Source: Pyropia yezoensis (taxonomy: Eukaryota > Rhodophyta > Bangiophyceae > Bangiales > Bangiaceae). From it: a stretch of 64,000 nucleotides of DNA. A model generated the notes under the pieces. That model was not told the origin of the DNA. It worked only from the letters and a program-made list of their open reading frames with translations, and made no database searches. The stretch covers positions 21,409,366 through 21,473,365 of the forward strand of contig CM020619.1 of NCBI GenBank assembly GCA_009829735.1, read 5' to 3'. Both the position numbers and the translations under genes were made by a program. Positions 1 through 64,000 of the stretch are shown here, in pieces. Position 1 is the stretch's first letter; every line of letters begins with the position of its first letter.

Positions 1-2
1 GC

Positions 3-2609
3 CATGCCGAACATGAATCCCATCGCGGGTGCGCCAGCGGTCTCCTCCAGGGGCTCCGAGATGCAGGCCCGCTTGCCCGAACGCAAGGCGTCGTCGACCA
101 GGGAGCGTCTCAGGGGCATGAGGACGTACATACCCGGAAGGACAACTCGATCGGCGTGGGGCACAGCCGAGGCCGGACTCAGATCTCCCTGCAGGGGCCT
201 CAGAACCGCTGGAGCTGCCATGCCGGCTCCGGTGCCCGCCAACGGGTAGATCTCGATCTGGCAACGGCCACGTGATGCGCATAGACCAGAGTCCGTGGCG
301 ACGGCAGACCCAGAGCCGAAAGGATTTCCCTCAATCGAGCTGAGGCACCTGGACAGGACCCAGGAGCTGGACACGTCCTTCGCGGTAGGGGCAGCCTCGA
401 CGGCGACTGTGCGGGTTGCGCCTGCCTTGTCCCTGAACACGAAGCTGACCTTGCCGTCCACCTTCATCTCGCTCACGAGATCCTCGATGGGGAAGACCTC
501 CGCCTCCACAGCCTCTGCAAAGATGCCGATCACGGCTATCAGACCGGATGTCATGATCGTCCTCGACCTGGACGTGTGCACGATCGTGGAACAGGCTGTG
601 ACGAGAGACGAGACGACCCTGGGAGAGTCGTTGCGGGCAGGCGCCAGGCCCCTGGTGACGAGGCCGGATCTCCCCATCAGGGTGTAGCACTTCTTCGCGA
701 CCATTCAGGCAGATGCGAAGGTCCCGTCCACCTTGATCTCGATCCCCGCGAACGGCATCCCTGCGATGGACCTCTGGATGAGGCGACAGGCACGGGCAGA
801 CTCGACGTCCAGACTCTCCGAAGACGCATGCCGCAGCGAGATGAAAACCGAATCTGTGTCGCCGTAGACGACGTCGAAGCCCAGCGCCATCTGCTTGACG
901 TAGGCCCTGCCGCAGCACGTGATCGCGGAGGAGCATGCTCTCGACGAGAGGATGCCGTTGGAGCTGCCCATGCTGCCGTAGATGCTCACCGCGAGGATCT
1001 TGTAGGCCCACTGCTGGGCTTCAGCTGCTGGATCCCCTCCGGAACTCCTGGTCCTTGCGGCGGCTCTCCTGGCTCCGAGCACGTCGATGACGCTCCTCAT
1101 GAACATGTTCTCGGACGGGAGCACGATCGAGTACGTGGATCCGTTGAAGGCGATCAGGACGCCGTCCGATGTGAGGATCGTATCCTCGGGCATAGCCTCC
1201 AGGGCTGCCAGGTCGATGCCGGGTAGTGCTCGCGCTGCCTCCGATGCAGTCGCGACCTCCAGCGTGTTTTCGAAGAAGATCGAAACCTCCCTCATGATCG
1301 AAGGGTACAGGGCTCTCCCATCCAGAACCGCAACGTTCCTATGCAGACCCACATGCGGTTCCATGACGAAGCCGCCTCTGAAGACGCTCCTGAGCCTGGC
1401 CTGGCCGCAGTCGAGGAGCAGACCCCTCTGCATGGCAGCCCGAGACATCATGCAGAAGACCATCACGCCCGTGTTGCTCACAGCCGAATCCCACATGGAG
1501 CTCCACGAGCATCTCGCCAGCTCAAGCAGCTTCGCGATCATCCCCGACCTGACGGCTACAGCCGCATGGAGATCCGCGTCACGACAGTTGTACTCGAACA
1601 GGGCGCTGACGTCGTCGTCCTTGCCGGGAGAGAACGTGGCTGCGTGTCCGGTCATCTTCGGGGGAAGGCGTAGGCCCTCGGACACTGCAGACAGCGACAG
1701 CGACTTCCACGCGAACCTCTCCGTCTTGTCGAGACAGTATCTCGGGTCCACGCACGTGATTCCGTTGGGGAGACTCCATGTGACGCCGGATCCCGTGTTG
1801 CCGAGCATGCGCTCCTCGAACTCTGCGTCAGCGCCGGGGACACGAGCGAGGGCGCAGGCCAGGCGGACGAAGTCGAAGGAGTATCAGTTGAAGACGCTCA
1901 CGAAGTCGGGATTGAGATACGCAAGGGCCTCTCTGGCCAGGAAGGCCGCATGCTCGGAGTCGTCTGCCCGCAGGATCACCGCACCCCGTGCCTTCGCCCA
2001 GGAGGCGTCCACGATCTTGCCGACCGTCGTGATGCAGATGCAGACCTCCTCGATCTGCCCATAGCCAACCGTCATCGGGGCGCTTGTCGAGATCGCGATC
2101 GACGTGATGTCCGCATGCGGCAGCGGAAACGCCGTCCCTCCCTCCGTGGAGGCCTGAGAGGTCTCGATGTCGAGTCCGACTGCCACGATGACAGGGTCGT
2201 CGCCATCCAGCTGGACAACCGGGGAGGGCGTCACGCCGGGCAAGTAGCCCATGATCGAGGCGGCTCTCAGATCTCCCACGGGAGAGCCTATGCCGGGCAC
2301 GAGGACGAAGTCGTGATCCCCATCGGCAACGCTCGCGTTCACCACAGGCCGAAGCCCAGTCGCCAAGGCCACCATCGCAGTCACGATGAACCTAGCCGTG
2401 CCCCTGCCGAGGCGGATTCCGATGAAGGCGCGATCTGCACAGCGATGCCCATCCCGGTTGCCCCAGCGCGACACGAGGTCCCTGTGACAGCGACGGCTGA
2501 GAGGGAAGGCACAGACTATGTGCCAGCCCGCATCCAGCAGAGCGCGAACATCGCCATCGCAGAGGACACCCTCACGGATCTCGAGACCAAGCAGACGCCC
2601 CGCATCCAT
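3..2609 (-). CDS. Family B DNA polymerase, C-terminus off the window, with two in-frame TGA codons
   Basis: Template-directed DNA synthesis with 3'-5' proofreading. Counting from the ATG at 2609, the exonuclease domain shows Exo I (DIET, about residue 147), Exo II (FN-stop-YSFDF, about 240-246) and Exo III (YNCRDAD, about 340). The polymerase domain shows motif A (DGRALYPSIM, about 430), motif B (KILAVSIYGS, about 538, with Val where the family usually has Asn) and motif C (VYGDTDS, about 582). A KKxY-type palm/thumb motif (MVAKKCY) follows near 637. The frame is continuous for 869 codons to the window edge except for TGA at residues 242 (1884-1886) and 635 (705-707); there is no TAA, TAG or frameshift. 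Motif spacing resembles cellular and large-DNA-virus polymerases rather than protein-primed ones. The two TGAs are either nonsense mutations in a decaying copy or read as sense. The family call is secure; functionality is uncertain. Confidence 0.9.
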
Positions 2610-2693
2610 CTCGAAGCCTGCGCCTTGCCGCGAAACAGCCAGATCTGACCCCGAGGACGTGCCGCTGCAGGAGATCTCAAGGCAGTCTCTCCG
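2610..2693. promoter_or_regulatory. Short divergent intergenic region between polymerase and helicase
   Basis: The polymerase (minus) and helicase (plus) start back to back here, so promoters for both must lie in or near this stretch. I see no TATA box or other recognisable element. Assigned by position only. Confidence 0.3.
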
Positions 2694-4286
2694 GTGACCG
2701 GCAACGCGTTGGACGCCACGATGATCTCGAATGCGCTGATCGCCACGACGTGGATTCTGCCTCGGACCATACCGGATGCGGTGCAGATCGACGGCGACTG
2801 CGAGGGCAACCGCCAGCTCATCGACAGCGATGTGGTCGAGACCACGGACGGGACCAGAGTCCGGATCAGCAGACATCCGTTCTCCCAAGAGGCCAGGCAG
2901 GGTCTGGATGAGGAGGGGGTCATCCTTATGGGTATCGCCCTCGATGCCAGGTTCATGACCTACGACGGAGCCCACTACTTCTTCAGCGCCCAGATGATGT
3001 GCTGGTACCAGATCTGCACGACGACCTGTGCGACAGAGCTTCTCCGCCTGCTGGATGTCATGGCTCCCGTGAACTTCTCCACTGCGTTCGCGAGATTCAT
3101 ACCCCTGATCGCACGCATGTGCATCCCCCTGTCTGGCGCCCCCAAGAGCATCTGCGTCGGGACAGACCGGCTGACGTATTCGGTACCGGCCGATCTCACA
3201 TCGATCTCGTTCAGGCAGTGCCTGAGCCTTGTCAGCCCAAGCGTTGCCAGAGCCGGTCTCGACGCCGTCATCGGGGACGTCCAGTCGATGTTCTGCACGA
3301 GCCCGATCGAGTGGAGGCACATCCCTGTCGAGATCATGCCTGACTACGACAACGAGGCCGTGAACGCTCTCCTCGAGCCCCTCCGGGAGGATCAGCGCAG
3401 AGACTTCCTGTGGCGCATCGGCTCGATGCTCGTGGACTCGTCGGCAAGGCCGTGTGTCGTGATCCTGTACGGGCCCAACGGGAGCGAGGGAAAGGGCTCT
3501 CTCATGGCGTCGGTGGCCAAGGCGTTTCCCGGGACGATGATGTGGGTCTCCGAGGACCTGATAGGGGCGAAGGCGAAGATGCCGTCTGGCGTGCAGCTTG
3601 CGGGATGGGCACAGTGCCGCGGGATCGTCTGCGACGAGGTCGCCGTGAAGGACGGGATGAACTACGACTGCATCAAGAGATGGACGTCGAACAGCCCCGT
3701 GGACGTGGAGGGAATGAAGCTCGTGCTGAGCCAGACCATCTTCGCCACCACAAACGGACTGGGCTTCATGGAGAGGTCCTCGATGACGAACAGCATCGGT
3801 CGTCGCCTGGTCATCCACTCGATGAGCAAGTCCTTCTCGCAGGCCCCTGGCAGTGTTCCCGAGATCACGCAGGGTGTGTCCCTGCAGCTGCTGGCCAGGG
3901 CGCATGTGGAGTTCGAGGCCTCGGCCCATCCGCCAATCTCGATCGAGATCGCCATGGTCACCGCATTCAGGAGGTCAGTCGGCTTCGTCACAGGGGGACT
4001 CGTCTTGGATCCCGATGCGACACCGTGCCAGTGCAGAACTGCGATGATGGTCATGCGTGTCAGATGCGGCGTGAAAGCCAACAGGATCGCCAGCACCTTC
4101 CAGGCGATGAACCCCGCGCTCGTCGTGATGCCCAGCAAGCCATGGGAGACGGCGTACATCGCCGGAATCAGATGCAGAGCCGTCGGGCTGACCGATTGGG
4201 GACGGGAACTCGCAGCTGCGAGAGAGGCTCGGAACGACAGGACCGTCGACCTCGATGAGATCCTCAGCCTGGTGCGCAGATTCTGA
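2694..4286 (+). CDS. Superfamily 3 (D5-like) helicase
   Basis: Hexameric replicative helicase of the type found in DNA viruses, plasmids and phages. Counting from the GTG at 2694, residues 258-270 hold a P-loop (LYGPNGSEGKGSL). Residues 311-316 hold Walker B (IVCDEV). Near 350-357 is the SF3 motif C/sensor (FATTNGL), followed by the RR pair of the arginine-finger region (GRRLV, about 369-373) and a SKSF segment typical of the SF3 C-terminus. The P-loop is unusual, with one extra residue before GK and Gly after the Lys where Ser/Thr is common. No primase domain was recognised in the first 250 residues. The start is unsure: GTG at 2694, ATG at 2721, or further upstream, since the frame is open back to a TGA at 2646. 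Divergent to the polymerase, which supports a shared replication role. Confidence 0.85.
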   Translation: MTGNALDATMISNALIATTWILPRTIPDAVQIDGDCEGNRQLIDSDVVETTDGTRVRISRHPFSQEARQGLDEEGVILMGIALDARFMTYDGAHYFFSAQMMCWYQICTTTCATELLRLLDVMAPVNFSTAFARFIPLIARMCIPLSGAPKSICVGTDRLTYSVPADLTSISFRQCLSLVSPSVARAGLDAVIGDVQSMFCTSPIEWRHIPVEIMPDYDNEAVNALLEPLREDQRRDFLWRIGSMLVDSSARPCVVILYGPNGSEGKGSLMASVAKAFPGTMMWVSEDLIGAKAKMPSGVQLAGWAQCRGIVCDEVAVKDGMNYDCIKRWTSNSPVDVEGMKLVLSQTIFATTNGLGFMERSSMTNSIGRRLVIHSMSKSFSQAPGSVPEITQGVSLQLLARAHVEFEASAHPPISIEIAMVTAFRRSVGFVTGGLVLDPDATPCQCRTAMMVMRVRCGVKANRIASTFQAMNPALVVMPSKPWETAYIAGIRCRAVGLTDWGRELAAAREARNDRTVDLDEILSLVRRF

Positions 4287-4440
4287 TGCGGAACCCAAAA
4301 CTCTGCCGTCGCACGATCGGGCGCAGTGCCGAATGAGATGACACTCGTTGGAGGTCACCAGCACCGCGTCCTCGGCCTGCATGTTGGCGAACACCTGCGT
4401 GTCTTGGCTGAAGTCTCTCGTCACCGGAACCTGCACCGAA

Positions 4441-6117
4441 ATGTCTCCGAGCCCGATGCAGAAGAAGTCCGCGGCTGAGATCCTGGCTGAGCTCATGGAG
4501 GCCCGATCTCCCGCATCTGCTGCTGCAGGCTCTCCCGTTCCTCTGGGCGGAGGCCTTTCTCCGTCTCTGACCTCGCAGGCGACCAGAGACATCAACGGCG
4601 ACAGCGCTCAGGATCAGACCCACCCTCAGGCAGACGACGTCAACCGCAACCTCATCGGTGCCGATCAGGATACCGGTCTGGAGGCCGTTGCCGATGCGCT
4701 TGCGGACGTCTCTGTGGTCGCCGGGGCCGTGCCCTCTGCCGATCTGTCCGAGAAGGGGAAGCCCGAGCCGGCTGCTGAGGCCGCTGCAGCGGATCGTGCG
4801 GATGCCCGTGCGGGAGCCTCCTCCGGGACTGTGCCTGTGCAGGCGCCTGTGGATACCCGCACGGACGACCTGATGAAGATCGTAGCCGAGATGAAGGTGA
4901 GGATGGACCGGAAAGATGCCGAGATCGATGCCCTGAGGGCTGCTGCCAGCGCTCCTGCAGCTCCCGCGGCTCCCCGAGCTCCTGCCCCGGCACCGGCACC
5001 GGCGACGGCTGCGCCCAAGACGACGGCAAACCCCTTCGCATCCGCATCGGCCACCGCAACGGCCATCGGCCCCGGGTCTGTCATCGGAGGCGCTTCCATC
5101 GGGAACGCCACGAACGATCCCCCGAAGGATCCTCTGAACGTCCAGATGATGGCAAAGTATGCGGCCTCTCTTGTGCCCAAGCTCGCCAGGGTCGGCAGCA
5201 CGCGCTCTGGGTCGTCGGGAGATCAGACGAAGTACATGAGCATCGGCCAGACAGGCGTTGTCTCCGTCAACAGGATGGGCTCCATCAACTTCATCGACCT
5301 CACGGAGCCCTCCACGGTGGTCTGCATCGGACCTCCTCGTCCTGTCTTTTCGGGGGCGACTCCGAGGGTGTATGTGGATGTCTGCGTGAGCATCGCTGAC
5401 GGTGCCGTTCTGATGTCGCAGATGCGCTGCGAGGGCGTTGTCATCGAGGGCGTCACTGCGCGTTCCCGTGGCCGGTCCAATGCGGCGTCGAAGCGGCAGG
5501 TGGGCACGGATTTCGAGCGCATGGGTCTGCCTCGCGGGGCTTTCGATCCGATCTTCAAGGCGATGGAGGAGATGATGTCCGGTTGCACTGCGGAGCTGAA
5601 GACGTCGGAGACCTACTTCTGGCTCAACGCCAGCTGGGGTGTGGGAGGCTCGCCTGCCTCGATCACGTACATGACGCAGCTGGCAGGTCGGCCTATGCCT
5701 ACGACAACCGAGAGCATCGCGGATGTCCTTGGGCGTCTCAAGGGGAAGTCTTCCATCGGCACTGCCATGATCGGCCTGTCCATGTCGGCCACAGAGCGCA
5801 TCGACACCGTCACGGGCGCCAGAGTGTCTGCGGATCCCAAGATGTCCGCAAAGATGTACGGGTTCGTCATGACAGGCCACGGCGACTACCACGGCCCGGC
5901 TCTGGCCAGCAGCTACGGAATCTTGATGGACGACGCGACCTACAAGGTGATGTCCTCGGCTCCTGTGGTTCCCAGTGGGATGAGCTTGGCGCAGATGTCT
6001 CCGGTTGTCAGCGTGTTCGGCTCCCAGGCTCCGATGTCGGCTTTCGGCCCTCCGGCTGCGACCCCGTCGGGAGGCTCGGATGCGGGCGTGTCCGGCAGCG
6101 GCAACCTGTTCGGCTGA
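4441..6117 (+). CDS. Unrecognised protein with coiled coil, Ala/Pro linker and C-terminal domain
   Basis: No family recognised. The likely start is the ATG at 4441 (MSPSPMQKK; the next ATG is 4459), giving 558 residues; the frame is open further upstream but loses protein character. The N-terminal part is acidic and Ala-rich. A short charged heptad-like helix (KIVAEMKVRMDRKDAEIDAL) precedes a pure Ala/Pro linker, then a C-terminal region of about 350 residues with mixed composition, and a Gly/Ser/Pro tail. This layout (disordered head, coiled coil, linker, globular tail) recurs in the gene at 9615. A structural or DNA-binding role is possible but unproven. It follows the helicase on the same strand by 154 bp and ends in TGA. 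Confidence 0.7.
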   Translation: MSPSPMQKKSAAEILAELMEARSPASAAAGSPVPLGGGLSPSLTSQATRDINGDSAQDQTHPQADDVNRNLIGADQDTGLEAVADALADVSVVAGAVPSADLSEKGKPEPAAEAAAADRADARAGASSGTVPVQAPVDTRTDDLMKIVAEMKVRMDRKDAEIDALRAAASAPAAPAAPRAPAPAPAPATAAPKTTANPFASASATATAIGPGSVIGGASIGNATNDPPKDPLNVQMMAKYAASLVPKLARVGSTRSGSSGDQTKYMSIGQTGVVSVNRMGSINFIDLTEPSTVVCIGPPRPVFSGATPRVYVDVCVSIADGAVLMSQMRCEGVVIEGVTARSRGRSNAASKRQVGTDFERMGLPRGAFDPIFKAMEEMMSGCTAELKTSETYFWLNASWGVGGSPASITYMTQLAGRPMPTTTESIADVLGRLKGKSSIGTAMIGLSMSATERIDTVTGARVSADPKMSAKMYGFVMTGHGDYHGPALASSYGILMDDATYKVMSSAPVVPSGMSLAQMSPVVSVFGSQAPMSAFGPPAATPSGGSDAGVSGSGNLFG

Positions 6118-6320
6118 GGCTGAGCAGAGCTCTGGGCCTGGGGACGTGCCTGGGCGCGACGCCGCTTGTGGTGGTTACTGCCGTGCTGGCGACGACTGCC
6201 TGAGGCGGCCCACGTAGTGCAGCTCCCGTTGCCTGAGACGTGCTGCTTCGCATTGCATCTCCAAAACCCGGCTGGAACCCGTTGGCGGAGACGTTGTCCT
6301 GAGGCTGCAGCATCGCAGTC

Positions 6321-8375
6321 ATGATCCGTTCGGTCGTCGCAGGCGCCCTCGGCGAGGACCAGCATGGGCCTTCGGACATCTCAGACGCCCTGACCACGTC
6401 CAGGCAGATCGCCGTCATGGCTGTGACAGCCGCTGCCAGACTGATAGTCGAATGCACTCCCGTGATGGACACGACTGCCTCCATCCCCGTTGTCAGAGCC
6501 ATTCTGCTCACAGCCCTGAACTGCCCGTTCCAGACCATCTACATCGCGGGGAGGCCCTATCCTCGAGACCTGCTCCCGCCCATCGCGTCTGCCCTTGCGT
6601 TCTGCCCCTGGGCATGCCCCACGATGACGCCCACCGTCCAGGTCATGGCCTCCATCATGGTGAGGGATATGCTTGACGGCAAGCCCGGGGCTCTGGCGAC
6701 GCTAAACAGGGGGAGGAGCGAGGCGGAGATGTATCTGGCTCTCGGCATGATTCTCAGGATGAACTACGTCCTGATGCCGTATGGGATCTCCATGCTCAAC
6801 GCCATGCCCTTCGTCCTTGCCAGGCAGACTTCGAGTTCCGAGATCTTCGTCAGGTCCCGTGTCAGCGAGTTCGTGGCCACGATCGTGCACATCCACGCGC
6901 GTCTGGACGTGAAACCCAAGATCGTGACCATGGGGGCTTCGGCTTCGGCTATGATCTCGGACGAATTCGCAGCCTTTCCGGCGACGAGGAGGATGTGCAC
7001 AACCGTGAGGACGGGCAACCCAGCTGCTGTGGCCAGGAGGTCTGAAGGATCCCATCTCGACATCGACGGCGGCGACCACGTCTGTCTCCTCGACCACACG
7101 CCATGCGAACTCCGCCTGATGACCGCGACTGGAACTCTCTCCGATCGTCTGATGGTGACGGCTCGTGAGCTGATGACGTATTCGAGCGCGGACATGGGAG
7201 ACATGGCAGACCCATCGACATGCCACTCGTTGCTGGGCACGATCGCGGTCACCTCTGTCGATGACGCTGTCGATATCCTGTCGGAGCAGCTGATCACTGT
7301 CGCAGCCATCATGGAAGCCCTGCCAGCTGCCGCGCCCTTCGCGAAGCTGCTCCCGATCTCATCCGGAGAAGCCTTCGGCTCTGGCCAGACAACCGGGGTC
7401 CACGTGGACGGGCCTGACGGATCGTCGGGGAAGATGAGCATGCAGCACATGATGGCGACCAGAGGTATCTCCTCTCTCAGGGCAGCCGGGAACAGCACGT
7501 TCATGCGCCTCCGCAACAAGGACGGCACCGCCAACGTCACTCAGGAGTCCATTGTGGTGGACAGCATCAACGCGATCATCAGAGACGTCTCCAAGAAGGT
7601 CACGATGGCCTCGAAGGATTTGGCGGCCGTTGCCAGTCGTCTGGATCAGGGTGATGTCAAGAATGTCGAGCAGGCGTTCAACGAGAGCATCGTGGGCTTC
7701 ATCAAGGCCCTGGACGAGGGCACGCAGCTTCTCGAGGGGTTCGGCGCCATCTTCGAGGGAGGCATGGGGGTTGTCGAGCAGGAGTGGGGATCGTCTGCGC
7801 CTCTCATGCGGCATCCAGACGGCAGTGCGAGGGAGAGTCTCATCTTCGCGGAGTCACGCGGACAGGTTCCGGGCCAGGCGCCTGGGGCTGCATCTGGGTC
7901 TCAGAGCGGGGGCCATCAGGTCGATCCCCATGCTCAGGCAGCGGACGGCGAAGCGCCAGCCGATCCGGATCAGGCAGAGATCTCCTTCGGGGACATCGAC
8001 ACGATCATGGGCACGTCCTCAGTTCCGCAGCCTTTCCCGGCAGGGCCACCGGCAGACGACGGACAAGGACAGGCACAGCCATCTCCTGCGTCAGCGCAGC
8101 AGCCGAACGAGACCGTTTCTGGGGCCGAGCTCTGCACGCCTGGCAAGCGCCGTCTGGCGGATATCGCTGAGGATGAGGCTGGCGCCGACCAGAAAGTCCT
8201 CGACCTGGATCTCTCTCCCGGCATCAAGCTCGGGCAGGTCCTGGACATCTTCGCGACAGACGGCACGATCGACGCAGACCAGGTGAATGCCCTTGTGGCG
8301 ACCGCTAGGCAGAGCGAGAAAGTCCTCGACGACGTCGTCGAACAGCTAGCCCAGATGGCTGCCAGCCGCACCTGA
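6321..8375 (+). CDS. Unrecognised 684-residue protein of the virus-like island
   Basis: No family recognised. The ATG at 6321 gives 684 residues with an intact frame. The first 450 residues look folded, with hydrophobic helices and many Met residues. A stretch around 410-490 is predicted-helical and charged (for example KNVEQAFNESIVGFIKALDEG). Residues of about 510-600 are Gly/Gln/Pro-rich and probably disordered, and the last 80 residues return to helical composition. It is the largest intact gene of the island, on the same strand as its neighbours and 203 bp after the previous gene. By size and position it could be a structural protein or a replication accessory; the sequence does not decide. 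It ends in TGA. Confidence 0.7.
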   Translation: MIRSVVAGALGEDQHGPSDISDALTTSRQIAVMAVTAAARLIVECTPVMDTTASIPVVRAILLTALNCPFQTIYIAGRPYPRDLLPPIASALAFCPWACPTMTPTVQVMASIMVRDMLDGKPGALATLNRGRSEAEMYLALGMILRMNYVLMPYGISMLNAMPFVLARQTSSSEIFVRSRVSEFVATIVHIHARLDVKPKIVTMGASASAMISDEFAAFPATRRMCTTVRTGNPAAVARRSEGSHLDIDGGDHVCLLDHTPCELRLMTATGTLSDRLMVTARELMTYSSADMGDMADPSTCHSLLGTIAVTSVDDAVDILSEQLITVAAIMEALPAAAPFAKLLPISSGEAFGSGQTTGVHVDGPDGSSGKMSMQHMMATRGISSLRAAGNSTFMRLRNKDGTANVTQESIVVDSINAIIRDVSKKVTMASKDLAAVASRLDQGDVKNVEQAFNESIVGFIKALDEGTQLLEGFGAIFEGGMGVVEQEWGSSAPLMRHPDGSARESLIFAESRGQVPGQAPGAASGSQSGGHQVDPHAQAADGEAPADPDQAEISFGDIDTIMGTSSVPQPFPAGPPADDGQGQAQPSPASAQQPNETVSGAELCTPGKRRLADIAEDEAGADQKVLDLDLSPGIKLGQVLDIFATDGTIDADQVNALVATARQSEKVLDDVVEQLAQMAASRT

Positions 8376-8760
8376 TCCGGCGACAGAGTCTCGGCAGACG
8401 GGACGACGCCTGTGAACCCTCAAGGGCAGACCGCCAAAAGCTCCGCGACGACGGCTGCGATGACCGCGATGGGACTCAACACGTTGCCGGGGACGGCGTC
8501 CTGAGACGGATCCAGAACTGGGGCATCGGCAGATCACGACCTCGGCTATGGAAGCCGCAAGGGGCAGCCCTATGGCAGCCTACATCGACAAGCTCGTCCG
8601 GGAGACACCCCATCTGAGATGCACATCGTGCAGCATGCGATCTACGGGCTCAGACTACGACGCGATGTCCCTGAGGATCGGGATGTCCACATGCATGAAG
8701 CATATCGGAGAGGGCACGAGGAGGGCTACGTCTGCGACGAGGATCGTGCGTTCCCTTCCG
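8376..8760. other. Spacer before the exonuclease gene
   Basis: There is no separate gene here that I can defend. The exonuclease frame is open upstream back to a TGA at 8461, with ATG codons at 8548 and 8572 among others, so the exonuclease may carry up to about 70 extra N-terminal residues. I chose the internal ATG at 8761 because the conserved domain starts immediately after it. Confidence 0.4.
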
Positions 8761-9420
8761 ATGACCAAGCTGGTCGTCTTCCTGGACTTCGAAACCGAGC
8801 TGGATCCCGGGCGTACTCCCTGGCAGATCGGCGCCATGACCTCATCCGGAGCGACTTTCAGTGCGATGATAACGCTCCCAGATAGGCAGATGCCCAGGAG
8901 GCTGCGCTCTCACCGCCTGGTGGCAGAGGGAAAGCTCCTGGCAAGGACCACGTATGCGCTTCTGGCAGAGCCCGAGACTGTCGTCGTCAAGAGGCTCATC
9001 GCGTGGATCATGGAGCAGGCAAGGCTCGAGATCATCAGCTCGGAAGGCACTGAGAGGGCTCCCTCCTTCAGCGACATCGTCGTGGTATCCCACTACGGCT
9101 CTCAGCACGACTCCGTTGTCCTGGCCAGCGCCATCAGGAGATCGGGCATCCGCGTCCACGGGTTCATCGTATGCGACAGCGTCCTGCTGTTCAAGCTGAT
9201 GTTCGGAGCGACAGCCCCATGCTCTCTCGGCAGCCTCAAGGAGGAGTTCGCTCCCGAAGTCTATCTGCCCGCCCACGAGGCCGAGACCGACGCAGAGGCT
9301 CTCCGCGCCATTGTCATGGTCCAGCCCATGTGGATGACAGCTGTCATGTCCACGTCCACGCCCATCCATGCCTTCCTCACAGCCTCAGGCTTCTGGACAT
9401 CCAGGTCGAGGTCCCTCTGA
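8761..9420 (+). CDS. DEDDh (DnaQ-like) 3'-5' exonuclease
   Basis: Exonuclease of the RNase T/DnaQ fold, which removes nucleotides from 3' ends using two metal ions. From the ATG at 8761, motif I (FLDFETEL, Asp9 and Glu11) starts at residue 7. Motif II is HYGSQHD (Asp117), and motif III is HEAETDA (His172 and Asp177), the His giving the DEDDh subtype. At 219 residues it matches a stand-alone exonuclease domain. Because the island's polymerase has its own exonuclease domain, this second enzyme could do separate proofreading, primer removal or end processing. The frame is intact and ends in TGA at 9418; it would stay open for about 58 more codons if that TGA were read through. Confidence 0.8.
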   Translation: MTKLVVFLDFETELDPGRTPWQIGAMTSSGATFSAMITLPDRQMPRRLRSHRLVAEGKLLARTTYALLAEPETVVVKRLIAWIMEQARLEIISSEGTERAPSFSDIVVVSHYGSQHDSVVLASAIRRSGIRVHGFIVCDSVLLFKLMFGATAPCSLGSLKEEFAPEVYLPAHEAETDAEALRAIVMVQPMWMTAVMSTSTPIHAFLTASGFWTSRSRSL

Positions 9421-9614
9421 TCGGCTTGCGGACACGGCAGGGCCTGTGCCTGCGGCATGCAAGACGCTTGCGGCATCCGCGTAGACTCGAGGCCGATGAG
9501 GGATCCACTCGTTCAGGGTGACGAGTTCTGCACCGTAGCTGTTCCAGCTGCTCCTTCCGTTTCTCCGCTGGAGTCCCCTCTCGTAGCCGATGCCTGAGAG
9601 GGCTGACTGCGCCG

Positions 9615-10754
9615 ATGTCTGATCTCGAGGGGCTGGGCCCAGACAGGACTCCTGCAGATGCGGATGACAATCAGGGCGACGACCAGGGCGGCGATGTCGT
9701 TGACGGTGGCGTGAGGGCGCTCGTCGAGAGTCTCAGGGCGAAGGTGGAAGTCTCCAGGACTGCGCCTCAGTCTGATCGCGTGAGGGCTCTCGAAGACGAC
9801 AGCAGAATCTTGGCGATGCGGATCACGTCAGTCGAGCGCGAGATGAGGGTCATTAGGGATGACATTCTCAGCCTGAAGGCGCAGATCGTGAGGCCCGCCG
9901 TGGAGACTGCCGCGCTGGTGCCCTCCTCCAGCTCCGTAGTGCCCCGATCAGGTCCTGGACTGCCTCTGCCGCAGAAGCCCCGCGAGTACTCCCCCTCGCA
10001 GAGCGCTTTCGCACCGAGCGGGGATCTGAGCATCGCGAACACGCCCCCATACGTCCTGTCGCCGACCTTCCCGAGCACGCCCTCGTCCGTCGGATCTGGC
10101 GGGAGCAGGAGCAGCGGCAAGGACACCTACTCGAAGAAGCATCAGGTCTGGGCTGTGGCAAAGCTCTCGTACATCGCCATGGTCGTGCACATGTGCAACC
10201 GCAAGTCGATCTCCACGGGCGCCTTCGACGTATCCGAAGCGCTTCCCAGGATGGTTGCCGTGAAAAACGGGACTTACAAGTCCGTGACAGGCTCCGAGCT
10301 CCCTGGCCTGGAAGAGGCTCAGACGGCTTACATCCGGGGCTGCATGTCCCGCAGGACAACGACGGAGGTCCCGACGACGACTGCCCAGGTCTGGATGACC
10401 CTGAAATCGAATCCGCAAGGGCTGCGGGCTGTGACCGTGGTCGGGAACGTGATCAGGGGTCTGCGCAAGGTGCGGTGGATGATAGGCTGGCCGTACTCGT
10501 CTCTGATCCCCCATATCGGCCCGAACCTCGTCACTGTCGGCCCTGCAGGCGCTGAGGCCGTTCCGGTTGTCTCTTCGGACTTCTCGCGCTACGGCTTCGG
10601 CAGCGCCGCCTCTGCGGATGCGTTTTTCATGTCCCTCTCGATGGAGCATCTCAGGTCCTTCGCCATGAGGATGCCCCTGCCCGGGTTCACCGCCTATGCC
10701 GCAATCGAGTCGATGGGCCTCTGTTCTCCGCCTGGCATCCAGCCCGATCAGTGA
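9615..10754 (+). CDS. Unrecognised protein with N-terminal coiled coil and Ser/Pro linker
   Basis: No family recognised. The ATG at 9615 gives 379 residues. The head is acidic (Asp/Gly-rich, 1-32). Residues of about 33-95 form a charged heptad-like helix (for example RALEDDSRILAMRITSVERE) expected to make a coiled coil. A Ser/Pro/Gly-rich linker (about 105-170) leads to a C-terminal region of about 210 residues that looks folded and contains most of the Trp and Tyr. The plan resembles the gene at 4441, so the two may be paralogous in architecture or serve related structural roles. It ends in TGA only 21 bp from the convergent gene on the other strand. Confidence 0.7.
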   Translation: MSDLEGLGPDRTPADADDNQGDDQGGDVVDGGVRALVESLRAKVEVSRTAPQSDRVRALEDDSRILAMRITSVEREMRVIRDDILSLKAQIVRPAVETAALVPSSSSVVPRSGPGLPLPQKPREYSPSQSAFAPSGDLSIANTPPYVLSPTFPSTPSSVGSGGSRSSGKDTYSKKHQVWAVAKLSYIAMVVHMCNRKSISTGAFDVSEALPRMVAVKNGTYKSVTGSELPGLEEAQTAYIRGCMSRRTTTEVPTTTAQVWMTLKSNPQGLRAVTVVGNVIRGLRKVRWMIGWPYSSLIPHIGPNLVTVGPAGAEAVPVVSSDFSRYGFGSAASADAFFMSLSMEHLRSFAMRMPLPGFTAYAAIESMGLCSPPGIQPDQ

Positions 10755-10775
10755 ACCGCATCCCGACGAGCAGGG

Positions 10776-11486
10776 CTACAGCCTGCGGGATCGACGGCAC
10801 CTGCCCAGGAGACCGGACATCGAGGAGAACTCAGGCCTGGGCATCGCATGGGATCTCAGATTGAGCCGATCCGACAGCTCTTGCAGAGCGGGGTGATCCT
10901 CGAGGAGCCTCCCAGAGTCCTCAGAAGACCTTCCGATGTCCACGCCCATGGCCCTCAGGTATCCCAGACCTGTGCGGCCTGCCAGAGCCCTGGAGAAGTT
11001 CGATATCGTCACGGAGACGCTGACTGCCTCGGCTATGCGCCAGACAGAGGCGAAGCTCCGGATCTCGAAGCCCGGCCAGGACACCGTGAGATGTGAGAAG
11101 CTGAAGCCTCTGCAGGACATGGCCGCGATGACGACCAGCGTCGGATTGGCCACGGCCGGCATGTTGCGCCAGCGATGCTCCACCCTCGTCATGACGGCGT
11201 TCACGATCGCATCCGTGTACAGCTCAGCTGCAACGTCGGTGTCGAGCACGATGACAGGGCCTTCCACGCCGGCGGCGATCTCGCTTGCAGAGCGAGGGTC
11301 AGCGCGAGTGACGGGCACCACATCGGCAACCGCCATCTCACCCAGACAGGACATCACAGCGGCAGACATGACGATCTCCTGGGCCTCCGCCACGGCCACG
11401 AGGACGTCCGTCTCCGCGAACGCTTTGGGGGTCACAGCGGGGCCTGGAGACTCTCGGAGGCCTTGCACGTCGGCAGAGATCTGCAT
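10776..11486 (-). CDS. Unrecognised 236-residue protein
   Basis: No family recognised. The ATG at 11486 (MQISADVQGL) gives 236 residues ending in TAG, the only clearly non-TGA end in the island. The composition is that of a folded protein, with alternating hydrophobic and charged stretches such as GPVIVLDTDVAAELYTDAIV. The minus-strand frame was preferred over the overlapping plus-strand frame (10936-11490) because the latter is Ser/Thr/Ala-rich with little hydrophobic patterning. It starts 11 bp from the divergent gene at 11498 and ends 21 bp from the convergent gene at 10754. Confidence 0.6.
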   Translation of the reverse strand: MQISADVQGLRESPGPAVTPKAFAETDVLVAVAEAQEIVMSAAVMSCLGEMAVADVVPVTRADPRSASEIAAGVEGPVIVLDTDVAAELYTDAIVNAVMTRVEHRWRNMPAVANPTLVVIAAMSCRGFSFSHLTVSWPGFEIRSFASVWRIAEAVSVSVTISNFSRALAGRTGLGYLRAMGVDIGRSSEDSGRLLEDHPALQELSDRLNLRSHAMPRPEFSSMSGLLGRCRRSRRL

Positions 11487-11497
11487 CTGACTCCGCG

Positions 11498-12472
11498 ATG
11501 TATTCGGCGATGGGCATGGGAAGGGCCTTCGGCAGCGGCGTAGGCATGGCCCGGGCGAGAGTTCGGGATCAGAGAGCAGATCGAGAGGCGAATGCAGCTG
11601 CCCGTGCACGTCTGATCGAGAGGATTGGGGACAGCCTCCCCCCGTCGACTCCCTACCACGTCATCCGCGACCAGATCTTCTCCGTCCTCAGCTCCAGAGG
11701 TGTCCCGTCTCTCGACATCTTCACAGAATTGTTCGTCGGGCGCTTTCGAAGAGGCATGGGCCATGCAGGCCTGGCAGAGGATCTGACGCGGAGGCTGCTT
11801 GTGGTGCACGAGGTGGAGACCCGCAGCGTCAAGGTCACCGTATGGACTCCCGAGCCGGTGCTTAGCACGATGATCATCGTCAGCGACACGTCGGACCTCA
11901 GCCTGTGCGGTGCTCATCTCCACAAGGTCGAGCCCATCCTGCGCGACATCGACGGCCCCATGGGAACCCGCATCGACGCGAGCAGCATGAGAGGCAGATG
12001 GTCGGGCTGGTTGGCCTACCAGCAGGGGCTTGCGGATCCCACGTGGGACTGCCGCTGCGTCAGCGTCAACCTCTCCTGCTCCGCGATCTACTTCGGGGTC
12101 CACATCGAGGGACGTCCCGTGGAGCAGTGCGTCATGACGGTCTCGAGCATGGAGATGATCCAGGCAACCTTCTCTGATGGGCAGGTCACGCCTGAGGTGG
12201 CGGTGATGTGGGGCTCGGGCATGGTCACCCAGCTCGTCCTCTGCATGTCGACGAATGGAGATCGCAGCACGATGAAGATCTTCTCGGATGGGATGACGCA
12301 GCTCTGCGGGCGTCCGGACTCGATCACACGCCTCTGCGGTGCCCTGCGGACGGCGGTTTTGAGGACTTTCACGGCGAACCCTGCGGCGTTCCTGCGCACG
12401 ACCAGAGTCGTCGAGAGAGGCATCGGCATCAGCCCGTCGTGGAGACCACCGAACCCGCAGCAGTGCCCGTGA
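11498..12472 (+). CDS. Unrecognised 324-residue protein
   Basis: No family recognised. The ATG at 11498 gives 324 residues. After a basic, Met/Gly-rich head the sequence is typical of a folded protein, with regular beta-like stretches (for example SVKVTVWTPEPVLSTMIIVS) and several Trp and Cys residues (PTWDCRCVSVNLSC). The last 25 residues are Arg/Pro-rich and less convincing. The end is TGA at 12470, 19 bp from the end of the convergent gene. Reading that TGA as sense would extend the frame to a TAG at 12566 and overlap the neighbour. Confidence 0.65.
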   Translation: MYSAMGMGRAFGSGVGMARARVRDQRADREANAAARARLIERIGDSLPPSTPYHVIRDQIFSVLSSRGVPSLDIFTELFVGRFRRGMGHAGLAEDLTRRLLVVHEVETRSVKVTVWTPEPVLSTMIIVSDTSDLSLCGAHLHKVEPILRDIDGPMGTRIDASSMRGRWSGWLAYQQGLADPTWDCRCVSVNLSCSAIYFGVHIEGRPVEQCVMTVSSMEMIQATFSDGQVTPEVAVMWGSGMVTQLVLCMSTNGDRSTMKIFSDGMTQLCGRPDSITRLCGALRTAVLRTFTANPAAFLRTTRVVERGIGISPSWRPPNPQQCP

Positions 12473-12491
12473 ACGTTCCCGTGCTGGGATC

Positions 12492-13259
12492 TCAAAACGT
12501 CCTCATGGCGGCTGCCACATCGAAGTTGCCCGTCAGCATCGCACCGTGATAGCTTGTCGCCATCGTAGCCGTCATCTCGCGTCTGCCCGACGGGATATCC
12601 TGAAGCCACCCGTAGTCTGAGCATATCGTGCCGCTGTACCAGCCCATGCCCGTTGCCCGGCAGAAGTCCACATCCCCGTCCGCAGAGCCGGGTTCGATCG
12701 AGGGGCAGGCCCGAGTTCGGGCGCAGATGAAGATCGCCATGGGCGTGACCTGGGCCGGGGTCAGGGATATCCCGTCGATCGCACAGGCAGCTGCCACCAT
12801 CGTCCTGGTAGCCGCAATCATCTTGGGCATCGATATGCCTGAGACGCAGACCGACACGAGACTCTCTCGGCCGATGAGGGTGCAGCCTGAGGGTATCTCC
12901 TGACTATCGTCATCCTTGCCGATGAGAGTCAGACGTGAACTGCTGGGGGATATCGCATAGGCACCCCCGATCATGCCCATGAGCATGCCCATGGCGCTGG
13001 GCGCAGAGGCCTTCGAGGCGTGCTTCGCCCTGTCGAGGTTGCCCTGATGGGCCGTCTTCATCGTCGAGCAGACCGCTGAGCATGCGTCTGCGGATGAGAT
13101 CCCGTGACCGAGAGGCAGTGCCACTGCCAGGTGCGTCAGACAGCCATCGGCATCCGATCTGATTCCCGCAGAGGTGGGGCTTGTCGTGACGGAGGAGGCC
13201 TGCATGGCCAGCTTGCGCATGAGGCTGTAGGTCTCCGGGACGCTGTGCTTGCTCATCAT
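12492..13259 (-). CDS. Unrecognised protein, possibly truncated at its N-terminus by the minisatellite
   Basis: No family recognised. The first credible ATG is at 13259 (MMSKHSVPE), giving 255 residues, rich in Ser, Ala, Met and Cys with several short hydrophobic helices. The frame stays open upstream into the 81-bp repeat array that starts about 40 bp away. The true N-terminus may therefore have been lost or replaced by repeat sequence, and this marks the right edge of the island. It ends in TGA, 19 bp from the convergent gene. Confidence 0.55.
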   Translation of the reverse strand: MMSKHSVPETYSLMRKLAMQASSVTTSPTSAGIRSDADGCLTHLAVALPLGHGISSADACSAVCSTMKTAHQGNLDRAKHASKASAPSAMGMLMGMIGGAYAISPSSSRLTLIGKDDDSQEIPSGCTLIGRESLVSVCVSGISMPKMIAATRTMVAAACAIDGISLTPAQVTPMAIFICARTRACPSIEPGSADGDVDFCRATGMGWYSGTICSDYGWLQDIPSGRREMTATMATSYHGAMLTGNFDVAAAMRTF

Positions 13260-14230
13260 CTGGCTGACGATGCCCTTCTCGAACTGGGCCACGCCCCCCA
13301 CGCCAGGGCAGGGGCAAGTCGGGGAGGGGGGGCAGCACCAGCTACCGCACCCCCCACCCCACTGGACGGCCACATCCCCCATTCCAGGGCAGGGGCAAGG
13401 CGGGGGGGGGGCACAGGACCAGGTACTGCACCAACCACCCCACTTGGCGGCGGCGCTCCCCATTCCAGGGCAGGGGCAAGTCGGGGAGGGGGGGCAGCAC
13501 CAGCAACAGCACCCCCCACCCCACTGGAAGGCCACATCCCCCATTCCAGGGCAGGGGCAAGGCGGGGGGGGGGCACAGGACCAGGTACTCCACCACCCAC
13601 CCCACTTGGCGGCGGCGCTCCCCATTCCAGGGCAGGGGCAAGGCGGGGGGGGGGCACAGGATCAGGTACTCCATCACCAACCTGACTGGACGGCCACATC
13701 CCCCATTCCAGGGCAGGGGCAAGGCGGGGGGGGGGCACAGGAGCAGGAACTCCACCACCTACCCCACTTGGCGGCGGCGCCCCCCACGCCAGGGCAGGGG
13801 CAAGGCGGGGGCGGGGCACAGGAGCAGGAACTCCACCACCCGACCCACTTGGCGGCGGCGCTCCCCATTCCAGGGCAGGGGCAAGTCGGGGGGGGGGCGG
13901 CCAAAGGGCGGCGGGGGGCAGCGGCCAGAGGCCGGCACGGGCTGGCTGCCAGCCAGGGACCGGAACGTAGTGCCTGGTCGCAGTCCTTGGAGGCGTCGTC
14001 ACGGCCACGGCCGCCGCTGGTCGTCTTGCCAGAGCCGCGGCGGCAGCCTTTCGCTCCAGGCGCCGCACTTTGGCCCGCTCATTGCCTCTTTCACGTTCCT
14101 CGGGGTCTCGCTCCCGAGTCACAGGCATGGTGGAGAAGGCGGTGAGGGGAGTACCGTCGGAGGGGGCGACGGGTGGAGCAGAAGGCGTTAAAGCATTCGT
14201 GGTGGGTGACGACGGCGGACGGTGGCGCAT
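13256..14230 (-). CDS. Possible repeat-containing protein, 324 codons
   Basis: A minus-strand frame begins with a non-repetitive head of about 110 residues. The head includes a highly charged helix (RERDPEERERGNERAKVRR) and then an Ala/Arg-rich stretch. The frame then runs through the 81-bp array as about 27-residue Pro/Gly/Trp repeats. It is open on other frames too, as expected for a repeat with a period divisible by three, so only the charged head argues for real coding. Overlaps the N-terminal side of the gene at 12492-13259. Low confidence. Confidence 0.2.
   Translation of the reverse strand: MRHRPPSSPTTNALTPSAPPVAPSDGTPLTAFSTMPVTRERDPEERERGNERAKVRRLERKAAAAALARRPAAAVAVTTPPRTATRHYVPVPGWQPARAGLWPLPPAALWPPPPRLAPALEWGAPPPSGSGGGVPAPVPRPRLAPALAWGAPPPSGVGGGVPAPVPPPRLAPALEWGMWPSSQVGDGVPDPVPPPRLAPALEWGAPPPSGVGGGVPGPVPPPRLAPALEWGMWPSSGVGGAVAGAAPPPRLAPALEWGAPPPSGVVGAVPGPVPPPRLAPALEWGMWPSSGVGGAVAGAAPPPRLAPALAWGAWPSSRRASSAR
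13296..13905. repeat. Minisatellite, about eight copies of an 81-bp unit
   Basis: The core CCAGGGCAGGGGCAA recurs at about 13305, 13386, 13466, 13547, 13629, 13710, 13791 and 13871, a period of 80-82 bp. Units alternate in the block just upstream of the core (GGACGGCCACAT against GGCGGCGGCGCT), so a higher-order dimer of about 162 bp is visible. G-runs of 7-11 vary between copies. Because 81 is a multiple of three, long frames run through it on both strands. Confidence 0.9.
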
Positions 14231-14339
14231 GCGCGCGGCATCCTTTCTGCTGAGGCAGGACGCGTGGGGAGCCTAGCGGCCACTCGGAGGCTGCATAGGA
14301 GGGGGCCGCGACAAACCATCCGTGCGCGTGGCGGCTGCG

Positions 14340-14654
14340 GGGGAGGCGGGGATGGGGAGGGGCTAGTCGCCATGCATCCGGCCGTCGGCTGCCGGAGGAT
14401 ACTGTTTCCTGCAGGTGGCTGCACGAGGAGGCGAGGAGAGGGAGGAGGCGGGGATGGGGAGGGGCAAGTCGCCATGCATCCGGCCGTCGGCTGCCGGGGG
14501 ACACTGTCCCCTGCAGGTGGCTGCACGAGGAGGCGAGGAGAGGGAGGAGGCGGGGATGGGGAGGGGCAAGTCGCCATGCATCCGGCCGTCGGCTGCCGGG
14601 GGACACTGTCCCCTGCAGGTGGCTGCACGAGGAGGCGAGGAGAGGGAGGAGGCA
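14340..14654. repeat. Three copies of a 102-bp tandem repeat
   Basis: The segment TCGCCATGCATCCGGCCGTC starts at 14367, 14469 and 14571, a period of exactly 102 bp. Copies two and three are nearly identical; the first differs by a few substitutions. Confidence 0.9.
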
Positions 14655-14659
14655 GGATG

Positions 14660-14925
14660 GGGGGCAGCGCGCTGCCCTGCCCAATGGGAGCGCCCGCGAG
14701 GTGCGGTATTGGGCAGGGCAGCGCGCTGCCCTGCCCAATGGGAGCGCCCGCGGGGCGCGGTATTGGGCAGGGCAGCGCGCTGCCCTGCCCAATGGGAGCG
14801 CCCGCGGGGCGCGGTATTGGGCAGGGCAGCGCGCTGCCCTGCCCAATGGGAGCGCCCGCGGGGCGCGGTATTGGGCAGGGCAGCGCGCTGCCCTGCCCAA
14901 TGGGAGCGCCCACGGGGCGCGGTAT
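14660..14925. repeat. 54-bp tandem array built on a perfect 32-bp palindrome
   Basis: Five units with a 54-bp period. Four contain a perfect 32-bp palindrome (14708-14739, 14762-14793, 14816-14847, 14870-14901) made of ATTGGGCAGGGCAGCG followed directly by its reverse complement. The first unit has only the right part. Each unit could extrude as a cruciform or fold as a hairpin in RNA. Confidence 0.95.
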
Positions 14926-15074
14926 CCCACCCCCTGCGCTCCACTCCTTCCTTCCACGCCTCTCCGCCTGCCCCTCCCACTCCCCCCCCCTCACCTCCCC
15001 CCCATTCGCCCACTCCCACGCCCCACTGGTATCATTTGGGGGGGCGACGGAGGTGGATGTATGTACTGTACACG

Positions 15075-15150
15075 TCAATGACGATGTTGAGGTGGGCGCC
15101 CAGCTCCTCCGTGCGGCCCACGTAATCGACCCTGCACTCACCCGGCCCGT
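15075..15150 (-). pseudogene. Possible sulfotransferase exon fragment
   Basis: The minus strand reads CRVDYVGRTEELGAHLN, which resembles the conserved (F/Y)VGRxExL segment near the C-terminus of many sulfotransferases. No other part of such a gene was found nearby. It could be one exon of a broken gene, or chance. Confidence 0.25.
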
Positions 15151-15290
15151 GACCAATGTGCGGCCGGGCACCGCCTACCCACCCGTCCTCCTCACCGCTG
15201 GCCTGAATGACCCGCGGGTGGGGTCTTGGGAGGCGGCCAAGATGGCCGCCCACCTGGCCACCTCACCCACCCTCCCCCCCGCCTCCGCCG
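15150..15290 (+). pseudogene. Fragment of an oligopeptidase B / prolyl oligopeptidase (S9) gene
   Basis: The plus strand reads YPPVLLTAGLNDPRVGSWE followed by AAKMAAHL. This matches the segment of S9A peptidases around the catalytic Asp of the Ser-Asp-His triad (LVTxGLxDPRV, then W-E-xAK). The upstream nucleophile region and the downstream catalytic His region are absent; the following sequence is an Ala/Thr tract and a basic tail. It is a single exon or a gene relic captured between repeats, not a working enzyme. Confidence 0.5.
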
Positions 15291-15759
15291 CCGCCACCGC
15301 CGCCACCGCCGCCTCCACCGCGCGGGCGGCGCCAACCACCCGCAAGGCGGCCGCCGTTGGCGGCGGTGGGGGTGTGTACGCCGGGGGGGTGGTGGCACTT
15401 CGACGGCGCTTTAGGCGGGCAACGGGACGTAAGCTAGCAGAACAAAAGAGGAAGAAAGAAGAAAAAGTCCAGGGCCAAGGGAAACGAAAACGGGAAACAG
15501 CTCCTTCCTCCCCCCCTGACACCCGACGGCACCACGGCCGCGCGTGCGGGCGCCTCGCAGCCGGCCCACCCCCCACACGGCCACTGATCCCACCAGGGAA
15601 GGAGGCACCCAGCCACGACGGGTCTGTCACGACGCCGCGTCAGAGGGACAGCAGAGGCGCCTCCACCGAGAGCACTGGCCGCTCGCGGGGCGAGCAGAGT
15701 ACAGTACTGTATGTACATATAGTACAGTGACGTGGCCGACACGGTCGCGTCATCCACAG

Positions 15760-15988
15760 CGCAAACAACCCCCCCTCAACTTTCCAGCCCGACCCCCATT
15801 CCCCGCCTGCCATCCGCTCGACGCGCGCGACGAGCGCCGACACGAGGCCCAGCCGCCGGTACTTGGCGCGGACGGCCATGGAGGAGAGGTACACCCGCCG
15901 CTCCCGGTCCAGCCGGGCCGGCCGCCGCCGCAGGCCGCGGCCGTCGCCGTCGCCGTCGCCGTCCCCGTCACCGTCACCGTCACCGTCG

Positions 15989-16025
<37 letters not shown>

Positions 16026-16434
16026 CCAGCCGCACAATATTGGGCAGCAGCCCGTCGAGCGACAGCCGCCCACCCGTCTCGGCGTCGTGCACCGCCGCGT
16101 CGACCGACGCGACGACCACCCCGTCGGGGGTGTCCAGCGGCGGCCGCGACGAGGCGGCGGAGGAGAGGAAGAAGTGCAGCGCCGCCGCCCACCCAGCGTC
16201 GGGCGCGGCGGCGACCGCATCGCGGCCGGGGGAGGGAGAGAGCGCCGAGGCGCCGAAAGAGAACGCGAAGGGCGCGCCGAGACGAGCCGCACCTTGAGGG
16301 TGGCGGCAACACCGATGCATCCGGAGCAACAAGGGATCTAAATAGGAGGTACCCCGACCTGGTTGTTTAAACTCTCGAAGTAGTCGGGGGAAACCGGCGG
16401 GGTGCGGAACATCCCTGAAAGTCGAGGCAGCCAC
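15760..16434 (-). CDS. Partial GNAT-type N-acetyltransferase
   Basis: The minus strand reads RRVYLSSMAVRAKYRRLGLV then SALVARVERMA, the core of the GNAT fold where acetyl-CoA binds (beta 4 followed by the RRxGxG/A loop and helix). Before it lie about 120 residues compatible with the N-terminal half of the domain, interrupted by a Gly/Asp-repeat tract encoded by the poly-C run and a GTC-rich microsatellite. The C-terminal half (the usual N-P-A-x-x-L-Y-x-x-x-G-F segment) is missing; the frame continues as non-conserved sequence. It is either an exon followed by an intron I cannot place or a truncated gene. The start is uncertain; the ATG at 16434 is the most upstream. Confidence 0.45.
15990..16024. 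repeat. Uninterrupted poly-C run of about 35 bases
   Basis: Pure C run next to a GTC/ACC microsatellite, within the GNAT-like frame. Length is likely unreliable in any assembly. Confidence 0.9.
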
Positions 16435-16971
16435 GCACCACGGTGCCGACGGCCGGCTAGTCGAAGCTCGACTCGCTCAGCCGTGGCCACCGGGCTCACG
16501 AAGAGCTTCTGCTGTCGGAGCGCCCCCCCCCCTCCCCCCTCCCGCCCCTCTACGGCCGCCGGCGTCGGCCTCGGTGTCGGCGTCGGCAACGCCGCCGCCG
16601 CGCCGGCTGCGGCGACGGCGTCCCCCCTGGCAAGTTTCCCCCCCCTGGCGAGCTTCCCCCCCCCCCCCCCCCCCCCCCCGCCCGGCGGCGACCCACGTGC
16701 GCGCAGAAGCTACTGCGCGTCCCCCCCCCACCCCGTCCCAACCGCCCCCACAGCCCCCGCCACCCGTCTTCTCCGCAGTCCGCCGTGGGTGGTGGTGGCT
16801 ACCCCGGCCGCCGCGGCGGCGGCCGCACCCCCCCTGTCCCCCGCGCGCCGCCTCGCCCGCCTCTGCTGACGCCCCCGCGGTGGCCCCGTGTCGCCGCCGC
16901 CGCCGCCGCCGCTGCTGCCGTCGCCGCCGCCGCCGCCGCTGCCGCCGCCGCCGCCGTCTCCGTCAGCGGGG
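16435..16971. other. GC-rich low-complexity spacer
   Basis: Long C runs and CGC/GCC trinucleotide repeats; no gene can be defended. The right edge at about 16971 is a sharp junction with the retroelement B remnant. Confidence 0.6.
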
Positions 16972-17012
16972 GAACTCACCCTCTAGGTAGTGAAGAAGTG
17001 ACGTCACCGCCC
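16972..17012 (-). mobile_element. Remnant of retroelement B pol (RNase H), left of nested element A
   Basis: If element A and one target duplicate are removed, the minus-strand frame of element B pol continues here without a shift. It reads VTSLLHYLEGEF, the expected RNase H continuation after VVWA at 27762. The match ends at about 16972, where low-complexity sequence begins, so the 3' part of element B (rest of RNase H, integrase, 3' LTR) is deleted. Confidence 0.85.
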
Positions 17013-17375
17013 TATAGCACAATAGGAATCCGTCGCACGTCCACTCTCAGGGAACACTCACCAAGGGGGATCGGCACCAACGTCACCGGGAGGCCAAGGT
17101 TGCTGTCCTTGGAGCACAAGCCACGGGACCAAGATGGGAGCCCAAATGGGAGGGGTTTGTTGTTCTACCTTGGCCGGCGGTGGATTCGCCGCCGGCCCCC
17201 ACGTTATAAACCCTCGGAGACACTACTAACTACCCTCCACCCCAAGATGCAAGTCCCTCTGGTCATACGTAACTTATAGATACCGTGACCAGTACGAACT
17301 ATCAAATTGAAAGTTAAGGGTTAGAAGTAGCCCCCCTGATATTAGGGTTACAATACGGCCAACCATATTGCTACA
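17013..17375 (-). repeat. 3' LTR of element A
   Basis: 363 bp, same length as its partner. Ends are TGTAGCA and TGCTA(C/T)A; here the terminal CA has become TA. On the plus strand it carries TATAAA at 17205-17210, pointing toward the 789-codon ORF. On the minus strand it reads CTATAAG at about 17272-17278, in the sense direction. Confidence 0.95.
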
Positions 17376-17392
17376 TATCCCCCCCTTAGATT
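17376..17392 (-). other. Polypurine tract of element A
   Basis: On the minus strand the sequence just before the 3' LTR is AAGGGGGGGATA, as expected for the plus-strand primer of reverse transcription. Confidence 0.7.
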
Positions 17393-17966
17393 CGGCCCGT
17401 CCTCGGGTCGAGTTGCATTCGGGTTACCGAATGTAAGTGGGTCGCGTGACCGTTTACCAGTCGGGTGGGGCTTTGCGCCCCGTCGCGACAGACACCCCTT
17501 TTCGAGGTTGTCTGAGGGGGGTGCCCCCCTTTGTGTGGTACACACTCGATCCGTTTTCCGGACCGTTAAATTCCCGATGCGGGTTCTGTTCACGACCCCC
17601 CTTTCCGAGGGGTGGTGCAAGCGGATCCGCCACCAGGTGTCTGGTGGTAGGGGAGCCCCTCTCGTGTTACCGAGTGAATGGGGGCGGCCGCTCCCGCTTT
17701 TCGCGGGGGCGGTTTCGGGGTGAACCCCTCTTGGTTGCCCCGTACGGGGGTGTGGCCCCGGCCCGCCCAGGTGCTTGGGTGGAGCCCGTTCGTAGCCTCG
17801 TGGGGCGCGGGTCGACCCGCGCGCCTGCGGCGCTTCTCGTGGCCGTTTGTGGTCATAAGCGCGGGCGCCCGCGCTTCCCTGGCTCGTCCGCGCGAGCGTT
17901 CCTCGTACCGGGTCGAGCCGGCCTCGGCTTTTCTGCAAGGGGCGCCCCTGCCACCCCGGTTGCACC
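17376..17966. other. Leader between the LTR and the opposite-strand ORF of element A
   Basis: About 590 bp with no convincing gene. A minus-strand frame at 17348-18169 lacks protein-like composition. It would be the 5' UTR of the 789-codon ORF if that is transcribed from the LTR. Confidence 0.5.
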
Positions 17967-20336
17967 ATGTCGGACCCCCAGGTACCCGGGGGCGAGGACG
18001 ACCTCCTGCCTGAAGAGGGGGAAGAGGTGATGGTGGACGACGTTCCCGTCTCCGCCACCGCCGCCAAGTGCTTCCTAGCGAGCTCGTCGGAGGACGAGGA
18101 CGACCGGGTGACCGTTCGTGTGGCCCCGGACGGCGCGCCGGGCGGGTTGTCGTCTGTGTGTAGCGGCACGACGGCTCCGTCGGGTGGCGGACAACCGCGT
18201 GCAGCGGTGGCTTCTACCGCTTCTCCTCCGGCGGCCCGGATGGCTTCTGTCGCCGGTACCGGCGTGGCTCTACCTCAAGACGGTGTCGCCGGCGTGGCGG
18301 ATGGTGGTGTTGGCACCCCGTCCAGTCCGGCGGGTCAAGACGGCGCGGGTGCCCGCCCGGTTGGTGTGTCCGCTGCGGCGGGTAGCAAGTCTACCCGTGC
18401 TGCCCCCGTGGTACCCACGTCGGGTCCGGGTGGCGGCGATGCTCTGCCCGCGGTGCCGCGGGCGTCTGGTGGTCAAGGTGGGTCTACACCGATGGCTGTG
18501 GACTCCGGTAGTTACTCCGGGCGGGCGCCCGTCCTTCTTCTTCCTCCTCGGCCGCGTGCGACTCCGGCGCCGGCCCCTCTTCTGGTGGAGCATCCCCCGG
18601 CGCCCCCTATTCTTCCTGGTCCAGCCCGGGTTGCTTCGTTGGGTGGCGGCGTCGCCGTGGCGGCGGGTCAACCCGCCATGTCGATGTTCGACTTGGTGGC
18701 TCGGGTTCGAGGCCTGACTGTGCAAGAGTCCATGGAGTCCGATGGGCGGATGCGGGTGGACTTCCACCTGCCCCATCCCCGTGGAGAGTCCTCCCGGCGC
18801 GTCAAAATGGACCCGAGTTGGGAGCGGGAGTTGATGCGGCTGGTCAACCAGCCGAACGCGGTGCGAGTGGAACACCATTGGATCCTGAGTCAGCCGGACG
18901 ACCGGCATGCGCAGCTCTGGCGTACTCGGGTGGGACGGGGTGAGGTCTACCTCGACCCCAACTTCGGGGTATGCGACCTGATTGCTCCCGCGTTGCCGCG
19001 GGAGATTGACTACCCGGCTAGTGCTCGGGGGATTGCGGCGGCGGCGGAGCCGGTTGCGTTTGGGGAGACGGTGGGCAGTACCGGTCGGTATCCCTACTTT
19101 GATTACTACCCGGGGGTATCCCCGTATCTGTCGTTGACGGCTCCCTACCCGCCTATGGCGGGGTTGAAGTCGGCGTCGAGCTGGCGACGTAACCATGGTG
19201 TCATGGCGGATGCGTTTCGCACGGATATAACGTGTGCGTTGCAGACCGGCAACGGTCGTGCGCCGGTATACACTCCCGTGCGCCCGCCGCTATGGCAGGA
19301 GGGGTGGGAACCCGCCCCTGCTTTCCGGTTTGACACCGGCTCCTGTCTCCGATACTTCGGGAGTGTGTTGGCCTCCCAGCCGGTCCACCCGTTGCAGGGT
19401 ACCTTTACCCTTGAGGTTACCCTCGGGCAGGCGTCCTCCTTCTTGCTGTCCGTCCGCCGGCAGGGGCGCCTGTTTCATCTTCCGACGGGTGTCCGTCGGC
19501 ACATCTCGCAGTTGGGCGTGGACCTGATAGCTGCCAAGACCGGGTTTGCCCGGGAGTTCGAGGCACTGCTGGCTGTTCACGATGCCGTGAACTGGGCTGG
19601 GGTGTTGGCCCATCCCCCGTACCGGGACCCGCAGGCTGGGGCTTCCCCCTTGCCTCGTCACTCGTTGCGTATCCGGCGTACTCAGCCGGGTGAGCCTAGT
19701 TGCCATGGGTGGGCGTCCACCGAGGCCGTTCCTGACCTGGGTATTCCCATGGTTATCCATGACCCTCTTCAGGTCCTTGCCCCGTGGTTCGGTAACCCGA
19801 TACCGGCGGCGGTTGGCCGTCGTCCCCGAGAGTGGGGCTCTGCGGGTGGGGAGCGTGAGGTGTCCCGTCGTCGGGCGGAGCCCCGCCGGGGTTACGGTGG
19901 AGCCCCTTCGGTAGGGTCCTTCCGAGCCTCGTATCAGGTGCCACCGGCTCCGGTGGTAGCCGTGTCGGCTCCTTTGGCTCCTCTGGCTGCGCCAGTGTCC
20001 GCTCCCGCCCCTGTCATACAAGACGGGGGTCCCCGTCTCTGGTATGAGGGCGTTGACGCCCTTGTTGCCCGCGCAATGCGGGAGGGTCTCTCTGCTAGCT
20101 GGGGGGATATCCCCCCAGGTGCTGCGCTAGTTGGGTCAGCGCGTTGCTTCGGTGGCGTGCTGGACCGCCTCCAGAAAGCTCTGGAGGACGTGGAGGCAGG
20201 CCGCAGCACCCTCGTCCAGCTATGCACCGAGGTAACTCGGGTGATTGACCGTCGTGAGATTGCCGACCGGTGGAGCACGGAGGTATACGCGCTTACGCGT
20301 GAGTGGCCTCCCTCGGGCAGTGGGTCTACCCACTGA
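17967..20336 (+). CDS. Unknown 789-residue protein on the opposite strand of element A
   Basis: No family recognised. The ATG at 17967 (context CACCATGT) gives 789 residues, intact, ending in TGA. The head is very acidic (EDDLLPEEGEE, SSSEDEDD). Residues of about 60-240 are Pro/Ala/Gly-rich and probably disordered. From about residue 233 (MSMFDLVARVRGL) to about 620 the sequence looks folded, rich in Trp and Tyr. After another Pro/Ala linker comes a helical tail (RLQKALEDVEAGRSTLVQL). It lies between the end of pol and the 3' LTR but is transcribed the other way. The LTR carries a TATA box in the right direction about 760 bp upstream. Accessory ORFs, including antisense ones, are known from some LTR elements; a Gag-like, Env-like or silencing-suppressor role would be speculation. 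Confidence 0.75.
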   Translation: MSDPQVPGGEDDLLPEEGEEVMVDDVPVSATAAKCFLASSSEDEDDRVTVRVAPDGAPGGLSSVCSGTTAPSGGGQPRAAVASTASPPAARMASVAGTGVALPQDGVAGVADGGVGTPSSPAGQDGAGARPVGVSAAAGSKSTRAAPVVPTSGPGGGDALPAVPRASGGQGGSTPMAVDSGSYSGRAPVLLLPPRPRATPAPAPLLVEHPPAPPILPGPARVASLGGGVAVAAGQPAMSMFDLVARVRGLTVQESMESDGRMRVDFHLPHPRGESSRRVKMDPSWERELMRLVNQPNAVRVEHHWILSQPDDRHAQLWRTRVGRGEVYLDPNFGVCDLIAPALPREIDYPASARGIAAAAEPVAFGETVGSTGRYPYFDYYPGVSPYLSLTAPYPPMAGLKSASSWRRNHGVMADAFRTDITCALQTGNGRAPVYTPVRPPLWQEGWEPAPAFRFDTGSCLRYFGSVLASQPVHPLQGTFTLEVTLGQASSFLLSVRRQGRLFHLPTGVRRHISQLGVDLIAAKTGFAREFEALLAVHDAVNWAGVLAHPPYRDPQAGASPLPRHSLRIRRTQPGEPSCHGWASTEAVPDLGIPMVIHDPLQVLAPWFGNPIPAAVGRRPREWGSAGGEREVSRRRAEPRRGYGGAPSVGSFRASYQVPPAPVVAVSAPLAPLAAPVSAPAPVIQDGGPRLWYEGVDALVARAMREGLSASWGDIPPGAALVGSARCFGGVLDRLQKALEDVEAGRSTLVQLCTEVTRVIDRREIADRWSTEVYALTREWPPSGSGSTH

Positions 20337-20587
20337 GGAGTGCTATTGGTTGTGAGGGAGAGGGCCCCGGTGACCCTTATGGTAGCCGGGTAGTAGTGAG
20401 TATAAACTCATCTCCTTTGGGGGCATTGCTTGCCTCTGTTTGCTGCCCTGGGGAGCACCCCTTCTGGCTCAGTGGTGCCTTGCCTCCCGCCCAACTTCTT
20501 CCGGTTGGTTCCTGCTTGGGGAGGTCATCCTCCCTCACTTTGTGTCTTGGCTTTGGGAGGTCATCCTCCCGTGTAAGCCCCCTATTT

Positions 20588-20736
20588 ACTTCGATGTTAT
20601 CGAAGTTAGCCTTTACCTTTAAGTTAACTTATTAAGGTTCAGGTTTTACTGAGTTACCTAAGCTTGACTCTACTTAGTTGCCTAAGCTTGGTTCGACTTA
20701 GAAACCTAAGTCTGAGTTGACTTAGAAACCTAAGTC
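20588..20736. terminator. Cluster of AT-rich hairpins between convergent ORFs of element A
   Basis: Inverted repeats: ACTTCGAT...ATCGAAGT (20588-20606), the palindrome TAAGTTAACTTA (20620-20631), and two copies of GACTTAGAAACCTAAGTC (20695-20712 and 20719-20736). They lie in the 478-bp gap where the plus-strand ORF and the minus-strand pol converge. A role in 3'-end formation for both transcripts is likely but inferred. Confidence 0.55.
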
Positions 20737-20814
20737 TGCCGTAACCATGTCACACCCTACTTAGTAGGTATAAGCCTCACCCCCCAACAGCCGAAGTCGG
20801 TGTCGGTTGGGTTG

Positions 20815-23800
20815 TTACAGTAGGCGTCGTCGCCTCATGTAAGGCATGAGGAGTTGGCGGGGTATATTTGCCGCCTGTTCCCAGGTGGGTGAGTCGTATC
20901 CGACCCACATAACCTTGACGTACCAGGGTCCTGGTAGGTCCGGGTCGGTGTGTCCGACCACGCTCTCTACTTGGTATGGAATCCCACCCGGTCCCACCGG
21001 GTCATCTGACCGGTGGGTTGTAAGAGCTTCATGTAGCAACCCAGCCGGTACAGGCTGAGGCTGTTCCGGCTTCGGAGCAGGTGTGACATCATTCACACTG
21101 ATGCGTTGGATCTCCGTATCGGAGTGTAAGATAACAAAGTGGTCATCTCTGTGGAGAATCTGGTACGGTCCCTTGACCGGTTGCATGAGCTTGTTCCCCC
21201 GGAACTTCTGGTGTCTGATATAGACCCAGTCACCTGTTACCAGGGTTGCGTTGCGCACCCGTAGTCGGGCGTCGAAGTTCTTCTCATATCGAAGTTGTGT
21301 TCTGTCAAGGGCACCCTTGAGCTTAGGAATCATCCACGATAGCTTGGCCAACCAAGCTAGGTGGATGCGTTCGGCCGGTCGGCTTTTCCGTGTATCATAC
21401 CGAGTGCACCTGCCTGGTGGCAGCGTCAGGTTACCGACGCCTAGTGGCATGACCCACTCCAGCGGAGCGATGTTTGTGCTCCGATGTGGCCTGGCATTGT
21501 ATGCCAGGGTGAGTACGGACAGAAGCCTGTCCCAAGTGTTCGTGTGCTCGGCCACGTAGCACTGTAGCATCTTGACGATGGTGCGGTTGAACCGCTCCAC
21601 CTGCCCGTTGGTTTGCGGGTGGTAGTCGGATGCCCGACGTGGTTCGATACCGAACATGCCCAGGACCTTAGTGCAGAATGCTGACGTAAGGTTTGCTCCG
21701 TTGTCGGAGAGGAGTTGCTTCATGACTCCGTATGCACTGATCCAGTGGTCAACCACTGCGTTCATGATGGTGTATGCCGTATCATTCGGGATGGCTGCCG
21801 CTCGTGACAGCTTAGTGAACCGGTCAGACATGACCAGGATGTACCTGTTCCCTTCATCCGTTACCGGAAGTGGCCCGAGTATGTCGATAGCGACTTGCTC
21901 GTTGGGCCCATCGGGTGGGAACAGCTTCATGGCAGATGCCTGCCTATGTAGACTCATGCGGTTACGTTCACAGGGGTGGCATCCCCTTACGTGGTCGACC
22001 ACGTCGACGGCCATTGCTGGCCAGTAGAAGAACCTTCGCATTGCTGCGAACATACGTGAACCCCCCGGGTGTCCGGCTGTGGGGTTCTCGTGTTCTCGTT
22101 CCATGACGGCTTGCCGTAAGGACACGGGAACCACGACTTGATGTCGTCCATCGGCGGGTGCCCGCCGGTATATGAGTCCGTCTTCGTTCTCGGAGAAGAT
22201 GCCGGCCGTACCGGCCAGGAGGTTAGCGCGATGACGTCTACAGTCGTCGTCATTGGCTTTTGCCTCGCGGAAGTCCGCGAGGGTTAGTGGGCATGCTCGG
22301 TGCGCCATGGTATGGTCAACCATACCTTGGGTAGCGTTACCCACCATGCAGACCGGTACCACCGGGATGTCCTCGTCCACCGGGCGGGTATCCCCGCTCG
22401 GGGTGTCGAGTCGAGACAATGCGTCTCCGAGATGGTGGGTTGACCCAGCCTTATACACGGTACGGTAGTCGTGCTCGGCCATTTTTAGCCTCCATCGGGC
22501 TAGCCTCCCATGGCTATCGGAATCCTTGTCACCAAGGTTGAGGAGCCATCGTAGGGGTTCGTGGTCGGACCTCACGATGAACCTGGAGCCCTCCAGGTAT
22601 GGACGGAGCAGTTGCACTGCCCATATAACTCCGAGGCATTTACGCTCGGTGGCACTATAGTTACGCTCAGCCGGGTTGAGTGTCCGGCTGAAGTATCCTA
22701 CCGGACGTAGGTCCGGGATAACGTTATCGGTACCGATCAACGTCTCTCCCTGTAACAGGGTGCATCCCACTTGTGTATCGCAGGCATCGACGTCGATGAC
22801 GAAGGTACCCCGTCGGTGCGGTAACGCAAGGACGGGTGGGGATAGTAGGGCTCGCTTCAGCGACTCGAAGGCCTCCTCTTCGCTAGGCGAAGGGGGTTGG
22901 AGTACCTTGGGCAGGGTACTGCTCGTAAGAACCGTTAACGGTTTAGCTATCCGAGCGAAGTCCTTGACGAACCGTCGGTATACATTGCACATTCCCAGGA
23001 AGCTCTTGAGCTGTGTCTGGGTGTTAGGGAACCGGGCATCCCGGAGTGCCCGGGTATTGGCTTCGAGTACCCCTAGTTTACCAGGGGTTATCTGGTGGCC
23101 CAGATACTCGACCGTCTGTTGGAAGAAGGCGCACTTCTTCAGACGCAGGGTTACCCCGGCGTTCCGCAAGAGGGTGAGTACCTCGTCCACATGTTGCACA
23201 TGGTCATCCATGTTACGCGAGAAGACGATAACGTCCTCGAGGTACACTAGGTAGTTACGCCACTTCACCCCCGACAGTATAATGTCGATAGCCCGCTGGA
23301 ATGTAGCGAGGGCATTGGACAATCCGAAGGGCATCCTTAGGAACTTGTACACTCCACTGTGACAGACGAATGCCGTCTTGGGGATATCCTCGTCCGCCAC
23401 CGGGATCTGCCAGTATCCGGCATTACAGTCGATGGTGGTAAACACCGTAGCTTCCCCCAGGGAGTCGATGCATTCATCCATCCTGGGTAAAGGGTAGGAG
23501 TCCTTCTTGGTAACCAAGTTGAGGCGTCGATAATCGATGCAAAACCGAGGGGTTTGATCCTTCTTCGGTACAATAACGACTGGGGCACCCCACTCCGACA
23601 TCGAAGGTCGGATCACCTTAGCTTCACTCATCCTCTTCACTTCTCCATCAACGATCTCTCGTTGCATAGGTCCCGCTCGGTGCGGTTGTGACCGGGCGGG
23701 GCGTGCGCCTGGTACCAGGTCAATACGATGTTGGGTTGCCCCAATGGTACCCAGGGCTCCGCCTGTCCACATGACGTCATGCTTTCTTAACATCCGTCGT

Positions 23801-24981
23801 ACCCCTTCGGCTACGGAAGGGGGAAGGTGGTCGAGGTCAGCCTCGGCCAGTGCCTTCAATGCTTCTTGGTCCTTCGGCGGAATATCCGCCGGTAATGATG
23901 GTCGACTAGGCTTCCCGTCATCGGGTTGCTGTCGCTCGGTGGTCTCGGCGACCGCCATCACCTCAAGTGGGTCCACTTGACCTTCCTTGTCAGGGGTAAG
24001 GATATCTCCTTCGTAGAGCTCGGCAATCCCGAGGATAGTCCCCTTCGGGAGGGTGACTGCCTTACGGCGATAGTTCGCCATCACTAGGAGGGACGACCCT
24101 CCTGATGGGAGGTCTATGAGACCGTTGGCCATGGTCAACCCATGGCGCTTGTACGTCCGCAAGTTGGACTTGACTCTGCAGATGCCTGCGAGGTCACAGT
24201 TAACCGGGAGGACTGTCTCCGACAACGGCTCAAAGCGAGTTCGCTTGGCCAACCGAAGTGTCTTCGGCTCGACACTTGCGTACACCTCAGCCACGTTAAC
24301 GTGGCTCCCTTGTAGCGTCAGGTCCCTGACGATAGCCGTGTGTCCTCGCTTCGTCCCGTCGGCTTCTTGAAGCTCGACGGTCCTCCGGCCTGGCCGGATA
24401 GCATCAACGTGAACGTTGATGAAGGTGCACCCCAGTATGCAGGGCACCGATAGGGTCTCACACACCACGAAGTCGACTTCCGTGGTGAGTTCCCCGATGG
24501 TCACCCGCAGCGACATCGCTGCGGTCGTACAAATGAGGCGACCATTCGCGTCCTTGATGGTGCGTCCCCGAGTCACTCTGACTCGCGGAAGCCACTTTTC
24601 CGGGAGGGTATCCTTCCGGATAAGGTTGGGTCCAGCCCCTGTATCCAGTACAGGGTAGTACGATCGTGTCGACTGGGGGTCAACCCCCAGTGTGGCTGAT
24701 ACCTTGAAGTTCTCCAAGGTAAACAGCACGTGGCCTACACCGATATCCGGTGTAGCTCGGGCATCCTGAACAGGACCCTTGTCTGGTTCCATGTGACGGG
24801 GCTTCCCGTCCTCTCCTCCCAACCTTGGTGGTTGGTCATAAATCCCCTGACGCCGTGTCGTCGGGGCCGGAAGGTGTACCCGGGGGTTGATGCGGCGTCG
24901 GCTCAACCGCGCTCTCCGTGGGGCTTTCCCCGCGGTACTCCGGGGTGGCTTGCTTGGGTTACCCAAGCGCCCCCCGGTCAT
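20815..24981 (-). CDS. Element A Pol: protease, reverse transcriptase, RNase H, integrase, chromodomain
   Basis: 1,388 residues, one open frame. Order: retropepsin with DTGAG (about residue 113); RT with the NAGYWQIP and FGLSNA motifs and a catalytic motif reading YLED (about 580-583) instead of the usual YxDD; and RNase H (FVIDVDACDTQVG, then RSDHEPLRWLL). Next comes integrase with an HHCC zinc finger (from about 960) and a DDE core (AIDILG about 1032, LSDNGAN about 1093, QVERFNR about 1130). The last 60-80 residues form a chromodomain (YQVESVV...WYVKVMWVGY...TWEQ), which places the element among chromoviruses that target marked chromatin. The ATG at 24981 lies 8 nt beyond the TAA that ends the readthrough gag frame. 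The Asp-to-Glu change in the RT site may inactivate this copy. Confidence 0.96.
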   Translation of the reverse strand: MTGGRLGNPSKPPRSTAGKAPRRARLSRRRINPRVHLPAPTTRRQGIYDQPPRLGGEDGKPRHMEPDKGPVQDARATPDIGVGHVLFTLENFKVSATLGVDPQSTRSYYPVLDTGAGPNLIRKDTLPEKWLPRVRVTRGRTIKDANGRLICTTAAMSLRVTIGELTTEVDFVVCETLSVPCILGCTFINVHVDAIRPGRRTVELQEADGTKRGHTAIVRDLTLQGSHVNVAEVYASVEPKTLRLAKRTRFEPLSETVLPVNCDLAGICRVKSNLRTYKRHGLTMANGLIDLPSGGSSLLVMANYRRKAVTLPKGTILGIAELYEGDILTPDKEGQVDPLEVMAVAETTERQQPDDGKPSRPSLPADIPPKDQEALKALAEADLDHLPPSVAEGVRRMLRKHDVMWTGGALGTIGATQHRIDLVPGARPARSQPHRAGPMQREIVDGEVKRMSEAKVIRPSMSEWGAPVVIVPKKDQTPRFCIDYRRLNLVTKKDSYPLPRMDECIDSLGEATVFTTIDCNAGYWQIPVADEDIPKTAFVCHSGVYKFLRMPFGLSNALATFQRAIDIILSGVKWRNYLVYLEDVIVFSRNMDDHVQHVDEVLTLLRNAGVTLRLKKCAFFQQTVEYLGHQITPGKLGVLEANTRALRDARFPNTQTQLKSFLGMCNVYRRFVKDFARIAKPLTVLTSSTLPKVLQPPSPSEEEAFESLKRALLSPPVLALPHRRGTFVIDVDACDTQVGCTLLQGETLIGTDNVIPDLRPVGYFSRTLNPAERNYSATERKCLGVIWAVQLLRPYLEGSRFIVRSDHEPLRWLLNLGDKDSDSHGRLARWRLKMAEHDYRTVYKAGSTHHLGDALSRLDTPSGDTRPVDEDIPVVPVCMVGNATQGMVDHTMAHRACPLTLADFREAKANDDDCRRHRANLLAGTAGIFSENEDGLIYRRAPADGRHQVVVPVSLRQAVMEREHENPTAGHPGGSRMFAAMRRFFYWPAMAVDVVDHVRGCHPCERNRMSLHRQASAMKLFPPDGPNEQVAIDILGPLPVTDEGNRYILVMSDRFTKLSRAAAIPNDTAYTIMNAVVDHWISAYGVMKQLLSDNGANLTSAFCTKVLGMFGIEPRRASDYHPQTNGQVERFNRTIVKMLQCYVAEHTNTWDRLLSVLTLAYNARPHRSTNIAPLEWVMPLGVGNLTLPPGRCTRYDTRKSRPAERIHLAWLAKLSWMIPKLKGALDRTQLRYEKNFDARLRVRNATLVTGDWVYIRHQKFRGNKLMQPVKGPYQILHRDDHFVILHSDTEIQRISVNDVTPAPKPEQPQPVPAGLLHEALTTHRSDDPVGPGGIPYQVESVVGHTDPDLPGPWYVKVMWVGYDSPTWEQAANIPRQLLMPYMRRRRLL

Positions 24982-25193
24982 CCTTCCTCTTACTCGTTTC
25001 CCGCCCTTGGTAGGGTGCTGTCCGCCGGGACATCCGGCTGCGGAGGTGCCTCCTCGACGGCCAGTACTCCACCTGAGGCTGGCTGCCTACCCGGTGCGGG
25101 TCCGGGTGCTCTGGCGGGATACCCCCCGGTGGATGCCTTGCGGTGCGCCGCCGCCCGCCGAGACTCCTCGGGGATGAGTGGGCAGGAAGACAC

Positions 25194-27173
25194 TCAGTGC
25201 TGGGGATCCCCACACAACATACATCCGGACGTGCCGGTCCCTCCTTGAGTTCGCATCGGGGTAGCCCCGTAGCTGCGGTTGCCTCCCTCGGGCGCCCGAG
25301 TGCCTGCTCCCTGGTAGGCCCTGGGTCCTTGGGTCAACCGGAACATGGACTCCCCCAACCGGTTGGGTCGACCCGCAATCTGCGGAGGTGTCTCCGTACG
25401 TACTGCCCATGTTGGCAGGGGCTGGTGGGGGTTACCCGTAACCGGGGCATACCCCGTCGTCCGCACATACGGGACGCGCCGTCCCGCTTCCTCGTTGACC
25501 TGGAACTGGGTCCCAGCCGGGGCGATGTACGCTACCGTACCGTGCTCATCAATCACCGGCGTCGCCGGTTGCAACAGGTGGCCCTGTTGGTCAACTAGAG
25601 GTTCATCCTCGCCCGTAGGGGTATGTTCGGTCGCCACCAGTACTGGTGCGGCCTTACGTTCCACCTTCTCTTGCCTCGGTACCGGGGTAAGACTGGGCTT
25701 GCCTCCCTCACCCTTGGGCTTCGGGGCCAAGGCACACTTCGGGTGTAGAACCCGGTAGGCGTCCCCTAGGGACTTGCACATATGCATCAGTCGACTGAAG
25801 CTCGTCCGGGCCGTATTGGCTCCCCGAGCGGATATCCGCACGTAGTTGGGTACTCCTGCGAACAGGATGGCCCGTAGCTCCCCTTCTCCGAGGAGCTTCC
25901 CCAGCTCGTAGTCGAGCTCTTGGATCCGGCGTCCAAACATCTCTTCATCCTCCCAGCTCTGGGCGGTGGCAGTGCGCAGGGCCCGGTAGTGGTCCTCGCA
26001 CTTGTCCTCGCTGAGGTAACTGCTCAGCAGCTCCTTGAGAATCCCACGGTAATCCATGGGGGTGGCCGCGACCCTCATTCCCGGCATCGGGGATGCCTGG
26101 CGAAGAATGCCTCGCACCCGTTCATCAACAAAGAACGGGAGGATCTCCAGCGCCAGCCCCTCGTTAACGAGGGCCTTGTCCGCGGCTGCCTTGAAGCTAG
26201 TCAAGAAGCCGAAGACTGCCAACGGACGTCCGTTGGGGCCCCCGAACATAGGGACTCCCTTCATAAGTGTCTGCATAGAGCGGATCGCTCGGTGCGACGT
26301 ATTACGCATCGATTCCGATACGGTGGTAGATCGGTCTTCCAAACGATAACGTTCGGGAGTCAGTACCGACCTAAAGACTTCGTTGACGATCTCCGTGTCA
26401 GCGTCCTGGATATCCAGTCGCTTAGCCAGTTGATGAGCAAACTCATCGGACTCCATCCGCTTCAGTAGGCTCGCAGTTACCTGCGCGGTCATAGCTTCCA
26501 CCACTGAAGATGGTACTTCAGGCGTCCGCACTTCGGGAACCCGAGTTGCCTGGCCTCCTTCGTCGTGGGGATACTGTGAGAGGGTACCCCCTCCGCCAAT
26601 AACCGACTCTCCACCGGCGTAAGTATCCGCCGGGTCGTGTCCGCGGAGTCCGCTTCGGGTGCTCCGAGTGTATCGCTCCGTGTGGCTCCGTTCCAACTCT
26701 GCCGACGAGTCGGATCCATACCCCATTGTGTCCGGGGGTTGTCCAGGAGTAGCAACACCGGGGTTGACCCTGGTGGACTCCGAAAGTAGTCCGGCCGGTT
26801 CGAACCGTACTGGTGTGGGAGGAACACGACGGGGTCCCGTCGTGTGGCGTGTTGACATCAACACTGCCATCGCGCCCTCCGTCCGCTCCTGGCGAGCGTC
26901 GAGTCCGGAAAACCGGGCCTCGATGCGGGCCAATGATGCCATCAGGGAATCCCCTGGTGAAGGAGGCGGCGGAGTGAGGTCGGTCGACGACAGTTGAGGC
27001 GGGCCCCCGCCTCCTGCCGTCCGAGCCGTGCCAAACGTCGATCCGGCACCTGAGAGCATTGGCGTCTCAATGTTGTCGATCGGGTTCCCGATCTCGGTTC
27101 CCGTAGTCACCTCCGGGGTCGGCGTCGACGCCGATCCGTCATCTTGAACGTTCCCCGTCTCTTGGGTAGACAT
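25194..27173 (-). CDS. Element A Gag, ending in a TGA inside the zinc knuckle
   Basis: Capsid/nucleocapsid protein that packages element RNA. The ATG at 27173 (MSTQETGNV) gives 659 residues. A disordered head is followed by a helical capsid region (about residues 225-430) and a Pro/Gly-rich tail. The CCHC knuckle reads CMLCGDPQH, then TGA at 25194-25196, then VSSC. The spacing CX2CX4HX4C is completed only if the TGA is read, and it occupies the place where element B has Trp (CWNCNSDGHWAYDC). Past the TGA the same frame runs 67 more codons to a TAA at 24990, just before the pol ATG. Either TGG has mutated to TGA or this is programmed readthrough. Confidence 0.93.
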   Translation of the reverse strand: MSTQETGNVQDDGSASTPTPEVTTGTEIGNPIDNIETPMLSGAGSTFGTARTAGGGGPPQLSSTDLTPPPPSPGDSLMASLARIEARFSGLDARQERTEGAMAVLMSTRHTTGPRRVPPTPVRFEPAGLLSESTRVNPGVATPGQPPDTMGYGSDSSAELERSHTERYTRSTRSGLRGHDPADTYAGGESVIGGGGTLSQYPHDEGGQATRVPEVRTPEVPSSVVEAMTAQVTASLLKRMESDEFAHQLAKRLDIQDADTEIVNEVFRSVLTPERYRLEDRSTTVSESMRNTSHRAIRSMQTLMKGVPMFGGPNGRPLAVFGFLTSFKAAADKALVNEGLALEILPFFVDERVRGILRQASPMPGMRVAATPMDYRGILKELLSSYLSEDKCEDHYRALRTATAQSWEDEEMFGRRIQELDYELGKLLGEGELRAILFAGVPNYVRISARGANTARTSFSRLMHMCKSLGDAYRVLHPKCALAPKPKGEGGKPSLTPVPRQEKVERKAAPVLVATEHTPTGEDEPLVDQQGHLLQPATPVIDEHGTVAYIAPAGTQFQVNEEAGRRVPYVRTTGYAPVTGNPHQPLPTWAVRTETPPQIAGRPNRLGESMFRLTQGPRAYQGAGTRAPEGGNRSYGATPMRTQGGTGTSGCMLCGDPQH

Positions 27174-27380
27174 AGTCACAATCAGTCAACCGACGTAACA
27201 ATCACCACGAATAAGAGGGCGAGGGGGTAGATTGGGGAGAGTAACAGTAGATCACAGTCAAAGGTAAAAACTCAACACAATCGATCAGGTCGCAACACCA
27301 CGAGTACAAGAAAAGGACCGGATCCCTATCCGTGTGCCAGGGCCGAAGACGGCGTCACCACAAGTGTGACGGAAACCCGT

Positions 27381-27397
27381 CCCCTGCTGCTCCACCA
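27381..27397 (-). other. Primer-binding site of element A
   Basis: On the minus strand TGGTGGAGCAGCAGGGG starts one base after the 5' LTR, the place and TGG start expected for pairing with a tRNA 3' end (...CCA). The tRNA is not identified. Element B shares the first 15 bases. Confidence 0.8.
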
Positions 27398-27398
27398 A

Positions 27399-27761
27399 TG
27401 TAGCACAATAGGAATCCGTCGCACGTCCACTCTCAGGGAACACTCACCAAGGGGGATCGGCACCAACGTCACCGGGAGGCCAAGGTTGCTGTCCTTGGAG
27501 CACAAGCCACGGGACCAAGATGGGAGCCCAAATGGGAGGGGTTTGTTGTTCTACCTTGGCCGGCGATGGATTCGCCGCCGGCCCCCACGTTATAAACCCT
27601 CGGAGACACTACTAACTACCCTCCACCCCAAGATGCAAGTCCCTCTGGTCATACGTAACTTATAGATACCGTGACCAGTACGAACTATCAAATTGAATGT
27701 TAAGGGTTAGAAGTAGCCCCCCTAATATTAGGGTTACCATACGGCCAACCATATTGCTACA
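27399..27761 (-). repeat. 5' LTR of element A
   Basis: 363 bp, starting TGTAGCA and ending TGCTACA in element orientation, with intact terminal inverted repeats. Nearly identical to the copy at 17013-17375. Confidence 0.95.
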
Positions 27762-29936
27762 CGCCCATACCACTGCGAGTCCTTCCAACTCGGTGACTCC
27801 GTAGTTCTTCTCGGCCGAGTTCAGCCCCTTGCTGAAGTATCCCACCGGCAAGTACTCCTTGTCCGGCTGCTGCTGAAGCAACACACAACCAAGTTGGTCG
27901 TAGCTAGCATCAACATCCAGGATGTAGTGGCCTCCCAACCTGGGAATAGCCAGGATAGGGGGCTTCAGCAGAAGGTCCCGAAGAGTCTCAAAGGATTCCT
28001 GCTCCACCCGACTTGGGGGAGGCAGGTTCTTCGGTAGCGTTGAGCTCACTAACTCATTTAACGGCTTCGCCACCTTGGCGAAGCCCTTGGTGAAGCGTCG
28101 GTACACGTGACACATCCCGAGGAAGCTCCTCATCTGGGTCTGGGTCCGGGGGTACTGAGCCATACGAGTGGCCCTCAAGTTCTTCTCGTTGACACTGAGA
28201 CGCCCCGGACGGACAACATGTCCCAAGTATTCCACCTCTTGAGTGAAGAGGTGGCTTTTACTCGCCTTCAGTGACACACCGGCGTCAGCAAGTAGCTTGA
28301 ACACCTGGCCAAGATGGCCAATGTGCTCCTCCGGACTTCGGGAGAACACATTGATATCGTCTAGGTACACGAGACAGATCTGCCACCGTACTCCGGCCAG
28401 AATCATGTCCATAGCGCGCTGGAAAATTGCCGGCGCGTTACACAGACCAAACGGTAGACGCTTGCACTGGTAGGTACCACAGTGACAGGTAAAGGTAGTT
28501 TTATGCCTGTCCTCCGGGGCAATGGGAATTTGCTAGTACCCCGCGTTACAGTCCAGGGTAGAGAACACGTTCGCCTCCCCCAGAGAGTCCAGACAGTCGT
28601 CCATCCTAGGTAGGGGATAACTGTCCTTCACCGTGCTCTCGTTGAGCTTACGGTAGTCGATACAGAACCGGGGGGTCCCATCAACTTTGGGGACGATAAC
28701 CACCGGACTCGCCCACTCGGCGTTACTGGCCTCGATCACATCGAGGGCCTCCATGCGAGCAACTTGCTCCTTAACGAGGGCCCTTGAACGGGGTCCTCCC
28801 CTATACGGTTGTTGGCGTATAGGGGGTGCACCGGGCTTCAACTCGATCCGGTGTTGGGTAGCTCTCATGAGTCCCAATTGACCATCCCACAACTTGTGAT
28901 ATTGGTCCAAGAGGCGTTCAACTTGAACCCTCAACCTGGGTGGAACACCCTCCATGTTCACATGGGGCCGAGGAGAGGCGGCCGACTTGGCTTGATGCTT
29001 CTCCTTTCCGGACTTCGGGTCGCTACTTGCGCCCGCGATGAGGGTGACCGCTACTACCGGTCCCTCGTGTTGGTCGATGTAGCCGAACTTGGCTCCCGAC
29101 TTGAAGTACTTGGGCGACGAGCTCAGGTTCATCACCTGGATCCTCCACGGGACTCCGGCTTTGGAGTCCATCGTGCCAAGGGCAACGTGCACTTGGTGCT
29201 TGCGAGCAAGACGGGGGTAAGGGTGCACCAACCTGTTCCCCGTATAATCAGTTACAACATCAACGTGCGCCACCGAGTTGGGGGGCAACGTGACTTTACG
29301 GGCTAAACGCAGGGTAGCAGTAAACCCTTCCCTCACAGAGCAAACAGGCTTCGACTGTGAGACTGACACAGGAGCCACAGACTTTCCCTTACCAAGGATG
29401 GAGATAGTCTCCCCATTCATCAACTTGACCCAGTACTCAGGGCCACAAACCAAAGGTACATGTGTTACGACATAAGGGGTTCCCAGAAGCAGGGGTACCG
29501 ATATATTCTCAACTACACCATAGGTCACGTCGACCTCATGGGTCCCCAACCTAGTTGGTAGGGTCACGGCACCAACGATGGGAAGTACCCCGCCATTGAT
29601 ATCGATCAGATGGTCAGCTTTAGACTTCCAGCGTTGGAGCTTAATCTCCTTTGGTAATAGCGACTTGCGTATCAAGGAGGCTCCTGACCCGGTATCAAGT
29701 ACGATACGGGCACAACAGGCGCGGCCGGGGGCAAGTTGCACCAGTCCAGCCACCTGGAAGTTCTCACCCGTCAGCACCGCGATGACCCGACGTGGGTTTA
29801 CGTTCTTGGGGAGTCCTACCCGAGGTGGGCGGACTCCCTTAGGTCGCCGCAGTATCCGGCACGGTTGATTCGTCCTCTTGGCCCACTTGGCCGAGGCTGC
29901 CGTTGTGAGCTTCGGACGACCAGCTCCAACGGTCAT
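27762..29936 (-). pseudogene. Element B Pol, interrupted (protease, RT, partial RNase H)
   Basis: Begins at the ATG at 29936, overlapping the gag stop as ATGA. Retropepsin motif LDTGSGASLI is near residue 80. RT shows FCIDYRKLN and NAGY, then TAG at 28533-28535 where the family and element A have Trp (NAGYWQIP), then QIPI and the catalytic YLDD motif, which is intact here. RNase H begins (YILDVDASYDQLG) and stops at VVWA, where element A is inserted. The frame on both sides of the TAG is the same, so a single TGG-to-TAG change explains the break. Not functional. Confidence 0.92.
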
Positions 29937-31879
29937 TCGTTTCCCGCTGACTTGGCGTCCGAATCTGAGGACGAAGGGGAAGACGACGAGTCCGAGGACG
30001 ACGTGCCTGCCCCCTTCGCCGAGGGTGTGGCGACCGCCACCACCGGTCGAGACCCACCTTCGCGGCGTGAACGTACTACGTTCGTAGCCGACTTCTTACT
30101 CGCATTCCTAACAAGTTGTTGGATGCGTTTACTCAACTTGGGGCAATCATATGCCCAGTGTCCATCGGAGTTGCAGTTCCAACACCGATTGTCAGTTCCC
30201 GGAGGGGTCTTCCCAACTGGGGAAGACGAAGAGATACCCTGGGAAGTTCCCACGGCAGCTACCACCCTCTCCTTGCGGATCCGGCGTGCCTCTCTCAACT
30301 CTCTGGCCTGGCGCGCCTCCTCACGTTCCTTGGCCAACTCGGCCTGACGCTCCTGGCGTTGTTCCTCCCGCAACTTGCGGTAGGCCTCGCCTCTGCGATA
30401 GGCGAACCTAGACAACTCGGCCAGGGTCGCCCGGGCAGTGTTATGCTCCCGGGTCTCCATCCGGACTGACCAATGGAGCCCCTCCACAAACCGACTCTTC
30501 ACCACAGCTTGTGGATGAAGGAACCCACAAAGATTGTTGAGCTTACGAACTCGCTCCGCAAAGGACAACTCGTCCTCCGCCTCTTCCTGATGGGCTTGCG
30601 TAAACTCCTCGACTTGAGAAGCCAGCGCCGCTTCATCTACCATGGCTCTCAACAACCAGTTGACGAGCTCCAAATAGGACGTCACCTCACCAGCGCCTCC
30701 ACATGAGGAGCTGGGCATGACGGACATAAGTTCTGTCCGCAGGTCTCCCTTCGTAAACTCCTGTAGCATGTAGAAAGCCATGCCTTCACTTATGGCATTG
30801 TCGTCACAGGCTTTTGTGAAACGACGTAGGAGCTCAAAGACACGGAGGGGGGGAGTTCCATCCCACTCCGCTTTGTGCCCAAAGGAGTGAAGTGCATTCT
30901 TCTTGGCACGGCCCATGGCTCGGGCCTGGTCAGGACCATACGCCACCGACTTGTTGTGGAGGGCGTAGGTCTCACAGTCAAAGATCCTCTGGTAGACCGG
31001 GTTGGCTACCTGGATCTTGGGCGGCACCTCACGTTGAGGGATCAGCCGCTGTGGCACTGGGGTAAGTTCACCCTCAGTGCCTGTAGTCCGGCGCGGCGCG
31101 CTTGGTGTAGCCGCCGGCGTTTCCGGGGGGAACTCCCCCATGAAGGGCGTTCGCCTCACCGAGTATGGGGTGGCTCCCTCGTTGGGAGTCACCGGTGTCG
31201 CCCCCTGTTCGGGGCGACCAGAGGTGGGCGTGAGGAGGGATTCCCCCGGCGCCTGCGGGCTCGAAAGCCCCGATCCGGTCTGGACATTAAGGCCATCTGG
31301 CAAACTCGCCACAATCTGATCCAGAATTGTATTCGTCATCGTGACCACCAGGTCCGGCAAAGTCTACCGCAACACATTGGTCGCCTCCCGACGGACAGTT
31401 TCCGCGAGGAGTGGATTGACGACTCCAGTTGAGTCTCGGTCCGCCTCCGGGAGTCCACCTGAGGGGTAACCACGTTCCTCAGGGGTCTCAACCGGGGGCA
31501 TGGGCGCGAGCCCATCGCCGACCAACGGAGGTCCGCCGTCCTCCGAAAGCCTAGTTGGCGACGGCTCCAAGCCAAAGTTGGCTCCAACCCGAGTGGAACC
31601 CGCGGGGACAGTCCTCACCCCTTGGGACGTTCCCGTTGAGTGTACCACACGGTGGCCAGACTTCGGCCCACCCACATCAGAAGTGTCACCCGAGTGAACT
31701 CCCGACTGAGTCGGGGTGGCCTGTTGCCCGCCCGCACTTCCAGTCCTGCTGGCTTGAGGGACCTCTAGTCCCTCAGCGACCCCAGGTAAACCCACCTGTG
31801 TCTCACCAGTATTCAAAGGCACTGAAGTACGTGCGTCACCCGTGTACTCCCCGGACGACGGGGGGTCCGAACTAGCCAT
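29933..31879 (-). pseudogene. Element B Gag, with one internal TAG
   Basis: From the ATG at 31879 (MASSDPPSS) the frame runs to TAG at 31361-31363 and then, in the same frame, to TGA at 29933. The head is disordered and Gly/Pro/Ser-rich. The capsid-like helical region lies after the TAG. A complete CCHC knuckle (CWNCNSDGHWAYDC) sits near the C-terminus, followed by a basic and Ser-rich tail. The stop of gag and start of pol share ATGA, suggesting coupled reinitiation in the active ancestor. Confidence 0.88.
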
Positions 31880-31979
31880 GTTGGCTGACGATCCGTATGA
31901 CACGGTCCAAGTCCACCGTTCCTCTGAGACAGAGGGCCCCCTACACCCGGGTGCACCCGGAGGTAACGTTTACCTCTGT

Positions 31980-31996
31980 CTTCTGCTGCTCCACCA
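31980..31996 (-). other. Primer-binding site of element B
   Basis: On the minus strand TGGTGGAGCAGCAGAAG begins two bases after the LTR end. Same tRNA class as element A. Confidence 0.7.
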
Positions 31997-31998
31997 AA

Positions 31999-32467
31999 TG
32001 TGGCAAAAACCACTTGCACACACGACACCCAAGTTGGGGCGGTGTACAAGGGCTGCCTCCCGTGTCGGGGGAACCGGAAGAAGCGCAAGTCGCACACACT
32101 CTGTCCCTGTTGTGGGGCAAACCCCCCACAGACAAACTAGAGGATGGTGTGTGGTCCAACAGTTTCTTGGTCGGGACGGGGACGCAGGGCCAAGCCCCGC
32201 TGTCCCTCCCCTTATCCCCCCAGGGTCCCCTCAGAATCTCGCCACTCAGAATCTCCCACCCCAGCACCTGCCCACCGGGCCACACGAAAATTCAAGACGA
32301 TAAATGCAGAAAACCCTCAAATCCAAGTTGGATTTACTACAAAGCTAACTATCCCAAACTTAGGGAATATGGACCCAAATGCAGGGGGAGGAACGGATCA
32401 GGCTAGTGGCCTGCCGCCCCTTGCATGGCACGTGTTGCCTCCCTACCTGGGGGTCAATACTGCCACA
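31999..32467 (-). repeat. 5' LTR of element B (single copy)
   Basis: Bounded by TGTGGCA and TGCCACA as terminal inverted repeats and placed next to the primer-binding site. There is no second copy in the window, so the outer edge (469 bp) rests on the terminal motif. Confidence 0.65.
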
Positions 32468-32529
32468 CACGGCATGCACTCAGCACCGAGCATGGTGTGC
32501 TATCCACGCACCATTCTACCGCGCCTGCG

Positions 32530-35500
32530 ATGAAGGTTAGTGCTCTTGACGCTCTGTTCGCGTTGTTGTTCTTGCTTGTGGGATTATTTCTCGGTTTACC
32601 TCCTTCCGTACTCAATGCACCATCTGACTCGAGCGTATTGTGACCATCGCTTTCTTGCTGTCCAATGTGCCTTGTTGTTCTGTCGCGTGGTCTCTCTCGT
32701 CACACATTCGCTCCGTCGATACAGGTTTTGGTTGGACATTGGTCATGCGACGCTGCCGGTTGCGGCCGCCGAGTCGAGTACGACGGGCGATCGGATGGCA
32801 TCTTCTCCTTTCGTCGCAGAAACCGCGCCAAGAGATGGTTGCTCTTCACACGAGGCGTCATTGATGAGATGCAGTCTTTCACCATCTCCGCCCGGACCAC
32901 CTACACCGCGGCAACGCGGCACCTTGTGGCGGACGTGGCGTCGTTCAACTTACGCAGACAGGACGTGGTCAAGTTGGGCACCATGGCAGCTCGCAGCTTC
33001 TTCATCCCCTCCGAGACGGCCCAGTGCCCGATCTGCGGTCCTGACCCGGAGTTCATCGTTATTGACGCTCAGGCCATCGGCTGCACCGACCCAGATGATG
33101 TGCACGCTTTTCGACCGGGCGAGGACTGCCCTGTTCTACCCATAGAGGCATCCAAGCTGTGCATTTTAGAGCAGGCGGCGCTGCGTGCCGCTGTAGACAA
33201 GGTGCTACGCGGCTGCAAGGCTTTGACGGAGCCACAAGAGCGTGTGCTGCGCACGTGGCACCAGCTGTCGATGTTTGCGGGTCAACCATCACCGGCTGCT
33301 GCCGCGGCCTTGCTCTTCTTCCGTTTCTTCCCTCTGGAGCCGAGCAGCGGGCAACAAGGACGTGCCCAACCAGCGACTGGTACTGGATTGAACGAGGACG
33401 GCGACGTGGACAGCGGCAGCTCTACGGACCCTGACGAGACGTTCACTTCTCGGCAAGCGCGCAAGAACTTTGATGAGGGCCGCACTCTAGAGGACGCCGT
33501 TAAGGAGGATGCGGACGGGAACCTTGTCCTGGGCGGGGCAGGCAAAGCTCCTCAACCAGTACAAGAGACCTGGATAGATCGGACGGGCGTATGTGCGCCC
33601 AACTTCTCGAGTTACAGCCGGGACTTCGACGGTGTTTGGGTGTGCATCTTACCCTTCCTGCAAGCCATCCTCGCCGAGACACCCACCGGGATGTCTCAGG
33701 CGCACGACGAGAAGGCCGTCGGATTGTTCGCCGATGCCCTTCGCTTTAAGGGGCGTGAGTATTGGCGATCCGTCAGCAAAGCTGTGGACGGCGTTGGGTT
33801 CATCACCAGCTTCATTGGCCTGCTCGGCGACGAGCTGGATGCCGACGCGCTTTTCCGGGTTTCTGTCGGGGTGCCCCTGCGACAAGCTGTCGACGTGGAG
33901 GTTTTTGTAGACGACGAGTTCAAGCGCCTAGCGAGCAAGCGCAAAGCGGACCGGGGTTGGGGCAACAAGGACTACTGCGACTCGTGGGGCGGCAGCCCAA
34001 CGGCAGCTCTGTTTGCTCAATGGAAGACAAGGCAGCAGGCGTACCAGGCCGCCGACGTCGACGACCCTCTTGTGAGCTTCAAGTTTTTTGCAAGCCTGCC
34101 CCCTGTGCGACAGGCCATCGAGGATTCCATTGCGGCCGGACGACGGCGCAAGTACCGAGGAAAGAAGCGGCACGAGATGGACCTAGAGGGCGACGGTGAC
34201 GCTTGTAGCAAAGCGTTTTCTATCGTCACTGGACTGACACAGGGTGTCTTCCATGTGGTGTGTCCACACGTCATCACCTTGGGGTTCCGTGTTTTGTTTC
34301 GAGCTGAGAGCATTGGTGAGGCGCTGTCCATCGTGTTGGAGCGGTTCCCCACGCTGCCTAAGGCCATCTTTTATGACGTCGCTTGCAAGATTGACAAGAA
34401 CGCCATGCGCCGCGTCAGGCCTATCCTACGCAAGCAAGGTGTACGGTGCATCTTGGACCGACCTCATTCCATCACTCACTCGTGCTCTCCTGTGTACATG
34501 CCCGACCAGAGCCTGGGAACGACGGCGGGTGTGGCCACCCAGGCTGCCGAGGTGTCGCACTCCATATCTGTTGGCAACCGAACCAGCTTGGCCTACATGG
34601 CGCCCGCGACGTATATGATCCACCGGATGATCCAAGTGGCCTTCATGAACACCAGGAAGCTGTACCGCCTTCACGCCGACAACCCGCGTGCGGAGAACGA
34701 CCACATCGAGCTGGCCGGCTTCTTCCACGCTCGCTTGTCACGCACGTGCCAGATTGGCGCCGCGTGCTCGTGCGACGCCTCTGCCGCTCTCGTCGCTACG
34801 CATCACAAGGTCATTGGCCGGCAGACTCGCGACGGAAAGGACGCGGACAGCCCGACTGCAACTCGCTTGGCGAAGCCGAAGAACGACGGGCATCCTATTG
34901 GAGTCGCGGTGGGCGACGACTGGCGAGAGCATCGGCATAGCGTGCGAGACGGCGACGGGAGTGGGCACAAGTACCACGGGGATGGAGAAGAAGAGGCGAG
35001 CATCCGCAGCAACGTACCCGTGGCGACGGGCGTCGACACCGTCCTCAATGAGGCTGCTTCATCTGGCGGTGATGGCGCCACTCCGGGTTCGCCGCTCGTC
35101 GCTTCTGGACCAGACAATGCCTCATTCAAGTCATTGATGCTGGATGCTGACGACGAGGCGCTCGACCAAGCGGATGCCTCGTCCAGTGAGATCGCCGGTT
35201 CGGTGCCTTCTGCTTCTCCACCTGCTGTCACTCCTGTGTGCGTGCGGGCTCTGAGCGCGTCTTGTGTAGTCGGGCCGGACACCGCACCGCTGCTGGACGA
35301 CTTGGCGGCCTTTGTCACCTCTTTGGTTTCGGGCCGCGAGTATGGCGAGCTCGTTCGGCGGAAGAACAAGGCAAGGGTGGCGCTTGACGTGTCTGACTTC
35401 TGCCGGCTTCGTGGCACTGGGTGGATGAACGACGAGATTATGAACTCGTACGTTGCGCTGCTCAATTGGCGGGACAACGACATCCGCAAGGCTCGAGCCT

Positions 35501-36111
35501 CCGGCTCGTCCTCCCTCAACGGCGTGCAGCTGCTCGCATCAACTCGGCGGACGTTCTGTTTCAACACTTACTTCTTTAGTCGTTTGTGGTCCACGAGGAT
35601 GGGCTATGACTACGACGGCTGCAAGCGTTGGGGTACGAAGCTCGGTCTCAGCGTGGGCGACGTCGATCTGATCATTGTGCCTATCAACCTGAAGTCGGTT
35701 CATTGGGTGCTGGCGGTCATTGACATTGAGAAGTGGACGTTTCAATATTGCGACTCATTCCTGTCGAGTGACCCCATCGACGCTATCGGCACTACCAGGC
35801 GGTGGTTCAAGGACGAGGTACAGCAGCAGCTGGGCAGCGATGCACTGGACGAGATGGACATTGATGGGTGGCAGGTGTTACAAAATGATGGCGTCCCTGA
35901 GCAGACCGACGGCGGGAGTTGTGGTGTCTTCTCTCTTTTGTTGGCTGACTGCCTGTCTTTGGGATTGCCGGCAACGTTTGGGCAGCAGGACATGCCGTTG
36001 TTGAGGTTGCGCCTTGCGGTGGATCTGTTTTTAGATGACCTTGTGTGCACACCTGCTCATGATGCGCGCCACAAATCTATGCATTGCGATGTTTTCGTGG
36101 GGTTGCCTTAA
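32530..36111 (+). CDS. KDZ-like transposase with C-terminal Ulp1-type cysteine protease domain
   Basis: Proposed structure: exon 1 is ATGAAG at 32530-32535, an intron of 189 bp follows (GTTAGT... to ...ATACAG, 32536-32724), and exon 2 runs from 32725 to TAA at 36111, giving about 1,130 residues. An unspliced ATG at 32665 in the same frame is the alternative. The N-terminal part has paired cysteines (SCDAAGC; CPICGPDPEFIVID) like the Cys clusters attached to KDZ (Kyakuja-Dileera-Zisupton) transposases. The central part (PHVITLGFRVL, FYDVACKIDKNA) resembles the KDZ catalytic core. The C-terminal 250 residues are an Ulp1/SENP fold: WMNDEIMNSY, then VHWVLAVID (His and Asp of the triad) and QTDGGSCGVF (Gln and catalytic Cys). 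Intact. The protease call is strong; the KDZ assignment is moderate. Confidence 0.75.
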
Positions 36112-38610
36112 GTGTTTCATGGAGACGGTTGCAGTGACACAGAGGCGCATGATTTGTTTCTACCAGGACTGAGTTAGGGCCACACACAACGAAGCTTGAG
36201 CAGTACCGAAGAAAAAGAAACACCACAGACAGACGGATTTGCGTGAGGTGCGACACAAAGATGATGCCGCTGGCAGCGCCCAGCTTGCGGCGGTGATGTC
36301 ACTGACAGGGTGGCCCTGTCACGGTACCTGCCGGGCCGACGGCGAGGTGGTCGCGGGGTCAGCAACCTGGGGAGCGCCGACATGACGCCGTGGTAGCGAC
36401 TCGGCTGATCAGTCGTCGGAAAAAAACGTAGAAAACGCAGAAGCGGCGTTGCGGCGACATCCCGGTCCGCGCCGCGGTGGAAGTCAGGACGGCGCCGAGG
36501 TGCCGTCCAGGACGGCACCAGGATTGTCGCGGGGACGGCCCCGTGGTGATTGCAGGGTCGGCACCGTCGTGAGGATGCAAAAGGTGCCGTCGTGTAAGAG
36601 GGCGTGGCGCGGGGGCAAGGCCATCGTGGCGGCCGCGACGGGGTGGTTGATGCCGCGGATAGGAAGCCGTGGTGGCGGCGACGCCGCGGCCGCGGCGAGC
36701 GCGGAGGACGACGCCGCAGTGGCGGAGAGGACGCGGCCGTCGCGGGGACGAAGGCGCAGCCTCCGTAGCGGCCAGACGCGACCGTGGCAGCGCGCGGTAC
36801 CACGCCCCCGTCGCAGCGAAGATGTGGCCGTCACGGCGGCGGAGACGCGGCCGTCGTAGCGGCCGGGACGCGGCCGCCGTGGCAGGCGGGCTGCCCCCGC
36901 GGTCGCGGCGAGGACGCGGCCGTCGCGGCGGCGAGCCCGCCGCCGACCTGACGGTGGTGACCGGGCCGTGATGGCGGACGGGACGCCGCCGCGGTGGCGG
37001 CGAGGACGCAGCTGTCGTGGCCGATAAGACGCGGCCGTCGTGGTGGCAAGTACGTGACCGTACTGGTAGAAGGGACGCGGCCGTGATGACTGCGCGGTCG
37101 GGGACGTCGTGGCGGCGGCCAAAGGGCCGTGGTGGCGGCGGGGGCGGCGCCGCGGTAGGAGAGATCACAGAGTTGTGGGTGTGGTGCGGGCGGTGCCTTG
37201 GTGTCGGCGGGGGCGCGGCCGTCATGGCGGCGGACACGCGGCCCTGGTGGCGGCGGAGACTGCGGCCCGGACCCGACTCCAGAGGTGGCGGGGACAGAGT
37301 GGTGGTGGCAGCCGGGACAGGGTCATTGTGGCAACGCGGACGGGGCCATGGTGGTGGCAGGGAAGGTAGAGGCGGGAACGGGGTGGTGGTGGTAACGGGG
37401 AACGTGCGGTGGGATACAGCTGGCGAAGACGGAAAGAACGTGGCTCATCGACGAGATGAGGTCGGGAAACAACAGCGATGCAATCAAATGACAGGTCACC
37501 AGCATCGCCAGTCCTCATGACGAGGGCTTACAAGGATAAAGCCTGGACATGCTCCCGGACTTGAGTGAGCATCAAAGCCCGAGCTGATAGGGGTCATACA
37601 ATGCCGCACTCGTGGCCCAGTTCCAGACAAAGACAGTCTGTGCTCGTCGCCTCGCTCGCAACCATCAGTGTTGAGACGCCCAACGAGGGCGCGATGCAGA
37701 CCGGTCTCGCACCTACTACAATGCGTCGGCCATACACTTCTGCAACCATGGTGGCACGCTTTGCCTCCAAGTGCGGGTTTAGAAACAGCATCTCCCATAC
37801 ATTTGTCGTCCCTGTTCAGTTCACACAGCGCGGCGCGCCAAGCAAGCCCAACCCATGCGCCAGCCCCAGTTGCACGCCGCATGTGCTTCCAGCATCTGTC
37901 ACCCTGCCGATCACTTGCACGCATCTGCTTCCCCTCACTGATGAACGCTCTGATCAGCTACTTCTGGCTGCCTAGTACGTGGCTCGTTGGGTTGTACTTG
38001 CGCCGCGCGCACGCGCCATGCACACACCTGCCCAACTCATTGACGTGCCTGACAAAGAAGCTATTCGGTAAGTGGTACACAGCCTGCGGTCCTTTGCGAA
38101 GCCCCCATCCATAGGGTACGGTGGGGGCTCACAGCACAGGGGCACCGCACGTGGCTGTGTGGCTGATAATGGTAGGACAACGGGGCGTATACTTTTCGGT
38201 CCCCGACCCCTGCTTTATGAGATGCTGTCCATCAGTGCGAAACAGGCGGATCCCACCTGTTACTGGTTGCCATGGGCTGGTCGCGTTCCCATCGAGCGTG
38301 GAAGAACCCAGTCTGTCTGTCAATGACCGACCGACTGTCTTCAGCCTGGTGCGGCATCATGACACCCTCTCATCATGTTTGCGGCTGCGTGTAGAGTCTT
38401 CTACCCAGATAGCGTAGGAAGTGGCTGCTTGTCGAGCATGGTCACCACCGGGCATCTGGGCACGCGGTGGAGCTGTTTTGCATTGCAACCTGGCAGCCGC
38501 GGCAAGTCGCTGGTACGATATAAATTACCGTTGGGGCCGGAATTATCCGCTTAGATGGGGGCGACATTGAGCAGTTGATTGCTATCAAAAAGTCGTCACG
38601 TCAATCCCCA
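36112..38610. other. 2.5-kb spacer with degenerate GC-rich repeats
   Basis: 36300-37400 is a degenerate tract of GGCGGCGAGGACGCGGCCGT-like words on the plus strand, with no clean period. 37500-38500 has ordinary composition but only short frames with no recognised domain. TATAAATT at about 38518-38525 could be the promoter of the Pif1-like gene. Confidence 0.5.
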
Positions 38611-41600
38611 ATGCGTGCAGATGAGATACGATCTCTCATGTCGCACGAGCAGCGCATCTGTTGGATCTGTCAGTTTGGCGCGGGCGGGCACGCGGTGCCA
38701 TGGGCCAAGCGTCACTGTACTCTTCCTATTCCCGCCACACCCCGCTTCCCGGGTGTCCGGTGTACAGCCCCCTTTTCCTTGTATGTCGGCGGTCCTTTGA
38801 TCGCCAGTGTCTCGTTCACGCCAGTGGCACGTGCCGAGCGATACACGGTGTGTTGTAGGCGACCTCTCGGACCGGTGCCTGTCTGTTTTTGCATCCTTTT
38901 CCTCGGCCTGTTACCCGACCAACCAGTAGGGTGGGCACTGTCTGCTTGCCGGTCCCTTTCTGTACCGCCCCCTTTAGCCCTGGCCTTGTTCCCTGGCTCA
39001 CACCGTGCACACCTTCCAATCTCTGTGCTCTCCACCCCGTGCGCTGCGCTTCCTAAGTTCCTAGCGTCTGCTGCTGTCGTGGACGTGCCGAGTTATCGGC
39101 GCTTCACCTCTCTGCCCTCCGTCTGCGGCCCATTTTGCTGGTGCCCTTCCATCCTCGTGGTCCGCTCTGATCTTGGCTGCGCTGCTGCAGATCGCCTCGG
39201 TGATGGCGGTCACCCCAACAGCGGACGGTCACTTCATCGGGATGGGGCGCCAGACTGGTCTATGTTCTTTGACGTATCAGACGGTCGCGTGGAGGAGGCC
39301 ATTGGTCAGTACCTGCTCCTGGTTAAACGTGGCAGCACGCTGGCGTGTCGCGCCTTCGCGACACAGACGGAGGCCATGTGCTGGCTCACTGAGCCACTGA
39401 CCAAGGAGGCTGTGAGCAACGCGTGCGAGGACGGCGCTGCTGCTGGGGCTCCAGGGCCCACTGGATGGCTTGCTGTGTTTTCTTCGGCTTCGTGTTCTGC
39501 GTTTGCCGTCGAGCGGGAGGGTGTGCGGCGCGCTCTGTCCGTGATGGCGCCTGTGGACGCTGGTCTGACGCTTCTCCGTGGGTTTGAGACGGCAGCGAAT
39601 GCCTTATCGTGGCTGGCTGGAGGTGCTCCGCAAGACGTCGTGGACGTCATGACAAGCTCTTCTGTCAGTCTGCCACGGCGCGCATCGTCCAGTCACTCGA
39701 CCATCATGTCGCCACCGGGCAGTGCCATGTCTCGAAACGTCCTGCCGCAACCAAAGCGGCTGGGCGGCCAGAGGACGGTCGGCGCTGTGCACCGGAGTGC
39801 AGGCGCGGCTTCTGACTTGAAGTTAAGTGCGGCGGTGGCGTGCCACGGCGTTGGCTCGTTGTCGGTGGGTGCCCCCGCTGTCGAGGTGAACGCTGGCAGC
39901 GGTCGGAGCCGTACGGTGTGCCCGGCCCGCGTCGGTCTGCCGTCCCAGGCTCTCGCTCCTGCGGCGTGCGCCCAGTCCTTGTGCTTCCGACGTCTTGAGG
40001 CGGACGTGCACCCGGACAAGGATCTGCTCAAAACGCCGACGCTGGACGTAGGTGTGCGCAGAGGCGCCGCCGACTCATGCGGCTCTGGACTCGGCAAGCA
40101 GCGGAAGGTGACCGCTGACGACGGACCAAACGCGGGGCTGAACCCGCCTGTCAGAAGTCGCGACTGGACTGATGGGATGCTCTCCCGCGCAAGCCTCGAG
40201 AGAATGCGGATTGAGAGCAAGCAGTACTACGACGCTCTCTTTGCGACGGAGGCTGTCAAGACTCGTGAGAAGGGCCCGTCCTCCAGCGCCTGCACCATTC
40301 CTGTTGACATCGCTGGCAAGGGCAACCCCGCCAGCGTATGCGGAGCGCTTGTGAGCTCCGTTTCCTCGTCGGAGCGCCGCACGCCTCCTCTTAAATGTAT
40401 CGGGACCCCATCAACTCAACTACCGGCTGACCTGAGTGGCCGCGCTGAGATGGTTGCCGCTGCACCGGACGCTGACCGGCGTGTAGCCGGCGAGCTACCC
40501 CGCGATGGTGCCGTTGCCCTGTCACCTCATCGTACCGTTCTCGATCATACTGTTGTGCAGCGGCCTGGTGGTGGCGGCATGACGCGTTCAAACTCTGCGG
40601 GTGACCGCGGTGTTCCAGTTTTGATGGGGCAACAGCACGGTGGCGATGAACATCCGGCGGTTGGTCAGCGATCGGGAGCCGATGAAGGGGACGGCCAACC
40701 GCCATGCCAACCGCCACACGTTTTGGGCGGAAGAGATCGCCCCGAGCCAGCAGCTGCTAGTACCAACCGTCCTGCTCATCACCCTGCAAGCTTGTTGGGC
40801 CCGTTGAGTTTGCTGGCTGCAGCGGGGGAGTGGAGCGCTCTTTGTGAGCGCATGTCGGCGCAAATGGAGAGCACGCTCGTGTCCGGGGGTCCTGGCGTTG
40901 GCAAGACGACGTTCCTCCGGAAGTACTGCGCGTATCTGCGGCAGAAGTTCGACGCCGACGGCCAAGCGGTGGTCTGCGCACCAACCGGGAGCGCGGCGAA
41001 GACGGCGATGGGCGTGACGTATCATTCTTTTTTCGGTTTTGAACTGAAGTACGTGCCGCAGCTTGCGGAGCCGGCGGAAGAAGCGGCTCGCCTTTTGGCG
41101 ACGAAGCGCTTCGGTCCTATTCGGCGACGCCTCGGTCTTGTGCGCGTGCTCTTCCTTGACGAGATATCTATGGTACCTGCTGATCGGTTCGACGTGATGA
41201 TGGAGCTGTTGGCGCAGTCCAGAGGAGACGCTGACGATGCGGCCGTGGTTTATCCATTTGGGGACTTTTTGCAACTGCGCCCGACGCACGGGCAGTACGC
41301 GTACGAAGCTGCCTGCTGGCCGCCTGTGTTTAACGGCAAGTTCGTGGACCTGACACGGGTCATGCGGCAGCGCGACGCTGCGTTTGTTTCGGCCATCTGC
41401 GATGCTCGCTTTGGGCTCTGCACCCCCGCCGTTATGCAGCTGGTGGCGGAGCGCACTGTGTCAGACAAGGAGTACGCGGCGCTTGAGCTCAACGTCTTGC
41501 TCCTCATTCCCACTCATGGTGGGGTGCTTGCGCACAACCAGGCTTGCCTGCGCCGCTTAGCGCCTCAAGTACGTCCTGCTCCTTTCGTCAGCTGCGACTT

Positions 41601-42210
41601 CACTCGGCTGGACAAGAACCGCGAGGCGGCACTACCCTTGAAGCGGACTACGGAGGTGACGGCTGCGTCCTGCCGGGCGTCTTTGATGGATTGTGTTGCG
41701 CCACGAGTGGTCGAGCATTGCCGGCAGGCTCGGGTGATGTATACGTCCAACGCCAAGGCAAAGCTAGGTTTGTGCCACGGGAGCATCGGGTGGATCACCG
41801 ACTACATGGACGATGGCACTCCGATTGTGCGTTTCCCACACACGCCTCTGCCTCGCGACGTCGCTGTGAAGTTCATGGGCGTGCGCGACGCTGGAGCTAC
41901 CTGGATTGAGGTAGAGTGCCCGGCGGTCGAGTTTGAGGCTCGCGTGCACTCGTCGCCAGGTATGGTGGCCGTTCGCAAGCAAGTGCCGTTTGTCCTTGGA
42001 TGGGCCATCACCGTCCACAGGTCGCAGAGCTTGACGCTGTCGGAGGCCGTCCTGGACCTGGCGCACGCGTTTGAGGCGGGCATGGTTCACGCCGCTTTGA
42101 GCCGGGCTAGCAACAAGGCGAACCTGTACATCAAGTCGTTCTCCCCTGGCCGCCTCTTTGCTCATGAGGGGACGGTGGCCAAGTATATGCAGACGTGGTC
42201 GCGTTTGTAG
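38611..42210 (+). CDS. Pif1-like superfamily 1B DNA helicase
   Basis: 5'-3' DNA helicase. The frame is open from 38575; the first ATG in it is 38611, giving about 1,199 residues, ending in TAG. The helicase domain fills the last 470 residues: Walker A GGPGVGKTT (about residue 760), motif Ia APTGSAAKTAMGVTYHSFFG, Walker B FLDEISMV, motif III YPFGDFLQLRPTH, and motifs V/VI GWAITVHRSQSLTL and HAALSRA. The first 750 residues are not typical of Pif1: a Cys pair near the start (ICWICQF), two imperfect segments (QYLLLVKRG and WLAVFSSASC) that vaguely recall RNase H1 N-terminal hybrid-binding domains, and a long disordered region. The first 200 residues may contain an unrecognised intron. Pif1-like helicases occur in several eukaryotic transposons, so it may belong with the KDZ-like gene upstream. 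Confidence 0.85.
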   Translation: MRADEIRSLMSHEQRICWICQFGAGGHAVPWAKRHCTLPIPATPRFPGVRCTAPFSLYVGGPLIASVSFTPVARAERYTVCCRRPLGPVPVCFCILFLGLLPDQPVGWALSACRSLSVPPPLALALFPGSHRAHLPISVLSTPCAALPKFLASAAVVDVPSYRRFTSLPSVCGPFCWCPSILVVRSDLGCAAADRLGDGGHPNSGRSLHRDGAPDWSMFFDVSDGRVEEAIGQYLLLVKRGSTLACRAFATQTEAMCWLTEPLTKEAVSNACEDGAAAGAPGPTGWLAVFSSASCSAFAVEREGVRRALSVMAPVDAGLTLLRGFETAANALSWLAGGAPQDVVDVMTSSSVSLPRRASSSHSTIMSPPGSAMSRNVLPQPKRLGGQRTVGAVHRSAGAASDLKLSAAVACHGVGSLSVGAPAVEVNAGSGRSRTVCPARVGLPSQALAPAACAQSLCFRRLEADVHPDKDLLKTPTLDVGVRRGAADSCGSGLGKQRKVTADDGPNAGLNPPVRSRDWTDGMLSRASLERMRIESKQYYDALFATEAVKTREKGPSSSACTIPVDIAGKGNPASVCGALVSSVSSSERRTPPLKCIGTPSTQLPADLSGRAEMVAAAPDADRRVAGELPRDGAVALSPHRTVLDHTVVQRPGGGGMTRSNSAGDRGVPVLMGQQHGGDEHPAVGQRSGADEGDGQPPCQPPHVLGGRDRPEPAAASTNRPAHHPASLLGPLSLLAAAGEWSALCERMSAQMESTLVSGGPGVGKTTFLRKYCAYLRQKFDADGQAVVCAPTGSAAKTAMGVTYHSFFGFELKYVPQLAEPAEEAARLLATKRFGPIRRRLGLVRVLFLDEISMVPADRFDVMMELLAQSRGDADDAAVVYPFGDFLQLRPTHGQYAYEAACWPPVFNGKFVDLTRVMRQRDAAFVSAICDARFGLCTPAVMQLVAERTVSDKEYAALELNVLLLIPTHGGVLAHNQACLRRLAPQVRPAPFVSCDFTRLDKNREAALPLKRTTEVTAASCRASLMDCVAPRVVEHCRQARVMYTSNAKAKLGLCHGSIGWITDYMDDGTPIVRFPHTPLPRDVAVKFMGVRDAGATWIEVECPAVEFEARVHSSPGMVAVRKQVPFVLGWAITVHRSQSLTLSEAVLDLAHAFEAGMVHAALSRASNKANLYIKSFSPGRLFAHEGTVAKYMQTWSRL

Positions 42211-42308
42211 CGGCAGTTCTTCGCGGGGTGCTCTTTTTATTACTGAGGGATAACGCGGAAAAGAAGCTAAAAAATATTGATGATTTTCCTACATACGAAC
42301 AGCGATGG

Positions 42309-45300
42309 TCAGGTGTGCGGGGCGGGCGGATGACGAGCTGCCATCAGAGCGTTCAACGATGTCTTGGCCGCACGCATGGCATCCATCACCTCCGTACGAG
42401 ATCTCTCTCTGTCCTCTCTCTGGCGGGCAAGATCTGGATGAGACGGGGGCTGACCCGCCCCCACTGCACTTGATCGAGGGCCACCTGCTGGCAGAGAGTA
42501 CGACAATAACGACGATGTGGATCCTTCCAAGAGGCCCAGGCGTTAGAGTAGAAAAAAGATAGAACACCACAGGAGGACCACACCCAAACCGTACACAGGA
42601 ATCGACAAGAGACAACCAGACATCATCCAATACCTACCTGTGATAGTCTCTGTCTGCTCAGAGGCAGGCACCACTGCCGAAGAAGACAAAGGGCTTGCTG
42701 CAACAGAGCCACCGCTGCGCTGGCGTTTGGGTGCCAGAGGCGCACGGGCTTCAGGACGCGGTCGCTTGGGAGGTGGTAGGACACCGCCCACCAGAAGCGA
42801 AGACGGCACTGCAGCAGCGGTCGGCGTCGAGGGGGGCACTACAGCAACGGTCGGCGTCGAGTGGGGCACTGCAGCAGCGGTCGGCGTCGAGGGGGGCGCA
42901 AGCGGCGGCGAAACGGTCAGGCTGGAGGTCGCCAGAGCACCTGCGCCCGCGCCAACCAGTGTTGGACTTGAACCCTGTAGCGATGAGTGGGGTGGTGGCA
43001 GTTGACCTTGAACAAGCGCAGGTGCTGGCGGTGATGCCTTGCCTACACTCGCCGCCAGTGGGACATTCCGCGACTGCTGGCGCCTCCGTCGGCTCTCTCT
43101 AGCCGCGTCTGCCGCCAATCGCTCGCCTGCATCGGCTACCTCGCGGTATGTCGCTTGGCTGGGTCCGTCGTCAGCGGTGATAAACGCCCCGCTACCGGCA
43201 TCACCGGATGCAGGAACTAGGTCACTCGCCTTCGGCAGCACACCGCGAGGAGGGGGGGGTTGGGGCGGGGGGGGCTCACGTTGGTGCGCTGGTCGAGGTG
43301 AACATGTGGAGGTTGGGCCCACACCAGCCGTCAGCCCGTCCGAAAAGAAGCTCTGACACCTCGCCGCCGAAAGTGGTGTGGCCTTCACTTTCTGCTCGCC
43401 GACACCACTGGCCACTAGCTGCGTCAAAGCGGCCAGGAACTGGTCCTCCTTAGATGCAACGAGCAGCAGAGCGCCGGCCACCACAACGAACCGGAGATTA
43501 TCCTTGACGGACAAGCGCTCGACGGCAACAGTCGCAGGCAACTCAGTCTTGGCGAAGTAGCGCGTTGACCGGAGCGTCAAGGCACGCAAAGCTTCGTGCA
43601 CGCCAGTAATGTCGACGGCGTAACACCAACGGGAGCTCGACGCCGCCCTGCTGGGATTGCGCACGAATCCTGCCGTACCACGGACAGGACGGCAGACCGT
43701 GCCACTCGGAGCGTGCCACACTGGCCACCACTTAGAGAAAGCGAGCGCTATGGCCTCCCAGCACTGGTTCTCGGACGGTTCTACTCGGGAGGCCGACGGT
43801 TGTTCAGCTCTGATGGCGCGCTCCCGTCCAAACAGCACCAAGGTGTTTAACAGAAGCGTCTTGGCTGCCCCGACTGCGTCCTCCCGCGTCGTCAAAGTTG
43901 CAAGCACAGCCCTGACAGCGGCGATCGCTGCCGGTGTGGGCAACAGCAGCGGCTGCGTTTCCATGATGACCTCATGCCGTTGGGTCGCTTGCGATGAAGA
44001 CCACTGCGGTACGAGCTCTGCTTCCGTCGGGTGAGCAGTTGAAGCGCCGGGCACGGTCTTGTTGGATTTGTGCAGACCGGGATGGACGCCATCGAGCAGG
44101 ACTCCCGCAAGCGGCGCACGCCGAGTCAATCCAGTGCCAGCCACGTCATCGGCTTCTTTTGCTGCAGACGACTTGACAAGCTCCGTCCCGGGAGCGTCCC
44201 CGATGGCATCCGGTCCTTCTTGAGAGGCCGCTCCACCTTGGGCGTGGCCAGCACTCACAATGAACGGCGCCGTTGTCTTCACCATCCGCTCCATATCCTT
44301 GAGCAGCCGTGCATTTGCAACGGCCATGCTGTCCATCTCCAGATGACGGTAGGCAAACGCCATGCCTATGTTGATCAGGCGTTGGGCATGGGGGTCATCA
44401 TCGTGGAAAAACCCCAAACGGTCATGGACACGAATCCAAGGGTGCTCGGCCGAGCCAGAGGGGTTGGTGGGGGAGCGCAGTCGACTGACAGCCCCATGCA
44501 CAGCAGCAGAGTAGCCGACGAGGTGATTGTCAAGGCGTGAGGCAGCAAGGCGAAAATCGCGAAGCAATCCTGCCAACAACGCCACCTTCTTGGCGTCCCC
44601 CATACCCAGGTCTCGGAAGAACTGGATGTACTCTCGGATGTCCGCTGCCGCACTCCTCTTGTCGTTCTCCGCGCCAACATCGTCAGACGCACCCTCCGGC
44701 TGCCGAGGGTCGTCATCACCGCCGCCACCGCCACTTCCGCTGGAGCCGCCGCCGTCCGCATCGCCGCCTGCACCCAAGCCCGCATCCCCGCCCGCATCCC
44801 CGCCCGCATCCCCGCCCGCATACCTGCCCGCATCCCCGCCCGTTGCGCCACGGCCACCGCTCAGTGAGCCACCTCCACTTTCGTCCTGAGCCGGACCAAC
44901 GACGCCGATGGCCTTGACCCCGCCAGTCACGGCGGCGGCCTCATCTGAGCCCACCGCGGGACGACCGCCGACGCTACCACCGCCAGCGTCTGCGCCACGG
45001 CCATTCCCAGTTGAGGCTGGCTGACCCACAGTGTCGCCCTTGACCGGCCGGCCTTCAGCGACAGCGGCACGCTTACCGGCAGTGACACCGGCGACGGCGT
45101 CGCCACCGGCGGCAGTTGATCCAGCATCAGCTGCCGCGCCAACGGCAACGGAGGCGTCACCACAACCGCGACCCTGGCTGGAGCCACTTGCCGCAGTCTC
45201 CTTCAGCGGTCCGCCGGGATCGACACCGTCTATGGCCACGCCAGCGCCACCGTGTCTCCGACCAACGGCCGGGTGTCCACCAGGTGCGTCCCCTCCACGC

Positions 45301-45713
45301 CCACGATTCGCAGGCCAACCCGCGAGAACGGCGCCACCACGATCCACACTGTCACCAGATACCGCAAGCCCGACCTCAGTGACTGCGTCAACAGCTCTCC
45401 CGCCCCGTTCAGCAACGGGAGTCTCGTCAAAGGCGCCACGTCCAGCCTCAGCAGCAGCGATGACACCACCCACTGCGCCTTCCGCACCCGCGCCGGCCGC
45501 AAGCAGAGAAGTGCCTGCAGTGTCACCACCGGCAGTCGGAACGGCAACGTGCGCAGACGAAAGCGAGACCGGATCATCAACCGCATAAACAGTGCCCATC
45601 ACATGCCCACCACCTGCTGCGGACCCGAGTTGACCGTCAACAAGCACCGCCCGAGCCGCCTCAACGCCAACGTCGAGGAACCCCCCATCAGGAAACACAA
45701 AACTGTCGCTCAT
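42309..45713 (-). CDS. Unknown Gly/Ala-rich protein with a 3' intron
   Basis: No family recognised. Exon 1 runs from the ATG at 45713 (MSDSFVFPDGG) to 42638. An intron of 153 bp (42637-42485) has a GTAGGT donor, a CTCTAAC branch-like motif and a GCCAGCAG acceptor. Exon 2 ends with TGA at 42309, adding a tail rich in charged residues (VMDAMRAAKTSLNALMAARH). Without splicing the frame would end at 42543 after a hydrophobic stretch that is really intron. The first 350 residues are a Gly/Ala/Asp/Val-rich low-complexity region with GGDAGGDAG repeats. A folded segment (DIREYIQFFRDLGMGDAKKV to about 500) and another (about 610-800) follow. Converges with the Pif1-like gene, about 100 bp apart. Confidence 0.65.
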
Positions 45714-47583
45714 GGCAACAGGAAGGCTCGCTCATCCGCACCTCGCACAGCAAAGGTACGCATATAACACGCACAACAGCCACGAGCACGTACACGTACG
45801 ACCAGGTGCCCGCGGTCATCATCCCGCGCGCCACTCGAGGTGGACCGCAGAGGCGAGGGGCTCACAAACCGTCTTGGGGGGGCGTCATGCTTGATGACAA
45901 TGGGGCACTGCCGGGGCAGAGTGCCGCCCTACGCGAGGCAATCGCGTGAGGAGTGGTCCATGTCATAGCCGGATGACTCGACTGTGACACCCGCGGAGAT
46001 GTCGTCAAGCATACGGCAGCTGCGTCCCTGACTGAAGCGCAGTGCGGCACGCGGCCCACGGCCGGCCACGTGCCCCCCCCCGCGCGCAGCGCGGCGCGCC
46101 CCCCCCCCCCCGCGCGACGCGCGGGCGCGCCCCCCCCCCCCCCCTCGCGAGATTTGGTTTCACTGTCAGCATTCACGAGCGATTCAGTGAAAGCAGATCT
46201 GCCCGATTCATAACTCTTTTTACGGGACGCACAATATTGAGTCCCGCCCGTGCTCTGGAAAGAAGATAGAATGTTGTGAATTGACAGTGAACTTTTCTTT
46301 TCTAATAGAGACTTTCAGAAAAGAGCTTTCTCATCGAGGATTCCCGTATCCTGCTCGTTAAAGTGGCACGGTCGTGGCGTATCCAGTGAAAGCAGATTTG
46401 ACTTTCAGAAGCCAAGATTATGATGTTCTCGTAATTATCTCGCTGGGCAAGCGCACAGTTTCCCGAGACCCATTCGACTGGAGCACAGTACGTTCGTGTG
46501 TGGGCTTTTCTCAACTGCTCTTCTCTGTCAACGCCACCGTCGCCACACCCTATACGGGGCGTACAACGCCCCACCACACGCTCTTGCCGGCCGTCGTGCA
46601 CATCACCTCCAATGCGCCCATTCACGGCAGCCACAAGTCTCCCGCTTGCCCATCTCCCACCCCCACCGTGTGACCTCTTTCTCCTCGGCCTGGATATTGC
46701 TTTGCCTCCCCCCAGGCCTCCATCTATCTCTACGCTGTCTGGGTCGTCGCTCCCCCCACTCCTTTTCGTTGCCGGGTCGTCGCCCCTCCCCCCAACCCTC
46801 CCCCGCCCGCAAGTGGCTCTCCGATCGCTGCTACCATTCCCCCCCCTGCCCCCCTCTGGCCGTAACACACTCGTCGCCGCTGCCGTTTCCCTGCCTCCCC
46901 CTCCCCGCGTTTGACGCGCGTGCCACCGCTGTCGCTTCCCTCTCGTCCCGCTCCCTGCCGGTGACGCGCCTGGCGCTGCAGCCATCCCACCTCCCTCCTC
47001 TTCGTCGCGAGTGAAGCGCCTGCCGCCGCTGCCGTTCCCCCTCCTTCTGCGACCGGTGACGCGCCCGTCACTGGCTGGACTGTGGCGCGAATGTAAGCGA
47101 AGTTCTGTGCTGACACAGAGGCACCACGCGCCGAAAAGAAGTCCGCACTCTTGAGCTGCAGCGAAAGAATATAATTACCGTCGACATCGCCCACGTGGCG
47201 CCTCAGTACGTATTTCTGATATGAACATCCTGTATGATAAACCGGCCAGAAACAAATAAGGGACCTCTCCATACAAAATGTTCCTATGTCGGACGCACGT
47301 GGCAGGTGTTTATCATATTCCAATGAGATTCTGATGAGAATCTGGTTGCTGAAAGTATCTAATAATGTCAGGGAATGTTCCACACGTTGCATGCCCATTC
47401 CGTGATCCTGCCTGCCCGCCCACCCCTGCCTCTCCCCGAGCACACACCATCGCCGGGGTCACCCACCACCATCGACGTCCGTGGGCGCGGGCCGAGCAGG
47501 TCTCATCCCCCCCTCCTTCCGTCTCAGCTGCCGGCGGCCTTCCGTCCCCCCCCGTTGTGTCTCACCGCCGCTGTGCGTGTACC
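45714..47583. other. Spacer with poly-C/CpG tract and two AT-richer patches
   Basis: 46070-46145 alternates C runs with GCGCG words. 46150-46480 and 47080-47380 are much less GC-rich than their surroundings. Two direct copies of CAGTGAAAGCAGAT (about 46183 and 46386) and of GACTTTCAGAA (about 46310 and 46401) lie in the first patch. A minus-strand frame at 47050-47390 has protein-like sequence (for example SLEYDKHLPRASDIGTF) of no recognised family, perhaps a mobile-element relic. Confidence 0.4.
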
Positions 47584-49140
47584 ATGGCGGCTGCATTCCT
47601 GACGCTACCCCCTCGCGTCGGCAGCGCGCCGCGCTCTCAGGGGCGCCTGCGGCAGTGGACGCGGGCGCGCCCCCCCCTCTGGGTCCTTCCCGCCCCCAGC
47701 CGCGGTCGACATCGGCCTAGCCGCCGGCATAGCCAGGGGGACGGCGGCGGCTGCAGCGGCGGCGGCGGCGGCGGTGGGGCGCCCCTTTCTCCCCCTCTCC
47801 CCGCCTGGCCGCTCCCCCCGGCGGCGCGCCGCCCCCCCCAGGCGGCGCTCATCCCGCCCGGCGCGTCGGTTGCGACGCTCGCGGCGCTCGGCGCGGCGGC
47901 CGTTGCGGGCATGGCCGCCGCCCGCACCACCGCCGTCGGCGCCGCCCTCACCGGCCCGGTGGCGGCAATGCTCGCCGGCGCGGCGGCGGTCAATGGGGGC
48001 CTGCTCGCGCCGCCGCCCGCGTGGACGGCCGCGCTGATGGCGGGGGCGGTGCGGCTGGCGACGCCCCTCCTCCTCCTCCGGGCAGACGGCCGGTCGGTGG
48101 CCGGGGCGGGGGGCGGGATGGGGCTCGCCGCCCTCGTCGCCGCCGCCGCCACCGCCGCCGCGGCGGTGGTGGCGTTTGCGGCCATTGGGGGCGCCGCCGG
48201 CGCCGCCGGCGCGGTCGCCGCCGGAACGGGCGCCGCCGGCGGCGGTCTGTCGGGGGGGGACCTGCTGTGGCGGCTCGCCGCGGCGCTGGCGGCCAAGAAT
48301 GTGGGCGGCGGCCTCAACTTTATGGCCGTCGTTGCGGTGTTGGGCGTGCCGCTGGCGGCGGTGCCCGTCGCGCTGACCGCCGACAACCTCGTCGGGCTCG
48401 TCTACTTCCCGGCCATCAGCGCGGTGGGGGGGTGGGTGGAGCGACGGTGGCGGCGTGCAGAGGCGATGGGTGGAGAGGGGGCGGAGGCGCCGGCTGTGGC
48501 GCTCGCCGTGGCCGCTGCGGCTGCCACGCCGCCGGCAGCCGCGCCTTGGCCACCCGCCGCCGGCGTATCGTCGATGGTAGCTCCGACATCCCCGCCTGCT
48601 GTGGGGGCTGCGGCCACAGATGCCGCCGCCGCCGCCACCGCCGCCGCCGCCTCTGCCACCGTCGCCGCACCCTCACCGGCGGCACCCACCGCGGCGGCAC
48701 CCACCCCGGCGGCGGTGGCGGCAGCCCCCCCCCCCCCCGCGTGCGCGGTGGAGCGCCTCCTGACCGTCCTGACCTTTGCCGCCGCCGTCGCCGGCGCCGC
48801 CAGCCGCCTCTCCCCCCGGCTGGCGCTGCCGCTCGCCACCGCCGCCGCCGCCGCGGTTGCCACCGCCGTGCCGTCGCGGGTGGCGCCGCTCCTCCCCGCC
48901 GCCGACCTTGCCGGCAACACCCTCCTGTACCTGTATTTCGCGGCGGCGGGGGTGGCGGGCGGCCGCCTGGGGGGGACGCTCTCCTCCCCCGCGGGGGGCC
49001 TGCTGGCGCCCCTCCTGGCCTACTGCGCCGCCCTGTACACCGTCCATGGGGTGGTGGTGGCGGCCGCGTTGTGGCTGGGGGGCGGGCTCCCGGCTGGCCG
49101 CCGCCGACGGGGGGGGGGCGCTCGACGGGCTGGGGGGGGG

Positions 49141-49174
<34 letters not shown>

Positions 49175-49389
49175 GGGGGGGCGGGGGGGGCGAGCGCTGG
49201 GCCCGCCGGGTGCTGCTGGCGTCCAACGCGGCCATTGGGGGGCCCGCCACGGCGGCGGCCATGGCGGCCGGCCGTGGCGACCGGTGGCGGGACGAGGCGG
49301 TGCCGGCGGTGCTGGTGGGCGTGGCGGGCAATGTGGTTGGCACGTTTGTGGGTCTGGCGCTCGGCTGGGGGGTGCTGCGGTGGCTGTAG
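47584..49389 (+). CDS. DUF819 family multi-pass membrane protein
   Basis: Integral membrane protein of unknown substrate, found in bacteria and in plastid-bearing eukaryotes. The ATG at 47584 (MAAAFLTL) gives 601 residues ending in TAG. The frame is open upstream to 47365, but that part lacks protein character. The first 80-100 residues are Ser/Arg/Pro-rich, compatible with a plastid transit peptide. About ten hydrophobic segments follow. Family hallmarks are present: AAKNVGGGLNFMAV, then ALTADNLVGLVYF, and near the C-terminus LLASNAAIGGPATAAAMAAG and VGVAGNVVGTFVGL. A Pro/Ala/Thr insert (about residues 295-395) and a Gly/Ala run are additions beyond the usual length. Confidence 0.85.
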
Positions 49390-50390
49390 GAGGGCAGGCG
49401 GGGGGGGGGGGTCTTGCCTGCGCGGGGCGCACGCGCGCCGTGTGTGTTTGTGGGCGCACGCCGCAGTGCGTTTTCCTTTTTTGGGGGGTTTCCGTTTCTT
49501 GCCCATCGCTGGCCGTGCGGTGGCGGTGGCAGCGGCGATGGCGGCGACGGGCGACGACGACGACGGCGGGGGGTGGTGGCGGTGGTGGCGGTGGTGGGTG
49601 CCAAAGCTTGGGGGCGCGGCAGCCGCGGCGGCCCGACGTCGTGCACGCCCATCAGCTCGAAACAAACGGGGGGGAAGCAGGGAGTGTTGAGGTGAAGGGA
49701 GGGAGGGAGGGAGGGAGGGCGCACCCGCGCCACCATCGAGAGCGCCCGGATGAAGCAGGATGATGAGAGGGCACGGGCCAATTGGACGACCCCGCCGTCC
49801 CTGGGTGTGCCTCGCCCCCGCACCCGGCAGCTGCCGGGTGTGCCCACGGGGGCAGCCGCCCGTGGCCTCCCCCCCCTCCCCCCCCCCCCCCCGGCCGCCG
49901 CTGTCTGGCCACCACGCCCGGCACGGGCGGCAGGGGCGCGCCGTCGCGCGGTCACGCGCACCACCGCCCCTGCGGGCCTGGCGGCCGACGCTGCTTGGTG
50001 GGCGGCGCTGCCGCCTGCCGCCGACTGCCGCCGCCGCTGCCGCTGCCGCCGCCGCCGCCGCTGCCGCTGCCGTTGTCGCTGTCGCTGTCGCTGCCGCCCC
50101 ACTGCTGCTGCCCGGCGACGCGGGGCGCGCCGACGGGCCGGCGGCGGTCAGGGGCGGGGGGGCGGGCGGCCCTTGTCCGCCCTTGGCGGCGCGCGGCGCG
50201 CGGCATTTCTGTGGGGGGTGTCCCCTGCCAGGACGGTGGGGGCGGCCAAGGGCGCCCGCTCCGTCAATTACTCTTTGGCTTTCCTCGTTGCCGATGTTTT
50301 GTTCTACGCGCGTGTCGCGCAAGGGTTCCTCCTCCTCCCCCCCCTCCACCTCATCACTCCAACCCCCTCCCACCCTTGCACACGACCGCG
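49390..50390. other. Spacer between convergent DUF819 and gyrA genes
   Basis: Simple sequence: G runs, (GGGA)n near 49695-49720, C runs and GCCGCC/GCTGCC repeats. No gene is supported; it must hold both 3' UTRs. Confidence 0.6.
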
Positions 50391-53300
50391 CTATTGGCGA
50401 CGGAACACGTCTGGCGTGTTGTAGTCGTCGTCGTCATCGGCGTCAGCCGCCCCCTCCTCCCCCTCCTCGGCGTCCGAGTCGACAAAGTCGGCCAGGTCCG
50501 AGCCGTCGGGCTCCTCACTCGCCAGCGCGACGGGCAGGCTGGTCACCGTCACCACATCATCGTCCACCGCCAGCCGCTGCACGCGGACGCCCGTGGCGGT
50601 CCGCGATTGCAACGCGATTTGGTCGGCCGCCTGGCGGACGAGCGTGCCGCGCCTGGTGATGAGCATCACCTCTGCGTCGGCCTCCACAGAACGGAGGGCC
50701 ACCAGGGATGGGGCGCCGGGCGTCAAAGCCCCCGCCGTCCCGTTGGCAGCCGCGTGGGCAGACTCCTCGCCGGAAGAGGGCGGATCCTCCTCAGAGCTGT
50801 CGTCGCTGTCGGCGCCACCGCTGCCGTCATCGTCCACAGCGGCCACATCAATGGCTGGCTCTGCCTTCTTGCGGCCGCGGCCCTTGGTCGCCGGCTTGGC
50901 CTCGCGGAACTTCAGGATCTTCAGGCCAATCCCCCCGCGTGCCTGCAACCGGAACTCTGATGCCCGCAGCCGCTTGCCGTACCCAGATGACGTGACCGCA
51001 AGAAGGTAGGTATACGCGTCGTTCACCCCGGCCGGCAGCACATCCACGTCCACCACCCGGTCGCCCGGCCTGAGCTTCATGGCCCGCACCCCGCGCGACG
51101 TCCTGCCAGACGGCCGCAGCTGCTTCTCATCAATGGCAAAGCGGATGCCCAGCCCGCCCGCCGACGCCACAATCACCGAGTCGCCCGTGCTGCAGCGCGC
51201 GACCCACCGCAGGCGGTCGCCCGGGGTGAGGTTGATGATCTTCAGGCCCCGACTCGGGGGGGATGCAAACGCCGCCAGCGGCGTACGCTTGACGTACGCC
51301 GCCTCGGTTAGCAACAGGATGTACTCGTCATCCCGGAATGCCGACACGGGCAAGATCGCAGCGACGCTATCACCGGCGGCAATGGCCGGCAGCAGCTGAA
51401 ATAGTGGGGTGCCCCGCGCCTCGCGGGTCGTCCGCGGTACCTTGTGCGCCGGCAGCGCGTGGGCAGCACCCGCCTCTGAAATGACCAGCAGCGTGTCGTG
51501 GTCATAACAGGAGAAAAAGTGGGCGACCACATCGTCGTTTTTCATGTTGCGCACCCCAGCCTTGCCGCGCGTGCCCCGGGACTGGGCGTCAAAGTCACCG
51601 ACGGGCATGCGCTTGACGTAGCCTTGGGAAGTCACCACCACCACCGACCGGCTGTTGGCAATGAGGGACAAGTCGTCGACCACCTTGGACGCGTCCTCGC
51701 CTGAAAGGATCTCGGAGCGGCGGGCGAGGCTGCCCGACAGCGTCGCCCGCGCCTCCTCGAGCTCCGTGACAATGACGGCCACCACCACCGACCGGTCGGC
51801 AAGCGTGGCGGTCAAGAGTTCAATGGTCGCCGACAGGGTGGCGGCCTCGGCTTCCAGGCGCTCCCGCTCCAGCGCTGTCAGCCGGCGGAGCTGCATCGTC
51901 AGCACCGCGTCGGCCTGGGCGGCCGAGAGACCAAAGGGGGGTGCCTGCAGCGCCGCCCGCGCGCCAGGCGCGTCGGCGGCGCCGCGGATGGCGGCAACAA
52001 CATCATCCATGCGGGATACCGCCGAAAGAAAGCCGTCGACAACGTGCGCGCGGTCGGTCGCACGGGCGAGGTCGTGCCGCGCCCGGGCGCGGACCGTGTC
52101 CACTCGGAACTCGATAAACGCGTCGATGCAAGCCCTCAAGGAGAGACGCTCGGGCGACCGCCCGTGCGTGAGAGCCACAACGTTGGCAGAGAAGGACGAC
52201 TGAAGGGGCGTCTTCGCGAGCAAGTTGGCCAGCACCACCGCTGGCACCGCGTCCCGCTTGAGCTCCACCACCACCCGCATGCCGTCGCGGTCCGACTCGT
52301 CACGGAGGTCGGCGATGCCGTCGACCTTGCGGTCATTGACCAGGTCGGCAATCTTGGCCACCAACGTCGCCTTGTTCACCTGGTAGGGCAGCTCCGTGAC
52401 GACAATCGCCTTGCGGGAGGTGGCCCGCCCGCCGCGGGCGGTACTACTGGGGAGGACCTCAATGTGGGAGCGCGCCCGCACCGCCACCGACCCGCGGCCG
52501 GTGCGGTGCATGTTGGCCGAGCCGTCCAGGCCCAGGATCTGGCCGCCCGTCGGAAAGTCAGGCGCCGGGATTAAGCGGAAGAGGTCCTCCTCGGGGAGGT
52601 CTGGGTTGGCCAGCACCGCCAACACACCATCAATGACCTCCCCCGGGTTGTGAGGCGGGATATTCGTGGCCATCCCCACCGCAATCCCCGACGACCCATT
52701 GATGAGGAGCTGCGGCAGGCGGGCGGGGAGGACGAGGGGCTCCCGCTCAGAGCCGTCAAAATTGTCTGCCCACGGCACCGTGTCGCGGTCAATGTCTGCG
52801 AGCAGCAGGCCGGCTGACAAGGACGTCATGCGGCACTCGGTGTAGCGCATGGCCGCGGCGGGGTCCCCGTCGGTGGACCCAAAGTTGCCGTGGCCGTCCA
52901 CCAGGGGCACCCCCATGGAGAAGGGCTGCGCCATCCGCACCAGCGCGTCGTACACGGCCGTGTCGCCGTGGGGGTGGTACTTGCCGAGGACCTCCCCCAC
53001 CACACGGGCGGACTTTCGAAACACCCCCGACGCGTCCAGCTTGAGCCCGTGCATCGCGTAGAGGATGCGCCGGTGCACCGGCTTGAGCCCGTCCCGCACG
53101 TCGGGGAGCGCCCGCCCGAGGATGACCGACAGGGAGTACTCGAGGTAGCTCCGCGACATCTCCGCGTTGATGTCGGCCAGCACCAGGGAGCCGGGCGCGC
53201 CCACCCCGCCGGCACCCCCCTCCCCCTCCGAGTCTGCCTGCAGCGCCGCCGCCGCGGCGGCCAGGCCCCGGCTGTCCCCGTCGGCGACGGACACGGCGCC

Positions 53301-53487
53301 AGCGGGGACGGCCACCAGCGACGGGGAGAGGTCCAGCTCGCCGCCACCCACCTCCTCAGGGACGCCGGGAACATCCTCCCCAGGCGGGGGTGGATCCGAC
53401 GCGGCCATGCGGGCGGCGGCGGCGCCCCCGGCAGGGGCGGTGGCGCCCCAGCGGGTCGCCGCCCGGCCGACCCGGAGGGGGGCGCCG

Positions 53488-53525
<38 letters not shown>

Positions 53526-53654
53526 CGCCGCCGCCCCTCCCCAGCCCCCCCCGCGGCTGCCTGGCCGCCCTGGCCGCGACCACGGGCGGCCGCCAGATAG
53601 CCAGCGGCACGAGGTGGCGGCCGCGACCGCGGCGTCGACAAACGCGGCGGCCAT
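50391..53654 (-). CDS. gyrA: DNA gyrase subunit A, nuclear-encoded with an organelle-targeting extension
   Basis: Breakage-reunion subunit of type IIA topoisomerase, acting with GyrB to supercoil organelle DNA. The ATG at 53654 ([10 protein letters not shown]) gives 1,087 residues against about 875 in bacteria; the frame is open back to 53906. The first 170 residues (Ala/Gly/Arg-rich) suit a plastid or mitochondrial transit peptide. The winged-helix/tower region starts at [20 protein letters not shown]. The quinolone-binding loop reads [10 protein letters not shown], with Thr (about 232) at the E. coli Ser83 position. The catalytic Tyr is in MRYTECRM (about 271). The C-terminal beta-pinwheel has a degenerate GyrA box (QSRGTRG instead of QRRGGKG). 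A Lys/Asp/Ser-rich insert of about 60 residues and an acidic tail ([14 protein letters not shown]) are unusual. Ends in TAG. Confidence 0.96.
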
Positions 53655-54509
53655 GACCGCCGTCCCGCGACCGGCCGCCGGCTGGCCTGGCCAAGCGGCG
53701 CCCCACCCAGCCAACGGGGAGGGGGCGGCAACCGTCCACCCCACAACAAAATGCAGAGGCGTGGAGGAAAAGGAGGGGGGGAGGGCGGCGGTGTCGCCCG
53801 GGCGGGGTGAGGTCTGGCCGGCACTGCCTTCAGCGGTGACACGGTGGCGCCCTCGGGGAGGACACGGTGCGTCGCCCGGCGCGCGCGGCCGGGGGTGGAA
53901 ACACAATCCCCGAGGTGGCAGGTTGACGACGGCACCGGAACCGCCAACTCCCGTGATCCCTATGAAATTGAATTAACTAGTGTGATCCGGGAGGTGAGGT
54001 CTGGGGAGACACGTGGGACGGCGTGGAGGACCAGCTGGTAGCATGGTGGAGGCGGTCGTCGTGGTGGCCACCTCGACTTGTCCAAAAATGGCCGCCGCCA
54101 GACATACCTTCCTACCACCAACGCCCGTGGGGCGGTGGGACACGTCGACCACGACGGGGTGAGGCGGGAGGACACGCCTACGCACCATGACATCGGGCGC
54201 TCTTTCGTCGTCCACTCGCCAGAGGGCAGAGAAGAAGACAGGACACAGAAAAAAAAAAGACCATTGAGATACGGCGGGCCCCCCGTGCCGCCGGGAGGCC
54301 CCTCTCCATCAACCCGCCGACCAGGCCACACACGCAGGCCGCCACCGACATGGACGGCGGCAAACGCAGGGTACCTCGCCTCACCCCCCCCCCCCCCTCC
54401 CCCACCCCAATGCAACCCCCCCCCCCCCCCCCCCCCCCCCCGCCGCCTTCCTCCCCTTCCCACCCCCCGGCTCTTCCCCCCACCCCCCCCCCCCCCCCCT
54501 CCCCCCCCC
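53655..54509. other. Spacer upstream of gyrA and downstream of the epimerase gene
   Basis: Likely gyrA promoter side. The patch TGAAATTGAATTAACTAGT at about 53960-53980 is the only AT-rich stretch. 54380-54510 is nearly pure C runs. No further gene seen. Confidence 0.5.
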
Positions 54510-56416
54510 TCACGCGCGGAGCTGCCCAAACACCCCCCCCCACGCGGCGTGCACAATGGCCGCCTCGCGGGCCCCCCCCTCGCCCCGCGTCACGGGCAGC
54601 AGCGGCGAGTTGTCATTGTCCACTTCAAACGACATCCGCTCCACCCCCGCCGGGTGGACGGCCGACCGGGCGAGCACGAGGCCCACGTCCCCCCGCGCGA
54701 CGGGCCGGGCGGGGAGGAAGCTGGGGGTGGCCGCAAACACCGACGCCAGCGGGGAGGGGGAGGAGGTGGGCGACGGCGACGCCCGCAGCCGGATGCCCCG
54801 CACGCCGCCGGCGCTGCGCGTTAGGCGGCCGGCGCGGACAATGGTGTAGGGGTGGGCCGACGCCTTGAGCAGCTTTTCCGCCTCACGTTTCCTGTCACGT
54901 TTGCGAACGGGGGGGGGGGGGGGGGGGGAGGGGTACAACACCAAACCGAAAAAAAAAAGGGGAGATGGGGCGGCGTGCCAGAGAGCGGGGGTGGGACAAG
55001 AGCGGCGGGCGGAGCGGCGGGACAGCACAGCCTGCGGTCAGACCACGGACGGATGCCGGGCAACGCGGGCAGGGACACCCAGTTCCCACAGGCCCTTTCC
55101 GCCCGCGTCCTTGCCTCTACCCCCCCCCCCCCCCCCCCGCGACCCACGGCAGCGTACATACATAACCGCCGCGTGCACCTCACCCAACGAACCCCCCCCC
55201 CCCCCCGTCCCCCTTCTCCCGTCCAACACCCACACCCCCCCCCCCCCCCCCCCCCTCAAAGCGTACCATTTGCTCCAATTGTCCCGCGTCCAGTCAATGA
55301 TGAGTGGCCGCACCACCCCCCGGGTGGCGGTGCTGCTCTGGTACACCACCCGCACCGGCGACCGGACGGTGGCGGCGAGGAGGTGCTTGACGCCCAGGTA
55401 GTCCACGTGGTAGGGGCTCCCCCGCGCCTCCCGGCCCCCGTACGCGGTCTCGGCGTAGACCACCACCGTTGCGCCGTCGAGCGCCCGCCGGATGTCGTCG
55501 GCGGTGGCGGTGGACAGGTCCAGGGGCACCACCTCCAGCCGCCCGGGCGCCCCCGCGTACGCCACCGACAACTCCCCGCCGCCGTCGCTGCTGCCGCCAC
55601 CCCCGCCACCCCCACCCCCACCCCCACCGCCACCGCCACCGCCGTCGAGGTCATCCCCGCCATAGTCGAGGGACCGCCGCCCGCTGCTGCCGTCGAGGTG
55701 CCCGCCCACCACAGACGGGTCACTCGCGCCGCGCAGCACCGCCCCCCGCATCCCCCCCGGCAGGCCCATTCCCCTGCCCCCGCCACCCCCCCCGCCACCG
55801 CCCCCACCCCCACCACCACCGCCCAGCCGCCCAAAGTCCGCCGTCATGGACTGGATGGACGCAACGCTCGCCAGGCTCCCGCGGCTGAGGCTGCCGCCCG
55901 GCCCGTCGGGGTCGCCCCCCCCCCCCCCCCACAGGCAGCGACCCCCCCCCAGTCGCCGCCCCCCCCCGTCACGGCGCGGCCACCCAGCGCCGAGTCGAGG
56001 CTGCCGCGTCCCGCCCCCCCCCCCCCCAACGGTCCGTCCTCGCCCCCCCCTCCTCCCCCCGGCATACCCCCTCCCCCCCCCCCCGGCCCTTTCCTCCCCG
56101 CCCCCCCCCCCCCCCCCGCCTCGACGCCGCGGGAGCGCTCCCGCTCCGCCGCCGCCAGCGCCGCCAGGTGCCGCCGCGTCTTTGCCGGGGAGCGGGTAAA
56201 GAGGCGCACCCGCGCCACCGCCACCCCCGACGGCGGCGGCGGGGCGCGGCCAAGCGCCAGTAGCTCCGCCGCCGCGTGGCAGCCGACGCGGCCGTCGCCG
56301 CCAAAGACCGCAACGGTGGCAGGGCGGGGTGGGGTGGGGGGGGGGGCGGGGGGGGGAGCAGGGGGGGGGGGGGGGGGGGCGTGCCGCGAGGACGACCGCG
56401 CACGGTGCTTCTTCAT
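54510..56416 (-). CDS. NAD(P)-binding Rossmann-fold epimerase/dehydratase-like protein, two exons
   Basis: Atypical SDR/NmrA-like protein as found in plastids. Exon 1 from the ATG at 56416 shows TVAVFGGDGRVGCHAAAELL (dinucleotide-binding GGxGxxG), then an Arg-rich strand end (RVRLFTRSPAK), a long Gly-rich insert, and the core LEVVPLDLS, ATVVVYAETAYG and VRVVYQSSTATRG. Exon 1 ends at 55267 with NWSK plus TG; the intron of 375 bp (GTACGC...GACAG, 55266-54892) joins it to exon 2 at 54891, restoring WKREAEKLL, ASAHPYTIVRAG and so on to TGA at 54510. Within the insert the reading frame changes across C/G runs at 55914-55950, most simply a homopolymer-length error. The start may lie further upstream if a transit peptide exists. 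Substrate unknown. Confidence 0.75.
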
Positions 56417-57787
56417 CGCGGAAGCCCGTGGGGGGGGGGGGGAGGGGAGACGGCGGAGGAGGGAGGGAGGGGAGGGGAGGGGAGGGGAGGGGAGGGAGGG
56501 GAGGGGGGAGGAAGGGGACGGTGGAGGAGGCGGCAGAGGGGGGAAGGCGGGACGGGGGCACGTGGAGAGGGCGGCGGTGGTGGTGGTGGTGGGGGTGGGG
56601 ATGATGGCGGCGGCGGCTACGGCACCGCCGGCGCGGTGGGAGGGTCGGGCGGCGGCGGCAGACGGGGAAAAAGAGGGAGGGGCGTGTTGCGTTCGGGGGG
56701 GGGCGGACGGTAGCAACCGCGTCGGCGGGGTCTGCCGGGCAGAGGCCCCCCGCGCCGGCGGGCAGTGGGGCTGCCGCGGCCGCGGCGGCGGCGGCGGCGG
56801 CGGCGACGACGCGGCCGGCCGGCCGGCGCACACGCGCGCGCGCGCGCGTGTGCCGGCAGTGCCGTCCGGCCGGCGGGGCGGGGGCGCACGTCACGCAGCG
56901 CAGACGGGCGGGGAAGGGTGGGGGGGGAGGTGGGGGAGCGGCGGCAGCAGCGGCGGCAGCGGCAGCGGCGGTGGTGGTGGCGGCGGCGGCGGCGGCGGAG
57001 GTGGCGGTAGGGCGGGGGGTGGTGCCCACAAGGGGGACCAAGAGGGGAGGGGGGGGAGGATGGGGGAGGGGGGGGAGGGTGGAATGGTCGTGGGGGTGGT
57101 GGTGGTGGGCGCGGTGGGGGTGGTGGGCAAGCGGACAAGGCGGGGGGGAGGGCCGGGGGGGGGAGGCGGCCACGCCCACCGTGTCGGCCAGCGGGGGGAG
57201 CGGGGGGGGCCGCCCTCCTCTTTCGCCCGCCGCGCACGCGGGGGGCGGGGGGGGGCACTCCCCTTGGGGATGGGAGCGGCGGCCGCTCGGCGGGGGGGAG
57301 GGGGAGGGGCGCCGCGCACGCAAACAGGGTGGGGGGAGGGGGGAGGGGGCGCCCCCGTCTGGCCTGACGGCGCCGGCGGCGGGGAGGGGGCGGAGCTGCA
57401 GGGGGAGGCGCAGGCGCCCTGCGGGTGCCCATCCCCCCCCCCCCCCCGCTTCCCTCCTTCCCCCCCCCCCCCCCCCCCTAGCCGCGGGCCTCGCCCGTCG
57501 GGCGGCGGTGGGGCCCCCTCCTCGCCGTGCGCGCCGCCGCGCGCCGCCGGCTGCCGGGTGTCCCCGCCCCCCCTCCCCCGCGTCGCCACCGCGGCAGCAG
57601 CGGGGGCGGGGGGGATCCAAAGCCGCGGCGGCCGCCCCCGCCGCCACCGCCACACCCCCACCGCCATGGCCGCACGCGTGGCGGCACCGCAGGCAGTCCC
57701 CGCCGGCCTGCCGCCCTCCCGCGGTGTGGCGGCGAGCTGCTCGGCGCAACGACGGCCGCACCCAACGACAGGGGGGGGGCGTGGCAG

Positions 57788-57818
<31 letters not shown>

Positions 57819-58156
57819 GGCGGGACGGACGCCAAGGGGGGGGTTGCCGAGCAGTTTCCGTATCCCCCCCCCTCGGTTCCCTTTCCCCTCCCCCCGCGGC
57901 GCTGGCCGGCCTGCCTGCCTGCCGGCCGCCGCCGCCGCCGCCGCCGCTTGCCGTCGCAACAGGCGCTGTGGGCCGGGCGCGACGGCTGCGTGTTTCTCTT
58001 CTTGTCTTTCTTCCTTTGAACGGTGGTGGTGGCTGCGGTGGTGGGTGGGGAGGCGGCGGCTGATGTGGCGCGACGTGGGGGGGCGGCGTGTGGTGGTTGG
58101 GGTGGGGGATGGCTCCCCCCCCACTCCACCCCTCACCTTGTGGTAAAGGTGCTGTG

Positions 58157-58188
<32 letters not shown>

Positions 58189-58976
58189 TGGTGGTGGGGA
58201 GGGGAGGGACGCTGCTGGGCGGCCTCCACCCCTCCCTGCCCCTCCCGCCGCGCCTCAACGGCAACGCCCGCCTCCTCTTCCGCATGGCGACGGCCACGGC
58301 AAGCGGTGGTCAGCGGGGAAGGGGCTGGCGGAGGGGGGGGGTGGGGGGGTCGGGGGGGGGGGGCGGGGGGGGGGGGGGGGTGTCCCACCCCACGTCACCC
58401 CACAACCGTTGGGGGTGGAGGGCAAGGACGCGCCGGCCAACAACAGCGAGAGCGACGGGTGGGCAATGGCCAAGGGGCCCGCAAGGGCGTCGTCCGTTTG
58501 GGTCAACGGGGTGAGGACCCACGGCAGGGAGGCGCGAGGCGTGCCGACGATGCTATTTCGTTGTCCTGTCCCGTAGGTACCCGCCCGCCGCGCGGCGACG
58601 GCGTGCGGCAGACGCGGCGGGCGACAACGGTGGTGCGTGGCGGCTGGCGTGCGTTTGGGGGAGGGAGGAGCGGCGCCGCCGGTGGGGGTTGTTCTTGTTG
58701 TCTCTCTGTTGGGGGGGGGTGGGCGCGGGGGGGGGGGGGGGGCGGTGGCTCCCGCTGGTAGCTCGGTAGATCCTTACGCCCGTCCCACCCCGCGACCGCC
58801 CCACCGATGATGGCAGGCAGAGGCGCGGCCGCACCCGCGATGGCAGGGCGCGGCCGTGCGTGCGGCGGCTGGTGGGTGGGTAGCGCCTATGTGTGCGCGC
58901 GTGGCACCGACAGGACCTTCCTACGCGCGCCACGCACGGCGAGGCGGAAAGAGAAGGGGGACAAGAAAGAAACTCC
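56417..58976. other. Homopolymer-rich spacer
   Basis: Dominated by G runs, (GGGGA)n at 56460-56510, CGG repeats, CA/CG dinucleotides near 56825-56850 and a long G run at 58160-58188. Very long frames on both strands here are artefacts of composition. A minus-strand stretch at 58390-58510 (TQTDDALAGPLAIAHPSLSL) looks protein-like and could be an isolated exon; no family recognised. Confidence 0.5.
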
Positions 58977-59380
58977 GCGCAGTGGTGTCAAAAACCCCCA
59001 GGACAAGACGTCGGGGGACCGAATTTTGGCTCACACATCGCGTGCGATGCCGTGCAGACCCCGAAAAACCCGGCTCAGAGGGTGCGTAAAGGGCGTTTTT
59101 TTTCACTAGAGCGCAAAGCTCGTGCAAGCGCACATCGCACTGGCTCCGGAGTGTTCTTTCACCTTTATTGTTCACGGCGTCGAGGTCCTCACCAACGACG
59201 AAGAGAGGGATCTACGGAGACCAGGCAAAGTGTGCTTTCACGGGCTGTGCGCTCCAGCGCAAAAAAAAACGCCCTTTACGCACCCTCTGAGCCGGGTTTT
59301 TCGAGGTCTGCACGGATTCGCACGCGCTGTGTGGGCCAAAATTCGATCCCCCGACGTCTTGGGGTTTGACACCACTGCGC
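58977..59380. mobile_element. 404-bp foldback (MITE-like) element
   Basis: Two imperfect inverted arms of about 165 bp face each other. The left arm starts GCGCAGTGGTGTCAAA at 58977 and the right arm ends with its reverse complement at 59380. Both arms share the words GACGTCGGGGGA, CCGGCTCAGAGGGTGCGTAA and a GGGCGT(T)n block. The unpaired centre is about 70-80 bp. No ORF. No target duplication could be called with confidence. Confidence 0.75.
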
Positions 59381-60359
59381 CGGGTGCCCCCTCCTACCCC
59401 CCTTCCCGGCCTCACTCGTCACCCAATTCCTGGGATTTGAACGACACCTTCCACGTGGAGGTTGGCGTCTGGTGGGTGGGCCCACCAACGTGGCACGTAC
59501 CACACCCCGCGGCGGAGGCATCCGCCTCCCCCTCTTTGTGGGGCGTGTCCCATCGGCGGGCGGGACGCGCCCCACGTTGCGTTGCGCGCAACCAGAGAGG
59601 ACAAGGGGGGGGGGGGAGGACTGGGGCGTGGCGGGGGGGGGAGGGGCGGGAGGGGGGGAGGCGGTGGAGGAGGGCGGGGCGGCCCGGGAGTGGGAGTGGA
59701 GGGGGAGGGGCGGAGGCGTGAGGGGACAGGAGGGGGTGGTTGTGGAAGGGGAAGGAGGGGCGGCAAGAGAGTGGGAGGGGGGGGGGGGGGGGACAGCGGC
59801 AACGGGGAAGGCGGCCGCCGGCGACGAGAGCCGCAGACGGTCGGTCGGCCGGGGTCGCACGTCGGTGGCGACGGGCTTAGCGCGCGGGGGGCGGGGGGGG
59901 GGGGGGGGGTGTTGGCCCCCCGGCCGCCCCGCTGCCTGCGCGCCCCGCCGAGGGATGACGGGCGTTGCCCCGCGGGCCGCCCGCCTTCCCCCCGCGCCCC
60001 CCCTCCGGCGGGCGCCCGCCGGCCTGTCTGCCCATTGCCATTGGCCGCGTGGCCGCGTTTTTGGGTGCACCTGTGGGTGCGACCTGGTTCCCCCGGCCGC
60101 AGGGGGGAAGCGGCGTTGTTTTTTGGACTCCCATTGGTTCCTCGTAGGTACGTAGGGTCATGTGCCATGCCTGCTCACCGGTGGCTCCTTCCCCGCCCGC
60201 CGCCTCTCCCCCCACAGCGGATACGGATGGGCCCCGGCCGCTGTACGGTATGTACCCCCGCGGTTCCCCTGCACTTGGATGTATGTACGCCCCCACCCCT
60301 CCCACGCTGCCCTTCCTCCCCGCGGCTGCCGTGCCCCGCTCTAGCCACACACCCCCTCT
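59381..60359. other. GC-rich spacer
   Basis: G runs and GGGGAGG repeats at 59600-59800 and C/G-rich sequence beyond; no gene supported. It presumably holds the 3' UTR of the gene at 60360. Confidence 0.5.
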
Positions 60360-63223
60360 TTACGCCATGACCGGCGTCTCCATCACGCACCCGGGGGCGG
60401 TGGCGTCGAGCCACGCGGCCACCTCCCGGGCCAGCCGGGCGTAGCGCCAAAAGTCGGTGCGCCCCCGGTCCTCCCGCGGCCGCCGCACCGTCACCGTCAC
60501 GGCCGGCTGGGCGTGGCCTCCGGCTGGCGGCCGCGCCGGATAGCCGCCGCCGCCGCCGCCGCCGCCTGTGCGGGTGGAGGGGACCGGGGTGCCCCGCCGC
60601 CACCCGCCCCGCCCGGCGACGATGCCGGGGGCGGCGACGGTGCCGGGGGCGGCGGCGGTCGCTGTGACAGACGCTGCTGCTGCTGCTGCTGCAGCTGTCG
60701 CCGCGGCGGCGGCGGCGGCGGGTGGGGCAGAGCCGCCGCCCAGGCGGGCCACCCGGATGGACGCGACCATCACGTGCGACGCGCCCGCGACGGTCACTCG
60801 CTTGGTGCACCGGAGGGTGTGGGCGTCGGCAGTGACGGCGGCCGGGGAGACGGTGAAGCCGCCGTCGGCCGCCGCCGCCGCCGCCTCCACCGCCGCCACC
60901 GCCATAGACAGGCGGACCACCAGGGACAGGCCAACGGTGCCGTCGCCGTCGCTGCCGCTGTCGCCGCAGCCGCCGCCGCCGCCACCGCCGCCGCCGCCAA
61001 CGCCGCCGTCGATGATGCGTTTTAAACCGCCACCGCCGCCGCCGCCACCGCCGCCGCCCGCGGCGCCGGCGGCGCTGCCAACGACGCGGCGGCCGCGCGC
61101 AAGCAGCCGCCGGGTGATGGTGCGGAGCCAGGCGGACCGCCCGGCCGGCGGCGGCGGTGGCGGCGGCGGCCGCCACGCCGGGGCCGCCCACGGGGCGGGC
61201 GGCCGCGCGGCGGGCGCCGCCACCGCCCCCCCGCCGCCGGCGGCCGCCCCCGCCGACGCTGCCGACGCAGACGGCACGCCGCTGTCGTGCGACGCGCGGC
61301 GCGCCGACGGGGGGGGGGACGGCGGCGGCGACGGGAGCGCCCGGTGGGGGGGGGCACCCGCCCTGCCGGCCGCCCCCGCGGGCGTGTCGGCGGCAACCGC
61401 CGGCGCTGGGCGGGGCGCCAGTGGGGGCGGCGGCGGGGGTGGCGGCGGCGCCGCCGTCGCCGCCATGAGCGGCGTGGACAGGGAGCGGAAGCCCGACAGG
61501 AAGCGGCCGTCGGCCCACTCGCGGCCGCCGGCGCCGCCTCGGTGGGGTCGTGCCCCGCGGCCGCCGCCGCCGCCGCCGCCGTCGCGGTCGCGGCCGCCGC
61601 CGTCGCGGCCGCCGCCGCGGTCGCCGCCGCGGTAGGCGCCGCTGTGCTCGCCCAGCGCCATGGCCGCCGCGTGCGCCATCTGGGCCACCGACCGGGGGTC
61701 GCCGGGGAGGTCGAAGCTCGCCTCGGCCGACGACGCCAGCGGCGACGCGTTGAGGGAGGTCAGGTCGGGCGCCAGGTGCGGCGGGCCCCCGTCCCGGCCG
61801 CGCCCGTCCGCCCCCTCTTCCCGCCTGCCGTCCTGCCCGCCACCGTTGCCGCCGCCGCCGCCTCCGCCACCACCACCACCGCGGCTGGGGGCTTCCTCAC
61901 ACGAGCGGACCTGGTAGATCCCGCCGCCCCCCCACACCGCCCCGCCGCCCCCCCACGCCACACGCCCGGCGCGTGGCAGCCAGTCGCTGCCGTGCGAGGA
62001 CGCCGCCGCCGCTGCCGTGGCCGCCGCGGTGGCCTCCTCGGGTGGGGGCGGCGGCCACCCGCCGCCCGCCTCGTCGCGTGGGATGGGGGAGCCCGCCCAC
62101 CAGCCGTCGGCGACCGTGTTGCTGCTGCCCCGGCCGCTGGTGCCGCCCCGCCGGGAACGGGACGGGGAGTCGGCCAGGGGGGGGGGGGGGCCCGCCGGCG
62201 GCCTCGTGGAGAGGAAACCGCCGCGGAAACCGCCGCGGAGGAGGGTGTCGGTGGGGGGCGGCAGCGAGCCGCGGCCGCCGCCACAACAACAACCACCACC
62301 GCCGCCGCCCCCGCCAATGGCGGCGCCTCGGCCGTCTGCCTGACCCTGGTGGCCACCCCCCCCGCCTCGCGGCGGGGAGTCGGTGCGCAGACGGCCGCCA
62401 CCGCCGCCGCCACCACCGTCGCCGCCGCCACAGCTGCCATTGCAGACGGGGGCGACGGCCGTCCGGGGCGGCGGCACGGTGGGAATGTGGTGCGGGTGTG
62501 CGTGCCACCGGGGCGTCGCGTGGTGCTCCTCGGGGGGCGGCACCGCCACCAGCGCCGAGCCGCCGCCGCCCCGGCCGGCCCGCCCAGGGGGGGGCGTGAC
62601 GGTGCTGCCGCTGCCGCTGCCGCTGCCGCTGCCGCTGCCCCCGCCGCCGCTGCCACCGCCGCCGCCGCCGCCGCCCCCACCGTTTGTCCACCGGTCACGG
62701 CAGGGGGCGGCGGGGGCCAGCGACGGGTCGTCGGCCGCCCCTTTGGGTGCCTGCACGGGACTGCTTGTGGGGGCGCCACCCCCAACCGCCGGTCCGCCCG
62801 TGACGGCGGTGAGCGCGGCGGCGGTGGCAACGGGGGTGGCGGCGGCGGCGGTGGTGCCCTCCGCTTCGCCCTCCTCCCAAATCTCAATTCGCAGCGTCCG
62901 CCGCCGCGGCGACGCCGACGGCCGGCCGCGGGCGCGGGGTCCCCTCCCACTGTCCGTGTCGCCGCCCCGACCGCTGCCGGGGTGGTCACCGCCGCCGCAG
63001 CCGTCGCCGCGGCCGCGGCGGCGGCTGCCGGGCTCCCTGTCGCCGCCCCACAGGCTGCCACTGTTGCCGGCCGCCGCCGCGTCGGCCGCCCCCGTCGGCG
63101 GGAGCGCCCGGTGGGGTGCCCCGCCTGGGCGGCCGTAGAGGTAGTCGCCGCCGCCGCGGCCGCGGCCGCCGTCGGCGGCGGCACCCCGCCCGCTGGAGCG
63201 GCTGGGCGTCCGCCGCCGGCAGC

Positions 63224-63254
<31 letters not shown>

Positions 63255-63659
63255 ACCTCTGCCGACGCTCCCGCCGACGCTCCCGCCGACGCCGCCGGCC
63301 CAGCTGTCGCCGTCGCGGGAGGCAGCCCAGGAGGCGACCTCCACGTCCCCCACCTTGTCGTCCTCGTCGCGCCAGTCGCCCCCATCCCGGTACCGGCGGT
63401 CGTCGTCGCCACCGCCGCCGCCGCCGTCGCCGCCGCCGCCACCACCACCACCACCGCGGCCGACGCTGACGCTGCGGCCTTGGGAGGAGGCGTCCCCGCG
63501 GCCGCGGCGGCCGCGGCCGTCGGCGTCGGCGTCGGCGCGCATTGCCGCGGCCATGACGCGGGAGGTGTCGAGGAAGGCGCCGAGCTCCCCCAGCGGCAGC
63601 CGCAGCTCCTCACCGCCCGCGGGGGACCGCACCAGCCGGATGCGGCTGCGGTCCGCCAT
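60360..63659 (-). CDS. Unknown 1,099-residue Gly/Ala-rich protein
   Basis: No family recognised. The ATG at 63659 (MADRSRIRLVRSPAGG) gives a single intact frame to TAA at 60360. The first 45 residues look folded (ELRLPLGELGAFLDTSRVMA). About 800 residues of Gly, Arg, Asp, Ser and Ala follow, with repeated GGGGG tracts and RGRGG-like motifs reminiscent of RNA-binding low-complexity domains. The last 250 residues include the most ordered parts: LRTITRRLLARGRRVVGSA, then GLSLVVRLSMAVAAV, GGFTVSPAAVTADAHTLRC, HVMVASIRVARL, and a C-terminal FWRYARLAREVAAWLDA helix. Intactness over 3.3 kb in all-GC sequence is weak evidence, but the ordered ends, ATG context and TAA end favour a real gene. Confidence 0.5.
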
Positions 63660-64000
63660 GAAAAGGCGGGCAAGATGTGGCCGGCGGGGGGGGGGGGGGG
63701 GGGCGGGGAGCGCGGGTGGGCGGTGGAGGGGAACGGTGGGGGAGGTGGGGGCAGGAGGTCGCGCACGGGGGGTGATGAAGGGTGGGTGGCGTGTGTTGGG
63801 GGGGGGGGGGCTGGGGGAGGTGGGACGGGGAGGGGGCAGGGTGGGGGTGTGGATGGAGCGTGGTGAGGCACGGGGTGAGGGTGGCTGCGCAACGGTGGGC
63901 AGGGGGAGCGAGGGTGCAGAGGATGTCCGTTGGGAGTCAATGATGGGGAGGGGGGGGGGGGGGCGGGGGTGCGGTGAAGAGGGCCGTTGACTGGCGGGGA
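63660..64000. other. G-rich upstream region of the 1,099-residue gene
   Basis: G runs and GGGGAGG words; presumably promoter or 5' UTR. No recognisable element and no further gene before the window edge. Confidence 0.4.

Follow-up and report, generated by a model that had tools for sequence, protein, structure and literature searches.

The window analyzed was a stretch of 64,000 nucleotides of Pyropia yezoensis DNA (C2:21409366-21473365), in a genome of 107.5 Mb and 11 contigs. The 50 kb to its left (L002) were also taken, with their ORFs listed by script, giving 114 kb in total. A virus-like island of about 15.08 kb (15,076-15,081 bp) was found between window -1790/-1789 and window 13287-13292. 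Nine coding units lie within the window, six of them without annotation. The features of the island, in window coordinates unless marked L002, were as follows.

L002:8211-9143 (window -1789 to -857), minus strand: RPB2 fragment (PF00562, PDB and NCBIfam matches)
1..2400, minus strand: family B DNA polymerase frame, broken (PF00136; codon signal in one frame)
2721..4286, plus strand: 521-aa SF3-type helicase, open (phrog_1156; Walker-like motifs by eye; P. vietnamensis homologue)
4381..6117, plus strand: 578-aa protein with Ala/Pro-rich N-terminal part, open (codon scoring)
6321..8375, plus strand: 684-aa protein, open (codon scoring; relative P0004)
8548..9420, plus strand: 290-aa protein with DEDDh-exonuclease-like motifs, open (motifs by eye)
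9615..10754, plus strand: 379-aa protein, open (codon scoring)
10776..11486, minus strand: 236-aa protein, open (codon scoring, 0.204 per codon)
11498..12472, plus strand: 324-aa protein, open, weak TBP-like pattern by eye (codon scoring)
12492..13259, minus strand: 255-aa protein (codon signal; frame open to the right edge)
13287..13292, no strand: right edge, where virus-like DNA gives way to a dispersed host repeat carrying an 81-bp minisatellite (tandem array from 13287; copy alignment from 13292)

The polymerase and RPB2 run leftward, and the helicase and most other genes rightward, from the stretch at about 2400-2720. Convergent gaps measured 21 bp (10754/10776) and 19 bp (12472/12492), and the divergent starts were 11 bp apart (11486/11498). 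The eight genes other than the polymerase have open frames and seven of them terminate in TGA. In leave-one-out codon scoring the gene's own frame was the best of six for all eight genes scored, with the opposite-strand mirror frame always a fairly close second. At 10776-11486 the minus frame scored better than an overlapping plus ORF (0.273 vs 0.178 over the overlap). The coordinates and the codon scoring bear out the nine tightly packed units of the preliminary description. Frame length was compared with 100 replicates of a second-order Markov null, in which the longest ORF averaged 314 aa and reached at most 526 aa. The 684-, 578- and 521-aa frames lay beyond or at the edge of this null. 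Frames of 236-324 aa were not improbable by length (null mean of 3.26 ORFs of at least 230 aa, maximum 7), so these genes rest on codon usage and tiling. Length alone can mislead as coding evidence, since a 681-aa frame runs opposite the helicase (1884-3929, minus strand) and was taken as mostly a mirror frame. The N-terminus of the 255-aa protein may be cut, as its frame reaches the right edge without a stop and with a coding-like signal. Scans of the window for tRNA and against Rfam returned no match.

In the assembly, host repeats that also occur elsewhere fix both edges within a few bases. The left edge is at L002:8210/8211. A 95.4% copy of the left flank (L002:5445-8210) lies at C1 33.87 Mb, and the similarity ends at L002:8210. 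From the island side RPB2 similarity reaches the same point, which means that RPB2 is cut by the edge. Dispersed host repeats make up the right flank, and a 92% copy at C2 33.14 Mb aligns from window 13292 onward. A tandem array begins at this edge, which leaves its position uncertain to about 5 bp. The element had been placed from position 3 onward, with the minisatellite named as a place where a mis-join might have occurred. It starts 1,790 bases left of the window, its right end lies near window 13,291, and the minisatellite is part of the dispersed host repeat. The suggestion that the island might be half of a larger element extending past the left end of the window was broadly right, but only 1.8 kb more remains on that side. 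Past the edge, the left-flank copy gave nothing but short weak matches to the right flank and to the remainder of the 114 kb, and an empty site was therefore not recovered.

Composition changes sharply at both edges. The 63%-GC composition continues 1.8 kb left of the window. GC runs of at least 5 numbered 0-2 per 500 bp in segments wholly within the island and 1-12 outside, in agreement with the earlier observation of fewer runs than in the host genes on the right. In genome searches 2500-4300 and 4381-13259 were single copy by DNA, and the helicase, RPB2 and polymerase were single copy by protein (the polymerase query also found two host polymerases).

Several other sequence properties of the region were recorded. 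Window 13292-16970 is a dispersed repeat with 81-, 102- and 54-bp minisatellites and 92-97% copies on C1, C2 and C3, one copy lying about 17 kb left of the island. Adjoining the right flank, window 17015-17900 is a repeat of which at least 33 more near-full copies (98-99% identity) occur genome-wide; it is probably part of a retroelement. In the island (window 1-13200) CTAG was depleted (observed/expected 0.34 vs 0.88 in the host stretch 17501-47000) and TATA was absent (1.01 in the host stretch). A GATC excess (11.2 vs 2.6 per kb) was rejected as a restriction signature, being explained by trimer make-up (observed/expected 0.95).

The family B polymerase was matched by PF00136 (2.6e-24) on the piece at 708-1883. 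It is not intact. In-frame TGA codons interrupt it at 1884-1886, in a motif judged by eye to be ExoII-like, and at 705-707, directly before a KKCY motif, with alignable residues on both sides of the two codons. The codon signal fades near 2400 and the start position is not fixed. On the left, the frame continues beyond the window to a third TGA (L002:9337-9339, window about -663 to -661), which is either a lesion or the true gene end. The protein-primed family PF03175 gave no match at E up to 10 in the three polymerase pieces, for which PF00136 alone was listed. Identity to the host polymerases was 25-27% in MAFFT alignments, which rules out a recent host origin. At least 80 polymerase loci were found in viral contigs, at 20-30% identity. 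Of these, 38 were taken for a tree and one (L075) was dropped as it was without the DTDS motif. The tree had 41 rows, comprising 37 viral-contig loci, two host polymerases, P0003 and the island. The island polymerase formed a long orphan branch (end branch 2.8, support 20) and took no resolved place. In a protein search the polymerase piece found its own cluster, which holds 4 member sequences and 89 contigs of up to 15,871 bp. One distant DNA polymerase was found at 28%, in a search whose length limit would miss full-length polymerases.

The absence of an RNA polymerase in the preliminary description no longer holds. The fragment directly left of the window was matched by PF00562 (7.9e-14) and by RNA polymerase B/beta subunits in PDB and NCBIfam, with archaeal subunits best (PDB 1.1e-8). 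It is cut mid-domain at the left island edge and its region switches frame near L002:9121-9143. The length expected of an RPB2 includes an N-terminal part, for which there is no room between the polymerase and the fragment. Identity to the host RPB2-type genes was 22-26% (MAFFT), so the fragment is not a recent host copy and a recent host origin was ruled out. PF00562 was found at three other places in the genome (L013-L015). One of these, L015 (C2:9102600-9103730), contains a TAG in frame and seems to be a decayed near-copy of L013, an RPB2-type gene. RPB1 domain matches were found at three genome loci, none of them in the island. In viral contigs 49 pattern stretches were found for RPB2, of which none was confirmed.

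The 521-aa protein was matched by phrog_1156 'DNA primase' (7.9e-7) over residues 214-332, its ATPase/helicase part. By sequence it resembles the helicase part of a primase-helicase. Judged as a D5-like primase-helicase, it showed this match over the helicase part, no primase domain and no Pfam, PDB or NCBIfam match. A protein search found one relative, P. vietnamensis MMPV_006415 (P0001), at 57-58% identity on a 1.07-Mb contig. At least one island gene, on this similarity, has a relative in another nori species. No helicase relative was found in the viral, phage and prokaryote collections as searched. None was confirmed in the viral contigs, a phage origin was rejected with no relative confirmed in 50,697 phage records, and a prokaryote origin was rejected as none of 74 pattern stretches in prokaryote contigs (two peptide patterns) was confirmed. 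A model of the helicase built with its one homologue had a pLDDT of 32.

Profile searches of the nine proteins supported the polymerase and the helicase named in the preliminary description; the others gave nothing above cut-off. The exonuclease is a candidate named by its motifs, with profile tests under significance. DEDDh-type motifs occur in the right order in the 290-aa protein (by eye). Against three host DEDDh domains, hhalign aligned motif III alone (probability 1.4%, E 0.036), the protein had no Pfam or PDB match, and a genome search with PF00929 did not list the island. For the six unannotated proteins nothing passed the cut-off, with PHROG matches at 0.13 or worse and one NCBIfam match at 4.7. 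Weak Pfam matches under the cut-off were to DUF6389 for the 236-aa protein (0.023) and to DUF1177 for the 255-aa protein (0.089). Pfam and PHROG searches up to E 10 gave no match for the 578-aa protein. A TBP reading of the 324-aa protein was dropped, as profile tests gave no support (hhalign probability 0.4%, no TBP match); a genome search with PF00352 did not list the island and the model of this protein had a pLDDT of 36. A second TATA-binding-protein copy, split over two frames, was seen on contig C10 (L103/L104, C10:4531-5052).

The protein searches with the helicase, the polymerase piece and the 684-aa protein each scored roughly 8,000 candidates sharing most words. P0004 was 96% identical to the 684-aa protein (27 changes), with the same length, no indel and the same end residue. 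Its cluster at 90% identity had 29 members and 4 contigs (longest 15,253 bp, source lgn). Contigs just over 15.08 kb (15,253 and 15,871 bp) would be expected if short reads were assembled over a unique, integrated stretch flanked by repeats. They could also represent a free element of that size. Public resequencing data, described as 34 P. yezoensis samples together with P. tenera and others (PMC8189503), may be a source of such contigs.

The best reading of the island is a decaying endogenous fragment of a Bangiales large-DNA-virus lineage not otherwise seen here. The island is likely what remains, over about 15.08 kb, of a large double-stranded DNA virus genome, integrated in P. yezoensis chromosome S2. 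Decayed nuclear insertions of Nucleocytoviricota are known in algae and protists. As for an endogenous viral element, foreign genes have host nuclear DNA on either side in the assembly, and viral genes are decayed or truncated, with two TGA codons in the polymerase and a frame switch and cut in RPB2. The abrupt edges, the left one inside RPB2, and the two broken genes point to a decayed fragment. The earlier idea of virus-like replication genes in a nuclear contig was sound; that of a compact, complete plasmid or virus was not. On the viral reading, the leftward polymerase and RPB2 and the rightward helicase block would form one replication and transcription block. Carriage of RPB2 suggests that the source transcribed its genes with its own RNA polymerase. 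A piece of the virus genome would have integrated in chromosome S2, after which the polymerase and RPB2 were broken and eight genes stayed open. The locus cannot now yield a whole polymerase or RPB2, and the fragment would be inert or limited in expression to its open genes. No capsid, packaging ATPase, portal or terminase was identified in the island, as the preliminary description had it for the first two. Pfam scans of the island, including the sequence left of the window where a search for a capsid and ATPase had been suggested, found RPB2 and no double jelly-roll (DJR) capsid PF04451, A32 ATPase or VLTF3. PF04451 had no match genome-wide in a search in which the controls were also silent. 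A 15-kb fragment is small and need not hold a capsid gene; the missing genes probably lay beyond the island edges, and the source was probably a virus, not a plasmid.

Capture by the nucleus of a capsidless cytoplasmic or mitochondrial linear plasmid, similar to those of yeast, is rather unlikely. Yeast cytoplasmic linear plasmids are extrachromosomal, carry their own DNA and RNA polymerases, and have fragments in nuclear genomes. RPB2 can be borne by such plasmids, and a DNA polymerase, an RNA polymerase and a helicase with no recognized capsid would suit this origin. However, a protein-primed polymerase (PF03175) would be expected, whereas the island piece matches PF00136, which argues against linear plasmids and polintons alike. 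Both island edges look like cuts rather than plasmid ends, and an SF3 helicase is not a known part of these plasmids.

An old viral arrival, since domesticated by the host with some of the eight open genes kept by selection, is quite improbable. All 3-4 lesions fall in the polymerase and RPB2 (P 0.008-0.027 if even over codons, in a post hoc test that counts a third TGA which is possibly a true end), and the P. vietnamensis helicase is full-length and aligns gap-free after the first ~70 columns. The 27 amino-acid changes in the 684-aa gene, however, fit neutral change (conservativeness P 0.054-0.168; P(no stop) 0.33-0.48; 12 settings). In the P. vietnamensis helicase the acidic residue of Walker B is gone (DE changed to DG, by eye), and the constraint on the helicase may stem from the virus.

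There is very little to favor an assembly error or a contaminant joined at the minisatellite. The sharp composition shifts at both edges would suit such a join, but the minisatellite belongs to a dispersed host repeat, the 114 kb contain 0 N letters and relatives occur in other data sets. The assembly was built from isolated nuclei with PacBio reads, a BioNano optical map and Hi-C (PMC7423979). Together with the P. vietnamensis relative on its 1.07-Mb contig, this answers in part the mis-join concern raised before.

TGA terminates all but one of the eight other genes, and the TGA codons in the polymerase are therefore lesions and not a variant code. The 33 TGG and 0 inner TGA codons in the eight genes are no independent evidence since these genes were called as stop-free frames. 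An intact element reading TGA as tryptophan is scarcely credible, for despite the alignable residues around both polymerase TGA codons, the other genes terminate in TGA, P0004 stops at the same residue as the 684-aa gene and RPB2 also switches frame.

To our knowledge, little is known of the DNA virology of Bangiales. Among the open-access matches listed, a scope mostly outside subscription journals, none described a large DNA virus, or an endogenous element from one, in Pyropia or Porphyra. The words virus and viral are absent from the main text of the P. yezoensis genome paper (PMC7423979). It is conceivable, and put forward tentatively, that a deep, undescribed large-DNA-virus lineage of red seaweeds (Bangiales) shows its first trace here. 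This lineage would have its own RNA polymerase, fall outside the sequenced Nucleocytoviricota and Mirusviricota, and have infected Pyropia repeatedly or for long. Nori, a major crop seaweed, would then carry a large-DNA-virus fossil with its own transcription machinery, and the island would serve as sequence bait for the living virus and as an infection record in Bangiales.

Among known systems, polintons and polinton-like viruses are about 15-20 kb, integrate in protist and algal genomes and carry a family B polymerase or helicase. The island is similar in size, integration and these genes. It differs in having RPB2, in lacking a protein-primed polymerase, and in giving no Pfam match to an integrase, protease or packaging ATPase. 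Mirusvirus genes include PolB, RNApolA, RNApolB, TFIIS, a 3' repair exonuclease and a TATA-binding protein, and the words helicase and primase are absent from the main text of that paper (PMC10132985). The island has PolB and RPB2 in common with Mirusviricota, to which a DEDDh-like candidate and a weak TBP-like candidate (both by eye) may add. No HK97 capsid module was found in it, in libraries used without known mirusvirus sequences or profiles. Some Nucleocytoviricota members carry DNA and RNA polymerases (PMC11253617). The island differs from Nucleocytoviricota in that no DJR capsid, A32 ATPase or VLTF3 was seen in it, its RPB2 is incomplete, and relatives of its proteins were found in Pyropia or short-read contigs alone. 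Nucleocytoviricota carry PolB, an SF3 helicase and RPB2, and the island is like them in its family B polymerase (PF00136) and its RPB2, and may be so in its SF3 helicase, which is of the primase-helicase type. Its gene content, as read from sequence, suits a large DNA virus that has an RNA polymerase of its own, and the island is filed as an endogenous fragment of an unplaced virus of this kind, for which Nucleocytoviricota and Mirusviricota are candidate groups.
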